Source: an uncultured Prevotellaceae bacterium
GTDB lineage: Bacteria; Bacteroidota; Bacteroidia; Bacteroidales; Muribaculaceae
Reading direction: 5' to 3'
Length of the DNA: 44,209 nt
NCBI GenBank assembly: GCA_900317835.1
Contig: ONIL01000038.1
Span: 1 to 44,209 of the forward strand
Shown piece by piece: positions 1 through 44,209 of the stretch. The notes beneath the pieces were generated by a model that saw only the letters and a program-made list of their open reading frames with translations, made no database searches and was not told where the DNA came from. How positions within the stretch are numbered: position 1 is the stretch's first letter; every line of letters begins with the position of its first letter. Made by a program: the position numbers and the translations under genes.

Positions 1-1323
1 TAAGGTCACCGGTTCTCCAGTCTCGTCGAAACAATAGGTGCCCATGAAGTAGATTGTGCCAGTGCTCTTTTCCATGATGTAATATACAAATGGCCGCGTA
101 GCGTAGAAGTACTTATAAAAGTGCTCTCCTAATTCTACCTCTTCTGCTACCGTTACTGCAGCGGCCTTGGTGCCCTCTTCGTTGACCTCGATTTTAGCCT
201 TCTGCTTCATCATCGACACATACAATTCGTCATGATAACCCTTGAGCATATTGGGGAATTCAGCATCACCTCCGAATGCACGCGGCATGCCCATCGACGA
301 GAGTATATCCTCAAGATGTGTCTCGCTTTCGGTAGTGAAGCGGGGCATCAAGATATTGACTTCCTCTGTCCTCATTTGTGACTGCCACTCCTTCAGTTTT
401 TGTGCCGAGAGGTTCCGGATGACATCATCGGTCGTTTTACCCTCGTTGGGAAGCAACACAACCATGCTGTAGGCTTTGTTACCGTAGGGCAGGCACAGCA
501 TTTTGCACAGGTCGTTCTTGCCGTAGACGGCCATACCTTCACGATTCATCATCGGCCGCTTGACGGTTTTGCCGTCATGCGTAATAAAGTCCAGGTCTCG
601 AGTGCTCCTGGGGTCAAATTTGTCGGTCCAGGAAGACTTGAAATAGACGGCGTTCAACAGATACATAACGGCGAGGGGATTGAGTTCATCCTTCTTTAAG
701 AGTTCTGGTATCATGCCGTCGGTATGGGTCTTGCTCCAATTGTTGATTTTGTTCACAATGTTGCCTGAGTTGAAGTTAATCGCTTCAACATTGGCGTCAT
801 AATAGTTTTGCATGTCGGCTTTGTACTTCGGGTTGATTCTCTCTCCCAATTTGAAGTAGATACAGTTGGCGTTTTTTACCGTTACCGTTGTGTCAACCTT
901 GGGTGCATCATCCATCATCTTCTTGAAATACTTGTTGATCTCCTGCACCGAGCCGCCCAGTCCAAGTACGTTATTAATCTGCTGGCGAGTCTCGCCGTCG
1001 GCTCCCTCGTGGAGCATTCCCAGCAGATAACTCACGCTGATGGGCGACACGATGGTGCTTTTACCTCCACCTTTTTGCTCGTTGATGGTGCGGAACAGGT
1101 TACAGGCGAAATCATTGCTGCAATCACTCGTCTCGCTTTGCGATGATGCCGATGAATTGTTATCAGGCAACTCTGCTTGAAATTCGGTGGATGCAATCTC
1201 CTTGTTCTCGGTCAGCTCACCACCATTATAATAGTTTCCATTGTTGGCGAAAGCCAGGAGGCCGATCATCAATACCACAATGCACAATGTGCTTAATATC
1301 CAAAATCGTTTCATATCATTCAT
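1..1323 (-). CDS. Serpin-family serine protease inhibitor, 3' end outside window
   Basis: The minus-strand frame stays open for 441 codons from ATG 1323 to the left edge, so the stop lies outside the window. The protein starts with a hydrophobic segment (MKRFWILSTLCIVVLM), consistent with export or membrane anchoring. Serpin landmarks are clear: STIVSPISVSYLLGMLHEGA near the start, the hinge NEEGTKAAAVT near codon 380, and the C-terminal strand RPFVYYIMEKSTGTIYFMG. The alanine-rich hinge is that of an inhibitory serpin, so it probably traps proteases in the periplasm or at the surface. By alignment to the hinge the reactive site falls around VELGEH, with Leu as a tentative P1. ATG 1314 (MKRFW) is an alternative start three codons downstream. 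The family is certain; the target is unknown. Confidence 0.93.
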   Translation of the reverse strand, partial: MNDMKRFWILSTLCIVVLMIGLLAFANNGNYYNGGELTENKEIASTEFQAELPDNNSSASSQSETSDCSNDFACNLFRTINEQKGGGKSTIVSPISVSYLLGMLHEGADGETRQQINNVLGLGGSVQEINKYFKKMMDDAPKVDTTVTVKNANCIYFKLGERINPKYKADMQNYYDANVEAINFNSGNIVNKINNWSKTHTDGMIPELLKKDELNPLAVMYLLNAVYFKSSWTDKFDPRSTRDLDFITHDGKTVKRPMMNREGMAVYGKNDLCKMLCLPYGNKAYSMVVLLPNEGKTTDDVIRNLSAQKLKEWQSQMRTEEVNILMPRFTTESETHLEDILSSMGMPRAFGGDAEFPNMLKGYHDELYVSMMKQKAKIEVNEEGTKAAAVTVAEEVELGEHFYKYFYATRPFVYYIMEKSTGTIYFMGTYCFDETGEPVTL

Positions 1324-1360
1324 TTTTTCAGGTTGATAAAAACGGGTTAACTCTCGGTTG

Positions 1361-1368
1361 CAAAGTTA
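1361..1368 (-). promoter_or_regulatory. Promoter -7 box of the serpin gene
   Basis: On the minus strand this reads TAACTTTG, the Bacteroidetes -7 consensus TAnnTTTG, about 40 bases upstream of the serpin start. Confidence 0.6.
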
Positions 1369-1521
1369 TAACCGATTTTTTGAAAAAACAGCAAAAATGG
1401 CTAACATTCGATGGTCATTTCTTTGAATCAAACAACTTGATTTACAGGTATTTGTAAAACAAAATGGTCATTTTAGGGTAATTTGTTGAATTGGGGTGCA
1501 AATTAGCTGCAAAAAAAGAAG

Positions 1522-1529
1522 TATTTTTG
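1522..1529 (+). promoter_or_regulatory. Candidate -7 box for the methyltransferase gene
   Basis: TATTTTTG fits TAnnTTTG, but no TTTG sits at the usual spacing upstream, and the implied leader is about 150 bases. Confidence 0.4.
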
Positions 1530-1682
1530 CAGTGAGAATCCCTTCTCACCCACTTCAAACGACACCGACAACAAAGGGAACAACATCGATAATTCATTAT
1601 AAAATGCATCACAAGGTGCAGGCATCCTCGACGAGTTCCAGCTGCCATTCTTGAAGCGGAAGACGGATATCACAGAACAAAG

Positions 1683-2879
1683 ATGAAGAACGAGGCAACG
1701 ATACGGTTTGTGAGGGAGCATCGCGAGAATGACGTGAGGGCGTTGGCATTGCGGGGTTGCCGTGACAAGAATGTGGACATGCCATGGGCGCTGGATCAAA
1801 TCCAGGGCTGGCAGACGGCACGACGCAAACTGCCATCATGGGCGGCCATTGACGGCATCGTCTTTCCCCCGCACCTGTCGATGGAGCAATGCTCAAGCGA
1901 ACAGACAGCATTGTATAAATGTGGTATCGTGAAAAGATTACCTGACCACAGCCACGAGACCTTGATTGACCTGACAGGAGGATTCGGTGTGGATTTTGCT
2001 TTCATGGCCAGGCATTTTACCCATGCGTTATATGTTGAGCGTCTTGAGCACTTGTGTGAAACCGCACGCTATAACTTCAAGCTTTTAGGGCTAACCCACG
2101 CCACTGTCATCAACGCCGACGCCGAGACCTTGCTTCCCAGCATGGACATACCACACCCTGATTCCACCCTGTTTTACCTTGACCCAGCCCGCCGCGACAG
2201 TAACAGCGCTCGCACCTACGCCATCAGCGACTGCACGCCTAATGTGCTGACTGTGTTACCGCTGCTTTTTGAACGAGCCGACCATGTGTTGATCAAACTG
2301 TCCCCGATGCTCGACTGGCACAAGGCAGTGGACGACCTGGGCAATCGAGCGTCGGAGGTTCACATCGTGAGCGTGGGCGGCGAGTGCAAGGAACTGCTCA
2401 TGCTCATGACCAAGGATCATTCAGGCGAACCCGCCATCCATTGCGTGAACGACGACCAGTCGCTCACCTTCCTGCCATCACAGGACTCAGCGGCTACGCT
2501 GGCCAGTGAGGGCGATGCGACGACATTCCTGTACGAGCCCAACGCATCGGTGATGAAATCGGGCTGCTTCGGCATGCTCACCCAGCACTATCCTGTCAAG
2601 GCCGTGGCTGCTGACAGCCACTTGTTTGTCTCGCCCGAATGCGTCGAAAACTTCCCGGGGCGCGGCTTCCGAGTCACTGCCGTCACCACGATGAACAAGA
2701 AGGAATTGAGCCGTGCCCTAGCCGGCATCACCCACGCCAACATCGCCACCCGCAATTTCCCGATGACAGCCCAGCAACTGCGCGCCCGCCTGCACCTGCA
2801 GGATGGTGGAGACACCTACATCTTCGGCACCACCGACCGCGCCGGTAATCGCCTGCTCTACATCTGTCAAAAAATATAA
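1683..2879 (+). CDS. THUMP-like class I SAM-dependent methyltransferase (PG_1098 type)
   Basis: This 398-residue protein has a Rossmann SAM-binding motif DLTGGFGVD at residues 96-104 and a catalytic-type motif FYLDPARRD at about 164-172. The latter resembles the DPPR/NPPY motif of RNA and protein N-methyltransferases. The N-terminal 90 residues and the C-terminal part (FPGRGFRVTAVTTMNKKELS onward) match the layout of the Bacteroidetes PG_1098 family, with a ferredoxin-like N-terminus and a THUMP-like C-terminus. RNA is the likely substrate, by inference from the THUMP-like domain. It is followed two bases later by the YcxB-like gene, so the two are probably cotranscribed. Confidence 0.8.
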   Translation: MKNEATIRFVREHRENDVRALALRGCRDKNVDMPWALDQIQGWQTARRKLPSWAAIDGIVFPPHLSMEQCSSEQTALYKCGIVKRLPDHSHETLIDLTGGFGVDFAFMARHFTHALYVERLEHLCETARYNFKLLGLTHATVINADAETLLPSMDIPHPDSTLFYLDPARRDSNSARTYAISDCTPNVLTVLPLLFERADHVLIKLSPMLDWHKAVDDLGNRASEVHIVSVGGECKELLMLMTKDHSGEPAIHCVNDDQSLTFLPSQDSAATLASEGDATTFLYEPNASVMKSGCFGMLTQHYPVKAVAADSHLFVSPECVENFPGRGFRVTAVTTMNKKELSRALAGITHANIATRNFPMTAQQLRARLHLQDGGDTYIFGTTDRAGNRLLYICQKI

Positions 2880-2881
2880 TA

Positions 2882-3400
2882 ATGGCATTAACAATAAAAC
2901 ATTACAAAATGGAAGCGAGATTTACTATTCACACACGATATACTAAGGAAGAGTTTGTGCGTTTTAACCGCACCGCCCTGCTCATGGAGGGCCACTTCAA
3001 GAGGACAATGATCATTGCCAATGCGGCACTGGCGGTAATGATCGTGACGTCATTCATCGCCGGCAACACGATGTTTGCCATCCCGCTGATCATTTTCCTG
3101 GCCGCTATTAACTGGTACTTCTTTAAGGGGGTTGACATGAGGGCCGCACGGCTCTACAAGAACAGCAAAATGACAGATCAGACGGAATTTGACCTGGTTT
3201 TCCATGATGACCGCTACGAGGGCGCGTCGGATGACGGCACCGCCTCTCTTCCCTATTCCAAACTCTACCGCATCATCGAGACGCCAACCAACTATTACAT
3301 CATGCAGTCGCCAATGTCAGGCACCATCTTGCAGAAGTCAAACTGTCCCGACGGTTTTGCCGACTTCATTAATGAAATCAAGACCAAGTACCACCTGTAA
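2882..3400 (+). CDS. YcxB-like membrane protein
   Basis: The protein has 172 residues. Two adjacent hydrophobic helices lie at about residues 41-80 (MIIANAALAVMIVTSFIAG and a second segment). A soluble C-terminal half follows with the pattern expected of the YcxB-like domain (FHDDRYEGASDDGTASLPYSK, then YYIMQS and a final basic stretch). Function is unknown in the family. A second Met (MEARFTIHTRY, at 2909) is a plausible start and would remove a short basic leader. It directly follows the methyltransferase gene and ends just before a bidirectional terminator shared with the tRNA-Glu genes. Confidence 0.6.
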   Translation: MALTIKHYKMEARFTIHTRYTKEEFVRFNRTALLMEGHFKRTMIIANAALAVMIVTSFIAGNTMFAIPLIIFLAAINWYFFKGVDMRAARLYKNSKMTDQTEFDLVFHDDRYEGASDDGTASLPYSKLYRIIETPTNYYIMQSPMSGTILQKSNCPDGFADFINEIKTKYHL

Positions 3401-3410
3401 ACAAAGAGAA

Positions 3411-3438
3411 AGCCCTCACCCGCGGTTGGGTGAAGGCT
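3411..3438. terminator. Bidirectional intrinsic terminator
   Basis: An 11-bp stem (AGCCCTCACCC with GGGTGAAGGCT, one wobble) and a 6-base loop sit between the convergent YcxB-like gene and tRNA-Glu. On the minus strand it is followed by TTTCTCTTTG. Confidence 0.7.
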
Positions 3439-3443
3439 TCGCT

Positions 3444-3519
3444 TGGTAGAGAAACAGGGACTCGAACCCTGGTTTCCGCCGTGAGAGGGCGGCGTCCTAG
3501 ACCGCTAGACGATATCTCC
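3444..3519 (-). tRNA. tRNA-Glu (anticodon CTC), copy 1
   Basis: On the minus strand the cloverleaf starts GGAGATA. The anticodon stem CCGCC/GGCGG closes the loop CTCTCAC, giving anticodon CTC. The T arm is CAGGG-TTCGAGT-CCCTG. The 3' strand is TTTCTCT with discriminator A and an encoded CCA. One U-U mismatch is visible in the acceptor stem, and G1-U72 is as in other Bacteroidetes tRNA-Glu. Length is 76 including CCA. Confidence 0.93.
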
Positions 3520-3522
3520 GTC

Positions 3523-3561
3523 GATAAATAAAGCCCTCGCTCTGTCGGGTGAAGGCTTTGC
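3523..3561 (-). terminator. Hairpin after tRNA-Glu copy 2
   Basis: On the minus strand the 3' flank of copy 2 reads AGCCTTCACCC, a short spacer, then AGGGCTTTATTTAT. This diverged version of the terminator after copy 1 indicates that a unit of about 118 bp was duplicated. Confidence 0.5.
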
Positions 3562-3637
3562 TGGTAGAGAAACAGGGACTCGAACCCTGGTTTCCGCCGT
3601 GAGAGGGCGGCGTCCTAGACCACTAGACGATATCTCC
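3562..3637 (-). tRNA. tRNA-Glu (anticodon CTC), copy 2
   Basis: This differs from copy 1 by one visible base, in the D loop (AGTGG instead of AGCGG). It has the same CTC anticodon loop, T arm, acceptor mismatch and encoded CCA. It lies nearer the promoter, so it is the first transcribed copy. Confidence 0.93.
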
Positions 3638-3651
3638 GTAGAAAAGCGTTG

Positions 3652-3682
3652 CAAAATTACAGCCATTTTTTGAACTGGCAAA
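3652..3682 (-). promoter_or_regulatory. Consensus promoter of the tRNA-Glu pair
   Basis: On the minus strand TTTG (3679-3682), 19 bases, then TAATTTTG (3652-3659). Both Bacteroidetes boxes are present, and the tRNA starts about 15 bases downstream. Confidence 0.85.
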
Positions 3683-3776
3683 TTTTTTCGGCACTTTTTT
3701 TCTCAATAACTTCAAAAATCCGCTTTTTTGACATTTTTCGGCATTTTTCTTTTCCCAGCATGATCGTGATTAAGAT

Positions 3777-3792
3777 TAATTTTGTACTTTAG
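3777..3792 (+). promoter_or_regulatory. Candidate -7 box(es) for the 110-residue gene
   Basis: TAATTTTG (3777-3784) and an overlapping TACTTTAG (3785-3792) precede the gene by about 50-60 bases. Neither has a TTTG at the usual distance. Confidence 0.4.
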
Positions 3793-3840
3793 CGCATTGT
3801 TACTAACAATTCAATTGTAATTACACATTAATCAATCATT

Positions 3841-4173
3841 ATGGCAAGTAAGAGACAAATCAAGAAAGCTATCCAGAATGCCTGTGGCGACATCGCAGGC
3901 GAGTGCATCTTTGCAGAATCCGCATTTGGCGAGGACAAGCGCGAACAGTGGGACAGCATCATCATCGACACTGCCCTGTTGCAGCAGGAAGCTGTTAACC
4001 GCGTGAACAACAGCTTCGACAAGAAGGTGAAAGATTTCGCCAACCGCATGGAGTACAACAAGGCTCGCCGTGCGTTCTTCAAGCAGTGCGAGAAGGAACT
4101 GAGCGAGTACTTCCGCAACGAGGTGAACAACATCGCCAAGCGCATGAACGAGCTCATGCCGTCAAACAAATAA
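3841..4173 (+). CDS. Conserved-looking small helical protein, function unknown
   Basis: This 110-residue soluble, strongly charged protein is predicted to be mostly helical: MASKRQIKKAIQNACGDIAG at the start, FDKKVKDFANRMEYNKARRA in the middle, and a lysine-rich end. No signal peptide or membrane segment is seen. High-GC third positions and an ATG after a promoter-containing gap argue for a real gene. The acyltransferase gene follows after 19 bases, probably in the same transcript. I do not recognise the family. Confidence 0.75.
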   Translation: MASKRQIKKAIQNACGDIAGECIFAESAFGEDKREQWDSIIIDTALLQQEAVNRVNNSFDKKVKDFANRMEYNKARRAFFKQCEKELSEYFRNEVNNIAKRMNELMPSNK

Positions 4174-4192
4174 GCATCATCGTTTCAGTTTG

Positions 4193-4738
4193 ATGAACTT
4201 TTCTGCTTGGATATTAAAGAAAGCCGGTTGGACGTTCAAGGTCAACCTGGAGATGCCTGACAAGTGCGTCATCGTCATCGCGCCGCACACCAGTAACTGG
4301 GATTTCATCCTGGGCGAACTGGGCATCCACTCGGTGGGCATGAAAGCGGGCTTCCTGATGAAGGACACATGGTTCTTCTTCCCTCTGGGCTACCTGTTCA
4401 AAGCGCTGGGAGGCATTCCCGTCAACCGTCGGCAGCACGGCAACCTCACCCAGTCGATTGTCGAGGCCTTTAACACCACACCCCGCCTAGCCATCGGTGT
4501 CACGCCTGAGGGTACCCGCAGTGCCAACCCCCATTGGCACAAGGGGGCCATCTTCATGGCCCGAGACGCGGGAGTGCCACTGGTGCTGGCCTATTTTGAC
4601 TACAAAGATCGTGTGGTGTGCATCGACCGTGAATTTGATTTGACAGACGATGCCGAGGCCGACCTGGTGCGCATCAAGCAATACTACCAGCACTTCACCG
4701 GCAAACATCCTGAAAAGTTCGTCACAGGACTAGAATAA
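4193..4738 (+). CDS. PlsC-like 1-acylglycerol-3-phosphate acyltransferase family protein
   Basis: The 181-residue protein starts at ATG 4193; an in-frame TTG sits one codon upstream. The acyltransferase signature HTSNWD (His32, Asp37) is the HX4D catalytic motif. It is followed by FPLGYLFKALGGIPVNR at about 63-79 and the EGTR motif at 106-109, both substrate-binding blocks of the LPLAT superfamily. It probably transfers an acyl chain to a glycerophosphate or a lipid-linked acceptor at the inner membrane. It is shorter than typical PlsC (about 240) and lacks a clear N-terminal transmembrane helix. This is the compact form common in Bacteroidetes. Confidence 0.85.
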   Translation: MNFSAWILKKAGWTFKVNLEMPDKCVIVIAPHTSNWDFILGELGIHSVGMKAGFLMKDTWFFFPLGYLFKALGGIPVNRRQHGNLTQSIVEAFNTTPRLAIGVTPEGTRSANPHWHKGAIFMARDAGVPLVLAYFDYKDRVVCIDREFDLTDDAEADLVRIKQYYQHFTGKHPEKFVTGLE

Positions 4739-4779
4739 AGCAACTGGGGCTGTGTCATCATTGTCTCGCCCGCAAAAGA

Positions 4780-4795
4780 CCGCTCTAATGAGCGG
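4780..4795. repeat. Perfect short inverted repeat
   Basis: CCGCTC-TAAT-GAGCGG lies in the 238-base gap before the omega-amidase gene. Its T-rich side faces the minus strand, where no gene ends, so a terminator role is uncertain. The rest of this gap holds no gene that I can support. Confidence 0.35.
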
Positions 4796-4976
4796 GAAAA
4801 CCTGTGCAAACCTAAGGCCACGAAGTATACTTCAATGGCTAAGGTGTCGCTAAATTTCGGGAAATTAAACAAATCATAATAATTTCCCGTGCGAAGCACG
4901 GTTATATCTTGCGACGTTAAATTATGACACACCCCCATCTATAATGCGTTAATCATTAACTCTTAACTGAAGAAAC

Positions 4977-5777
4977 ATGTTTTCCCGCAACCTGCGCGTC
5001 ACGCTCATCGAGGACGACATCGTCTGGGGCGACCGTGAGGCCAACTTCAAACAACTGGAGCGCAACCTGCGCAATATGCCTGATGACACTGATCTGGTCA
5101 TCCTTCCCGAGTTGTTCACCACGGGCTTCATGACAGGTGACCGCGAGCAGGCGGCTGCCGTGGCCGAGTGGAACAGTGGCGACACGCTGCACTCGTTGCG
5201 CCAGCTTGCTGCCCAGTATCATGTGGGCATCATCGGCAGTTTCCTGGCCAACACCGCAGCCCAACTCTACAACCGCGCATTCTTCATCGAACCTAACGGC
5301 GACGAGACCTACTACGACAAGCGTCACCTGTTCTCGTTCGGTGGCGAGGACAAGGTCTTCAACCACGGATTGACCGCGGCACCCATCGTGCGATTCCGCG
5401 GTTTCAACATCAAACTGGTAGTGTGCTACGACCTGCGGTTCCCCGTCTTTTGCCGCAACGTGAACAACAACTACGACGTGCTAGTGGTCATTGCCAACTG
5501 GCCCAAATCGCGTGAGAAAGTGTGGCGCACGCTGCTGGCCGCCCGCGCCATGGAGAACGAGTGCTACGTCTGTGGCGTGAACCGCTGTGGCACTGATCCG
5601 GCTGGTGTGGAGTACCCTGAAGGGTCATCACTGATCATCGACTTCAAGGGCAAAATCATCGCCCAGCGCATGACGAGCCCTGTCATCACCGCCGATCTCT
5701 CCCCCGCACAATTGGCGCAGTTCCGCGAGAAATTCCCCGCTTGGCGCGACGCCGACTCGTTCACCCTCAACATTTGA
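4977..5777 (+). CDS. Nitrilase-superfamily omega-amidase (YafV-like)
   Basis: The 266-residue carbon-nitrogen hydrolase has all three catalytic residues in their family contexts: Glu45 in LPELFTTGF, Lys115 in YYDKRHLFSFGGE, and Cys150 in VVCYDLRFPVF. The LFSFGGE and CYDLRFP contexts are those of omega-amidases, which hydrolyse alpha-ketoglutaramate or alpha-ketosuccinamate after glutamine or asparagine transamination. It is cytoplasmic, with no signal peptide. Its stop codon overlaps the TTG start of the U32 peptidase gene, so the two are translationally linked. Confidence 0.88.
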   Translation: MFSRNLRVTLIEDDIVWGDREANFKQLERNLRNMPDDTDLVILPELFTTGFMTGDREQAAAVAEWNSGDTLHSLRQLAAQYHVGIIGSFLANTAAQLYNRAFFIEPNGDETYYDKRHLFSFGGEDKVFNHGLTAAPIVRFRGFNIKLVVCYDLRFPVFCRNVNNNYDVLVVIANWPKSREKVWRTLLAARAMENECYVCGVNRCGTDPAGVEYPEGSSLIIDFKGKIIAQRMTSPVITADLSPAQLAQFREKFPAWRDADSFTLNI

Positions 5778-7609
5778 GCAAAACTATTGACATAGAACTG
5801 CTGGCGCCAGCACGTGACGCCGACATTGCCATTGCCGCCATCGACCATGGTGCCGATGCAGTGTATATGGGTGCCTCACATCACGGGGCCCGTGCCGACG
5901 CCACCAACAGCCTTGATGACGTGCGCCGCGCCTGCGACTATGCCCACCTGTTCGGCGCAAGAATCTATGTCACAGTCAACACACTGGTCTATGACGACGA
6001 GCTCGCTGAGGTCGAACGCCTCATCCACGAGCTATACCGCATCGGCGTTGATGCCCTCATTGTGCAAGACCTGGGCATCCTGCGGCTTGACCTGCCGCCC
6101 ATCGCCCTGCATGCCAGCACACAATGCGACCTGCGCACCCCTGAAAAGGCCCGCTTTCTCGAAGCCATGGGGTTTTCCCAACTCGTCATGGCTCGTGAAT
6201 TAACGCTGGACGAAATCACCGCAATCCGCTCTGCTACCCGTGTGCCGCTCGAGGCCTTTGTCCACGGAGCACTGTGCGTGAGCTACAGCGGCCGTTGCGC
6301 CATCAGCCAGGTACTGAAAGGCCGCAGTGCCAACCGCGGCGAGTGTGCCCAATTGTGCAGGATACCTTATGACCTGGTGGACGGTAAGGGCCGTGTCCTT
6401 GTCGAGGGCAAGCACCTGTTGTCGTTGCGCGACTTGTCACAACATGACCGATTGGAACAGATGATGGATGCGGGTGTCTCGTCCTTTAAGATCGAGGGGC
6501 GCCTCAAGGACATGGGATATGTCAAGAATGTGGTCGCCTATTATCGCCGCGCCATCGACAAAGTCATCGAGCGACAGCCCGAGCGCTACCGCCGCGCCTC
6601 CTTCGGTACGGTGGATTTGACCTTTGAGCCTGCGCTGGAAAAGAGTTTCAACCGTGGGTTTACCCACTATTTCCTAGATGGTCGGCGCCCCGACGACGGC
6701 ACAGCCATGGCTTCGATCGACACGCCCAAGTCACAAGGAGAGTTCTTGGGACGTGCCGTTCGCTGTAACGGCAATGCCCTGACCATCAACACCCGAACGG
6801 TTCTTGCCAATGGTGACGGACTGAGTTTTACCGATGCCAGCGGGCAATTTGCAGGAGCAAGGGTGAACCGAGTGCTTGAGGGTGGCACGGTCCTGCTGCG
6901 TGAGCGAACCGACATCCCGCGCGGCGCCCTCATCTACCGCACCGCCGACAAAGCCTTCAACGACCTCCTGGCCAAGCCTTCGGCTACACGCACTATCGCC
7001 GTGAATGCCCAATTGCGTTACACTGGCGACATGCTGTCGCTCACCCTCGATGACGAGCGCGGCAATCATGTGGTCCACACCCTACCCTGTGACCTGCAAC
7101 CAGCCGCCAAACCCCAAACCGACCGACAGCGCGCCGAACTCGCCAAACTGGGCGGCACCATCTATCGCCTGGTTGACGCACAAGTGCCTGGCGACATCTT
7201 CATCCCGGCCTCGATGCTTGCAAGACTGCGTCGTGAAGCCATCGACCTGCTTGACAGTGCCCACCGCATCACACGGCCCGTTGACAAGCGTCGCCCTGAG
7301 GACAAATCAGTACCCTACCCCGCCGACACGCTTGTTCCCGCCGATAATGTCGCCAACCGCCTTGCCGAGGCCGTTTACCGCGACCATGGCGTGACAACAA
7401 TCGAGTCGGCACTCGAAGTGGGCACAGCCGCCACCTCATCCACACCGCTGATGCACACCCGCTACTGCCTGCGTCGGCAACTCGGTGCGTGCCTCAAGGG
7501 CAAGAACGCCAATGCCCTCCCGCGCGACCTCTACCTCAAGAGCGGCTCCACCCTGCTTCAAGTCACCTGCGACTGCCGCGCTTGCGAGATGATTCTCACC
7601 CGACCATAA
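5774..7609 (+). CDS. U32-family peptidase / RlhA-like RNA hydroxylation protein
   Basis: About 611 residues from TTG 5774, which shares its last two bases with the upstream stop (TTGA). The open frame extends back to another TTG at 5741, but homologs begin with the IELLAPA segment that follows 5774. Family marks are IELLAPARD, GADAVYMG, HASTQCDL and the signature EAFVHGALCVSYSGRC. Cysteines of that type and those in RGECAQLCR fit the conserved set thought to hold an iron-sulfur cluster in RlhA/TrhP/UbiU. The long C-terminal region (about 310-611) ends with a cysteine-rich tail (CDCRACEM). Many U32 proteins act in tRNA or rRNA hydroxylation rather than proteolysis; which applies here cannot be told from sequence. 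Confidence 0.87.
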   Translation: MSKTIDIELLAPARDADIAIAAIDHGADAVYMGASHHGARADATNSLDDVRRACDYAHLFGARIYVTVNTLVYDDELAEVERLIHELYRIGVDALIVQDLGILRLDLPPIALHASTQCDLRTPEKARFLEAMGFSQLVMARELTLDEITAIRSATRVPLEAFVHGALCVSYSGRCAISQVLKGRSANRGECAQLCRIPYDLVDGKGRVLVEGKHLLSLRDLSQHDRLEQMMDAGVSSFKIEGRLKDMGYVKNVVAYYRRAIDKVIERQPERYRRASFGTVDLTFEPALEKSFNRGFTHYFLDGRRPDDGTAMASIDTPKSQGEFLGRAVRCNGNALTINTRTVLANGDGLSFTDASGQFAGARVNRVLEGGTVLLRERTDIPRGALIYRTADKAFNDLLAKPSATRTIAVNAQLRYTGDMLSLTLDDERGNHVVHTLPCDLQPAAKPQTDRQRAELAKLGGTIYRLVDAQVPGDIFIPASMLARLRREAIDLLDSAHRITRPVDKRRPEDKSVPYPADTLVPADNVANRLAEAVYRDHGVTTIESALEVGTAATSSTPLMHTRYCLRRQLGACLKGKNANALPRDLYLKSGSTLLQVTCDCRACEMILTRP

Positions 7610-7675
7610 CTCAGAGTAGAACCCAGCAAATCAGAGATTCCGGTTATCCATAACTGGAGACTAAAAACTTTTTAC

Positions 7676-7683
7676 TACCTTTG
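7676..7683 (+). promoter_or_regulatory. Promoter -7 box of the DedA gene, close to the start codon
   Basis: TACCTTTG lies only 8 bases before ATG 7692, so the implied 5' leader is a handful of bases. Confidence 0.6.
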
Positions 7684-7691
7684 CAGCAGAT

Positions 7692-8441
7692 ATGAAGAAA
7701 GATACGCTACAACTGGTGATAATACTCGTGGTGCTGGCAGCCGTCGTGGTCGGCATCCTGATGTATATGCCTCACGACATCGTGACAATCTATAACTGGT
7801 ACAAGGAACACCTGACCTATGGCACCATCCTGCTGCTCATGGCCATCGAAAGTTCGTTCATCCCCTTCCCGAGCGAAGTGGTGATCCCGCCTGCGGCCTA
7901 CTTTGCCGCCCGCAATGGCGACATGAATCTGCTGATGATCGTACTCATCGCCACGCTGGGCGCGCTCATCGGAGCCGTCATCAACTACGTGCTATCGCTC
8001 ATTATCGGGCGTCCCGTGGTGTATGCCTTCGCCAACAGCCGAATCGGCCACATGTGCCTCATTGATGCCGAGAAGGTTCAGAAGGCCGAAGCCTACTTCG
8101 ACCGCCACGGCGCCATCTCGACCTTCCTGGGCCGACTGATTCCTGCCATCAGGCAGCTCATCTCCATTCCAGCAGGCCTGTCGCGCATGAACTTCGGCAC
8201 TTTTGCCTTGTTCACGACGCTGGGTGCCGGCATCTGGAACGCAGTGCTGGCGGGTCTGGGCTACTGGCTGAGTCTGCATTTCCCCGAAGATGAACTATTG
8301 GCGCAGCTCGAGCACTACAACCGCTACCTGTCGTGGGCTGGTTATGCCCTGGCCATCTTCATCGTGCTGTTCCTTGCCTATCAGGCTCTCAAGAAGAAGC
8401 CCACGGCTATCCCTCAAGAACCCAACAACGATAAAGAATAA
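7692..8441 (+). CDS. DedA-family membrane protein
   Basis: The 249-residue inner-membrane protein has the DedA/VTT signature ESSFIPFPSEVVIPPAAYFA at about 54-73 and a second block GRLIPAIRQLISIPAGLSRM near 152-171. The conserved Arg and Gly of that block mark the family. There is an N-terminal transmembrane helix (LVIILVVLAAVVVGILMYM) and further helices at about 80-105, 175-200 and 215-235. DedA proteins are linked to undecaprenyl-phosphate or phospholipid flipping and to membrane energetics. The rpe gene follows after 4 bases, so the two form a transcription unit. Confidence 0.93.
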   Translation: MKKDTLQLVIILVVLAAVVVGILMYMPHDIVTIYNWYKEHLTYGTILLLMAIESSFIPFPSEVVIPPAAYFAARNGDMNLLMIVLIATLGALIGAVINYVLSLIIGRPVVYAFANSRIGHMCLIDAEKVQKAEAYFDRHGAISTFLGRLIPAIRQLISIPAGLSRMNFGTFALFTTLGAGIWNAVLAGLGYWLSLHFPEDELLAQLEHYNRYLSWAGYALAIFIVLFLAYQALKKKPTAIPQEPNNDKE

Positions 8442-8445
8442 AGCT

Positions 8446-9090
8446 ATGAAAGTTTCTCCCTCCCTCTTGTCTGCCGACTTTGGCAACCTGGCCAAGGACA
8501 TCGACATGATCAATCGCAGCAATGCCGACCTGCTCCACCTTGACGTGATGGACGGTGTGTTTGTGCCCAATATCTCCTTCGGGTTCCCTGTCATTAAGCA
8601 CGTGCAACGCCTGTGCCAGAAGCCTCTCGACGTTCACCTGATGATTGTCGAGCCCCAAAAATTCATCCCCGAGGTGAAAGACTGCGGCGCGCGCATCATG
8701 ACCGTGCATCAGGAAGCCTGCATCCACCTCAACCGCGTGGTGCAGCAAATCCATGACGCCGGCATGCTGGCAGGCGTGTCACTCAATCCCGCGACACCCG
8801 TTGCGATGTTGAAAGACATCATTTGTGACGTGGACCTCGTGCTGCTGATGTCGGTCAACCCTGGCTTCGGCGGCCAGAAGTTTATCGTCCAAACCCTTAA
8901 CAAGGTCCGCGAGCTGCGCCAACTCATCACCCTCAACGGTTCCAACGCCGAAATTGAGATTGACGGTGGTGTGAACGATGTCACTGGCGCGCAACTCGCC
9001 CAGGCTGGAGCTGATATCCTGGTTGCCGGCAGCTACGTCTTCGGTGCAGCAGACCCACTGTCGACGATTGACGGTTTAAAAAATCTGTGA
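8446..9090 (+). CDS. rpe: Ribulose-phosphate 3-epimerase
   Basis: The 214-residue TIM-barrel enzyme has the usual family length. It interconverts ribulose 5-phosphate and xylulose 5-phosphate in the pentose phosphate pathway. The start at ATG 8446 (MKVSPSLLSADFGNL) matches the conserved family N-terminus; a longer open frame in front is not coding. Diagnostic blocks are LHLDVMDGVFVPNISFG (metal and catalytic Asp), DVHLMI, the second catalytic Asp in EIEIDGGVN, and the phosphate-binding MSVNPGFGGQKF and VAGSYVFG. It is cytoplasmic. Confidence 0.96.
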   Translation: MKVSPSLLSADFGNLAKDIDMINRSNADLLHLDVMDGVFVPNISFGFPVIKHVQRLCQKPLDVHLMIVEPQKFIPEVKDCGARIMTVHQEACIHLNRVVQQIHDAGMLAGVSLNPATPVAMLKDIICDVDLVLLMSVNPGFGGQKFIVQTLNKVRELRQLITLNGSNAEIEIDGGVNDVTGAQLAQAGADILVAGSYVFGAADPLSTIDGLKNL

Positions 9091-9096
9091 AATAAT

Positions 9097-9127
9097 TTTG
9101 TCGGGTGGAAAATTTGCCCTAACTTTG
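9097..9127 (+). promoter_or_regulatory. Consensus promoter of tRNA-Ser
   Basis: TTTG (9097-9100), 19 bases, TAACTTTG (9120-9127). Both boxes are at ideal spacing, and the tRNA begins 38 bases downstream. Confidence 0.85.
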
Positions 9128-9164
9128 CACCCGCTTTTGAGAGAAAAATCTTAAGGGCATGACT

Positions 9165-9250
9165 GGAAAGGTGCCGGAGTGGTCGATCGGGGCGGTCTCG
9201 AAAACCGTTGTACGCTTTGCGTACCGTGGGTTCGAATCCCTCCCTTTCCG
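9165..9250 (+). tRNA. tRNA-Ser (anticodon CGA)
   Basis: The acceptor stem is GGAAAGG/CCTTTCC with discriminator G. The anticodon loop CTCGAAA gives CGA. A long variable arm (TTGTACGCTTTGCGTACCG) and the T loop TTCGAAT are class II serine tRNA features. CCA is not encoded. Its last 17 bases plus one (9235-9251) are the likely attachment site used by the islands to the right. Confidence 0.95.
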
Positions 9251-9251
9251 C
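9235..9251 (+). repeat. Attachment-site core, copy 1 (tRNA-Ser 3' end)
   Basis: AATCCCTCCCTTTCCGC spans the T loop to just past the discriminator of tRNA-Ser. The same 17 bases recur exactly at 11066-11082 and 14347-14363, in the same orientation. Confidence 0.8.
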
Positions 9252-9263
9252 ACAAATTCAATG

Positions 9264-9300
9264 AACGATTAAGATGCAGTCTTAATCGTTTCATTTTTTT
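9264..9300 (+). terminator. Terminator of tRNA-Ser
   Basis: An 11-bp perfect stem AACGATTAAGA/TCTTAATCGTT with loop TGCAG is followed by TCATTTTTTT. Confidence 0.88.
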
Positions 9301-9548
9301 GTGCGTGACTTGAACTTGTTCAAAGGCATGAACAAAAGAATGAAACACAAGACACGCCAGTGTCGTTCATTGGATTTGTTGCGCCCCCGCCGGGGCGCAG
9401 AGGGATGCGCGAAGCGAATCCCGACCGTCCCTGATTCTTCCACCATGCATGCCATTGACACACTGGGTTCGCCATCGACATTCAGGTCGCTTTCGCAGCG
9501 TAGCGGAGAAAGACTCCCTCCCTTTGTGGGAGTGCTGGAGTCTTAACG
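9301..9548. other. Non-coding start of island A
   Basis: No convincing gene. The region is GC-richer than the island genes. It contains short inverted repeats (GCGCCCC-CGCC-GGGGCGC near 9384, and GACTCC...GGAGTC near 9521-9545). The last may act as terminator for the minus-strand membrane protein gene. Confidence 0.4.
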
Positions 9549-10127
9549 CTATAAGGTGTCTTGTTTCTCCTTTTCTACAAGTTCACGCAGGCGCTCGATA
9601 GGCTCATCTTTCCAACCAATATCCTTGGCATTTCCTTTCACTAGAATAATTAACAAGAAGACAAAGCACAATACAAATAATGCTATTATCAGCCAGAACA
9701 GGAAGACTCCGAACCTCTCGATGTTGGTCTCTGTAAGCATGTGGTAAATCGCATATCCGATTAGGAACAAGCCAAGAACGGCAATGAATGGGAGGCACTT
9801 GCCAATTTTGAGATTGAAGGTATCATTTAGGCTCAACATTTCTTCTGCGTTATTGGCCTTGACTATCTTTTTAGCCTTTAGAGAGAATAGAACCTTTTCA
9901 AGAGATATCACCAAGGTGATGGCAAACGCTAAGACAAATGATATGGATTCACCCTTAGTAAAGAAGAGATAACCTTCAAAAATGATTATTGCTAAGCATA
10001 TTAGAGCCAAGACGATGCCAATAACAAAATCATATTTTGCCTTTTGAGCATATTCTTCTTTGATTTTTTCAAACAACTCATCCTTGCTGAGATTTTCAAA
10101 TTTTATCTTCTTCATAATCGTATCCAT
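9549..10127 (-). CDS. Four-helix integral membrane protein, function unknown
   Basis: The 192-residue protein has a charged helical N-terminus (KFENLSKDELFEKIKEEYAQ) and four hydrophobic segments at about residues 34-54, 61-79, 109-130 and 139-165. It ends with a charged C-terminus containing WKDEPIERLRELVEKEKQ. AT-rich composition differs from the core genes to its left and fits an acquired island. ATG 10127 or ATG 10115 (MKKIKF) could be the start; the promoter lies right behind the first. No family recognised. The position next to a toxin-antitoxin pair in a mobile island gives no firm functional hint. Confidence 0.8.
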   Translation of the reverse strand: MDTIMKKIKFENLSKDELFEKIKEEYAQKAKYDFVIGIVLALICLAIIIFEGYLFFTKGESISFVLAFAITLVISLEKVLFSLKAKKIVKANNAEEMLSLNDTFNLKIGKCLPFIAVLGLFLIGYAIYHMLTETNIERFGVFLFWLIIALFVLCFVFLLIILVKGNAKDIGWKDEPIERLRELVEKEKQDTL

Positions 10128-10140
10128 TTAATGTTTGTGA

Positions 10141-10172
10141 CAAAGTTATGGAGCATTAACAAGAGAAACAAA
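10141..10172 (-). promoter_or_regulatory. Promoter of the four-helix membrane protein gene
   Basis: On the minus strand TTTG (10169-10172), 20 bases, TAACTTTG (10141-10148). The box ends 13 bases before ATG 10127, leaving a very short leader if that start is used. Confidence 0.75.
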
Positions 10173-10275
10173 TTAATATCCACAAAAAAAGACTATAACT
10201 CGTCTTTTTTTCCAAAATGTGTCCAATTATTTTACGTTTTCACCATCAAAAACTGTCGCAAAGCACTTACTTCGT

Positions 10276-10548
10276 TTAAAACAGATCTGAATGAGTGCCT
10301 GTGCCTGTGAACAGTAATGTCAATTCTGTATCATTCTGCTCCCAAATCAACAGCCAATCGGGTTTCAAGTGACACTCCCAGCATCCGCCATAATCGCCAG
10401 ATAATTTATGCGAACGATAAGACTCAGGAAGTTTGCCTTCTGCTTCAAGCAATCGGATGGCAGTCTTGAGCAGTTCCATATCGTAACCGCGCTTGCGACA
10501 ACGTTCCGTGTCCTTGCGGAACGTCTTAGTCATGCGAATCTTGTACAT
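10276..10548 (-). CDS. YafQ-family type II toxin (mRNA interferase)
   Basis: The 90-residue RelE/YafQ-fold protein has all residues known to matter in E. coli YafQ in equivalent positions: His47 (SHKL), His60, Asp64 and Trp65 (ECHLKPDWLLIW), His86 and Phe90 (GTHSDLF at the C-terminus). YafQ toxins cleave mRNA on the ribosome. The start lies 2 bases after the upstream antitoxin stop, the usual antitoxin-first order. Residues are intact, so the toxin is probably active. Confidence 0.93.
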   Translation of the reverse strand: MYKIRMTKTFRKDTERCRKRGYDMELLKTAIRLLEAEGKLPESYRSHKLSGDYGGCWECHLKPDWLLIWEQNDTELTLLFTGTGTHSDLF

Positions 10549-10550
10549 AC

Positions 10551-10754
10551 CTATATGCCTAATGATTCAAACATTTCCTCTGATGAATCAAAAGATTCTA
10601 TACGACCCGCCTTCTTGTCTTCCTGAGAACGAATATAACTGCTCTTGGATTTCGAGGGGACACGTTGCACGATCACTCCTAATGCACGGAGATAGTTCAT
10701 GAGGGCTTTCCCCCATGATGAACGCTCATTCACTGTAATTGTATAGGTTGCCAT
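10551..10754 (-). CDS. Antitoxin partner of the YafQ-type toxin
   Basis: The 67-residue protein lies immediately upstream of the toxin gene and shares its promoter. The N-terminal strand-like ATYTITVNERSSWGKALMNYL could form the DNA-binding part. The polar C-terminal half (SQEDKKAGRIESFDSSEEMF) is expected to wrap the toxin. It does not show the DinJ/RelB sequence normally paired with YafQ, so the assignment rests on gene order and size. It likely represses its own promoter together with the toxin. Confidence 0.75.
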   Translation of the reverse strand: MATYTITVNERSSWGKALMNYLRALGVIVQRVPSKSKSSYIRSQEDKKAGRIESFDSSEEMFESLGI

Positions 10755-10777
10755 TGTCTTTTTGTTTATTAGTCTTG

Positions 10778-10785
10778 CAAAGTTA
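10778..10785 (-). promoter_or_regulatory. Promoter -7 box of the toxin-antitoxin operon
   Basis: TAACTTTG on the minus strand, 23 bases before the antitoxin ATG at 10754. Confidence 0.6.
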
Positions 10786-10920
10786 TATATTTTTCTTTTA
10801 TAACAGCAATACTAATGCCATAATTTTGAAAAACGCTCTTAAAGAAGTATTTTTGCACACTGAAACTCCAGTTTAAAGATGATTTCATCTGAATAAATGA
10901 GGAAAAATCAGGCTACTCGA

Positions 10921-11083
10921 AGCGTTAAAATGCGTTTTTTTCAAGTGGTTAAGTGGTAATTAAGGTCGGACGATTTTCGGACGATAGTAGTTAAATTAGG
11001 CACCTTCTCAAAATGCTAACATGCTGATTATCAATATCTGTTACAGAACAATTTGTGAGGTATTTAATCCCTCCCTTTCCGCT
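10921..11083 (+). repeat. Island-end repeat, copy 1
   Basis: About 163 bp, imperfectly repeated at 14201-14364 (roughly four-fifths identical by eye). Both copies contain a TCGGACGATTTTC motif, AGTTAAAT, CTGATTATCAATA and the final 17-bp tRNA-Ser core. It looks like the conserved end of an integrated element, including probable integrase arm sites. Weaker similarity continues upstream around a TAnnTTTG box. Confidence 0.75.
11066..11082 (+). repeat. Attachment-site core, copy 2
   Basis: Exact copy of the tRNA-Ser 3' end core AATCCCTCCCTTTCCGC, here not part of a tRNA. It marks the boundary between islands A and B. Confidence 0.8.
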
Positions 11084-11089
11084 AAAAAC

Positions 11090-11122
11090 GGGTTATTTGT
11101 CTGTAAGCCAGACAAATAACCC
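11090..11122 (-). terminator. Terminator of the outer-membrane receptor gene
   Basis: A perfect 14-bp stem GGGTTATTTGTCTG/CAGACAAATAACCC with a 5-base loop. On the minus strand it is followed by GTTTTTAG. Confidence 0.8.
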
Positions 11123-11183
11123 TATCTTTGTAAATTTATTCGGACGATAATTTTTTCTTTCGTGAAACTAGCTATTTTTCCCC

Positions 11184-13235
11184 TCATCGGGTTATGATTC
11201 CATTGTCAGAGTCTTTTAGATTAATCGTTTTATCTACCGACTGATGTTTTCGACCTCTGCTTAATCGCCATGATATGTTGAGTGATACACTGCTGCCGCT
11301 CTCTCTATTGATATGGACAGAATGCTTGTAAAGATTCCGGTTTAGGATCTCGCTTTCAGCGGACTTATAGTTCTTGATGAACGGATTTGACAATGAGAGT
11401 GAGAATTGCCAATCCCCATAGTTATAGGAGCACTGCAAAGCTGTATAAGCTCCGTTATATCCCTTTGTCTCTCCCTCTAAGAATCGAAAGCCATTGTCCG
11501 CGTAAGCCAGTAAAGTGAATTTTCCGAGATATGCTGTGATACCTGCTGAATAGATCCACGATGTATAGCAATGCGTATAGTCAAAGCCATAGTTGAAGCA
11601 ACGCATCATTCCTCCGTTTGCATTAATTTGTAGTTTCTCGGGGGTAATCCAATAACTTGCGTATACCATTGTATTTAATAAGTTAATGGCCTTCTGATTT
11701 ATCTGTGTATAGATGAACTTGTCATCAGCGGTGCGCTCGTAGTGTGCCATATTGGGTTTATTGCAATGTCTGTAGAATCCTTCGGCAAATGCACTCCAGC
11801 GATCATCGTTATAAGACAGGCGCAATGTATGTTCAGTGTTTCGACTCGGCTTGAGGTCGGGGTTACCCACCGTGAATTCCATGCTGTTTGTCTGAATTGT
11901 TGCATCGCTGATCATGGCAATCCGCGACGCACGTTCTTTCATCTCGAAGGTATAGCTTAGTTGTATCCCATTAATGATATCATAAGCCAATGTTGCCTTG
12001 GGGCGGAATGTACAGAAGTCGTAGCTATGCTCATTTTGATTGTAGTGTATAAAGCTTGCTCCCAAACCAATTGAATAGCGTAAGTCCTTGAATGAGCCCT
12101 TTAACTCGCTGAAGGCATATACATTATTTTGATTCAACTCTGTCAGGGCGAAGGCGTCGCCTGTATAATCATTTTTCGTGTATTTGTAGCGATAGTTCAC
12201 TCCTGCAGATAATGTGAAGGGATTCAGTCGGTTTTCGTAAACTATTTCAGATAAAGCAGAGACCGTCTTGCCATCTACGTCATATTGATAAGGTGCACCT
12301 TCATCATAGTAATTGCTGCTCTTCGTGGCGATGTATGTACCGACAGCATTTGCCGTGATTGACTGTCGCGGAGTGAGTTGGCGGAAGAAGTACAAGTCGA
12401 GGACAGGTGAACTGGATTTGCCGTTTTCTCTGTTAGTTGAACTATATCGGTTTGTGCCATCAATGATGTCTTTGATTGAATAACCGCCTGGATTCTTATT
12501 CAGACTTTCACTCAAGGATGCCTGAAAGACGTATGCTGTGGAATCTGCCAGATTGTAGGTCAGCTTCATATCAGGGCTGTGTGCTTTTCTGAGAGTCTCA
12601 ACATCATCACGCTCTATAGTATGGATGTCACCATTATTCAAGGTATATTCGGCCAATTCAGTTTCCTTCGTCCCATTCAATTTATATCCACTATAATCGT
12701 AGGTGACAATGAACTCGCTCTTCTTATGGTTCCATTTGCCATATACAGTACCATCACCTTGCCAAGAGGTGAGAGTGGAAGTAACGTCAGCGCCTAACGT
12801 ATAACCAGAGTCATTGCGCTTGGTGATAATGTTGATGACGTAGGCCACATCTTCTCCATAACGTACACCAGGTTTGTCAATGAAGTCAATTTTGTTGATG
12901 AGTTTGGGATCAAGTGCCAGCATTTCCTCTCTGCCGACAATGATACCATTGATTCTAAGTTGCACTTTGCCTCTACCATCTATTGCAGTAATAGAATGTG
13001 CTGTACCATCAATACGCAGGTTAGGCAACGAGAGTTTCTGAAGAAGGCCATAACCGTTGTTTGAGGCATTCTTCTGGGCAACTGTAGGAAATATCGTCTG
13101 GCCGTCAGCCTTGCTGACGACCTTGGGAGCCTTGACGATGACTTCATCAAGAGTAACAGTCTTGTCTTCATTCTGCGCAATGGCAGATATGGAAGAAACA
13201 CAAAAGAGAACCAATAAAATAAATAATTGTTTCAT
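11184..13235 (-). CDS. TonB-dependent-receptor-like outer-membrane beta-barrel protein
   Basis: 683 residues. The signal peptide MKQLFILLVLFCVSSISAIAQ is followed by a plug-like region (TLDEVIVKAPKVVSKADGQT, then LRIDGTAHSITAIDGRGKVQLRINGI split across 75-100, and INKIDFIDKPGVRYG). A long alternating beta-strand region rich in aromatic residues runs to the C-terminus. This is the Bacteroidetes outer-membrane beta-barrel family related to TonB-dependent receptors. It lacks the N-terminal carboxypeptidase-like domain of SusC and is shorter. It probably imports, or senses, a ligand at the outer membrane. The winged-helix regulator gene lies 115 bases upstream on the same strand. Confidence 0.85.
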   Translation of the reverse strand: MKQLFILLVLFCVSSISAIAQNEDKTVTLDEVIVKAPKVVSKADGQTIFPTVAQKNASNNGYGLLQKLSLPNLRIDGTAHSITAIDGRGKVQLRINGIIVGREEMLALDPKLINKIDFIDKPGVRYGEDVAYVINIITKRNDSGYTLGADVTSTLTSWQGDGTVYGKWNHKKSEFIVTYDYSGYKLNGTKETELAEYTLNNGDIHTIERDDVETLRKAHSPDMKLTYNLADSTAYVFQASLSESLNKNPGGYSIKDIIDGTNRYSSTNRENGKSSSPVLDLYFFRQLTPRQSITANAVGTYIATKSSNYYDEGAPYQYDVDGKTVSALSEIVYENRLNPFTLSAGVNYRYKYTKNDYTGDAFALTELNQNNVYAFSELKGSFKDLRYSIGLGASFIHYNQNEHSYDFCTFRPKATLAYDIINGIQLSYTFEMKERASRIAMISDATIQTNSMEFTVGNPDLKPSRNTEHTLRLSYNDDRWSAFAEGFYRHCNKPNMAHYERTADDKFIYTQINQKAINLLNTMVYASYWITPEKLQINANGGMMRCFNYGFDYTHCYTSWIYSAGITAYLGKFTLLAYADNGFRFLEGETKGYNGAYTALQCSYNYGDWQFSLSLSNPFIKNYKSAESEILNRNLYKHSVHINRESGSSVSLNISWRLSRGRKHQSVDKTINLKDSDNGIITR

Positions 13236-13262
13236 TGCATCGAATTGTATTGATTATCGATG

Positions 13263-13270
13263 CAAAGGTA
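13263..13270 (-). promoter_or_regulatory. Promoter -7 box of the receptor gene
   Basis: TACCTTTG on the minus strand, 27 bases before ATG 13235. No clear TTTG upstream, so it may need an activator. Confidence 0.6.
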
Positions 13271-13350
13271 TTAAGGAGTTAGAATCATGCCGAAGATATT
13301 ACCTGGCATGTTCCCGATATGTATCTGACATTTGTCTGACATCAAAACAA

Positions 13351-14025
13351 CTATTTGATTTTCAACATATAGCTCTTACCTCTATCAGACTCGATTTTTA
13401 AGTTACTATTCGCTTCTAAGATGGGTTTTACTCGTTTGATAAGAGTATAAAGCGTGTCGCTGGCATCGGGTTTCTTTGGCCACAGACGGTCACAAATTTC
13501 CTGCTTGGATAGTGAATGAGATTCTGCCATCATAAACATCTCCATAAGGGAATGCTGCATCGGAGTGAAGTGAATAGGCTCACCCTTTGCCGTAATGAAT
13601 TTGTCGTTGGCGAATACAATGCCACCATAGCTCAGTGCTTCGGCAAACATCTCAGGCTTAAACCTGCGTACATACCACAGGCTGCACATCATCCATAGAA
13701 TGCCGGCAAACAATAATGCCCCAGATGCCCGCTGGTCAGAAAGCTTCAGTATGGTCATAATGTCGCAATTAGGCTGCGCCACCATCTGCGTCTCCTGACG
13801 GCCAGCTCTTCTTACGGATGTCATGGCAATGCATGCGGTATTTTTCAGTTCGGCTATGGTGAGATGACTACGATAACAGCGGATAGTATCGGCATTGATC
13901 ACATCTGTCGGCATTTCGGCAAGAGTGAGCTTCAGTGCATTGTTTACATCTCGTTAGCTGCTTATGCTTGAACATAACGCACAAAGCATTATGAAAACGA
14001 ATATGACGAAAGGAAGTTTCTTCAT
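13351..14025 (-). pseudogene. Membrane-anchored winged-helix regulator interrupted by an in-frame stop
   Basis: Reading from ATG 14025 gives a signal-peptide-like MKKLPFVIFVFIMLCALCSS, then TAA at 13956-13954 (codon 24), then the same frame continues open for about 200 codons to 13351. The continuation has a periplasmic-type stretch with conserved-looking INADTIRCYRSHLTIAEL, one transmembrane segment (ASGALLFAGILWMMCSLWYV) and a C-terminal OmpR/PhoB-like winged helix (HFTPMQHSLMEMFMM, SLSKQEICDRLW, TLYTLIKRVKPIL). An internal ATG at 13914 could still yield 187 residues without the signal peptide. Intact, it would sense in the periplasm and bind DNA in the cytoplasm, likely controlling the receptor gene behind it. 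The rest is undamaged, so the change is recent or a base error. Confidence 0.68.
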
Positions 14026-14079
14026 CTGTCTGAATTCTTATTTATTGGTATTAAACGTTTCAAATGTGTTTTAATTATG

Positions 14080-14087
14080 CAAAGTTA
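14080..14087 (-). promoter_or_regulatory. Promoter -7 box of the regulator gene
   Basis: TAACTTTG on the minus strand, 54 bases before ATG 14025. Its position supports 14025 as the original gene start. Confidence 0.6.
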
Positions 14088-14200
14088 AATATAATTCTGA
14101 TATTATTGCAACTCGCATACTACTATTTTGAAAACATGCCTAATATAGTACCTTTGCATACAGAATCAACTGAGAAATGTAAGAAATGAAGACCACATGA

Positions 14201-14364
14201 AACGTTAAAATACGTTTATAGCCAAGTAGTTAAGTGGTAATTAACGTCGGACGATTTTCGCACGACAATAGTTAAATTCAGCACCTTTTCAAAATGCTAA
14301 CTCACTGATTATCAATAGCCGTTACCAAACAATTTTTAGGGTATTTAATCCCTCCCTTTCCGCT
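14201..14364 (+). repeat. Island-end repeat, copy 2
   Basis: Partner of 10921-11083 in the same orientation, with the same length and order of motifs, ending in the tRNA-Ser core. It marks the right end of island B. Confidence 0.75.
14347..14363 (+). repeat. Attachment-site core, copy 3
   Basis: Third exact copy of AATCCCTCCCTTTCCGC, the apparent right boundary of the whole tRNA-Ser island region. Confidence 0.8.
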
Positions 14365-14573
14365 GAAATGAAAAAGAAGTCTTTTTGATATGAACCCCGT
14401 CTTTTCTTATACACATGGTATGCCCGTTGTTCCCAGTACACTTACTGCTTCATCATTATATGCAAGAATATCGAATTATTCGTTAAAAACGCTCTATCAC
14501 CATCAGTAATCATCGGTGATTTACCACTCCTAAAAAAGATTGTGCGATAGTTTTTAACAAAATCGGTATAAAT
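14364..14573. other. Intergenic stretch right of the islands
   Basis: No gene seen. It contains an imperfect inverted repeat whose ends GTTAAAAAC (14482) and GTTTTTAAC (to 14558) bracket 59 bases and an inner ATCACC/GGTGAT pair. Beyond this I see nothing. Confidence 0.35.
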
Positions 14574-14605
14574 TTTGCTTTTGTGTTAGAGTTGCAGTAA
14601 TTTTG
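14574..14605 (+). promoter_or_regulatory. Consensus promoter of the dCMP deaminase gene
   Basis: TTTG (14574-14577), 20 bases, TAATTTTG (14598-14605), 19 bases before ATG 14625. Confidence 0.8.
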
Positions 14606-14624
14606 CAGATTGAAACTGAAATCA

Positions 14625-15143
14625 ATGGACGCACGCGAGAAAAAACAGATGCTACTGGACAGCCGATACCTGCGCATGACACAGATATGGGCCGAGAATT
14701 CCTATTGTCGACGCCGTCAGGTGGGCGCGCTGCTGGTAAAGGACAAAATGATCATCAGCGATGGCTACAACGGCACACCGTCAGGATTTGAGAACGTGTG
14801 TGAGGAGGACGACCACACCAAGCCCTATGTGCTGCATGCCGAGGCCAATGCCATCACCAAGGTGGCCCGCAGCAACAACAGCAGCGACGGAGCGACGCTC
14901 TACATCACGACGTCGCCGTGCATGGAGTGCAGCAAGCTCATTATCCAGGCAGGCATTTCCCGCGTGGTTTTCGGCGAGTACTACCGCATGCATGATGGCG
15001 TTGACCTGCTGTGCCGCGCCGGCATCGAAGTGGTCCACCTGTGGGAGCACGATGGTGAGTACCATCCTGTTGCTCTCACCAACGACAACAGCGAGTCCCA
15101 CTATCAGGAAGTGGAGAGGTCCCTGACCATAACGACGAAATAA
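14625..15143 (+). CDS. dCMP deaminase (zinc-dependent deoxycytidylate deaminase)
   Basis: 172 residues from ATG 14625; an upstream TTG at 14610 would overlap the promoter. The zinc and catalytic motif HAEANAI (His71, Glu73) and the second zinc motif PCMECSK (Cys99, Cys102) are intact. YCRRRQVGALLVKD and DGYNGTPSGFENVCEE are the substrate blocks of dCMP deaminases of the ComEB/T4 type. The enzyme converts dCMP to dUMP for thymidylate synthesis. An S41 protease gene follows after 32 bases and may be cotranscribed. Confidence 0.92.
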   Translation: MDAREKKQMLLDSRYLRMTQIWAENSYCRRRQVGALLVKDKMIISDGYNGTPSGFENVCEEDDHTKPYVLHAEANAITKVARSNNSSDGATLYITTSPCMECSKLIIQAGISRVVFGEYYRMHDGVDLLCRAGIEVVHLWEHDGEYHPVALTNDNSESHYQEVERSLTITTK

Positions 15144-15175
15144 CCAACCTAACACGATACTCACCCTTGCACAAC

Positions 15176-16873
15176 ATGAAACAGCAGCAGCCTACACGTC
15201 ATCCGATCTGGCTTCCCCTTGCCATATCCCTAGCGGTGGTAGTGGGTGTGTTGATTGGCAAGCTGTTCTCGGCCAACAACTATGTTGCCGATAATGACCG
15301 CAAGATAAATGCCATCTTGAGCCTGATCAACCAGGACTACGTTGACACGACCAACCTCAAGGACCTGATTGAAATGAGTATCCCTAAAATATTGGGTAAT
15401 CTGGACCCGCACAGTTCATACTTGACCGCCGAGGACATGAAAGCTCCGAGCGACAATGTGAACGGTTCGGTATGCGACATCGGCATCCAGTTCGAGATGA
15501 TGAACGACACCGCCGGCGTGATAGAGGTCATTCCCGGGGGTCCAAGTGCCAAGGCGGGCATCATGGCAGGCGACCGCATTGTATCAATCAACGATTCGGC
15601 TGTGGTGGGAGACCATATCACCAAGGGATCGGTAAACCGACGCCTGCTTGGAGCCAAGGGCAGCAAGGTGAAACTGGGCATCAAGCGCCAGAACAGCGCC
15701 AAGACGCTCACATTCACCGTCACCCGCGACAACATCCCGGTCAACACGGTTGATGCCTACTACATGCTTGACAAGAACACCGGTTATATCAAGGTGAACC
15801 AGTTTGGGCGCCACACTTACGACGAATTCATGAAGGGCATGCTGAGCCTCAAGGACGAAGGAGCCAAACGCTACATGATTGACCTGCGCGGCAACGGCGG
15901 CGGCTTCATGGAAGTGGCTGTGCGCATGGTGAATGAATTCTTGAGTGCCGATCAACTCATCGTTTTCACCAAGGGGCGCTATAAACGCGACGACCGTGAG
16001 GGATGGAGCAACGGCAAGGGCTTGTTCCAAGATGCCGAAATCACAGTGCTCATCGATGAATTCAGCGCCAGTTCCAGCGAGATTTTTGCTGGCGCGCTCC
16101 AGGATAACGACCGTGGACTGATTGTGGGTTGCCGTTCCTATGGCAAGGGATTGGTGCAGAAGGAATTTATCCTGCCCGATAGCAGTGCCATCCGCCTGAC
16201 GACGGCCCGCTACTATACCCCCAGTGGACGGTGCATCCAGAAGGAGTTCAAGAGGGGCAGCATGGATGACTACAGCAACGAGCTGGTTGAACGCTTCAAG
16301 CGCGGCGAGATGGACAACCGCGACAGCATCAAGGTGGACAAGAGCCAGAAGTTCACCACGGCTCATGGGCGCACAGTGTATGGTGGCGGAGGCATCGTGC
16401 CTGATATTTTTGTCCCCTGCGACACGAGCGGCATGAACCGATACTACATCGACGCCACCAATGCCGGCCTGCTGCAGCGCTACGCCTTCAACTACTGCAA
16501 CAACAACCGCGCCTCGCTCAAGAAGATGAGCGACTACAAGCAATTCCTGAGGATGGCGCCCACCGACGACGCGCTGATCGAAGACTTCGCCGACTTTGCC
16601 GCTCAAAACGGCATAGCGCCGCGCTGGTACTACATCAACATGTCGCGCGACCTGATTGTCACCCAGCTCAAGGCGATGATTGCCCGCGACATCTTTGGCA
16701 GTCAAGCCTATTATCCGATTCTCAACCGCAACGACAAGACCGTTCAAATGGCCCTGAAGGCGATGAACAAGCACAAGGCAGTGTTCCCCATCACCGAGAG
16801 CCTTGATCCCAAGTCTATTGCCCAGCAACGTCGCAACCTGCTGACCGAGATCAAACAACGATGGCGGCTGTGA
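15176..16873 (+). CDS. S41-family C-terminal-processing peptidase, copy A
   Basis: 565 residues from ATG 15176. It has an N-terminal membrane anchor (IWLPLAISLAVVVGVLIGKLF), a PDZ domain at about 85-170 (VIPGGPSAKAGIMAGDRIVS) and a tail-specific protease core with catalytic Ser299 (SASSSEIFAGALQD) and Lys324 (SYGKGLVQ). Ser-Lys spacing is 25, as in E. coli Tsp. A C-terminal extension of about 200 residues follows. It likely cleaves C-termini of periplasmic proteins. The next gene is a close paralog 62 bases downstream. The catalytic dyad is intact, so it should be active. Confidence 0.95.
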   Translation: MKQQQPTRHPIWLPLAISLAVVVGVLIGKLFSANNYVADNDRKINAILSLINQDYVDTTNLKDLIEMSIPKILGNLDPHSSYLTAEDMKAPSDNVNGSVCDIGIQFEMMNDTAGVIEVIPGGPSAKAGIMAGDRIVSINDSAVVGDHITKGSVNRRLLGAKGSKVKLGIKRQNSAKTLTFTVTRDNIPVNTVDAYYMLDKNTGYIKVNQFGRHTYDEFMKGMLSLKDEGAKRYMIDLRGNGGGFMEVAVRMVNEFLSADQLIVFTKGRYKRDDREGWSNGKGLFQDAEITVLIDEFSASSSEIFAGALQDNDRGLIVGCRSYGKGLVQKEFILPDSSAIRLTTARYYTPSGRCIQKEFKRGSMDDYSNELVERFKRGEMDNRDSIKVDKSQKFTTAHGRTVYGGGGIVPDIFVPCDTSGMNRYYIDATNAGLLQRYAFNYCNNNRASLKKMSDYKQFLRMAPTDDALIEDFADFAAQNGIAPRWYYINMSRDLIVTQLKAMIARDIFGSQAYYPILNRNDKTVQMALKAMNKHKAVFPITESLDPKSIAQQRRNLLTEIKQRWRL

Positions 16874-16935
16874 CCCAGTCATCAATCAAGCATTAACACA
16901 GTAAGACACAAGCCAACTCAATATCATACAACGAA

Positions 16936-18558
16936 ATGACACCCAAGTCCACACGTCAACCCATCTGGTTACCCCTCGCCATTGCAGTGGCGATAGCGGT
17001 GGGCATCTTCTTTGGCAGCCGTTTCACCAGCAGCAAGCCTGTTGCCGACAACGACCGCAAGCTGAATGCTATCCTCAACCTTATCGCACAGGACTATGTC
17101 GATACCACAAACCTGAAGGACCTTATTGAGTTGAGCATACCCGAGATATTGGGTAACCTGGATCCCCACACCGTTTACTTCACCAGCGAGGAATTAAGAG
17201 CCGCAACCGATGACCTGAACGGCTCGTTCAGCGGCATCGGCATCTCGTTTGTCATGATCAACGACACCATCGGTGTGGTTGAGGTCATCCCTGGCGGTCC
17301 CAGCGAGAAAGTGGGCCTGATGGCGGGTGACCGCATCATTACCATCGACGACTCGATTGCCACTGGTGAGAAAATGACCAATGGCGCTGTGATGAAACGA
17401 CTGCGCGGCGAGAAGGGCACCAAGGTGAAACTGGGCATAGAGCGCCAAAACTCAAAAAAGCTGTTGACGTTCACCATCACCCGTGGCGACATCCCCGTCA
17501 ACACGGTTGACTCGCATTACATGATCGATGACATCACTGGCTATATCAAAATCAACCAGTTCGGGCGCCACACTTACGACGAGTTTATCACTGCCATGGC
17601 TAGTCTTGACAATGAAGGCGCCGAGCGCTACATCATTGACCTGCGAGGCAACGGTGGCGGCTTCATGGAGATGGCTGTGCTCATGGTCAACGAGTTCCTG
17701 CCTGCCAATCAGCCCATCGTGTTCACCAAGGGGCGCTACCAACGAGACGACAGCGAGGTGTGGAGCGACGGCAACGGCTCGTTCCAGCAGGCCGAGGTGG
17801 CAGTGCTCATCGACGAGTTCAGTGCCAGTGCGAGCGAAATTTTTGCCGGCGCAATGCAGGATAATGACCGCGGGTTGATCGTCGGGTGCCGCTCATTCGG
17901 CAAGGGTCTAGTGCAAAAGGAATTTGTGCTGCCCGACAGCAGTGCCATCAGGCTGACGACAGCACGCTATTACACGCCTAGCGGACGCTGCATCCAGAAG
18001 GATTACAAGGAGGGATCGCTCGAGTACAGCAAGGAACTCCTGGACCGCTACATGAACGGCGAGCTCTACAGCCGCGATAGCATGAAGATTGACAAGAGCC
18101 AAGTGTTCACGACATTGATAACGGGCCGAACTGTGTATGGTGGCGGAGGTATTGTGCCTGACATATTTGTCGCGCGCGATACAAGCGGTGTGACCAGCTA
18201 CTACATCGAAGCGGTCAATGCCGGTATGCTGCAACGCTACGCGTTCAACTATTGCAACCAGCACCGCACCACGCTCAACCAGATGGATGATTACCTGCAA
18301 TTCATGAAGTCGGCTCCCAGCGACGAGGCACTGGTCAGGGATTTTGCCGAATATGCCGCAAAATATGACATCGCTCCCCGCTGGTACTACATCAACCTGT
18401 CGCGCGACGTGATAGCGACCAACCTCAAGGCGCTGATCGCGCGTGACGTCTTCGGGAACGAGGCCTTCTACCCTATCGTCAACCGCAAGGACAAGACAGT
18501 CCTGGAGGCTCTCAAGGCGCTGAACATGCACAAGGCGTCATTCCCCATCACCAAGTGA
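16936..18558 (+). CDS. S41-family C-terminal-processing peptidase, copy B
   Basis: 540 residues, colinear with copy A from the anchor (PIWLPLAIAVAIAVGIFFG) through the PDZ domain and the protease core, with catalytic Ser298 (SASASEIFAGAMQD) and Lys323 (SFGKGLVQ). It ends about 20 residues earlier than copy A. Divergence is spread along the protein and includes loops around the active site and in the C-terminal domain, as in an old tandem duplication kept by selection. Both copies share the transcript and end at a strong terminator. Confidence 0.95.
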   Translation: MTPKSTRQPIWLPLAIAVAIAVGIFFGSRFTSSKPVADNDRKLNAILNLIAQDYVDTTNLKDLIELSIPEILGNLDPHTVYFTSEELRAATDDLNGSFSGIGISFVMINDTIGVVEVIPGGPSEKVGLMAGDRIITIDDSIATGEKMTNGAVMKRLRGEKGTKVKLGIERQNSKKLLTFTITRGDIPVNTVDSHYMIDDITGYIKINQFGRHTYDEFITAMASLDNEGAERYIIDLRGNGGGFMEMAVLMVNEFLPANQPIVFTKGRYQRDDSEVWSDGNGSFQQAEVAVLIDEFSASASEIFAGAMQDNDRGLIVGCRSFGKGLVQKEFVLPDSSAIRLTTARYYTPSGRCIQKDYKEGSLEYSKELLDRYMNGELYSRDSMKIDKSQVFTTLITGRTVYGGGGIVPDIFVARDTSGVTSYYIEAVNAGMLQRYAFNYCNQHRTTLNQMDDYLQFMKSAPSDEALVRDFAEYAAKYDIAPRWYYINLSRDVIATNLKALIARDVFGNEAFYPIVNRKDKTVLEALKALNMHKASFPITK

Positions 18559-18576
18559 GATCACATTCACCGATAA

Positions 18577-18619
18577 ATGATGAAGACGAGGCAGAAGTCA
18601 TCTGTCTCGTCTTCATCAT
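18577..18619. terminator. Strong bidirectional terminator
   Basis: A perfect 14-bp stem ATGATGAAGACGAG/CTCGTCTTCATCAT, continued by an inner CAGA/TCTG pair, lies between the convergent S41 and 3D-like genes. Confidence 0.85.
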
Positions 18620-18654
18620 TTCTTGGGAACCCTAAAACCGGCTCTTGAGTACTA

Positions 18655-19038
18655 CTACTTCTTGCGGATGGTGACCGCTCCGTTGCGGAAGTTGTATTTG
18701 TCACCACGCGGAGTGAGGAAGTCAATGCGTTTGCGCAGGCGCGGCCCCATCTTGTCCTTCACTACCCACTCGCCATTGAGTGCGGGAGTGGACTCACTCT
18801 CCACAATAATCACGTCGCCCATTTTGAATCCATGCTGCTTGAACATGTCATGCGAGAGAGCGACCCATCGAATCTGATAGTTTTTCAACTTATCGTAATT
18901 GATTCGGTCTCCACTTGCTGTTACCCAACCAGCACCCCCCTGTCCAGGGTGATACTTGGTGGCATGCAGTTTAAATTCCTGCCCCATGGCAGACATCGCA
19001 ATCACAACAGCAAGCGCTAAAAAAACTCGTCTTAGCAT
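18655..19038 (-). CDS. Secreted 3D/RlpA-like double-psi barrel protein
   Basis: 127 residues with signal peptide MLRRVFLALAVVIAMSAMGQ. The mature part has the pattern of a small double-psi beta barrel: YHPGQGGAGWVTASGDRI, IRWVALSHDMF, GFKMGDVIIVES, and ALNGEWVVKDKMGPRLRKRIDFL. That arrangement (TASGD...VALS.DMF...GD.I.V...LNG.W.V.D) resembles the 3D domain and RlpA-type proteins, several of which act on peptidoglycan. A conserved Asp of lytic 3D domains may be the one in VVKDKMG. Periplasmic. The domain assignment is inference from pattern. Confidence 0.55.
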   Translation of the reverse strand: MLRRVFLALAVVIAMSAMGQEFKLHATKYHPGQGGAGWVTASGDRINYDKLKNYQIRWVALSHDMFKQHGFKMGDVIIVESESTPALNGEWVVKDKMGPRLRKRIDFLTPRGDKYNFRNGAVTIRKK

Positions 19039-19120
19039 AAGTTGTTAGTAATTGGTTTGTATATTACCTTGGCAGCGCCTCAATACCAAAAACAATGAGG
19101 TTTGCGCAGGCTTTGCAATG

Positions 19121-19128
19121 CAAAGGTA
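19121..19128 (-). promoter_or_regulatory. Promoter -7 box of the 3D-like gene
   Basis: TACCTTTG on the minus strand, about 80 bases before ATG 19038. Confidence 0.5.
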
Positions 19129-19208
19129 TGATAAACAATTGAATTGACCAAATTTTCTCCATTTTTTCAATAATCCAGAGCCCAGGCAGGTATAAAAAAG
19201 CATTATTA

Positions 19209-19240
19209 TTTTGAAATTTTGTTTCTTTATTCTATCTTTG
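19209..19240 (+). promoter_or_regulatory. Consensus promoter of the LRR-dockerin gene
   Basis: TTTTG (19209-19213), 19 bases, TATCTTTG (19233-19240). It predicts a start near 19243 and a leader of about 155 bases. Confidence 0.8.
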
Positions 19241-19242
19241 TG

Positions 19243-19400
19243 GCGTGAGGTGGCGGGCATGCCCCATTGCCGAGCAAGGCATTTTTGATAAACAAGACGA
19301 GAGCGTTTTGCCTTTATCGAGACAAACCAAGTCCCTGCGCTTTCTTTTTACTGATACTTAACGCCTAATTCGGGGGATTCAAGAGGCACCATTTAAGCTT
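19243..19400 (+). other. Long 5' leader of the LRR-dockerin gene
   Basis: About 155 transcribed but untranslated bases are implied. The leader holds a GGGCATGCCC palindrome (19255-19264), a TGCC-GAGCAA-GGCA hairpin and T-rich stretches. I match it to no known RNA family. It could be a structured regulatory leader. Confidence 0.4.
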
Positions 19401-20930
19401 ATGAAAAATTCATTATTCCTAAAACTATTCGTCCTCGTGGCGAGCCTGTCATCGGCCCTAACACTCAGTGCCGCTGAATACGACTTTGTTGTGGATAGAC
19501 TGGCATATAAAATAACCAGCGGAACCACAGTTGAAGTAGCGTGCCCTGAATCAGAAGAAGAGTATGCACCAGGTGCCGACTACAGTGGTGTAATTAATAT
19601 CCCCAGAACAGTAATTTATGACGGAACGACCTACACAGTGAGGGGTATTGGATTAAACGCTTTTGCGTTTTCATCTGTCACCCAGGTGATCATTCCCAAC
19701 ACTGTCACCTATATTGACAGACAGGCTTTCTTTGAGTGTTGGTATTTGACAAGCGTCTCTTTCGGTAGCGGAACGAATACCATTGGTGATTTTGCCTTCA
19801 ATTTTTGCGAAGACCTCAAGTATGTGACTTGCCGGGCAACGACACCGCCCACGATTTATGAGTTCACATTCAAGATCATGAATGGCAGTGGTTATGGGCT
19901 TGATTACACAAACCTATATGTACCGAGCAGTTCATTGAATGCTTATCGGTCGAAAACCTATTGGAAAGAATTTGGCAATATAACATCCATTCCTTCATTA
20001 AAAGAGGCGCTGAGCACCAGCTCCATCCAATTCACCTCAACAGGCAGCTACCCGTGGATGACGATGGTCGCTGATGGCAGAATTTATGCCATGTCGGGCA
20101 ATAGCGGCGTTCACTCTAGCAGTTCGACGTTGTCCGCCACGGTCAATGTGCCTGCTGGCGGCACCCTGTCCTTTGACTTCAAGGCTTGGGGCGAAGGATC
20201 GTCCTATGACAAATGCATCTTCTCGGTTGACGGTTCCCAGAAGTTCTCTTATGGTGCCCGCGACAACAACTGGGAGAGGTATAGCGTGAACCTCTCGGCT
20301 GGCACCCACACGCTGACATGGACCTACAGCAAGGACTATAGTGTTCATCCCACCGGCGACTTCTTTGCCATCGATAACGTATCTCTCGTTGAATCGGCCA
20401 AACTAGGTGACGTGGATGGCAACGGCAGCGTAAGCATCTCAGACGTGACGGCCCTGATCGACATCCTGTTGAAGGGCGGAACTGCTCCTGCCAGTGGCGA
20501 CTGTGATCAAGACGGCCAAGTAGGCATCTCAGATGTGACAGCCCTAATTGACGGGCTGTTGAACGGCACGTTGAATCCCTCTGATCCTTATTATACGGGC
20601 TGCTGGGTAGTTCTATACGACAGGGAAGGCATCAAGCATTGGTACCCACTGGCTATGGGCGCCGATAATATTTACAGTACAACAATATCATTATACACCT
20701 ACATATTTGGCTCCAACACAACCAAACTATACTTCGTGGATAACAGCTACATCTATGGGGCACCAGTGGCAAATCAAAGTCTTGTAATTGGCAGCAGTTC
20801 ATCCAATCCCTTAGTCCCTGGCCAGAACTGCTACACAATATCCACTGGCTACAATTACACGTTGGGGATAACTTATGATAGCAATAACAATCGATGCGTT
20901 TATGTAGCAAGGGGCGGTGCCTGTGGTTGA
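19401..20930 (+). CDS. Secreted BspA-like LRR protein with dockerin-like repeats
   Basis: 509 residues. The signal peptide is MKNSLFLKLFVLVASLSSALTLSA. BspA/LRR_5-type repeats at about 80-150 include VTQVIIPNTVTYIDRQAF. A linker containing VPSSSLNAYRSKTYWKEF is followed by a beta-rich domain at about 210-330 (LSATVNVPAGGTLSFDFKAW) that looks like a concanavalin/CBM-type fold. Two dockerin-like calcium repeats lie at 336-392 (GDVDGNGSVSISDVTALID, then DCDQDGQVGISDVTALID). The C-terminal 115 residues are an aromatic-rich domain I do not recognise. Probably surface-exposed and adhesive or carbohydrate-linked. The downstream end of the window holds a related protein. Confidence 0.85.
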   Translation: MKNSLFLKLFVLVASLSSALTLSAAEYDFVVDRLAYKITSGTTVEVACPESEEEYAPGADYSGVINIPRTVIYDGTTYTVRGIGLNAFAFSSVTQVIIPNTVTYIDRQAFFECWYLTSVSFGSGTNTIGDFAFNFCEDLKYVTCRATTPPTIYEFTFKIMNGSGYGLDYTNLYVPSSSLNAYRSKTYWKEFGNITSIPSLKEALSTSSIQFTSTGSYPWMTMVADGRIYAMSGNSGVHSSSSTLSATVNVPAGGTLSFDFKAWGEGSSYDKCIFSVDGSQKFSYGARDNNWERYSVNLSAGTHTLTWTYSKDYSVHPTGDFFAIDNVSLVESAKLGDVDGNGSVSISDVTALIDILLKGGTAPASGDCDQDGQVGISDVTALIDGLLNGTLNPSDPYYTGCWVVLYDREGIKHWYPLAMGADNIYSTTISLYTYIFGSNTTKLYFVDNSYIYGAPVANQSLVIGSSSSNPLVPGQNCYTISTGYNYTLGITYDSNNNRCVYVARGGACG

Positions 20931-20973
20931 TTTTTCAATACGTCCCTGTTGCTAGAGCATTCTGCAAATTCAG

Positions 20974-20998
20974 GTGTGGCGCCAATGCGGTGCCACAC
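20974..20998 (+). terminator. Terminator of the LRR-dockerin gene
   Basis: A GTGTGGC/GCCACAC stem with an 11-base loop, followed by TTTGCTTCTTT. Confidence 0.65.
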
Positions 20999-21050
20999 TT
21001 TGCTTCTTTCCCAAGGGTGTAACGGAGCACTAGTGTCTTCTGGGAGAGGG

Positions 21051-21836
21051 TTAGAAGGAGTAGTCCAGGATTTGGGAGTTGAAGTGAATGGAGCGGTTGT
21101 TAAACAGCCGATCCATGGCTCCATCAGCGACCAATTGGGAAGTGGTGCCGGTGATCACCTGTCGGTCGGTGGTGATGAGCCACAACTCATCGGCGAGCAT
21201 CAGCGACTGTGAAATGTCGTGGCTGGAAAGCAGCACGGCCTTGCCCCGGTCGTGGGCCAGCGTCTGCAGGAGACGCATGGTCTCGATGCGGCTCGCTACA
21301 TCAAGGAATGCCGTGGGTTCATCCAGAATGATGATGGGCGTTTCCTGGGCCAACGCGCGGGCAATCATGGCCTTCTGCCGCTCGCCGTCGCTCAACGAGG
21401 CCACATATTCGCCAGCCTTACCAATAATGCCTGCATCGGACATCGCTTGGCGGACGATGGCATGATCCTCATCATCCAGGCGCCCCAGGAAGCCTGTGTG
21501 GGGCTGACGCCCCAGTCCGACAAGCTCGGTCACGGTGAGCGCACCGGCCTGGATACGCTCGGTCGATACGAGACCGATGAGGCGAGAACGGTCCTTCTGG
21601 CTCATCTCGAGCAGATTCTTGCCTGCGGCCTCGATGGTTCCCGCCATCGGGCGTTCGTCGCAGGTGAGGGCACGCAACAGGGTTGACTTGCCCGCACCGT
21701 TCTGGCCAAGCAGAGCCACCAATTTGCCTTTCTCAAGCGAGAGGTTCAAGTCCTTGAGCAGGATGACTTCGGTCTTGCCATTGCGGTATCCCACGGCAAG
21801 GTCACGGGTTGTGAATATGGCGTTATCGTTATTCAT
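21051..21836 (-). CDS. ABC transporter ATP-binding protein (FecE/BtuD type)
   Basis: 261-residue ATPase with Walker A GQNGAGKSTLL, Q-loop region LIGLVSTERIQ, signature LSDGERQKAMIARAL, Walker B IIILDEPTAFLD and switch SSHDIS. Its closest kin by pattern energise uptake of iron-siderophore, heme or cobalamin. Its ATG shares a base with the permease stop, so it is the third member of the importer set. It is the last gene of a minus-strand operon that begins with DUF2520. Confidence 0.94.
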   Translation of the reverse strand: MNNDNAIFTTRDLAVGYRNGKTEVILLKDLNLSLEKGKLVALLGQNGAGKSTLLRALTCDERPMAGTIEAAGKNLLEMSQKDRSRLIGLVSTERIQAGALTVTELVGLGRQPHTGFLGRLDDEDHAIVRQAMSDAGIIGKAGEYVASLSDGERQKAMIARALAQETPIIILDEPTAFLDVASRIETMRLLQTLAHDRGKAVLLSSHDISQSLMLADELWLITTDRQVITGTTSQLVADGAMDRLFNNRSIHFNSQILDYSF

Positions 21837-22870
21837 CAGTTAAAGTATTGGATGCGGCGTCGGTTAATGATGATGTATAAAATGATGGGCACGCCGATAA
21901 TGGGCGTGATGGCATTGATGGGGATAATGCCGTGGGGACTGCTCACGCTAGCCACAGCACACAGCAGGGCGATGTCGGCTCCCGCCAGAATGGTCGCAGG
22001 CACAAGGCGGCTGTGGTTGCTCGTGCCTAACGACATGCGAGCGATGTGAGGCACCACGAGGCCGATAAAGCCGATGGGGCCGCAGAAGGCCGTCACCACA
22101 GCAGTCAACACACCGGTAATGAGCAGCAGGATGTTGCGTGACCTGGACACATTAATGCCCAGGTTGCGGGCATAGCGTGTGCCCAGCAACATGGCGTTCA
22201 ATGGCTTGACCATGAGGGCTGCACCCAGCAAGCCGAGAATAATGACACCTGCATAGACAGGCATCTGGGCCACACTGACCCCCGAGAAGTTGCCGAAGCC
22301 CCAGGACACGTAGTTGTGCACGCCTTCCTCGGTAGCCACTGAGTTAAGCAACTGCACAATGCTCGATGTGAGGTAACTCACGAGGATGCCGATGATGAGC
22401 AGCATCGTGTTGCTGCGCACAATGGCCGAGAAGGCAATCAACACCACCAGCACCACGCCGGCTCCCATCAGGGCACCGAGCAGGATAGCCATGTAACTGC
22501 CCATGCTCTCGCCAAACAAGCCTCCTAACGAGCCTCCTAAAGCCAAGATGACAATAGCGACGCCCAAACCAGCACCCGAAGACACGCCAAGGATCGACGG
22601 CCCAGCCAAGGGGTTGTTGAAGGTCGTCTGCAACAACAGACCCGAGATCGACAACGCGGCGCCAGCCAGGGCTGCCGTGGCAATCATGGGCATGCGTGAC
22701 TGCAGGATAATGATATCCCAAGCCTTGTTGCCGCTTCCTTTTCCCGAAAGGATGTCAACAATCTTTCCCATCGGGATATCCACCGAACCGAACATGAGAC
22801 AAGCGAGCGCCAACAGCACCAAGGCCAGCGTCAAGATGACGATGGTGGCAGTATAGCGGCGATATGTCAT
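21836..22870 (-). CDS. FecCD-family ABC transporter permease
   Basis: 344 residues from ATG 22870 (MTYRRYTATIVIL). An open extension upstream overlaps the substrate-binding protein and is not coding. It has nine to ten hydrophobic helices with family blocks: GLLLQTTFNNPLAGPSILGV, GAGLGVAIVILALG, GTRYARNLGINV and FCGPIGFIGLVVPHIAR. It forms the membrane channel of a metal-chelate or cobalamin importer with the flanking genes. It starts 7 bases after the binding-protein stop. Confidence 0.94.
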   Translation of the reverse strand: MTYRRYTATIVILTLALVLLALACLMFGSVDIPMGKIVDILSGKGSGNKAWDIIILQSRMPMIATAALAGAALSISGLLLQTTFNNPLAGPSILGVSSGAGLGVAIVILALGGSLGGLFGESMGSYMAILLGALMGAGVVLVVLIAFSAIVRSNTMLLIIGILVSYLTSSIVQLLNSVATEEGVHNYVSWGFGNFSGVSVAQMPVYAGVIILGLLGAALMVKPLNAMLLGTRYARNLGINVSRSRNILLLITGVLTAVVTAFCGPIGFIGLVVPHIARMSLGTSNHSRLVPATILAGADIALLCAVASVSSPHGIIPINAITPIIGVPIILYIIINRRRIQYFN

Positions 22871-22877
22871 CGGCACG

Positions 22878-24029
22878 TCAGTCAATGTGGTGATACATTT
22901 GATTGGTGAAGACGGGGAACAGTTCAGGGTGCATGATCGCTGCAAATTCCCGCAACAGCACTTCAGGATGGAAGGGTATGCGGTCAAAGAAACGTGTCTT
23001 GTCGGTGTCACAGACATAAACACGCTTGTTCTTGAAGGCCGCCATCTCCTTATTCAGGTCATTGGCACCTTGCAAGTCCTTTAATGAGTTGATATTGGTC
23101 CACTTGATGAACCAGTATTCGGCGTCTTGGGCCACAGCAAGCACCTGGTTGAAGTCGAGAGCCAGCGAGCCCGTACTCTCGTTATCGGCCCACAGATACT
23201 TGCCGCCCGCATCGGCCAGGATACGTGCCATGTAGCTTTGGCCGGCAGGCACATTCCAGATGCCGTTAATGACCATCTCGGTCACGACTGTGGGATGTGT
23301 CTTGGCACCAGCGGCTTTCTGTTTCACGTCGTTGTAGGCGGCAACAACAGCGTTATACAGGCTGTCGGCCTGCTCGCGCTTACCGACCAGTTCGCCATAG
23401 AACTTCACCCACTCAGCGCGGCCCAGCGGGTCATATTCCAGATAGTCGGCACACTCGATGATGGGGATGTCAAGGCTGGCAATCTGGCCGTAACTGGCAT
23501 CCTGATAGGGAGAGAGCAAGATGGCATCGGGCTGCATGTCGATGACCTTCTCGACGGTGGGGTTCATCGAATTGCCGCAATCGGCAATGGTACCGCCTGC
23601 CACACCTTTAACAATGGTAGAGTCAATGAAATATTGACTATCGACAACACCACGCACCGCGTCGAGGGCACCGAGTTCACCCAACAGGCTTGTGTGCACC
23701 GACGAATAGACTAGGGCGCGCTGCACCGGCGTGAGAACCACGGTCCCTTCGGGCAGGTTATCGGGCAAAACCGAGTCGCGCGGCACCAGCACATAACTGT
23801 GCAATACCCCACCCTTCCACGGGTCGGCGACAGTGACCACGGTATATCCCGCCTCACGCTGCATCGAGAGCAACCTTGCATGGGTAATCACCTTCCCATC
23901 GGCCTCGATGCCGCCTTTGGTGCCGTTACCGCTCCTGAAGCAAGCGGTCATCATCAGCAGCACAGTAAGCAGAACAGCCGAAATCCGAAACCGCATAACA
24001 GTCATTCTTATCGTTTCATTTCTTATCAT
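22878..24029 (-). CDS. ABC transporter substrate-binding lipoprotein (FecB/BtuF type)
   Basis: 383 residues. The lipobox LLMMTAC predicts a lipid-anchored periplasmic protein; the signal peptide more naturally starts at ATG 23996 (MRFRISAVL) or 24005 than at 24029. The helical-backbone binding-protein pattern is visible: LGELGALDAVRGVVD, EKVIDMQPDAILLSPYQDA, a long connecting helix, and VVTEMVINGIWNVPAGQSYMARILADAGG split across about 250-275. The ligand (ferric chelate, heme or cobamide) cannot be read from the sequence. The 5' end overlaps the short relic ORF in another frame by 14 bases. Confidence 0.92.
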   Translation of the reverse strand: MIRNETIRMTVMRFRISAVLLTVLLMMTACFRSGNGTKGGIEADGKVITHARLLSMQREAGYTVVTVADPWKGGVLHSYVLVPRDSVLPDNLPEGTVVLTPVQRALVYSSVHTSLLGELGALDAVRGVVDSQYFIDSTIVKGVAGGTIADCGNSMNPTVEKVIDMQPDAILLSPYQDASYGQIASLDIPIIECADYLEYDPLGRAEWVKFYGELVGKREQADSLYNAVVAAYNDVKQKAAGAKTHPTVVTEMVINGIWNVPAGQSYMARILADAGGKYLWADNESTGSLALDFNQVLAVAQDAEYWFIKWTNINSLKDLQGANDLNKEMAAFKNKRVYVCDTDKTRFFDRIPFHPEVLLREFAAIMHPELFPVFTNQMYHHID

Positions 24030-24190
24030 TGTACTTTTCTTTATCCAAGGTATCCGGTTCCACTTGCATCATCTGCTCCCAAGATTTATAGAAGTAGATG
24101 GTATCTCGCTCGGCATACTCATCGGCAGCGCTGTGCAATGAGCAAAACGCTAACAAAAAAAGCAGCAAGAGTGTGTAACCGGTTCACCAT
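24016..24190 (-). pseudogene. Truncated relic of the adjacent secreted-protein gene
   Basis: One frame here gives LLLLFLLAFCSLHSAADE and then ERDTIYFYKSWEQMM before a stop at 24016. This mirrors SFHAMAGSEPHDTVYFYNTWEQII at the start of the 217-residue protein just upstream. No normal start is in frame: ATG 24195 hits TGA after three codons, and ATG 24190 needs a one-base slip in a T7 tract (24154-24160) to join the frame. A TTG at 24168 could still make a 50-residue secreted peptide. It looks like a tandem duplicate that lost all but its signal peptide and first strand. Confidence 0.55.
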
Positions 24191-24202
24191 GTCATTTTAA
24201 AT

Positions 24203-24856
24203 TCATTCCACAAGGTCAAGGATGTAGGGGCGCATGATGTCTTGGGTCGCGCGATCAATGTACTTGAAGAAGTATTCCTCGATGATGTGACGTTTCTTGT
24301 AGTCTTTCATACCCTCATAGCGCATCTGCAAGTCGTGATAATCCTCGAGAAGTTCACTCAGTACTTTGGGAGTCACCCTGCGCACCTTGCGGTCCTTGAA
24401 ATCAATGTAATAATAATCCATCACATCGTTGTAATCCATATCGCTTCGGCCGAACAAAATCTCCTTAACGGTCAAGTTAGCGTCGCTTATCAAATAGGCT
24501 TCCTTTTCATTAAAGAAAAACGGCACAAAGGCGTTCAGTTTCTTAGCATCCCCCGTGAAATCACGCTGCAGGTACTCACTGTTGATGAGCCAGATGCTGT
24601 CGCCAATTGTGGCAGCGATGTGCTTGTCCCAGATGATTTGATTGTAATTGGCATCAGCCGTCTCGATAATCACCTCATAGGGAGTGATCGGGTCAATCCA
24701 GGGGTCCAGGATAGCGGCCGCTGGAGTCTGGGAAATGATTTGCTCCCACGTGTTATAGAAATAGACGGTGTCGTGGGGTTCAGATCCAGCCATGGCATGA
24801 AACGAAGTCAACGCCAGGAGCGAGAACATGATATTACGGATCCAATTCTTCATCAT
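24203..24856 (-). CDS. Secreted protein of unknown function
   Basis: 217 residues with signal peptide MMKNWIRNIMFSLLALTSFHAMA. The mature protein starts HDTVYFYNTWEQII and is rich in acidic and aromatic residues (SDMDYNDVMDYYYIDFKDRK). A helical C-terminal part contains the run YHDLQMRYEGMKDYKKRHII. No cysteine or known motif stands out. It is placed in an operon between maf and an ABC importer, with a truncated copy of itself directly downstream. No family recognised. Confidence 0.8.
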   Translation of the reverse strand: MMKNWIRNIMFSLLALTSFHAMAGSEPHDTVYFYNTWEQIISQTPAAAILDPWIDPITPYEVIIETADANYNQIIWDKHIAATIGDSIWLINSEYLQRDFTGDAKKLNAFVPFFFNEKEAYLISDANLTVKEILFGRSDMDYNDVMDYYYIDFKDRKVRRVTPKVLSELLEDYHDLQMRYEGMKDYKKRHIIEEYFFKYIDRATQDIMRPYILDLVE

Positions 24857-24869
24857 GATACACTAGTGT

Positions 24870-25451
24870 TTAGAATGTTTTCAATACTTGATACAGTTTG
24901 CGGGTGGGCAGGCCCATCACGTTATAGAAATCGCCGTTAATGCCCTGGATGCCAATGTTGCCGATCCATTCCTGGATGCCATAGGCACCAGCCTTGTCAA
25001 GCGGGCGGTAATTGCGAATGTAGTAGTCAATCTCATCATCAGTCAGTTCAGCAAAGTGTACGATGCTGGTATCGGCAAAAGACTCGACTCGTTCCCGAGT
25101 GGTCACACACACGCCACTGATTACCCTGTGAGCCCGTCCCGAGAGAGCCCGCAGCATGCGGTGGGCATCGGCTTCGCCCTCGGGTTTTCCCAACACAGCC
25201 TCGTCGAGGACCACAACAGTATCGGCCGTGATAAGCAGTTCGTTAGGTTGCAACGCGTGGCCTTGCGTCTTGATGCGGGCGAGATAGACCGGTATTTCCT
25301 CAACAGGAAGGCTCGCGGGATAGGTCTCGTCGATGCCTTTAATGGCCTCGACACGGAACTTCACCCCCATGTCGTTGAGCAGTTCACGACGTCGAGGCGA
25401 ATTGCTGCCCAACACCACATCATATTTTTCCAGGTTTTTAAGCATTGTCAT
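24870..25451 (-). CDS. maf: Maf-family nucleotide pyrophosphatase
   Basis: 193 residues with the Maf signature LGSNSPRRRELL, the catalytic-base region LLITADTVVVLDEAVLGKP and the conserved DKAGAYGIQEWIG near the C-terminus. The family hydrolyses non-canonical or modified nucleoside triphosphates (often dTTP/UTP and m5UTP) and has been linked to division control. The 5' end overlaps the DUF2520 gene by 14 bases; ATG 25445 is an alternative start with a smaller overlap. Translational coupling is likely. Confidence 0.94.
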   Translation of the reverse strand: MTMLKNLEKYDVVLGSNSPRRRELLNDMGVKFRVEAIKGIDETYPASLPVEEIPVYLARIKTQGHALQPNELLITADTVVVLDEAVLGKPEGEADAHRMLRALSGRAHRVISGVCVTTRERVESFADTSIVHFAELTDDEIDYYIRNYRPLDKAGAYGIQEWIGNIGIQGINGDFYNVMGLPTRKLYQVLKTF

Positions 25452-26214
25452 CTAGTGGATTACGGTTCATGACCGATTGTGATATCATGCGGTAGAGGTC
25501 CTGCTTGTCACCGTCGAGCATCGCCAAGTGTCGCTCGATGACCTGATGATCGTGGCGTATGGCTGGTCCCGTCTGGGATTGTGCGGGTGACAACCTATCC
25601 AATTTATCGACAGTGGTGCGGATGAGCGGAAGCATCGCCTCGAACGGCAATCCAGCATCGTCAAGCACCTCACTGGCCAACGTCCACATGTGATTAGCAA
25701 AATTGCAGGAGAAAACCGAAGCGATGTGCAATTGCAACCGCTGCTCGCTATCGACGGCAATGACATGGCGTGAAAGCAAGGCTCCCAATTCCATGACGTC
25801 GCTCAAAGCGGCATCGTCACTACCCTCGGCAAAAAAGTGCACCTCGTCGAGAGGCACGACCATCTCACGCGAGAATGACTGCATGGGCCACAACACGCCA
25901 TAGCGGGAACGATGACCCTCAAACAAACTAGCGGGCTTGCTACCAGACGTGTGAACCCACAGTGCGCCATTGTCGGGCACGGCAGCAATCACGTCGGCTA
26001 TTGCATCGTCGCGTACCGCGATAATATAGGCATCAGCATCTGGTACAAGCGTCAGCAAGTCATCAGTAGCATTAGGGCAGCCAACGGCATCGGCCAGTTC
26101 ACATGCATGAGCCAACTGGCGGCTGTAGATTTGAGCTACTTGACAAAGCCCAGCCAAGCCATGCGCCAGACTGGTAGCCACATTGCCGGAACCGATGATT
26201 ACTACTTGTCTCAT
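25438..26214 (-). CDS. DUF2520 Rossmann-fold protein (F420/NADP oxidoreductase-like)
   Basis: 258 residues. The N-terminal Rossmann motif VVIIGSGNVATSLAHGL binds a dinucleotide by family analogy. The middle has WVHTSGSKPAS and VLWPMQSFSR; the C-terminal helical DUF2520 domain has IASVFSCNFANHMWTLASE and GPAIRHD. The function is not established. In many Bacteroidales this gene precedes a KDO-8-phosphate phosphatase and maf; here it runs straight into maf, with no phosphatase gene. It heads a minus-strand operon of about 5 kb. Confidence 0.86.
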   Translation of the reverse strand: MRQVVIIGSGNVATSLAHGLAGLCQVAQIYSRQLAHACELADAVGCPNATDDLLTLVPDADAYIIAVRDDAIADVIAAVPDNGALWVHTSGSKPASLFEGHRSRYGVLWPMQSFSREMVVPLDEVHFFAEGSDDAALSDVMELGALLSRHVIAVDSEQRLQLHIASVFSCNFANHMWTLASEVLDDAGLPFEAMLPLIRTTVDKLDRLSPAQSQTGPAIRHDHQVIERHLAMLDGDKQDLYRMISQSVMNRNPLDDNA

Positions 26215-26222
26215 TTGTCATG

Positions 26223-26230
26223 CAAAATTA
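26223..26230 (-). promoter_or_regulatory. Promoter -7 box of the DUF2520-maf-importer operon
   Basis: TAATTTTG on the minus strand, ending 8 bases before ATG 26214, with CTTG 20 bases upstream. The transcript would be almost leaderless. Confidence 0.6.
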
Positions 26231-26288
26231 CAAGTAAGACTTGAAAAAAACAAGAAAGTTTAATGATTTCGGACTTCATCACCCACTA

Positions 26289-27596
26289 TCACGAGCGATC
26301 AAGCAACAGGCGCTTGAATGCGGTAAAACCGTTACTCATCTTGTGAACGTGCATCTCGGCATTGACAAAGCGTGATAATTGATAGGGCATGGCCAAGGGG
26401 GCATCAATGATGCGCTCCATGAGGTTTTTGAGTTTGGCCGGATGAGCCGTTGCGAGCGTCACCCCAGTCTCACCTGGCTGAAGGTCCTCGTGCATAGCAC
26501 GATAGGCAACAGCCGTGTGGGGGTCTATCACATATTTCTCGTCACGGTAGGTCTGCTGGATGGTATCGATGATCTGGTTGTCATCATAGCTATAGGCATG
26601 GATGTGGCGGCAGACATTGTCGTGTGTACCAAGCAACTCGATGATGCGGCCAAAGTTGTTAGGGCAGCCTGCATCGAGTGCAGGAGCGATGCTGTACTGG
26701 GTAGGCTTAGGAGTGAAAACTCCAGTCTTGACGTAATTATAGAAGATATTATTCTGATTCTCGACGCTGATGAAACGCTTGACAGGCAAACCCATCTGCT
26801 GGGCCATCAAGCCGCTGGTCAAGTTTCCCAGGTTGGAACAAGGCACGGCAAAGACCAGATTGCTGACGTCGGTGCCATCCTTGACCAATTGCGCATAAGA
26901 CCAGAAGTAGTAGATCATCTGCGGCACCAGCCGGGCATAATTGATTGACATGGCACTGGTCAATTGCAAGCGGTCATTCAACTCATCATCGAGGAAAGCC
27001 TTCTCCACCAAACTCTTGCAATCATCAAACGAACCATTCACCTCAATTGCAGTCACATTGCCTCCAAGGGTGGCAAACTGAGCCTTCTGTATCTTGCTGA
27101 CGGCTCCACGAGGATAGAGAGCATACACATTGATGCCGGACATGCCCCAGAAGCTGTTGGCCACAGCACTGCCCGTGTCACCACTCGTGGGCACCAGCAC
27201 ATTAATCGTGTGCCACTCGGGGTGACGAGAACGGTAATAATTCAACAACCGCGCCATGAACCGTGTGCCCACGTCCTTAAAAGCCATGGTGGGGCCATGG
27301 AATAGCTCCAGCACATAATTGCCGCCAGAAGTCTTCACGAGGGGAATATCAAAATCGAATGCATCATACACGATATCGTGCAGCACATCGACGGGCACAT
27401 CATCCATCAGTGCGAATGCCGAAATCGCATAGGCCAATTCCTGAAGTGTCATCGCGCCCATGTTGCGCATGAATGCCCCGGGCAGGCGAGGCAAGCGCTC
27501 AGGCATATACAAACCGCTGTCAGGAGCAAGGCCCTTGATGACAGCCTGCTCAAGGGTCGTGGTGAGTTGATGGTTTAGCGTGCTATGATATAGCAT
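26289..27596 (-). CDS. thrC: Threonine synthase
   Basis: 435 residues with the PLP-binding lysine Lys107 in GPTMAFKDVG, the N-terminal TLEQAVIKGLAPDSGLYMPE, the phosphate-binding PTSGDTGSAVANSF and GCPNNFGRI. This is the short bacterial thrC type. It converts O-phosphohomoserine to threonine. It is the second gene of a pair with an aspartate kinase 16 bases upstream; homoserine dehydrogenase and kinase are not in the window. Confidence 0.96.
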   Translation of the reverse strand: MLYHSTLNHQLTTTLEQAVIKGLAPDSGLYMPERLPRLPGAFMRNMGAMTLQELAYAISAFALMDDVPVDVLHDIVYDAFDFDIPLVKTSGGNYVLELFHGPTMAFKDVGTRFMARLLNYYRSRHPEWHTINVLVPTSGDTGSAVANSFWGMSGINVYALYPRGAVSKIQKAQFATLGGNVTAIEVNGSFDDCKSLVEKAFLDDELNDRLQLTSAMSINYARLVPQMIYYFWSYAQLVKDGTDVSNLVFAVPCSNLGNLTSGLMAQQMGLPVKRFISVENQNNIFYNYVKTGVFTPKPTQYSIAPALDAGCPNNFGRIIELLGTHDNVCRHIHAYSYDDNQIIDTIQQTYRDEKYVIDPHTAVAYRAMHEDLQPGETGVTLATAHPAKLKNLMERIIDAPLAMPYQLSRFVNAEMHVHKMSNGFTAFKRLLLDRS

Positions 27597-27612
27597 AAAT
27601 TCCAGCTCCTAA

Positions 27613-28503
27613 TTAATCGATGATGACCGTTCCAGGTGCAGCGGGATTAAAAGTGTTCTTCACCCAAACGGGGATGTGCTTCATCGCCACGGGAGCAATC
27701 GTGGGCGGATAAATCACCTTGGCACCGGCATCACACATTTCCTGGGCTTGAGCGTAGGTCATCGAGGGAATGACCGTCGCATCGGGGTGAGTGCGCGGAT
27801 CGGCAGTCATGAAGCCATCCACATCGGTCCATATCTCCAACGCCTGCGCATCGAGCAGTGCTGCCAGAATCGCTGCGGTATAGTCACTGCCACCACGGCC
27901 CAGGTTTGTCACGTCACCCGACATTTTGTCGCGTGAGATGAAACCCTGTGCCACATGTACGCTTTCATCTAACGAGGCGAAATCCTCCTTGACCAGGCGT
28001 CCGGTTTCCTCCCAATCCAGAACCCGCCCAGAGCCATCGGGAACGGTGCGCATGTAGTTGAGGGACAAGTGAGGCACGCCATCCTCGAACATCCCCGTCA
28101 CGATAGCCGACGAGAGGATCTCGCCATGAGCGACAATGGCGTCGCACACGCGTTCAATCTCGTCAACCGGCATGTGGGGATTGGTGGCAAGAGCCAAGTA
28201 GTAAGGCTTCAGGCTATCGTCAATGAAGCGGTCGATCGTTGCATGGACCTGGTCGCGCATATGCTCAAGCACGACGCCGTCAATGGCCTCATGGTGACGT
28301 TTTCGTGCAGCCTCAAGTGTATCGAGACACGAGATGTCGCGTTGCTGTGCCTGCTCGCACATGGCGAGCAACTGATTAGTGAATCCACCCATCGCCGAAA
28401 CCACAACGAGCACAGGCCTAGGCTCGGCATTGACAATATCCCTGAGGTTGCGCAGGCTCTCGATGCTACCGACCGAGGTGCCACCAAATTTCATGACTTT
28501 CAT
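27613..28503 (-). CDS. Aspartate kinase, catalytic domain only
   Basis: 296 residues. It has the kinase motifs KFGGTSVGS at the N-terminus, VVVSAMGGFTNQL, AHGEILSS, LGRGGSDYTAA and WTDVDGFMTADPR. The protein stops at PGTVIID, where the catalytic domain normally ends and two ACT domains begin in LysC (about 450 residues), or ACT plus homoserine dehydrogenase in ThrA (about 810). No ACT remnant follows, only thrC. It should make aspartyl phosphate but would lack the usual ACT-based feedback site. It forms an operon with thrC. Confidence 0.9.
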   Translation of the reverse strand: MKVMKFGGTSVGSIESLRNLRDIVNAEPRPVLVVVSAMGGFTNQLLAMCEQAQQRDISCLDTLEAARKRHHEAIDGVVLEHMRDQVHATIDRFIDDSLKPYYLALATNPHMPVDEIERVCDAIVAHGEILSSAIVTGMFEDGVPHLSLNYMRTVPDGSGRVLDWEETGRLVKEDFASLDESVHVAQGFISRDKMSGDVTNLGRGGSDYTAAILAALLDAQALEIWTDVDGFMTADPRTHPDATVIPSMTYAQAQEMCDAGAKVIYPPTIAPVAMKHIPVWVKNTFNPAAPGTVIID

Positions 28504-28656
28504 TGCTTATGGTATTTTTCTATATATAGAACGAGAAAAAAGCGGTTTTATTAGACCCAGTAGCAAATATTGAGCCAAATGATGATCATTACAGTGATTC
28601 ACACACCAAAAGCCCCATTTTTTGCCGCAATTGACTGATGATTGCGCATTTTTTAC

Positions 28657-28664
28657 TACATTTG
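28657..28664 (+). promoter_or_regulatory. Promoter -7 box of the YqgE operon, predicted leaderless
   Basis: TACATTTG ends 4 bases before ATG 28669, so the predicted start of transcription is at or next to the start codon. TTTG at ideal spacing is absent. Confidence 0.55.
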
Positions 28665-28668
28665 CAAC

Positions 28669-29274
28669 ATGAAAGACTGGGACCAGGACATCTATCACCT
28701 CAACGATGAGCAACCGCTGCCCGTGCGGGGTTCGCTGCTGGTGGCAAAGCCCACCGTCGGCGACTTCTTCTTCAGGCGGTCGCTAGTGCTCATTGTTGAC
28801 CCTGACGAGGGAGAGGGTGCCATGGGGGTTGTTGTCAACCATTACACGGGTTACAACCTGCGTGACATCATGCCCGAACTGGAATCGGTGGAAGAGATAC
28901 CCTTGTTCCTGGGCGGTCCTGTGGGCACTCAGATGCTCTTCTTCATGCACACGCTGGGGCCAGACGTTGTCCCTGAAGCGATTGAGGTGGGTGACGGCGT
29001 GTGGTTTGGCGGCGATTTTGAAGCCGTGAAACGCTATGTCGAGCTGGGCGCACCTGTCGAGGGACACATCAAGTTCATCGTTGGATACAGCGGATGGGAG
29101 AAGGACCAGATCGGGTATGAACTCAAGCGTCATGACTGGGCTGTGCTCAACAATAGCGGACGTGAGTTGCTCATGGGCGATGGCGACGACGACAGGTGGC
29201 GCGATGCCGTGTCACGATTCGGTGACCAGTACCGGTTGTGGCTCAACCTTCCCAGTGACCCGACAAATAACTAG
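28669..29274 (+). CDS. YqgE/AlgH family protein
   Basis: 201 residues from ATG 28669; an in-frame TTG at 28642 lies upstream of the promoter. Family marks are PVRGSLLVAKPTVGDFFFRRS, LIVDPDEGEGAMGVVVNH, PLFLGGPVG, HTLGPDVVPEAIEVGDGVWFGGDF split over about 105-130, and the WEKDQIGYELKRHDW segment. The family is widespread and cytoplasmic; its molecular role is still unclear. It begins a plus-strand operon of five genes. Confidence 0.94.
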   Translation: MKDWDQDIYHLNDEQPLPVRGSLLVAKPTVGDFFFRRSLVLIVDPDEGEGAMGVVVNHYTGYNLRDIMPELESVEEIPLFLGGPVGTQMLFFMHTLGPDVVPEAIEVGDGVWFGGDFEAVKRYVELGAPVEGHIKFIVGYSGWEKDQIGYELKRHDWAVLNNSGRELLMGDGDDDRWRDAVSRFGDQYRLWLNLPSDPTNN

Positions 29275-29298
29275 CGATCAAGTAAATCACGTGATAGA

Positions 29299-30132
29299 AT
29301 GAACATCGTAATCGGCATTGACGCAGGCATCAGTTCCACCAAGATTGTGGGCATTGAGGACAACAAGCGCATCAAGTCACCCATGAGCGTCAAGGGCGAC
29401 GACCACATCTCGTCGATATATGGCGCGCTGGGAAAATATATCCACAACAACGGGATTGATCTGGATGAGATTGAGCAGGTGGTGATTACCGGCGTGGGGG
29501 CCAATGAAATTGGGGGTTCCATCCTGGGCTTGCCCGCATCACACATTGACGAATTCACGGCCAATGGTCTGGGGGCTCGCTTCGACAGCGGACTTGACCA
29601 CATCATCGTCGTGTCGATGGGAACGGGCACTTCACTGGTGCGTGTCGACGGGGATGAGATCAAGCACATCGGCGGCATCGGTATGGGTGGAGGCACGTTG
29701 CAAGGGCTTTCCCACCTGTTGTTGCAGACCAGCGACATCGCTGAGGTCAACCTGATGGCCGAATGTGGTGACGCAGCCACCGTTAACCTGAATGTTGGCG
29801 ACATCAGCAGAGGCCGAATCGAGGGTCTGCGTGACACCACCACCGCCTCGCTGTTTGCCCAAGCGGTGCAGAACTCACCGTCGCGCAATGACATCGCCGC
29901 AGGCCTCATCCACATGGTCATCGAGACCATTGGCTCGTGCGCGGTACTCTCGCAGCTCAACGGCGGTTTCAAGGACTTTGTGCTTATTGGCAACATCACC
30001 CGACTGACGGCTTGTCAGCAGATTTTCGCTGATCTGGCCGACCTGTACCAGGTGCGGTTCCATATTCCCAAATATGCCTACTACTGCACTGCGCTGGGCG
30101 CTGCATTGAGTTACAGATTCGAGAATGAATGA
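29299..30132 (+). CDS. coaW: Type II pantothenate kinase
   Basis: 277 residues of the ASKHA fold. It has the N-terminal phosphate loop IGIDAGISSTKIVGIEDN, VVITGVGANEIGG, the adenosine-binding VVSMGTGTSLVRVDGDEIKH and GGIGMGGGTLQGLSHLLL, and the C-terminal FVLIGNITRL. The length and motif order match the short bacterial type II PanK described in staphylococci, which phosphorylates pantothenate and is not inhibited by CoA. The PanK assignment is by pattern; a related acyl-kinase or BadF-like role is possible. It overlaps the start of the glycosyltransferase gene by 8 bases. Confidence 0.8.
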   Translation: MNIVIGIDAGISSTKIVGIEDNKRIKSPMSVKGDDHISSIYGALGKYIHNNGIDLDEIEQVVITGVGANEIGGSILGLPASHIDEFTANGLGARFDSGLDHIIVVSMGTGTSLVRVDGDEIKHIGGIGMGGGTLQGLSHLLLQTSDIAEVNLMAECGDAATVNLNVGDISRGRIEGLRDTTTASLFAQAVQNSPSRNDIAAGLIHMVIETIGSCAVLSQLNGGFKDFVLIGNITRLTACQQIFADLADLYQVRFHIPKYAYYCTALGAALSYRFENE

Positions 30133-31264
30133 GTTGAAAGATATGGAGCTAACCGTTGTCATCGTCAATTACCGCGTGAAGTACCTGCTGGAGCAGACGT
30201 TGTGTGCTGTGGAGCAAGCCATGAAGGGTATTAGCGGCGAGATTATCGTCATTGATAACCTGTCGGGCGATGACAGCATTGCCTTCTCACGTGAGCGTCA
30301 TCCACAGGTGATCTTTATCGAGAATCAAGAGAATGTGGGGTTTGCCCGTGCCAATAACCAAGGCATCATGCAGGCCCAAGGTGAGTTCACGCTCATCCTC
30401 AATCCTGACACCATCATCACACCCCGATGCCTGCAAGACGGCTTGAATTGGATGCATTCCCATCCCAAGTGCGGCGCCATCGGCGCAAGGATGATGGACG
30501 GCAATGGCGTGTTCCTGCCTGAGAGCAAACGCTCCTTCCCCACCCCTTGGGTGTCATTCTGCAAGATTTTCGGGCTATCCAAATTGTTCCCGCGTTCCCG
30601 ATGGTTTGCAAAGTACCACCTGCGCTACTTGAGCGACTTGGAGCCACAGTGCATCGACATCCTGTCAGGTGCCTACATGCTTTGCCGCACCGACGTGCTG
30701 CAGCGGTTGGGCGGATTTGACGAGGATTTCTTCATGTACGGCGAGGACATTGACTTGAGTTACCGCATCGTCAAGGCGGGCTATGAGAACTGGTTCCTGC
30801 CGACTCCCATGATTCATTACAAGGGCGAGAGCACGCACAAGGACTCAATGCGGTATGTCAGGGTATTCTATGATGCGATGCTTATTTTTTATCGCAAGCA
30901 TTTCCCACGCTTCAACATCATCTTCTATCCAATTGTCAAACTTGGTGTGCTGGTGCGTGCAGGGCTTTCAGTCGCCAAAAGGCTAGTGAAGCGGATTTTG
31001 CCTCGTCGAGGCAAGCCTGTCAGCGAGTCATGGCCATGGGTCATCATCAGCGACAAGGCCGAATCGGTTGCCCGCAGGGTTGGTATCAATCAGTTTGTGA
31101 CGGAAATACCCAACAACGGCAATCACAACGTGCTGATTGATGATGGCTGCTACAGCTATGCTCAAGTCGTGGACTACATTCGTGAGCACGGCAATGACGG
31201 ACGCCTCGCGTTTCACATCCACGCCGACCGTCACGGCATCATCATCTCGCCCAAAATGTCATGA
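30125..31264 (+). CDS. Family 2 glycosyltransferase with C-terminal extension
   Basis: 379 residues. The GT-A domain (about 5-250) has TVVIVNYRVKYLLEQTL, EIIVIDNLSGDDS, the nucleotide-sugar region LNPDTIITPRCL and the acceptor-side GGFDEDFFMYGEDIDLSYRI. It resembles WbbL-type rhamnosyltransferases of cell-surface glycan synthesis. A membrane-associating helix (FYPIVKLGVLVRAGLSVAKR) follows. The last 90 residues (WVIISDKAESVARR onward) form a separate domain resembling part of the lipid-linked sugar transferase family. It overlaps the kinase upstream and the acetyltransferase downstream. ATG 30143 is an alternative start. Confidence 0.9.
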   Translation: MNELKDMELTVVIVNYRVKYLLEQTLCAVEQAMKGISGEIIVIDNLSGDDSIAFSRERHPQVIFIENQENVGFARANNQGIMQAQGEFTLILNPDTIITPRCLQDGLNWMHSHPKCGAIGARMMDGNGVFLPESKRSFPTPWVSFCKIFGLSKLFPRSRWFAKYHLRYLSDLEPQCIDILSGAYMLCRTDVLQRLGGFDEDFFMYGEDIDLSYRIVKAGYENWFLPTPMIHYKGESTHKDSMRYVRVFYDAMLIFYRKHFPRFNIIFYPIVKLGVLVRAGLSVAKRLVKRILPRRGKPVSESWPWVIISDKAESVARRVGINQFVTEIPNNGNHNVLIDDGCYSYAQVVDYIREHGNDGRLAFHIHADRHGIIISPKMS

Positions 31265-31785
31265 GTCAATTACTGAGCAACGACACCATCACCCTGAGAG
31301 CACTGGAGCCAACCGACCTGGAAGTGCTGTATCGCTGGGAGAACGACACGGCATTGTGGACCGTGAGCGACACACATGCCCCATATTCACGACAGGCATT
31401 GTGGCGTTATCTGGAAGAATACACGGGCGATATCTACTCGCAGCGCCAGCTGCGGTTGATGATTACCTTGAACGAGAGCAGCCTGCCGGCCGGAACCGTT
31501 GATTTCATCAACTTTGACCCGTTGAACAACCGTGCTGAATTGGGACTTTTCATCGCACAGGAGATGCGGGGCAAGGGACTGGGAAAGCTGGCTCTGGAAT
31601 TAATCACGGCCTATGCCTGCGAGCACCTGGGATTAAGGCAGTTATATGTCTATATAGCCCTAGACAACACCGTGTGTCTGGAGTTATTCAAGCAGTTTGG
31701 CTATCGCAAGGTTGGTATCCTCAAATCATGGATTAAGCGCGGCACCCGCTACAACGATGTCGCACTGCTCCAAATGATATTATAA
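31261..31785 (+). CDS. GNAT-family N-acetyltransferase (RimJ/RimL-like)
   Basis: 174 residues. The N-terminus TITLRALEPTDLEVLYRWEN and the acetyl-CoA-binding FIAQEMRGKGLGKLALELI (R/Q-x-x-G-x-G/A type loop) identify the family. VCLELFKQFGYRKVGILKSW near the end is the RimL/SpeG-like pattern. It probably acetylates an amino sugar or a protein N-terminus; given the neighbours, a sugar nucleotide is a reasonable guess. Its ATG overlaps the glycosyltransferase stop by four bases. Confidence 0.9.
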   Translation: MSQLLSNDTITLRALEPTDLEVLYRWENDTALWTVSDTHAPYSRQALWRYLEEYTGDIYSQRQLRLMITLNESSLPAGTVDFINFDPLNNRAELGLFIAQEMRGKGLGKLALELITAYACEHLGLRQLYVYIALDNTVCLELFKQFGYRKVGILKSWIKRGTRYNDVALLQMIL

Positions 31786-31793
31786 GAATCCTT

Positions 31794-32789
31794 ATGGCAA
31801 GAGATTATCGAATCGATTCACTCAAAGGCCTGTTGATCATCCTGGTGATTATAGGGCATGTCATCACAACACTCGATAACGTGAACTTCATCAACCACGG
31901 CGTCATGGGGCTCATCTACATCTTCCACATGCCGCTGTTCATTCTGATTTCAGGATACTTCAGCAAATCTCGCGATGAGCAAACACAAAGTTCATTTTGG
32001 AAAAACACCTGTCTTCTCTTCATTACACTTGTCATCTTTCACTTTTTAGGCTGTTTCAGATCCTATCTGTCTAATCCAAATGCACGAGCCATCTTTGATG
32101 GATTTCCATTTGGAGAAAAAATGTGGATCATATTCCCATTCGGCGAATTATGGTATATCATCAGTCTCATCTACTGGAGAATCATACTATTCTATACTCC
32201 TGAAGCGTTGCTGAAACGGCCGGCATTATACCTATCTATCGCGCTGATTGTGAGCATTCTGTGCGGATTGACTCATTTAGGGATGTTCTTGTCAATACAG
32301 CGCACCATGAATTTCTTCCTTTTCTTTCTCTTGGGTTACTATTTCAAGCATAACGCCATCAACACCAAATTGTGGTACAATAACACTCTGCAACTGTCAC
32401 TTGCACTCATATTATTGCCCATCATTTTCGTTCTATTCCCCCGATGCGGAAACTTCATGAATGGCGCCGACCATTATTCACTCATCGACATACCTGAAAA
32501 GGTCATGATTTTGACCTGTTCAATTTCGATATCGCTTTTTGTTTTCAATAACATGAAAGACGTCAAGTGGCTTCGTTCCTTTGGTCAGGACAGCTTGTTT
32601 TACTACCTGTATCACTATCTGATTATCGTTTTGGTCATTCAGCCGCTGGTTATACGGTATGGCCTGCCTTGCTACTTCCCGTTTATCCTATGCTATACTG
32701 CAATCATATTAATTATCCTGAGGCTGTTGAGCAAGGTGAGATTCTTAAGATGGCTTACCCATCCTAAGCTCCCGGCATTGAAGAGATGA
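31794..32789 (+). CDS. Acyltransferase-3 family membrane O-acetyltransferase
   Basis: 331 residues with about ten transmembrane helices. The N-terminus RIDSLKGLLIILVIIGHVI carries the conserved arginine and the histidine of the acyltransferase-3 family, followed by FHMPLFILISGYF. It resembles NolL/fucose 4-O-acetylase-like proteins that O-acetylate surface polysaccharides. It is 8 bases behind the GNAT gene and ends the operon. It is AT-richer than its neighbours, which hints at separate acquisition. Confidence 0.9.
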   Translation: MARDYRIDSLKGLLIILVIIGHVITTLDNVNFINHGVMGLIYIFHMPLFILISGYFSKSRDEQTQSSFWKNTCLLFITLVIFHFLGCFRSYLSNPNARAIFDGFPFGEKMWIIFPFGELWYIISLIYWRIILFYTPEALLKRPALYLSIALIVSILCGLTHLGMFLSIQRTMNFFLFFLLGYYFKHNAINTKLWYNNTLQLSLALILLPIIFVLFPRCGNFMNGADHYSLIDIPEKVMILTCSISISLFVFNNMKDVKWLRSFGQDSLFYYLYHYLIIVLVIQPLVIRYGLPCYFPFILCYTAIILIILRLLSKVRFLRWLTHPKLPALKR

Positions 32790-32798
32790 TGATGTGAT

Positions 32799-33284
32799 TT
32801 ACTTGAGTTGTGCGAGGGTTTTGGTGTCAGGATCGATGGCGACAATGGTGCCGTCGGGATCAAGCAGGAAAGTGTGATAGCCTTCCTCAAGACGCCAACT
32901 CTTGATGATATTGTCTTGAATATCAAGTTGAGAAGTAGAGAACTGCGAAGAGCGGTTCAAGTTATCGATAGCGACAATCTTATTGAACACATTGGCACTG
33001 CGGTCCAGATTGACCGACACATGAGTAAATTTATCATTATTCCGCGAGAGGCGGTCATAACTCATGTTCTGCAAGCGTGACTCGGCGTCGGCCGAAGTCC
33101 AGAACGTCAGCAGCACGTTCTCGCCACGGTGTAACTGCAGTGGAGACAATCCATTATTGTCATTACCAAGAACCAGGGACGGTGCCTTAAATCCAATGCG
33201 GCTGTCGGCAGGGGCCGAATAATAAGCCGAAGTGAACAACGTGAGCAGTCCCAGGATGGCGATTATCAATAATGTTTTATTCAT
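32799..33284 (-). CDS. Thioredoxin-fold protein lacking the CXXC active site
   Basis: 161 residues with an N-terminal signal or anchor (MNKTLLIIAILGLLTLFTSA). The TlpA/AhpC-like pattern is present: GFKAPSLVLGNDNN, LHRGENVLLTFWTSADAESR (61-70, where WASWCGPCR is usual), SVNLDRS, and TFLLDPDGTIVAIDPD. The active-site cysteines are absent, and I see no cysteine elsewhere. It therefore cannot act as a disulfide oxidoreductase and may be structural or ligand-binding. It is convergent with the acyltransferase gene. Its probable promoter overlaps the attachment repeat of the mobile element. Confidence 0.78.
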   Translation of the reverse strand: MNKTLLIIAILGLLTLFTSAYYSAPADSRIGFKAPSLVLGNDNNGLSPLQLHRGENVLLTFWTSADAESRLQNMSYDRLSRNNDKFTHVSVNLDRSANVFNKIVAIDNLNRSSQFSTSQLDIQDNIIKSWRLEEGYHTFLLDPDGTIVAIDPDTKTLAQLK

Positions 33285-33396
33285 TCGTTACTTAGTTTGG
33301 TTCATAATAGAGGCAGTGGATCTCATACAGGCATCCAACGCCTTTGCCGACTATCGACAATGCCCTACCAATTTCATGAGCATTGATAGGGATTGC

Positions 33397-33424
33397 AAAA
33401 GTAGTCAAAAAAAGTTATTAACAA
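33397..33424 (+). repeat. Left attachment repeat of the element
   Basis: 28 bp, identical to 37290-37317, beginning AAAAGTAGTC and ending GTTATTAACAA. Read on the minus strand it carries TACTTTTG (33396-33403), a -7 box that may serve the thioredoxin-fold gene. Confidence 0.8.
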
Positions 33425-33462
33425 CGGATTTCCGCAAAAAAAATGCGAATTTTCGCACAATT

Positions 33463-33489
33463 ACCGAACTTTCAGGCCCTTTATCGGTA
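33463..33489 (+). repeat. Integrase-flanking repeat, left copy
   Basis: 27 bases with inverted ends ACCGA...TCGGT, matching 34867-34893 at about 22 of 27 positions. The pair brackets the integrase gene. Confidence 0.55.
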
Positions 33490-33552
33490 TGTAGACATAG
33501 AAAACACATCCATTTTTGGAGCTATATAATTGTCCGATAATTGTCGAAAAAC

Positions 33553-33579
33553 ACGTTTTTGTTGCCGAATTATTGTCGC
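33553..33579 (+). repeat. Arm-type repeat, left copy
   Basis: It shares GTTGCCGAATTATTGTCGC with 37193-37218 (GTTGCCGAATTGTTGTCGC) plus an ACGTTTT start. The leader of the integrase gene contains further TTGTCG-type half sites. Confidence 0.6.
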
Positions 33580-33595
33580 AAAATTGTCAAACATT

Positions 33596-34774
33596 ATGCC
33601 TACACTCTCACTAACCGTGCTCCCGGCCAAAGCACTGAAAGATGGCCGCAACAAGGTGCGCATAGCAGTGGCGCACAACTCACAGACGCGATACATTGTG
33701 ACCGATGTGGTCATCGGCTCGCCCAGGGAATGGAAAAACGGGCAGATCGTCAGACGCGACGACGCGGCCTACCTGAACACGAAACTCAGGAAGAAATTCA
33801 ACGAGGTGCAGCAGTCCATCGACGAGGTGCCCTACCCTGAAGGGCTGTCATGCCCCGAACTCATCGAGACGATAACCGAGACACGCAGGCGGGTGTCACA
33901 CACCCTGCGCTCGGCCTTCGAGGAGATGATGGCCGTCACAGACACAAAGCCGTCCACAAACATGATATACATGTACACCTTCCGCTCAATCACCAGGTAC
34001 ATCCCTGAGTCAACAAGGGTGGCTGCTCTGACGCCGCTGGCGATAAAGCAGTACATCAAGAAGCGTACCGACATCACCCAGCCGACAATTCAACTGCACG
34101 TCACGCTGCTGTCCAGGATCATCAACTACTGCCAGCTCAACCACTACACCGACTTCCAGGTGTCCCCCGCAAAGATGGCGATGAAGTTCAAGCAGTCCGT
34201 GCGGCAGAACTGGCTCACGCCTGACCAGGTGCGGTTCATCCGTGACTATCCGAACAACCGGAAATGGTACAGGAAGTTCCGGGACCTGTTCATGCTGACG
34301 TACTATCTCGGCGGCATCAACGCCATTGACCTGATGAAGATAGACTGGCGAGGACTCACCTATATAAAATATGTACGCACGAAGACGGAAAGGGCTGCAA
34401 AGGTGAACCCGTTCGTGGAGTTTGAGATACCCGAGGAGGCATTGGCCATCATTAACCGATGGATGAGGCCAGACGGACACCTCGGCTTCTTTTCCAGGTG
34501 TCACTACACCACGAACATCTCCAAGATGTCCCGCCACTTCCGCGACGAGACCGGCATCGAGAACCTGACGTTGTATTCGGCAAGGAAATCATTTGCGCAG
34601 CATGCCTTCCAGCTGGGCATTTCGGAGTCGGTGATAGACTACATCCTGGGGCACTCGCTCAATGCCGGCAACAAGTCCACCATCTACTCATACATCAAGG
34701 TGACACCCGCCATGGCGACTGAGGCGATACGAAAAGTGTTGGATTTCATTCATGGTAACAATAATTTTGACTAA
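33596..34774 (+). CDS. Tyrosine-type site-specific integrase
   Basis: 392 residues from ATG 33596; the open frame extends to TTG 33530, but that stretch is the repeat-rich arm region. The N-terminal arm-binding part (1-90) and SAM-like core-binding part (about 100-200) precede the catalytic domain. That domain has YSARKSFAQHA (Arg330), YILGHS (His353) and a tyrosine in STIYSYI (Tyr364). The box I arginine appears replaced (TYYLGGINAIDL), as in a subgroup of Bacteroidales integrases that keep the other residues. It probably catalyses excision and integration at the 28-bp repeats. It is followed by its own terminator. Confidence 0.93.
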   Translation: MPTLSLTVLPAKALKDGRNKVRIAVAHNSQTRYIVTDVVIGSPREWKNGQIVRRDDAAYLNTKLRKKFNEVQQSIDEVPYPEGLSCPELIETITETRRRVSHTLRSAFEEMMAVTDTKPSTNMIYMYTFRSITRYIPESTRVAALTPLAIKQYIKKRTDITQPTIQLHVTLLSRIINYCQLNHYTDFQVSPAKMAMKFKQSVRQNWLTPDQVRFIRDYPNNRKWYRKFRDLFMLTYYLGGINAIDLMKIDWRGLTYIKYVRTKTERAAKVNPFVEFEIPEEALAIINRWMRPDGHLGFFSRCHYTTNISKMSRHFRDETGIENLTLYSARKSFAQHAFQLGISESVIDYILGHSLNAGNKSTIYSYIKVTPAMATEAIRKVLDFIHGNNNFD

Positions 34775-34819
34775 CTTTGTCGGACATTTATTCCATGTAG
34801 GATTAAATGTTTGACTTTT

Positions 34820-34860
34820 GTGGCGGTCGGCTCGTGAGAGTGTGCCGCCACTGTTTTTTT
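34820..34860 (+). terminator. Terminator of the integrase gene
   Basis: A GTGGCGG/CCGCCAC stem (34820-34826 and 34845-34851) followed by TGTTTTTTT. Confidence 0.85.
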
Positions 34861-34866
34861 CATATC

Positions 34867-34893
34867 ACCGAACTTTTGGCCACGTTATCGGTA
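34867..34893 (+). repeat. Integrase-flanking repeat, right copy
   Basis: Partner of 33463-33489 in the same orientation, located just behind the integrase terminator. Confidence 0.55.
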
Positions 34894-34935
34894 ATATATA
34901 ATGTAACGCTTATAGTGCTGTTGAGAATGCGTTGC

Positions 34936-34966
34936 GCCCATGCTTCGCTTCGAGGCGTGGGCTTTT
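34936..34966 (+). terminator. Second hairpin terminator behind the integrase
   Basis: A GCCCATGC/GCGTGGGC stem followed by TTTTC. It would back up the first terminator. Confidence 0.6.
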
Positions 34967-35001
34967 CTGTGTGATGGAAATTAACTTCCTCCACAACAAA
35001 A

Positions 35002-35029
35002 GCGCCCCTGCCATTGAAGACAGGGACGC
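35002..35029 (-). terminator. Terminator of the HicB-like gene
   Basis: A GCGCCCCTG/CAGGGACGC stem; on the minus strand it is followed by TTTTGTTG. Confidence 0.7.
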
Positions 35030-35054
35030 AAGAGCTCTAATAAAAATGAATTGA

Positions 35055-35492
35055 TTAGATATAGGACACGGCGGGCTTGTCAATCATTTTCAAGCCGGTG
35101 CCCAGGTCATGTGCAAGGCGTTCCAACCCTGCATTTATTTTGTCAATCTGCTTCTTCTGCGGTTCACGGATGGCAGACACATACTGGCGCAACACAGACG
35201 GATTGATGCCGATGTATTTGGCCGTTGCCGTCACGTCTAAGGGATAGTAGTCAAAGAATGACCCAACATCAAGTCGGAAGTCAAATTCAATTTCCTCGGG
35301 GAAATCTTGGCCTGCCTCAGCAGCCATCACACGGGACTCCTGTGCGGCCACCTTGATGTCTTCCATCGCTTCACGAGCCGTACTACCATAGCCTGCAAGA
35401 CCAAAGTTACCGATATTCTCAGTGGCAAAGCACGAGAAGTTGCCCTTACCTTTGCCACGCTCCACAATAGCCAATAAAGTCAGTTTATCCAT
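35055..35492 (-). CDS. HicB-like protein with C-terminal helix-turn-helix
   Basis: 145 residues. The N-terminal part (about 1-70) has the HicB partial RNase-H-like pattern: AIVERGKGKGNFSCFATENI, GYGSTAREAMEDIKVAAQES. The C-terminal part (about 80-130) has a helix-turn-helix: PLDVTATAKYIGINPSVLRQ, YVSAIREPQKKQIDKI. HicB antitoxins usually pair with a HicA toxin; none is beside it, so it is probably a stand-alone regulator, as is common in Bacteroidales elements. Its promoter contains the palindrome shared with the XRE region. Confidence 0.82.
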   Translation of the reverse strand: MDKLTLLAIVERGKGKGNFSCFATENIGNFGLAGYGSTAREAMEDIKVAAQESRVMAAEAGQDFPEEIEFDFRLDVGSFFDYYPLDVTATAKYIGINPSVLRQYVSAIREPQKKQIDKINAGLERLAHDLGTGLKMIDKPAVSYI

Positions 35493-35585
35493 TGTTACAT
35501 CTATTATATTCTTTTAGAAAAGAGCCCATATACCATGCCACAAGTGAATTTCGGGACAAAAGAGCTCTTTTGTCTTATCGACATT

Positions 35586-35604
35586 GCAAATGTAACACAT
35601 TTGT
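35586..35604. promoter_or_regulatory. Palindromic operator, copy 1
   Basis: GCAAATGTAACACATTTGT: inverted CAAATG/CATTTG arms around 5 bases. It matches 36777-36795 at 16 of 19 positions. On the minus strand it contains TACATTTG, the -7 box of the HicB-like gene, so a protein bound here would block that promoter. Confidence 0.7.
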
Positions 35605-35618
35605 TACAACTGACCAAA
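35587..35618 (-). promoter_or_regulatory. Consensus promoter of the HicB-like gene
   Basis: On the minus strand TTTG (35615-35618), 20 bases, TACATTTG (35587-35594). An extra TGTAACA/TGTTACA inverted repeat (35591-35608) lies between the boxes. Confidence 0.75.
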
Positions 35619-35893
35619 TATTATCACGAAAAAATTAACAAAAAAGTTACTTTTTACGGTTTTCGGTGGTGACTGGGGACAAAAAAGATGGCTGGTCTCA
35701 CGACTGGCCACCTTTCGGTCCTAAAAACTAAACCCCTCCTTTCGATTAGAGAATAGTTAATGAAACAACTGTCTAACACTAAATTCCTGTATCTTTACCA
35801 CGCCCCCGACAAACGGCTGGGCCTTGTCGGCAGGCATCTTTACCACACCTCCTCGCACTCCTATTGCAAAGCGGCTGTCCTTAAGGCATGATT
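35619..35893. other. Intergenic stretch of the element
   Basis: I cannot support a gene here. The 106-residue minus-strand frame over it crosses the promoter of the small membrane protein and has no domain. An inverted repeat CCGACAA/TTGTCGG (35806-35812 and 35824-35830) and two similar CTTTACCAC segments around it could be protein-binding or transfer sites. Confidence 0.35.
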
Positions 35894-35926
35894 TTTGCAC
35901 TATATAAAAAAAAAGAATTATATTTG
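35894..35926 (+). promoter_or_regulatory. Promoter of the small two-helix membrane protein
   Basis: TTTG (35894-35897), 21 bases, TATATTTG (35919-35926); ATG 35952 follows 25 bases later. Confidence 0.7.
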
Positions 35927-35951
35927 CAAATCGATAAACTCTCCTATTAAA

Positions 35952-36170
35952 ATGAAAGACTATAGCGACTTCAAAGACTCTTTCAATGAGTGGTGGTATA
36001 GTATCACTCTTATTGTTTGTCTTGTTTCTTTTATTCTGCTCATAGTCTTTCCTATAATTGGAAATGATGATGGGCAAATCATTTCAGCAATAATTTGCGG
36101 TATTTCATTTGGACTTCATTGTTCAAGTCCACTTGATTCAGGCGATAAACCACTTAGCCGTTGGCCTTAA
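35952..36170 (+). CDS. Small two-helix membrane protein of the element
   Basis: 72 residues from ATG 35952. A short polar start (MKDYSDFKDSFNEWW) is followed by a strong hydrophobic helix (ITLIVCLVSFILLIVFPII) and a second weaker one (IISAIICGISFGLHC), then a polar tail. A consensus promoter right before it argues that it is real. The 3' end overlaps the end of the small basic gene on the other strand by 17 bases. No family recognised; a superinfection, toxin or immunity role is possible but only a guess. Confidence 0.6.
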   Translation: MKDYSDFKDSFNEWWYSITLIVCLVSFILLIVFPIIGNDDGQIISAIICGISFGLHCSSPLDSGDKPLSRWP

Positions 36171-36315
36171 TCTTTCCTGAGTTTATCATTTTCTCGAAAC
36201 GTTTTCGCGCCTCTTCCTTGCCGACAACCTCGGTCTTCGGCTTCCTTGGACCATCCCTGGGCATGGGCGGCACTGCTCTTGTGCTACTGCGGTGGCTGCC
36301 ATTGCGGCAAGCCAT
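36154..36315 (-). CDS. Small basic protein of the element
   Basis: 53 residues, reading MACRNGSHRSSTRAVPPMPR and ending RKRFEKMINSGKIKANG, followed by TAA. Codon use is GC-rich at third positions, like the coiled-coil gene just upstream (gap 26 bases), so the two are likely cotranscribed. It is highly basic, with a proline-rich first half and a helical second half; it may bind nucleic acid. It converges on and overlaps the end of the two-helix gene. Family unknown. Confidence 0.6.
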   Translation of the reverse strand: MACRNGSHRSSTRAVPPMPRDGPRKPKTEVVGKEEARKRFEKMINSGKIKANG

Positions 36316-36341
36316 GAAGTTGACCAAACTTCGGAATGTGC

Positions 36342-36809
36342 TTAGAGGTTCTTACCCAGTTTCGTGAGGACCATGTCGAGGTCCATATCGTTGGCGGTCA
36401 TCAACGCCTCGTACATCTCGGCCACGCAGATGTTCTTGCGCTTGCAGAGCTCTTCAATGGCCTTCTTGAGGATGTCGCGCTGGTTCATGTACTCGATGTA
36501 CTGCTTGCAGTTCCAGTCGAGGGAACTCTCGGCGGTCTTGAGCTTCTCAATGAGTTCGGTGTTCTGAGCCTTCAGCTGCTCGTTCTCGGCCTTGAGGGTG
36601 TCGAAGTACTCGGTCATCGACATCTGCTCGTTCTTGTTCTCGTCCTGTGAGGTGGTCTGCTCGGCGACCTGTGCCTCGTTGATTTTCTTCTCTTCCTTGT
36701 CTCTAACTTTTTGATTGAAAATGTTTTGTAATAAGAGAATTTGCTTTATATTTGCAGTTGATATTGTTTGTATGTTGCAAATGTAAAGCATTTGCTTAAA
36801 AAGTTTCAA
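36342..36809 (-). CDS. Coiled-coil protein of the element, start uncertain
   Basis: Up to 155 residues. The dependable coding part begins around RDKEEKKINEAQVAEQTT and continues through a coiled coil (EYFDTLKAENEQLKAQNTEL, IEKLKTAESSL) to a helical C-terminus (VAEMYEALMTANDMDLDMVL). In-frame ATGs are at 36809, 36791 and 36620. The first two lie at or upstream of a minus-strand TACATTTG box, and the third cuts off well-biased codons. Either a rare start (ATT or GTT) near 36710-36730 is used, or the promoter lies further upstream. Function unknown. Confidence 0.65.
   Translation of the reverse strand: MKLFKQMLYICNIQTISTANIKQILLLQNIFNQKVRDKEEKKINEAQVAEQTTSQDENKNEQMSMTEYFDTLKAENEQLKAQNTELIEKLKTAESSLDWNCKQYIEYMNQRDILKKAIEELCKRKNICVAEMYEALMTANDMDLDMVLTKLGKNL
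36725..36754 (+). promoter_or_regulatory. Promoter of the XRE-type regulator
   Basis: TTTG (36725-36728), 18 bases, TATATTTG (36747-36754). The operator palindrome lies 22 bases downstream of the -7 box. Confidence 0.65.
36777..36795. promoter_or_regulatory. Palindromic operator, copy 2
   Basis: GCAAATGTAAAGCATTTGC: inverted GCAAATG/CATTTGC arms around 5 bases, between the divergent coiled-coil and XRE genes. Like copy 1 it contains TACATTTG on the minus strand. Confidence 0.7.
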
Positions 36810-36847
36810 TGTTTAGCTTTTGTTGACATTTCAAAAGCACTTAGACC

Positions 36848-37165
36848 ATGGTAAATAGGATTTCAAAACTTATCGAGAGTACGGGTCTCAACCCTACTTC
36901 ATTCGCCGCAAAGATTGGCGTTCAACAGATGACGCTTTGGGGACAACTCAACGGCAAGCGCAAACTCAGCCTCGACTCAGTACTGGCTATTCTCAACAGT
37001 TATCCTGAACTTTCAGCCGAATGGCTCATGAGGGGAACCGGTGACATGACGAAGGGCAACGACGCACAGGAGAAACGCCTCGACAACCTCGTGGACGTGA
37101 TCTCCATGCAGCAGGAGACCATCCGCAACCTGCAGGACAAAATTAAACAGTTACAAAACCAATAA
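36848..37165 (+). CDS. XRE-type helix-turn-helix regulator
   Basis: 105 residues. The helix-turn-helix at about 5-55 reads ISKLIESTGLNPTSFAAKIG, VQQMTLWGQLNGKRKLSLDS. The motif SAEWLMRGTGDM is typical of Bacteroidales phage-repressor-like proteins. A C-terminal coiled coil (ISMQQETIRNLQDKIKQLQ) should give dimers or oligomers. It is a good candidate for the protein that binds the CAAATG-N5-CATTTG palindromes, one of which sits in its own leader. It is the last gene before the right end of the element. Confidence 0.85.
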   Translation: MVNRISKLIESTGLNPTSFAAKIGVQQMTLWGQLNGKRKLSLDSVLAILNSYPELSAEWLMRGTGDMTKGNDAQEKRLDNLVDVISMQQETIRNLQDKIKQLQNQ

Positions 37166-37192
37166 TTCACTTAATTATGAAAAAGACATCTG

Positions 37193-37218
37193 ACGTTTTG
37201 TTGCCGAATTGTTGTCGC
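37193..37218 (+). repeat. Arm-type repeat, right copy
   Basis: Partner of 33553-33579 in the same orientation: one base shorter and one mismatch. It lies 72 bases inside the right attachment repeat. Confidence 0.6.
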
Positions 37219-37253
37219 GGCAATTTTACAGCAGCTACAACAACAAACGAAAA

Positions 37254-37273
37254 AACCTGCCTCTCAGCAGGTT
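37254..37273 (-). terminator. Inward-facing terminator at the right end
   Basis: An AACCTGC/GCAGGTT stem with loop CTCTCA; on the minus strand TTTTTTCG follows. No minus-strand gene ends here, so it may shield the element from outside transcription. Confidence 0.6.
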
Positions 37274-37289
37274 GTGATAGTTGATGACA

Positions 37290-37317
37290 AAAAGTAGTCA
37301 AAAAAAGTTATTAACAA
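37290..37317 (+). repeat. Right attachment repeat of the element
   Basis: 28 bp, identical to 33397-33424 and in the same orientation. Confidence 0.8.
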
Positions 37318-37510
37318 GTGATTTTGGGGATATTTTTAATCTTTTGACATTATTTTAATAGAATTTTCAGCCCAAACAGACCCCAAACGGCGCCATTATC
37401 ACGATAAGGAAATGATGGGTGGCGACATAATTTTTCATGAATTCTTAGCAAGTATTCATAAAATATTTCTATCTTTGCGACACAAAACAATATAACCCAT
37501 TTTAGTTGCT
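37318..37510 (+). other. Leader and promoter region of the lipoprotein gene
   Basis: AT-rich and without a gene. It contains TATCTTTG (37470-37477), the likely -7 box of the lipoprotein gene, 33 bases before ATG 37511. Confidence 0.5.
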
Positions 37511-37972
37511 ATGAAAAAAATCCATAAGTTATCTTTTCTGTTCGCATGTCTGATCATGTCGATGACAGCATTCATGTCGTGTGACTTTGATGGTCCTGCC
37601 GATCCTGACCACCCTTTGTTTGTCGAATATACTATATCTGCAAGTTTTGATCAATTCACAGGTCCTGAGCAGCTACAAATCGATGTCAAGAAGTGGATTG
37701 ATGAGAATCAAATAGCCTATGTCAGGGAGATCAACTATAATTCCAGTGATCCATCAGTATATGAAAAGGACGATGCTGAAGCAATCGAGAAATATAACGC
37801 ATATAAGGTCAAGTTCAACAATTACTTGAATGACCTCAAGCAGAAGCTGAATTCAGGCACTTATGGCAATGTCTCAAATGTGAACATTCCTTTCTATGTA
37901 TTTGCAAAGCGTACACAAGGCGATAACCGGTACTTCAGAAATGAGAGTATTCCATTTGTCTATACAAAGTAA
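37511..37972 (+). CDS. Small lipoprotein of unknown function
   Basis: 153 residues. The signal peptide MKKIHKLSFLFACLIMSM and lipobox TAFMSC predict a lipid-anchored protein. The next residues DFDGPADPDH are acidic, a context that in Bacteroidetes favours surface export of lipoproteins. The mature part is acidic and helical (QLQIDVKKWIDENQIAYVRE, YNAYKVKFNNYLNDLKQKL) and ends in a strand-rich tail. No family recognised. It stands alone just outside the integrative element and may be a chromosomal gene. Confidence 0.78.
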   Translation: MKKIHKLSFLFACLIMSMTAFMSCDFDGPADPDHPLFVEYTISASFDQFTGPEQLQIDVKKWIDENQIAYVREINYNSSDPSVYEKDDAEAIEKYNAYKVKFNNYLNDLKQKLNSGTYGNVSNVNIPFYVFAKRTQGDNRYFRNESIPFVYTK

Positions 37973-38074
37973 TCATGCTCTTATTGAGAGCGAATCACAT
38001 TAATCGATATCCATGTGACGTGCGCCGGTAATCTAAACCAACGCACGTCGTTTGTAAAAAACAACTTATTCATT

Positions 38075-38524
38075 ATGGCACGACTCATCATTAGCAACGA
38101 CTGGTGGACCGCTCCGGCAGAGTCAGACAATGGCCGACTTATCATGGTAACGGGAAGGCGAGGCCTAAACAATGTCATTGCGACAGGACATTACCAATAC
38201 CGTGTGGAGGTCACCTGGCCCTATCAAGGCGACGAAAAGGGATTGCCGACATATAACGACAGCAAGTTGATGGAGGAAGTCACCGATGCGCTCAACCAAT
38301 GTTTTGACCGTGATCCCGTTGCCGTGATGACGGGCATCTATACGGGTGATGACCAGCGCAACTGGGTATTCTATACCCGCAGCCTGCACATCTTCCAGCG
38401 CAAACTCAACGAAGCACTGGCACCCTTCCCCGCCCTACCCTTGCAATTTGAGGCCGAGGAAGATCCCGAATGGCAGGAGTACAGCGAGATGTGCCAGTGT
38501 GAAGTCGCCGAGGGCGAAGATTAA
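38075..38524 (+). CDS. DUF695-like protein
   Basis: 149 residues from ATG 38075; a TTG far upstream is not credible. The pattern YRVEVTWPYQGDEKGLPTY, LMEEVTDALNQCF, PVAVMTGIYTGDDQRNWVFY, TRSLHIFQRKLNEAL is that of DUF695. The family's function is unknown. It ends with the unusual tail EMCQCEVAEGED, which also occurs in a gene fragment at 43593-43688. Cytoplasmic; convergent with the large secreted-protein gene. Confidence 0.72.
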   Translation: MARLIISNDWWTAPAESDNGRLIMVTGRRGLNNVIATGHYQYRVEVTWPYQGDEKGLPTYNDSKLMEEVTDALNQCFDRDPVAVMTGIYTGDDQRNWVFYTRSLHIFQRKLNEALAPFPALPLQFEAEEDPEWQEYSEMCQCEVAEGED

Positions 38525-38540
38525 CACACCCTGCAAGAAA

Positions 38541-40328
38541 CTATTTCCTAAAGACTTTCCTAACGGTGCCGTCACTCATCTTGATGATGTTGATGCCTTG
38601 CTGCATGCCCTGTTGCTGACGACCCATGATGTCGTAGTAGCCAACGGCAACGGCATCCTTGTCAGCGAGCTGCTCGTCAACATCCAATTGGATGATTTGA
38701 TTAAAGGTGTAGTCAAGGTAAGCACCGGGGAACTCAAAGCGAACAACAGCATTGCGGTTATGGATGCCATGCACATTAGTGGCATCCTGAGCGACAACAG
38801 TTGCATTCACCAGGCCGGTGAACTCGCCGTTCTCCATCACATCGGTCAACTCAATGCTCAACCAATCGGGGACATCCCCGCCATCGCAGGTAATGTACCA
38901 AGCGTCATCGGCACTGGGAGTATATGACCAGAACTCGATGCTGCGGCAAGTGTGTGAACCGAAGATCTTCTCCATGAGTCCGCCCCACTTGGGGAAGCAG
39001 TAGTAACCATCCTCCTCGTCATGCTTGAAGGTCAGGTAGGGCAACTCGGTGCTCAGGAAAATGGAGAGACCTGTCTTCATGGCGCCACTTGTGAAGAAGT
39101 TGTTCAGACCGACCCATTCATAATGGTCGAAGTTACCATCCTCATCACGGACGCCATATTTGAGGTAAGCCAACTCACCGAAACCCTCATCAACCATGTT
39201 ATCAGTACTAATCATAGCAGAGAAATCGGTCAGATTCTCCATCTCAGGAGCGTTATAACCATCGATAACCACGAGGATCGGACAATCAATAGTCGGCATC
39301 ACATCAAACTCCAAACCATCATCTTCATCAAAGAGGGAGAAGAAAATCAAGTCACCCGTCTCATTGGCAGTAGTTGGCGTCAGTGTTGCACGACCCATAG
39401 CAATCAATTCACCGGGCTCCTCGGGAAGAACAGCCTCGTCTTCGTCCATGTAGGCAGGAATCTCATCCAGCTTGTAAACCTTGCAGTACATGTCAACATC
39501 AGCAGCTACCTCAAGGATTGCGCAGTCAACAACAACCTGGTTCAGCAGATAGGGATGCTCGGGCTTCTCAAAAGCCTGTGCAATACCGTCGATGAGTGCG
39601 CCGCCGTTGGTCCCAGCGTTCTTACCGAACCACCAGCCTTCTTCGTTGTTGCCGTAGGGCTTAGCACCACTATAATAAGTCATGGGACAGTGCTCGCTAC
39701 CATTGTGGCTACCGTAGCTGAAGGTCTTACTTGACTTGAGAAGATCTTTTCCCCACGCCTCTATGGAGCTGGTTATTGATAGAATTCTTGGGTTATATGT
39801 AGGAGAAATTACACCTTCTTCTGGTTGATATACTACGCCCTTACTCGGCTTATCGGCCCAATAATCACCGACATAGAAAATGGGAAGATCGGCATCTTCA
39901 ACGCCCCAACGATACTTCAAGTCTTCACCCTCGATAATTGTATCACCAACTTCCCACCAACAGGGTACATCATCTTCAAACCCTTCGGCAAAACCGTTAA
40001 AAGTGTAATAAGAATAGGGTTTTACCGTATAATAGGGCGAATAATACATGCCTGCATAAACTCCATTCTCAACGACAACACTTGCAGGGAAAGCGCCAGC
40101 AGGGCGGCGATACCACACATTGACATCGCCCTCGGCATGCTGCGGAGCACGGGCGACAGCAGTGCCGGGCTCCCGCATCTGCATTTCCTGCATTTTAACT
40201 TGTGGCCGCGCCTTAATCATGTTCATCGATTGTTGAGGAACCTCCACGGCCATATCACTTTTCACTTGGGCATTCACGCACATCATTATGAGCGATGCCA
40301 TCACAACGAGTAAAGATTTCTTGTTCAT
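38541..40328 (-). CDS. Large secreted protein with sorting-type C-terminus, paralog A
   Basis: 595 residues. The signal peptide is MNKKSLLVVMASLIMMCVNA. A conserved N-terminal stretch ARPQVKMQEMQMREPGTAVA is shared with paralog B. Blocks such as YLLNQVVVDCAILEVAADVD, CPILVVIDGYNAPEMENLTD and LSIFLSTELPYLTF suggest a beta-sandwich ectodomain. The last 35 residues (VGYYDIMGRQQQGMQ, QGINIIKMSDGTVRKVFRK) look like a type IX secretion C-terminal signal: a strand, a glycine turn, then a basic end. Likely surface-attached or released. The promoter is consensus. Function unknown. Confidence 0.8.
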   Translation of the reverse strand: MNKKSLLVVMASLIMMCVNAQVKSDMAVEVPQQSMNMIKARPQVKMQEMQMREPGTAVARAPQHAEGDVNVWYRRPAGAFPASVVVENGVYAGMYYSPYYTVKPYSYYTFNGFAEGFEDDVPCWWEVGDTIIEGEDLKYRWGVEDADLPIFYVGDYWADKPSKGVVYQPEEGVISPTYNPRILSITSSIEAWGKDLLKSSKTFSYGSHNGSEHCPMTYYSGAKPYGNNEEGWWFGKNAGTNGGALIDGIAQAFEKPEHPYLLNQVVVDCAILEVAADVDMYCKVYKLDEIPAYMDEDEAVLPEEPGELIAMGRATLTPTTANETGDLIFFSLFDEDDGLEFDVMPTIDCPILVVIDGYNAPEMENLTDFSAMISTDNMVDEGFGELAYLKYGVRDEDGNFDHYEWVGLNNFFTSGAMKTGLSIFLSTELPYLTFKHDEEDGYYCFPKWGGLMEKIFGSHTCRSIEFWSYTPSADDAWYITCDGGDVPDWLSIELTDVMENGEFTGLVNATVVAQDATNVHGIHNRNAVVRFEFPGAYLDYTFNQIIQLDVDEQLADKDAVAVGYYDIMGRQQQGMQQGINIIKMSDGTVRKVFRK

Positions 40329-40384
40329 GTTCAGACGATAAAATAATTAATAATTCCAAATAATGAGACACGACCATTATCTTG

Positions 40385-40415
40385 CAAATTTATATACAAT
40401 CCACGGATAAACAAA
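40385..40415 (-). promoter_or_regulatory. Consensus promoter of secreted paralog A
   Basis: On the minus strand TTTG (40412-40415), 19 bases, TAAATTTG (40385-40392), 57 bases before ATG 40328. Confidence 0.8.
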
Positions 40416-40541
40416 ATATCTCATGACTTTTTTTATTATTTCCATACATAATGGGCCGAGATACCCACACGAGGCATCCCGACCCAAGTAAATCAGGCTA
40501 TGCACCAATTACTATCGCATTTGCACAGCATCTATTCGTGA

Positions 40542-42305
40542 TTACCTCTTGAGGACTTTCCTGGCGCTGCCATCGCTCATCTTGACGATGTTGACACCCG
40601 GCTGCATGTCTTGCAGTTGACGTCCCATCAAGTCATAAAGACCAACGACAACGGCCTCCTTGCTGTCAAGTTGCTCAGCGACACCGTTGGTCACGCCCTG
40701 TGTGAAGATATAATCAATGTAAGCGCCCGGGTATTCAAAGCGGACAACGGCCATGCGGTAAGAAACACCTGCCGGCAGGGGCTCGGCAACGACTTGTGCT
40801 GTCACCAAGCCGATGAATTCACCATCCTCAATTTCGTCGGTCAGTTCAATACTCAACCAGTCAGGGACATCCTCGCCATCGCAGCTCATCACCCATGCAC
40901 CATCTTCACTCGGCAGCCATGAGAAGAACTCGATGCTACGATAGGTCATTTCACCGATGACTTTTTCCATCAGACCACCCTCCTTGGGGAACTCATAGTA
41001 ACCATCCTCGTTATAGTCGTTAAAGACCAGATAAGGCAAGTCGGTGCTCAAGAAGATGGTGAAACCGGTCTTCATGTGCGATCCGGTGAAGAAATTCTCA
41101 AGCCCACGCCAGACGTAGTTCACACCTCCATTCTCATCAGGGTAACCAAATTTGAGGTAAGCCAACTCACCGAAGCCATCATCCTGATCGGTCGCCTGAC
41201 TGATCATTGCCGTGAAATCGGTGAGATTATCCATTTCAGAATCGTTATAACCATCAATTACCACAAGGATAGCGTCGTCAATCGTCGGTGAAATCTGATA
41301 TTCCTGCCCATTCTCCTCATCATAGAAGTTGAAGGTCACCAAGCCGCCAGTCTCTTCATAGGTCTTACCGGTGACCATTGCGCGGCCAACAGCGATAAGC
41401 TCGCCTGGCTCATCAGGGATAATTGCTGAAGTCTCTTCGAGATAGTCAGGAATCTCGTCCAACTTGTATACACTGCAATGCATCTCCACCGTGCTACCAG
41501 GGGCCACGGTGAGAACGCCACAGAAAAGAACGACCTGGTTAAGCAGATAAGGATGTTCAGGCTTCTCAAAGGCTTGGGCAATACCGTCAATGAAATAGGA
41601 AGGCGAGGCCATGTTGTGATAACCATTCTTGCCGAACCACCAGCCATATCTATTGTCCTTGAAAGGCTCAGCACCATAGAAATAAGTTACCAAATAATTT
41701 GAGTTGGATGCCGAGTAGAACGATTTACTCGACTTGATCATGTCATAGCCGAAAGCATCCATTGTATTGGCCATCGAAAGCATCATGGGCTCTGCATTGG
41801 TGCCGGCACGCAAACCATGGCCAGGAATTGCAGCAGTGTAGTCATCAGCGTGGAAAATGGGAGGAGAGGCTATCTCAAACCCCCAACTGGAGACCAGATC
41901 TTTTCCGCCAACGTAACCATCAGTAGTCACCCACCAACAGGAAGCATCGGGTCCAAGCCCCTCGGCAAAGCCATTAAAGGTATATTCACTGAAAGGCTTC
42001 ACGGCGAAATAGGGAGATGGGAAAGAGCCAATCATCACGCCATCTTCAACGGCAAAGCTGGCAGGGAAAGCTCCAGCGGGACGGCGAAACCACACATCGA
42101 CAGCGCCTTCTTGCTGCCGTGGAGCCCTGGCAACAGCAGTACCCGGCTCACGCATCTTCATCTCCTGCACCTTTGCCTGCGGTCGTGCAGTGGTCAACTC
42201 CAGTGACTGCTCGGATACAGCCCCTGCCTTAGCATTTCTCACTTGGGCACTTGCACTCAAGACCATGAGTGATGCCACAATCGTTAAAAAAGAAAACTTG
42301 TTCAT
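40542..42305 (-). CDS. Large secreted protein with sorting-type C-terminus, paralog B
   Basis: 587 residues, colinear with paralog A: signal peptide MNKFSFLTIVASLMVLSASA, N-terminal ARPQAKVQEMKMREPGTAVA, shared GIAQAFEKPEHPYLLNQVV and ILVVIDGYN blocks, and the C-terminal sorting-like end VVGLYDLMGRQLQDMQPGVN, IVKMSDGSARKVLKR. Divergence is concentrated in the loop-like parts of the ectodomain. No promoter is evident in the 87-base gap to the LRR-dockerin gene upstream, so it is probably transcribed with that gene. Confidence 0.8.
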   Translation of the reverse strand: MNKFSFLTIVASLMVLSASAQVRNAKAGAVSEQSLELTTARPQAKVQEMKMREPGTAVARAPRQQEGAVDVWFRRPAGAFPASFAVEDGVMIGSFPSPYFAVKPFSEYTFNGFAEGLGPDASCWWVTTDGYVGGKDLVSSWGFEIASPPIFHADDYTAAIPGHGLRAGTNAEPMMLSMANTMDAFGYDMIKSSKSFYSASNSNYLVTYFYGAEPFKDNRYGWWFGKNGYHNMASPSYFIDGIAQAFEKPEHPYLLNQVVLFCGVLTVAPGSTVEMHCSVYKLDEIPDYLEETSAIIPDEPGELIAVGRAMVTGKTYEETGGLVTFNFYDEENGQEYQISPTIDDAILVVIDGYNDSEMDNLTDFTAMISQATDQDDGFGELAYLKFGYPDENGGVNYVWRGLENFFTGSHMKTGFTIFLSTDLPYLVFNDYNEDGYYEFPKEGGLMEKVIGEMTYRSIEFFSWLPSEDGAWVMSCDGEDVPDWLSIELTDEIEDGEFIGLVTAQVVAEPLPAGVSYRMAVVRFEYPGAYIDYIFTQGVTNGVAEQLDSKEAVVVGLYDLMGRQLQDMQPGVNIVKMSDGSARKVLKR

Positions 42306-42392
42306 GTTCAGATAAATTTAAATAATTAATAATAAAGCGATTATATAATAGGAGTCGACGCTCATCCCAGTCGTCATCCTATTTTTCAATGA

Positions 42393-43448
42393 TCAATCAT
42401 TCAGCAACTTGTCAACCAAGCCCGTGACATCCCTGACATCGACCCGACCATCGCCATTGACATCGGCATAAGGACTTGTTACGTTGTCATTCAGCAGCTC
42501 ATCAATCAGGCTGGTCACGTCCATGACATTGATACCGTTGTCGCCGTTCACGTCACCAGGGCCCTTGCCAGGAATCGCCTCGATGTTGACAAACTGGTTC
42601 CAGTATTCAGCGGCGCGGTATGCGTCCAGCGACTCGGCCGGCACGCGCAGCACGGTGTTTTTATAGATACCCATAGTGAAGGTATACTTGTTTTCCACCA
42701 CGGGCGGAACAGTAGCGATGCACGTGATCTCATCAATAATGTTAATATCTTCATCGTACCACGTAGTGCCCCAGTAGCGAACGTTACAGATATCAAACGC
42801 ATGACCCCCTATAAAAGTCACATGAGAACCGATTTTGACAGATTTCAGATACGTACAAACGGCAAATGCACCTTTTCCGATTTTAGTGACATGGTCAGGT
42901 ATCACCACATTGCGGATTGAACCGGTGTTATAAAAAGTGAAGTCATGAATCTCGGTAACCGATGGAGGAATCACCAAGTTTACCATGTCTTGGCCCGTGA
43001 CGAGACTATGCGAGTCCACAATCAGATCTGGCTCACCCTGGCTAAAGCTGCAATCGACGTGAAAATTTATCCTGCACCAGGTCTCCAGGTCAGAGACGAT
43101 GATGGGAGAAGCAAAGGACTCCATGAATGCGTCCCAGTAGATATCGGTAATCGTTGATGGAATAGTAAGGCTCCAGATCCTTTTAGCTTTGAAGAAAGCG
43201 TCAGGACCAATCGTCGTCACAGTATAACTAACGCCATCATGCTCGACAGTAGCAGGAATCACCAGATTACCAGAATAAGTAAGACCTTCGGAGTCATAGT
43301 CGCGGCAGGTCACAGCGAGTTGAGAGGGACCCACAACATTATAATAGATACCATCAACCTCAAAGTCATGTGCGTTGACATTTACCGGCACCAGCACAGC
43401 GGGCAAGGCGATCATCATCAATCCCAAAAGTAAAAGATTATGTTTCAT
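42393..43448 (-). CDS. Secreted BspA-like LRR protein with C-terminal dockerin-like repeats
   Basis: 351 residues with signal peptide MKHNLLLLGLMMIALPAVLV. BspA/LRR_5 repeats cover about 60-240 (VTTIGPDAFFKAKRIWSLTI, VTKIGKGAFAVCTYLKSVKI). A VPAESLDAYRAAEYWNQF linker, also present in the 509-residue protein, precedes two dockerin-like repeats at the end (DVNGDNGINVMDVTSLID and DVNGDGRVDVRDVTGLVD). The calcium-binding Asp/Asn positions are complete. Likely a surface adhesin or scaffold-bound protein. It probably heads a two-gene operon with secreted paralog B. Confidence 0.87.
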   Translation of the reverse strand: MKHNLLLLGLMMIALPAVLVPVNVNAHDFEVDGIYYNVVGPSQLAVTCRDYDSEGLTYSGNLVIPATVEHDGVSYTVTTIGPDAFFKAKRIWSLTIPSTITDIYWDAFMESFASPIIVSDLETWCRINFHVDCSFSQGEPDLIVDSHSLVTGQDMVNLVIPPSVTEIHDFTFYNTGSIRNVVIPDHVTKIGKGAFAVCTYLKSVKIGSHVTFIGGHAFDICNVRYWGTTWYDEDINIIDEITCIATVPPVVENKYTFTMGIYKNTVLRVPAESLDAYRAAEYWNQFVNIEAIPGKGPGDVNGDNGINVMDVTSLIDELLNDNVTSPYADVNGDGRVDVRDVTGLVDKLLND

Positions 43449-43488
43449 GTTCCAATATTGTTTAAATGATCACTATTTTTTGTCTGCA

Positions 43489-43496
43489 CAAACTTA
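43489..43496 (-). promoter_or_regulatory. Promoter -7 box of the LRR-dockerin gene
   Basis: TAAGTTTG on the minus strand, 40 bases before ATG 43448. Confidence 0.55.
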
Positions 43497-43592
43497 AACT
43501 TTGGCAACACAACCAGCAACACGAAAATGCGTTATTTTCAAAAGTGTAAAAAAATCATACACTTTAGTGTCTATTTTTTTTACATTTTTAAG

Positions 43593-43688
43593 ATGACGAC
43601 ACAAATATGGCAGGAAGGCCCCGACTGGCCGGAATATCGCGAGGTGTGCCAGTGTGAAGTCGCCGAGGGCGAATATGAATCCGATTAA
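43593..43688 (+). pseudogene. Duplicated 3' fragment of the DUF695-like gene
   Basis: 31 codons from an incidental ATG, reading QEGPDWPEYREVCQCEVAEGE before the stop. The 29-base run 43645-43673 is identical to 38490-38518 at the end of the DUF695-like gene. Everything upstream of the tail is missing. Together with the collapsed secreted gene next to it, this copies the junction found at 38460-38600. Confidence 0.7.
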
Positions 43689-43894
43689 CACTTCTGGAAT
43701 AGTTTCCTGACGGTGCCGTCGCTCAATCTTGACGATGTTGAGATGTGTGAGAAAAAGTCTCCCGCCGAGCGATGGCATCGGGCATTGAGCCGGAGAGGGG
43801 CTGAAACTGGCGGTTTTTCAAAACCGGAAGACCGGGCAAACACACCCACCCCCGAGAGCATAGCGATAATGATGAGTAAAGAAGTCTTGTTCAT
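43685..43894 (-). pseudogene. Collapsed third paralog of the large secreted proteins
   Basis: A 69-codon frame starts with the signal peptide MNKTSLLIIIAMLSGVGVFA, like the N-termini of paralogs A and B. It ends LSDGTVRKLFQKC, like their sorting-type end KMSDGTVRKVFRK. The 35 residues between resemble neither, and the ectodomain of about 530 residues is gone. The upstream leader and a TATATTTG promoter box remain. Most likely a deletion derivative; a small secreted product is conceivable. Confidence 0.7.
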
Positions 43895-43956
43895 GTTCAG
43901 ATAATTTAAATAATTAATAATAATGATAAATATTCATCATCCTTTTGAGTAGTCTG

Positions 43957-43964
43957 CAAATATA
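43957..43964 (-). promoter_or_regulatory. Promoter -7 box of the collapsed paralog
   Basis: TATATTTG on the minus strand, 62 bases before ATG 43894, a distance similar to that of paralog A. Confidence 0.5.
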
Positions 43965-44003
43965 GGCATAATTTTCTAATTTTCAAACAAAATTCAATAA
44001 AAA

Positions 44004-44038
44004 AGCAAGGGCGCCTGCTTGAATGAGGCGTCCTTGCT
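44004..44038 (-). terminator. Terminator of the FabG-type gene
   Basis: An AGCAAGG-G-CGCCT / AGGCG-T-CCTTGCT stem with a 9-base loop. On the minus strand it is followed by TTTTTTATTG. Confidence 0.85.
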
Positions 44039-44065
44039 GTAAAAAGGTATCTCTTCAGGAAGAAA

Positions 44066-44209
44066 TCACATGTTCATGCCACCATCGACCTGGATGACTT
44101 GGCCGGTGACATAGCTCGACATGTCGCTGGCGAGGAATGTGGCCACGTTGGCGATGTCCTCGACCGTGCCGCCGCGGCGCAGGGGGATGCGCTGGCACCA
44201 CTCCTTGCG
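44066..44209 (-). CDS. fabG: FabG-type short-chain dehydrogenase, 3' end only
   Basis: The last 47 codons lie in the window; the start is beyond the right edge. The visible end has IPLRRGGTVEDIANVATFLA, then SSYVTGQVIQVDGGMNM and stop, the standard C-terminus of 3-oxoacyl-ACP reductases. The enzyme reduces beta-ketoacyl-ACP in fatty acid elongation. Other short-chain dehydrogenases share this end, so the substrate is not certain. Confidence 0.85.
   Translation of the reverse strand, partial: RKEWCQRIPLRRGGTVEDIANVATFLASDMSSYVTGQVIQVDGGMNM

Follow-up and report, generated by a model that had tools for sequence, protein, structure and literature searches.

The window, here the whole 44,209-nt stretch of contig ONIL01000038.1 to whose positions all coordinates refer, contains a 3.9-kb element of a Prevotella-like rumen bacterium, which is bounded by two copies of a 28-nt direct repeat and carries a tyrosine integrase, a regulator named HicB-like, a small membrane protein, a coiled-coil gene and an XRE phage repressor-like protein (Table 1). 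The integrase, placed just inside the left repeat by the first-pass annotation, is confirmed by its match to the PHROG integrase family phrog_1 (E 3e-24); its Pfam Phage_integrase score of 26.3 bits lies just below the curated cutoff of 27.1, and TTG 33530 is an alternative start. Damage to the integrase was considered, as its motif LGGIN has no Arg at a position that in tyrosine integrases is presumably the usual site of the catalytic Arg, and was rejected, since Arg is found there in 0 of 34 other aligned integrases (37 loci given, less one not in the alignment, the window itself and one gapped at the motif).

Table 1. Features of the element and of its host flanks (positions in the window)
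Feature	Position	Strand	Basis or remark
Host thioredoxin-like gene, left flank	32799..33284	-	Pfam Thioredoxin_8 E 2.8e-5, below its cutoff; adjoins the empty site in 23 relatives
Promoter-like TTG, 18 nt, TACTTTTG	33396..33424	-	Pattern scan; overlaps the attL core; putative function
attL core, 28 nt	33397..33424	+	Outer half as in empty attB, inner half as in phage attP
23-nt repeat, left end	33557..33579	+	Pairs with 37196-37218 (96%)
Tyrosine integrase, 392 aa	33596..34774	+	PHROG and Pfam searches; just inside attL
HicB-like regulator, 145 aa	35055..35492	-	6 IMG/VR relatives at 54-87%; also in phage contigs
Phage intergenic stretch	35575..35818		84% identical to the RUG548 prophage
Possible 3' stub of phage gene beside lysin (DUF6808 in phages)	35781..35873	-	Alignment and Pfam
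Cassette at deletion joint	35881..36203	+	99% identical to G057:C12 over 306 nt
72-aa membrane protein, probably two-helix	35952..36170 (ORF)	+	Inside the cassette
57-aa frame over the joint	36154..36327	-	Spans the deletion joint
Coiled-coil gene	36342..36782	-	Without the start codon used by two phage homologues
XRE phage repressor-like protein, 105 aa	36848..37165	+	PHROG repressor families, best E 4.6e-8
23-nt repeat, second copy, right end	37196..37218	+	Repeat search
attR core, 28 nt	37290..37317	+	Repeat search; half-site comparison
Host gene, 153 aa, right flank	37511..37972	+	Adjoins the empty site in relatives, 36-46% identity
Host DUF695 gene, right flank	38075..38524	+	Pfam DUF695 E 2.1e-31; comparison with relatives

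The two 28-nt cores are identical, as had been claimed, with a start-to-start distance of 3893 nt and an imperfect extension to 35 nt (94% identical), and the element's own genome contains exactly two copies at up to 3 mismatches, the reversed control pattern giving 0 matches. The flanking host genes are 0.64-1.02 kb apart in 23 relatives, as compared with 4.79 kb in the window, and at the empty site a copy of the core with at most 4 mismatches in 31 is present in 14 of the 23 relatives and none in 5. The four half-sites all lie as expected from integration: when the outer flanks are compared with four empty sites, the matching side scores 12-29 and 10-19 and the wrong side at most 4, and the inner flanks give 48/60 against the corresponding side of the phage attP, as compared with at most 5 elsewhere. 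Judged from these comparisons, the 28-bp repeats are att sites, in agreement with the site-specific integrative element initially proposed. A common promoter-associated repeat with no empty site in relatives had been named as the finding that would speak against this; the overlap of the repeat with a promoter-like sequence is real, but relatives do have empty sites and the repeat is uncommon, with only the two genome copies, so that it is the attB core and in itself gives no reason to reject integration. The analysis also supplies clean att sites for one group of tailed, temperate phages whose hosts are Prevotella-like rumen bacteria. The 23-nt repeats at the two ends are possible arm sites of the integrase, and a similar 17-nt pair is present at both ends of a second remnant (G029).

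The promoter-like sequence sits 111 nt before the ATG of the thioredoxin-like gene and was found with a consensus taken from passages of PMC8748976 and PMC4747536. In 14 of the 23 relatives the promoter-like attB core can be recognised at the site, and the sequence, putatively a promoter of the flanking host gene, survives integration. If it is a promoter, the gene is not silenced when the phage inserts at such a target. CTnDOT presumably also has a promoter-like target. A general sigma-70 promoter scan finds 8 sites, where 7.0 are expected, and a terminator scan finds 8, where 4.1 are expected, both left out of the interpretation; an Rfam scan of 32700-38600 has no match with an E of 1 or less.

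The XRE protein is 88-90% identical to two phage copies. For the 145-aa protein, first called HicB-like, profile searches give 0 HicB family matches and a search of PDB sequences gives no match of any kind below E 0.02, and what is left of the name is a weak fold similarity. When its predicted model (mean pLDDT 88.8) is compared with the PDB by Foldseek, HicB antitoxins are found at ranks 3, 4 and 6 (E 0.02-0.04, TM 0.32-0.36), with two RNase H1 chains ranking above them and 0 matches at E ≤0.001, which weakly supports a HicB-like fold. The coiled-coil gene does not have the start codon of two phage homologues and is read as damaged; its weak PADLOC match, the only one given by the element, is to LmuB (E 0.001) and was taken as chance. 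The searches of six element ORFs give 0 matches to transfer, replication or capsid families, as the earlier reading had also found.

The gene order of the element recurs at the ends of much larger phages. The RUG548 prophage (uncultured Prevotellaceae bacterium, ONQS01000014.1, G040:C29) lies in the same attB and shares with the element the integrase (94% identical), the intergenic stretch and the slot of the HicB-like gene, the HicB-like proteins being only ~35% identical, whereas head, tail, packaging and lysis genes, which the element does not have, extend there over at least 30 kb and include terminase, portal, protease and tape-measure-like genes. This prophage reaches the contig end, so its right end at attB is outside the assembled sequence. 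In a single-contig genome (G060) the same gene order extends over 60.3 kb at another site, where the att sites are not fixed because the direct-repeat search gives only 12-13-nt candidates, and it is found in large part in two further genomes (G017 and G038). In a metagenomic phage contig the att core links the XRE end to the integrase, and the XRE gene is 0.8-1.2 kb before the integrase in four phage or metagenomic contigs. IMGVR_UViG_3300032030_001794, 3300028591_003260 and 3300028888_000299 resemble the element in having the XRE gene (68-88%) just before the integrase (60-94%), the first of them also sharing the coiled-coil gene, but they differ from it in their free phage order and replication genes. 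The Bacteroides phages BF1-TP2 (PQ571263) and BS-TP3 (PQ571276) have an integrase of the same type (~32-33% identical), with a repressor before the integrase in BF1-TP2 and lysis genes facing the integrase in BS-TP3; unlike the element, these are phages of 57-68 kb with full annotation. The comparison of the element DNA with the phage collection gives 0 matches.

Between the two ends, the homology with the phages stops near 35818 at the DNA level and restarts at 36256. The possible gene stub at the left joint is a weak match, its alignment with G040 scoring 51 (at most 49 in 500 shuffles) and that with L080 43 (reached in 4 of 500 shuffles); the gene next to the lysin is not a spanin by annotation, as Pfam assigns it to DUF6808. 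The cassette at the joint has a promoter-like match at 35895-35926 (pattern scan). Its 72-aa membrane protein is not counted as a phage gene, because none of the 34 viral-contig stretches that matched its pattern was confirmed, and the neighbour of this gene in G057:C12, taken by eye for a tape-measure fragment, has no match in Pfam. The 'small basic protein' of the first-pass annotation is a 57-aa frame that crosses the deletion joint; only its residues 1-26 match phage contigs (67-70%), the remainder diverging at the joint.

The element is thus collinear with both ends of far larger temperate phages, of which one occupies the same attB; their interior is absent from it. Very probably it is an internally deleted temperate prophage with both ends kept and the interior gone, and an ordinary dead prophage is most likely, as opposed to a new kind of minimal mobile element. 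What characterizes a defective prophage is found here: flanking att repeats, a site that is empty in relatives, an integrase and ends common to a larger phage (the same-site prophage, the 60.3-kb gene order and the phage contigs), and no structural, packaging or replication genes in profile searches of the element ORFs. A tailed phage, ~60 kb in the one relative measured, integrated by means of its own tyrosine integrase into the core overlapping the promoter-like sequence of the thioredoxin-like gene, as the comparisons show; the attL and attR cores are identical as a result, and the putative promoter stays in place. Nearly all of the phage between the lysis end and the regulatory end was lost, as the collinearity shows, probably at a later time, and the 0.3-kb membrane-protein cassette came to occupy the joint. 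Left over are attL, the integrase gene, the HicB-like regulator, what may be a gene stub, the cassette, the coiled-coil gene in its damaged form, the XRE repressor and attR.

The satellite-type element without counterpart that had been suggested is not supported, given this collinearity and the missing interior, and the candidate 'minimal element' is explained and removed from the list of such candidates. Only a slim chance is given to a phage-derived satellite, whose own integrase would keep the short element mobile while a related helper phage with the same ends packages it. The intact integrase frame, att cores and 23-nt end repeats, and the related phages in relatives and viral contigs, are what such a satellite would have, but the coiled-coil gene is damaged, and family searches of the element ORFs find no packaging (helper redirection), capsid-remodelling or replication family, the small genes of unknown function being possible carriers. 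Nor is a conserved short form seen: the search of 101 genus genomes gives no second short integrase-bearing copy (13 other close integrase matches, 5 of them ambiguous, with no phage gene on the stretch examined). The only other short remnant, that in G029, keeps the XRE gene and the neighbouring lipoprotein gene and only ~15 integrase codons. A search of the whole genome of the window, run without a positive control, gives 0 matches to the portal and tape-measure proteins encoded by the RUG548 prophage, so that no helper of this lineage is seen there.

This last search, with the same reservation, also finds the portal and tape-measure genes on no other contig, which speaks against a metagenome-derived contig in which assembly had collapsed a longer prophage. 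Such an artefact is very improbable: the draft genome comprises 65 contigs and the relatives are metagenome assemblies, but the joint contains a foreign 0.3-kb cassette and no simple repeat. An integrase with small regulators between att repeats would also fit an integrative or mobilizable element that is not a phage and has just the integrase in common with phages; the XRE gene, the coiled-coil gene, the integrase and 35575-35818 are, however, all collinear with phage ends, the searches give 0 relaxase family matches, and the same-site prophage makes this reading very unlikely, its chance being minute.

As an internally deleted prophage, the element should make no particles, because it has no head, tail or packaging gene. 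Given a working integrase and a supply of directionality factor, the element may still excise, and immunity to related phages through the XRE repressor is likewise possible. Both the integrase frame and the XRE frame are open, with a dN/dS of 0.088 between the integrases of the element and of the RUG548 prophage and of 0.138 or less for XRE; these low values could mean that both genes are still in use, or may be no more than a trace of the phage lineage prior to the deletion. 'Grounded' or defective prophages, as treated in parts of PMC6379469, resemble the element in that phage function is lost and immunity possibly retained; those parts stress mutation of the att site or recombinase, whereas the element keeps its att cores and integrase frame and has lost the interior. 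It is conceivable, but unlikely, that the integration ends and the repressor are retained because they still pay, by blocking related phages and by being excised and moved when a related phage gives the directionality factor, and that deletion derivatives of this phage lineage are tiny immunity islands. If so, the G029 remnant is a second case in which the repressor end is retained.

A deleted prophage, an already known kind of thing, is the best explanation for the 3.9-kb element; the first-pass annotation, which had proposed a minimal satellite-type integrative element with no described counterpart, was correct in its observations, and its interpretation holds in part. The pair of 28-nt repeats is real, having no further copy at up to three mismatches in the 3.07-Mb genome, and the ORFs named at that stage are present as frames. 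The integrase call agrees with a phrog_1 match (E 3e-24; the Pfam score is slightly below the cutoff, 26.3 versus 27.1 bits), and the XRE call with matches to phage repressor families (best E 4.6e-8). The designation HicB-like is tentative, its basis being weak fold similarity only, and the 57-aa frame of the "small basic protein" crosses the deletion joint.

Integration between the thioredoxin-like and DUF695 genes is established by the empty sites of relatives, which had been proposed as a check. The two genes adjoin each other there, and their spacing, when measured from the start of the thioredoxin-like gene to the start of the DUF695 match, is 640-1018 nt (23 loci in 23 genomes, duplicate copies of one site being removed beforehand and G040, whose piece has the first gene without the second, being left out) versus 4791 nt in the window. 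The relatives that have a named record are assemblies from rumen, labelled uncultured Prevotellaceae bacterium. A repeat-like core is found no more than 400 nt upstream of the thioredoxin-like gene, with at most 4 mismatches in 31 in 14 of the 23 relatives and with 5-8 in four; in the other five, none is found at up to 9 mismatches. A 22-nt core at no more than one mismatch occurs in 9 of 100 relatives, in eight at this site and in the ninth (G099) not beside the thioredoxin-like gene.

The four half-sites behave as required for integration when their 60-nt flanks are scored against four empty sites and the phage attP. For the outer left flank the scores are 12-29 against the left side of the empty sites, and 4 or lower against the right side or attP; for the outer right flank they are 10-19 against the right side and no higher than 4 elsewhere. 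Both inner flanks reach 48 against the corresponding side of the att core carried by a metagenomic phage contig of 13.3 kb, where the core joins the XRE end to the integrase, and no more than 5 elsewhere. The more distant contig G031:C70 has this joint too, with a core of lower similarity. XRE lies 0.8-1.2 kb ahead of the integrase in four contigs from phages or metagenomes (G031:C70, L101, L136 and L137), which is the order expected of the free form.

Larger related phages are found in the genus of the window's genome (101 genomes searched). At the site occupied in the window, RUG548 (contig G040:C29) carries a prophage whose right end is past the contig limit, with an integrase 94% identical to that of the window and, in the same slot, a HicB-like gene of about 35% identity. 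In the single-contig genome G060 a related phage gene order extends over 60.3 kb at another site (integrase, tail, tape measure, head, portal, terminase, ParB, helicase, SSB, exonuclease, Sak-like protein, XRE and secreted protein), and G017 and G038 have large portions of this order. Beyond the window itself, the 101 genomes give 13 close integrase matches (E 1e-60 or better), of which four share a contig with portal and terminase genes (G040, G060, G017, G038) and four adjoin lysis-region and/or replication genes (G031:C70, G031:C66, G116, G126). The other five (G142, G008, G026, G050, G016), with no such match on the fetched stretch, may or may not belong to phages: these stretches are short, and the first matched gene in G060 is about 13 kb away from the integrase.

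On the left side of the deletion joint, the DNA-level match to phage is followed by a weak match to the 3' end of the phages' DUF6808 gene, the neighbour of the lysin. The alignment of this stub with G040 scores 51, versus at most 49 in 500 shuffles, and that with G031:C70 scores 43, which is equalled or exceeded in 4 of 500. Between the phage-like ends is a 306-nt block, 99% identical to a stretch of G057:C12, where it lies among other genes; it has its own promoter-like sequence and the 72-aa membrane protein. With unrelated flanks in the two genomes, this identity suggests that a tiny gene cassette was recently transferred. The coiled-coil gene is without the start codon that two phage homologues use. 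The window's genome gives no match to the RUG548 portal and tape-measure proteins, in a search without a positive control whose queries matched other genomes separately, and only distant matches (best 29%) to the helicase of contig L101.

Features of the element, its surroundings and related phages
Feature	Sequence	Coordinates	Match or size
Left 28-nt repeat	window	33397-33424	
Integrase LGGIN motif	window	34300-34340	
End of DNA-level phage match, left side	window	~35818	
End of DUF6808 match	window	~35873	
306-nt block	window	35885-36190	
Start of phage match, right side	window	36256	
Right 28-nt repeat	window	37290-37317	
ORF, minus strand	window	38541-40328	595 aa
ORF, minus strand	window	40542-42305	587 aa
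Copy of 306-nt block	L091 (G057:C12)	6955-7259	
Second tyrosine recombinase	L080 (G031:C70)	3357-4217	
Reduced remnant	L094 (G029:C3)	5529-6872	
Terminase	RUG548 prophage		TIGR01547, 121.2 bits (cutoff 105.05)
Portal	RUG548 prophage		phrog_12, E 5.6e-28
Head protease	RUG548 prophage		phrog_80
Tape-measure-like protein	RUG548 prophage		weak, E 5.8e-6

It is possible that the integrase is active in recombination, since its frame is open and its dN/dS is 0.088 versus G040; this value may reflect only the time of the phage lineage that preceded the deletion. A directionality factor is not identified. Integrases of this group have LGGIN at a place where Arg is the usual residue in tyrosine recombinases, and Arg is found in the motif in none of 34 other aligned integrases. 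Seven XRE homologues are nearly invariant in their C-terminal stretch and differ in the HTH part, in agreement with a phage repressor of changing specificity, which may confer immunity. According to passages of PMC6379469, lysogens carrying grounded prophages retain immunity. Passages of PMC12629997 describe prophage inactivation via integration and excision genes, a route different from the one here.

The left repeat has on its minus strand TTG, 18 nt and TACTTTTG, located 111 nt ahead of the thioredoxin-like gene's ATG and in agreement with the consensus given for Bacteroidales by passages of PMC8748976 and PMC4747536. Both strands of the window together have 27 matches to this pattern, compared with an average of 2.35 over 100 mononucleotide shuffles. 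The att core overlaps a promoter-like site, which may function as the promoter of the thioredoxin-like gene.

At another site, G029:C3 has a second, more reduced remnant of the same phage group, in which about 15 integrase codons are followed by XRE and a lipoprotein gene, with a 17-nt repeat at both ends; in G011:C2 two integrase pieces are kept. The 16.5-kb contig G031:C70, assigned to the genome bin of a relative, shows the XRE-integrase joint of a free phage and therefore could represent either a phage or an excised form that entered the assembly. Its second tyrosine recombinase, with homologues in G017:C65, G031:C66 and G040:C29, is next to tail or receptor genes and perhaps has a role in tail-gene inversion. 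The two tabulated minus-strand ORFs of the window are adjoining paralogues, 56% identical.
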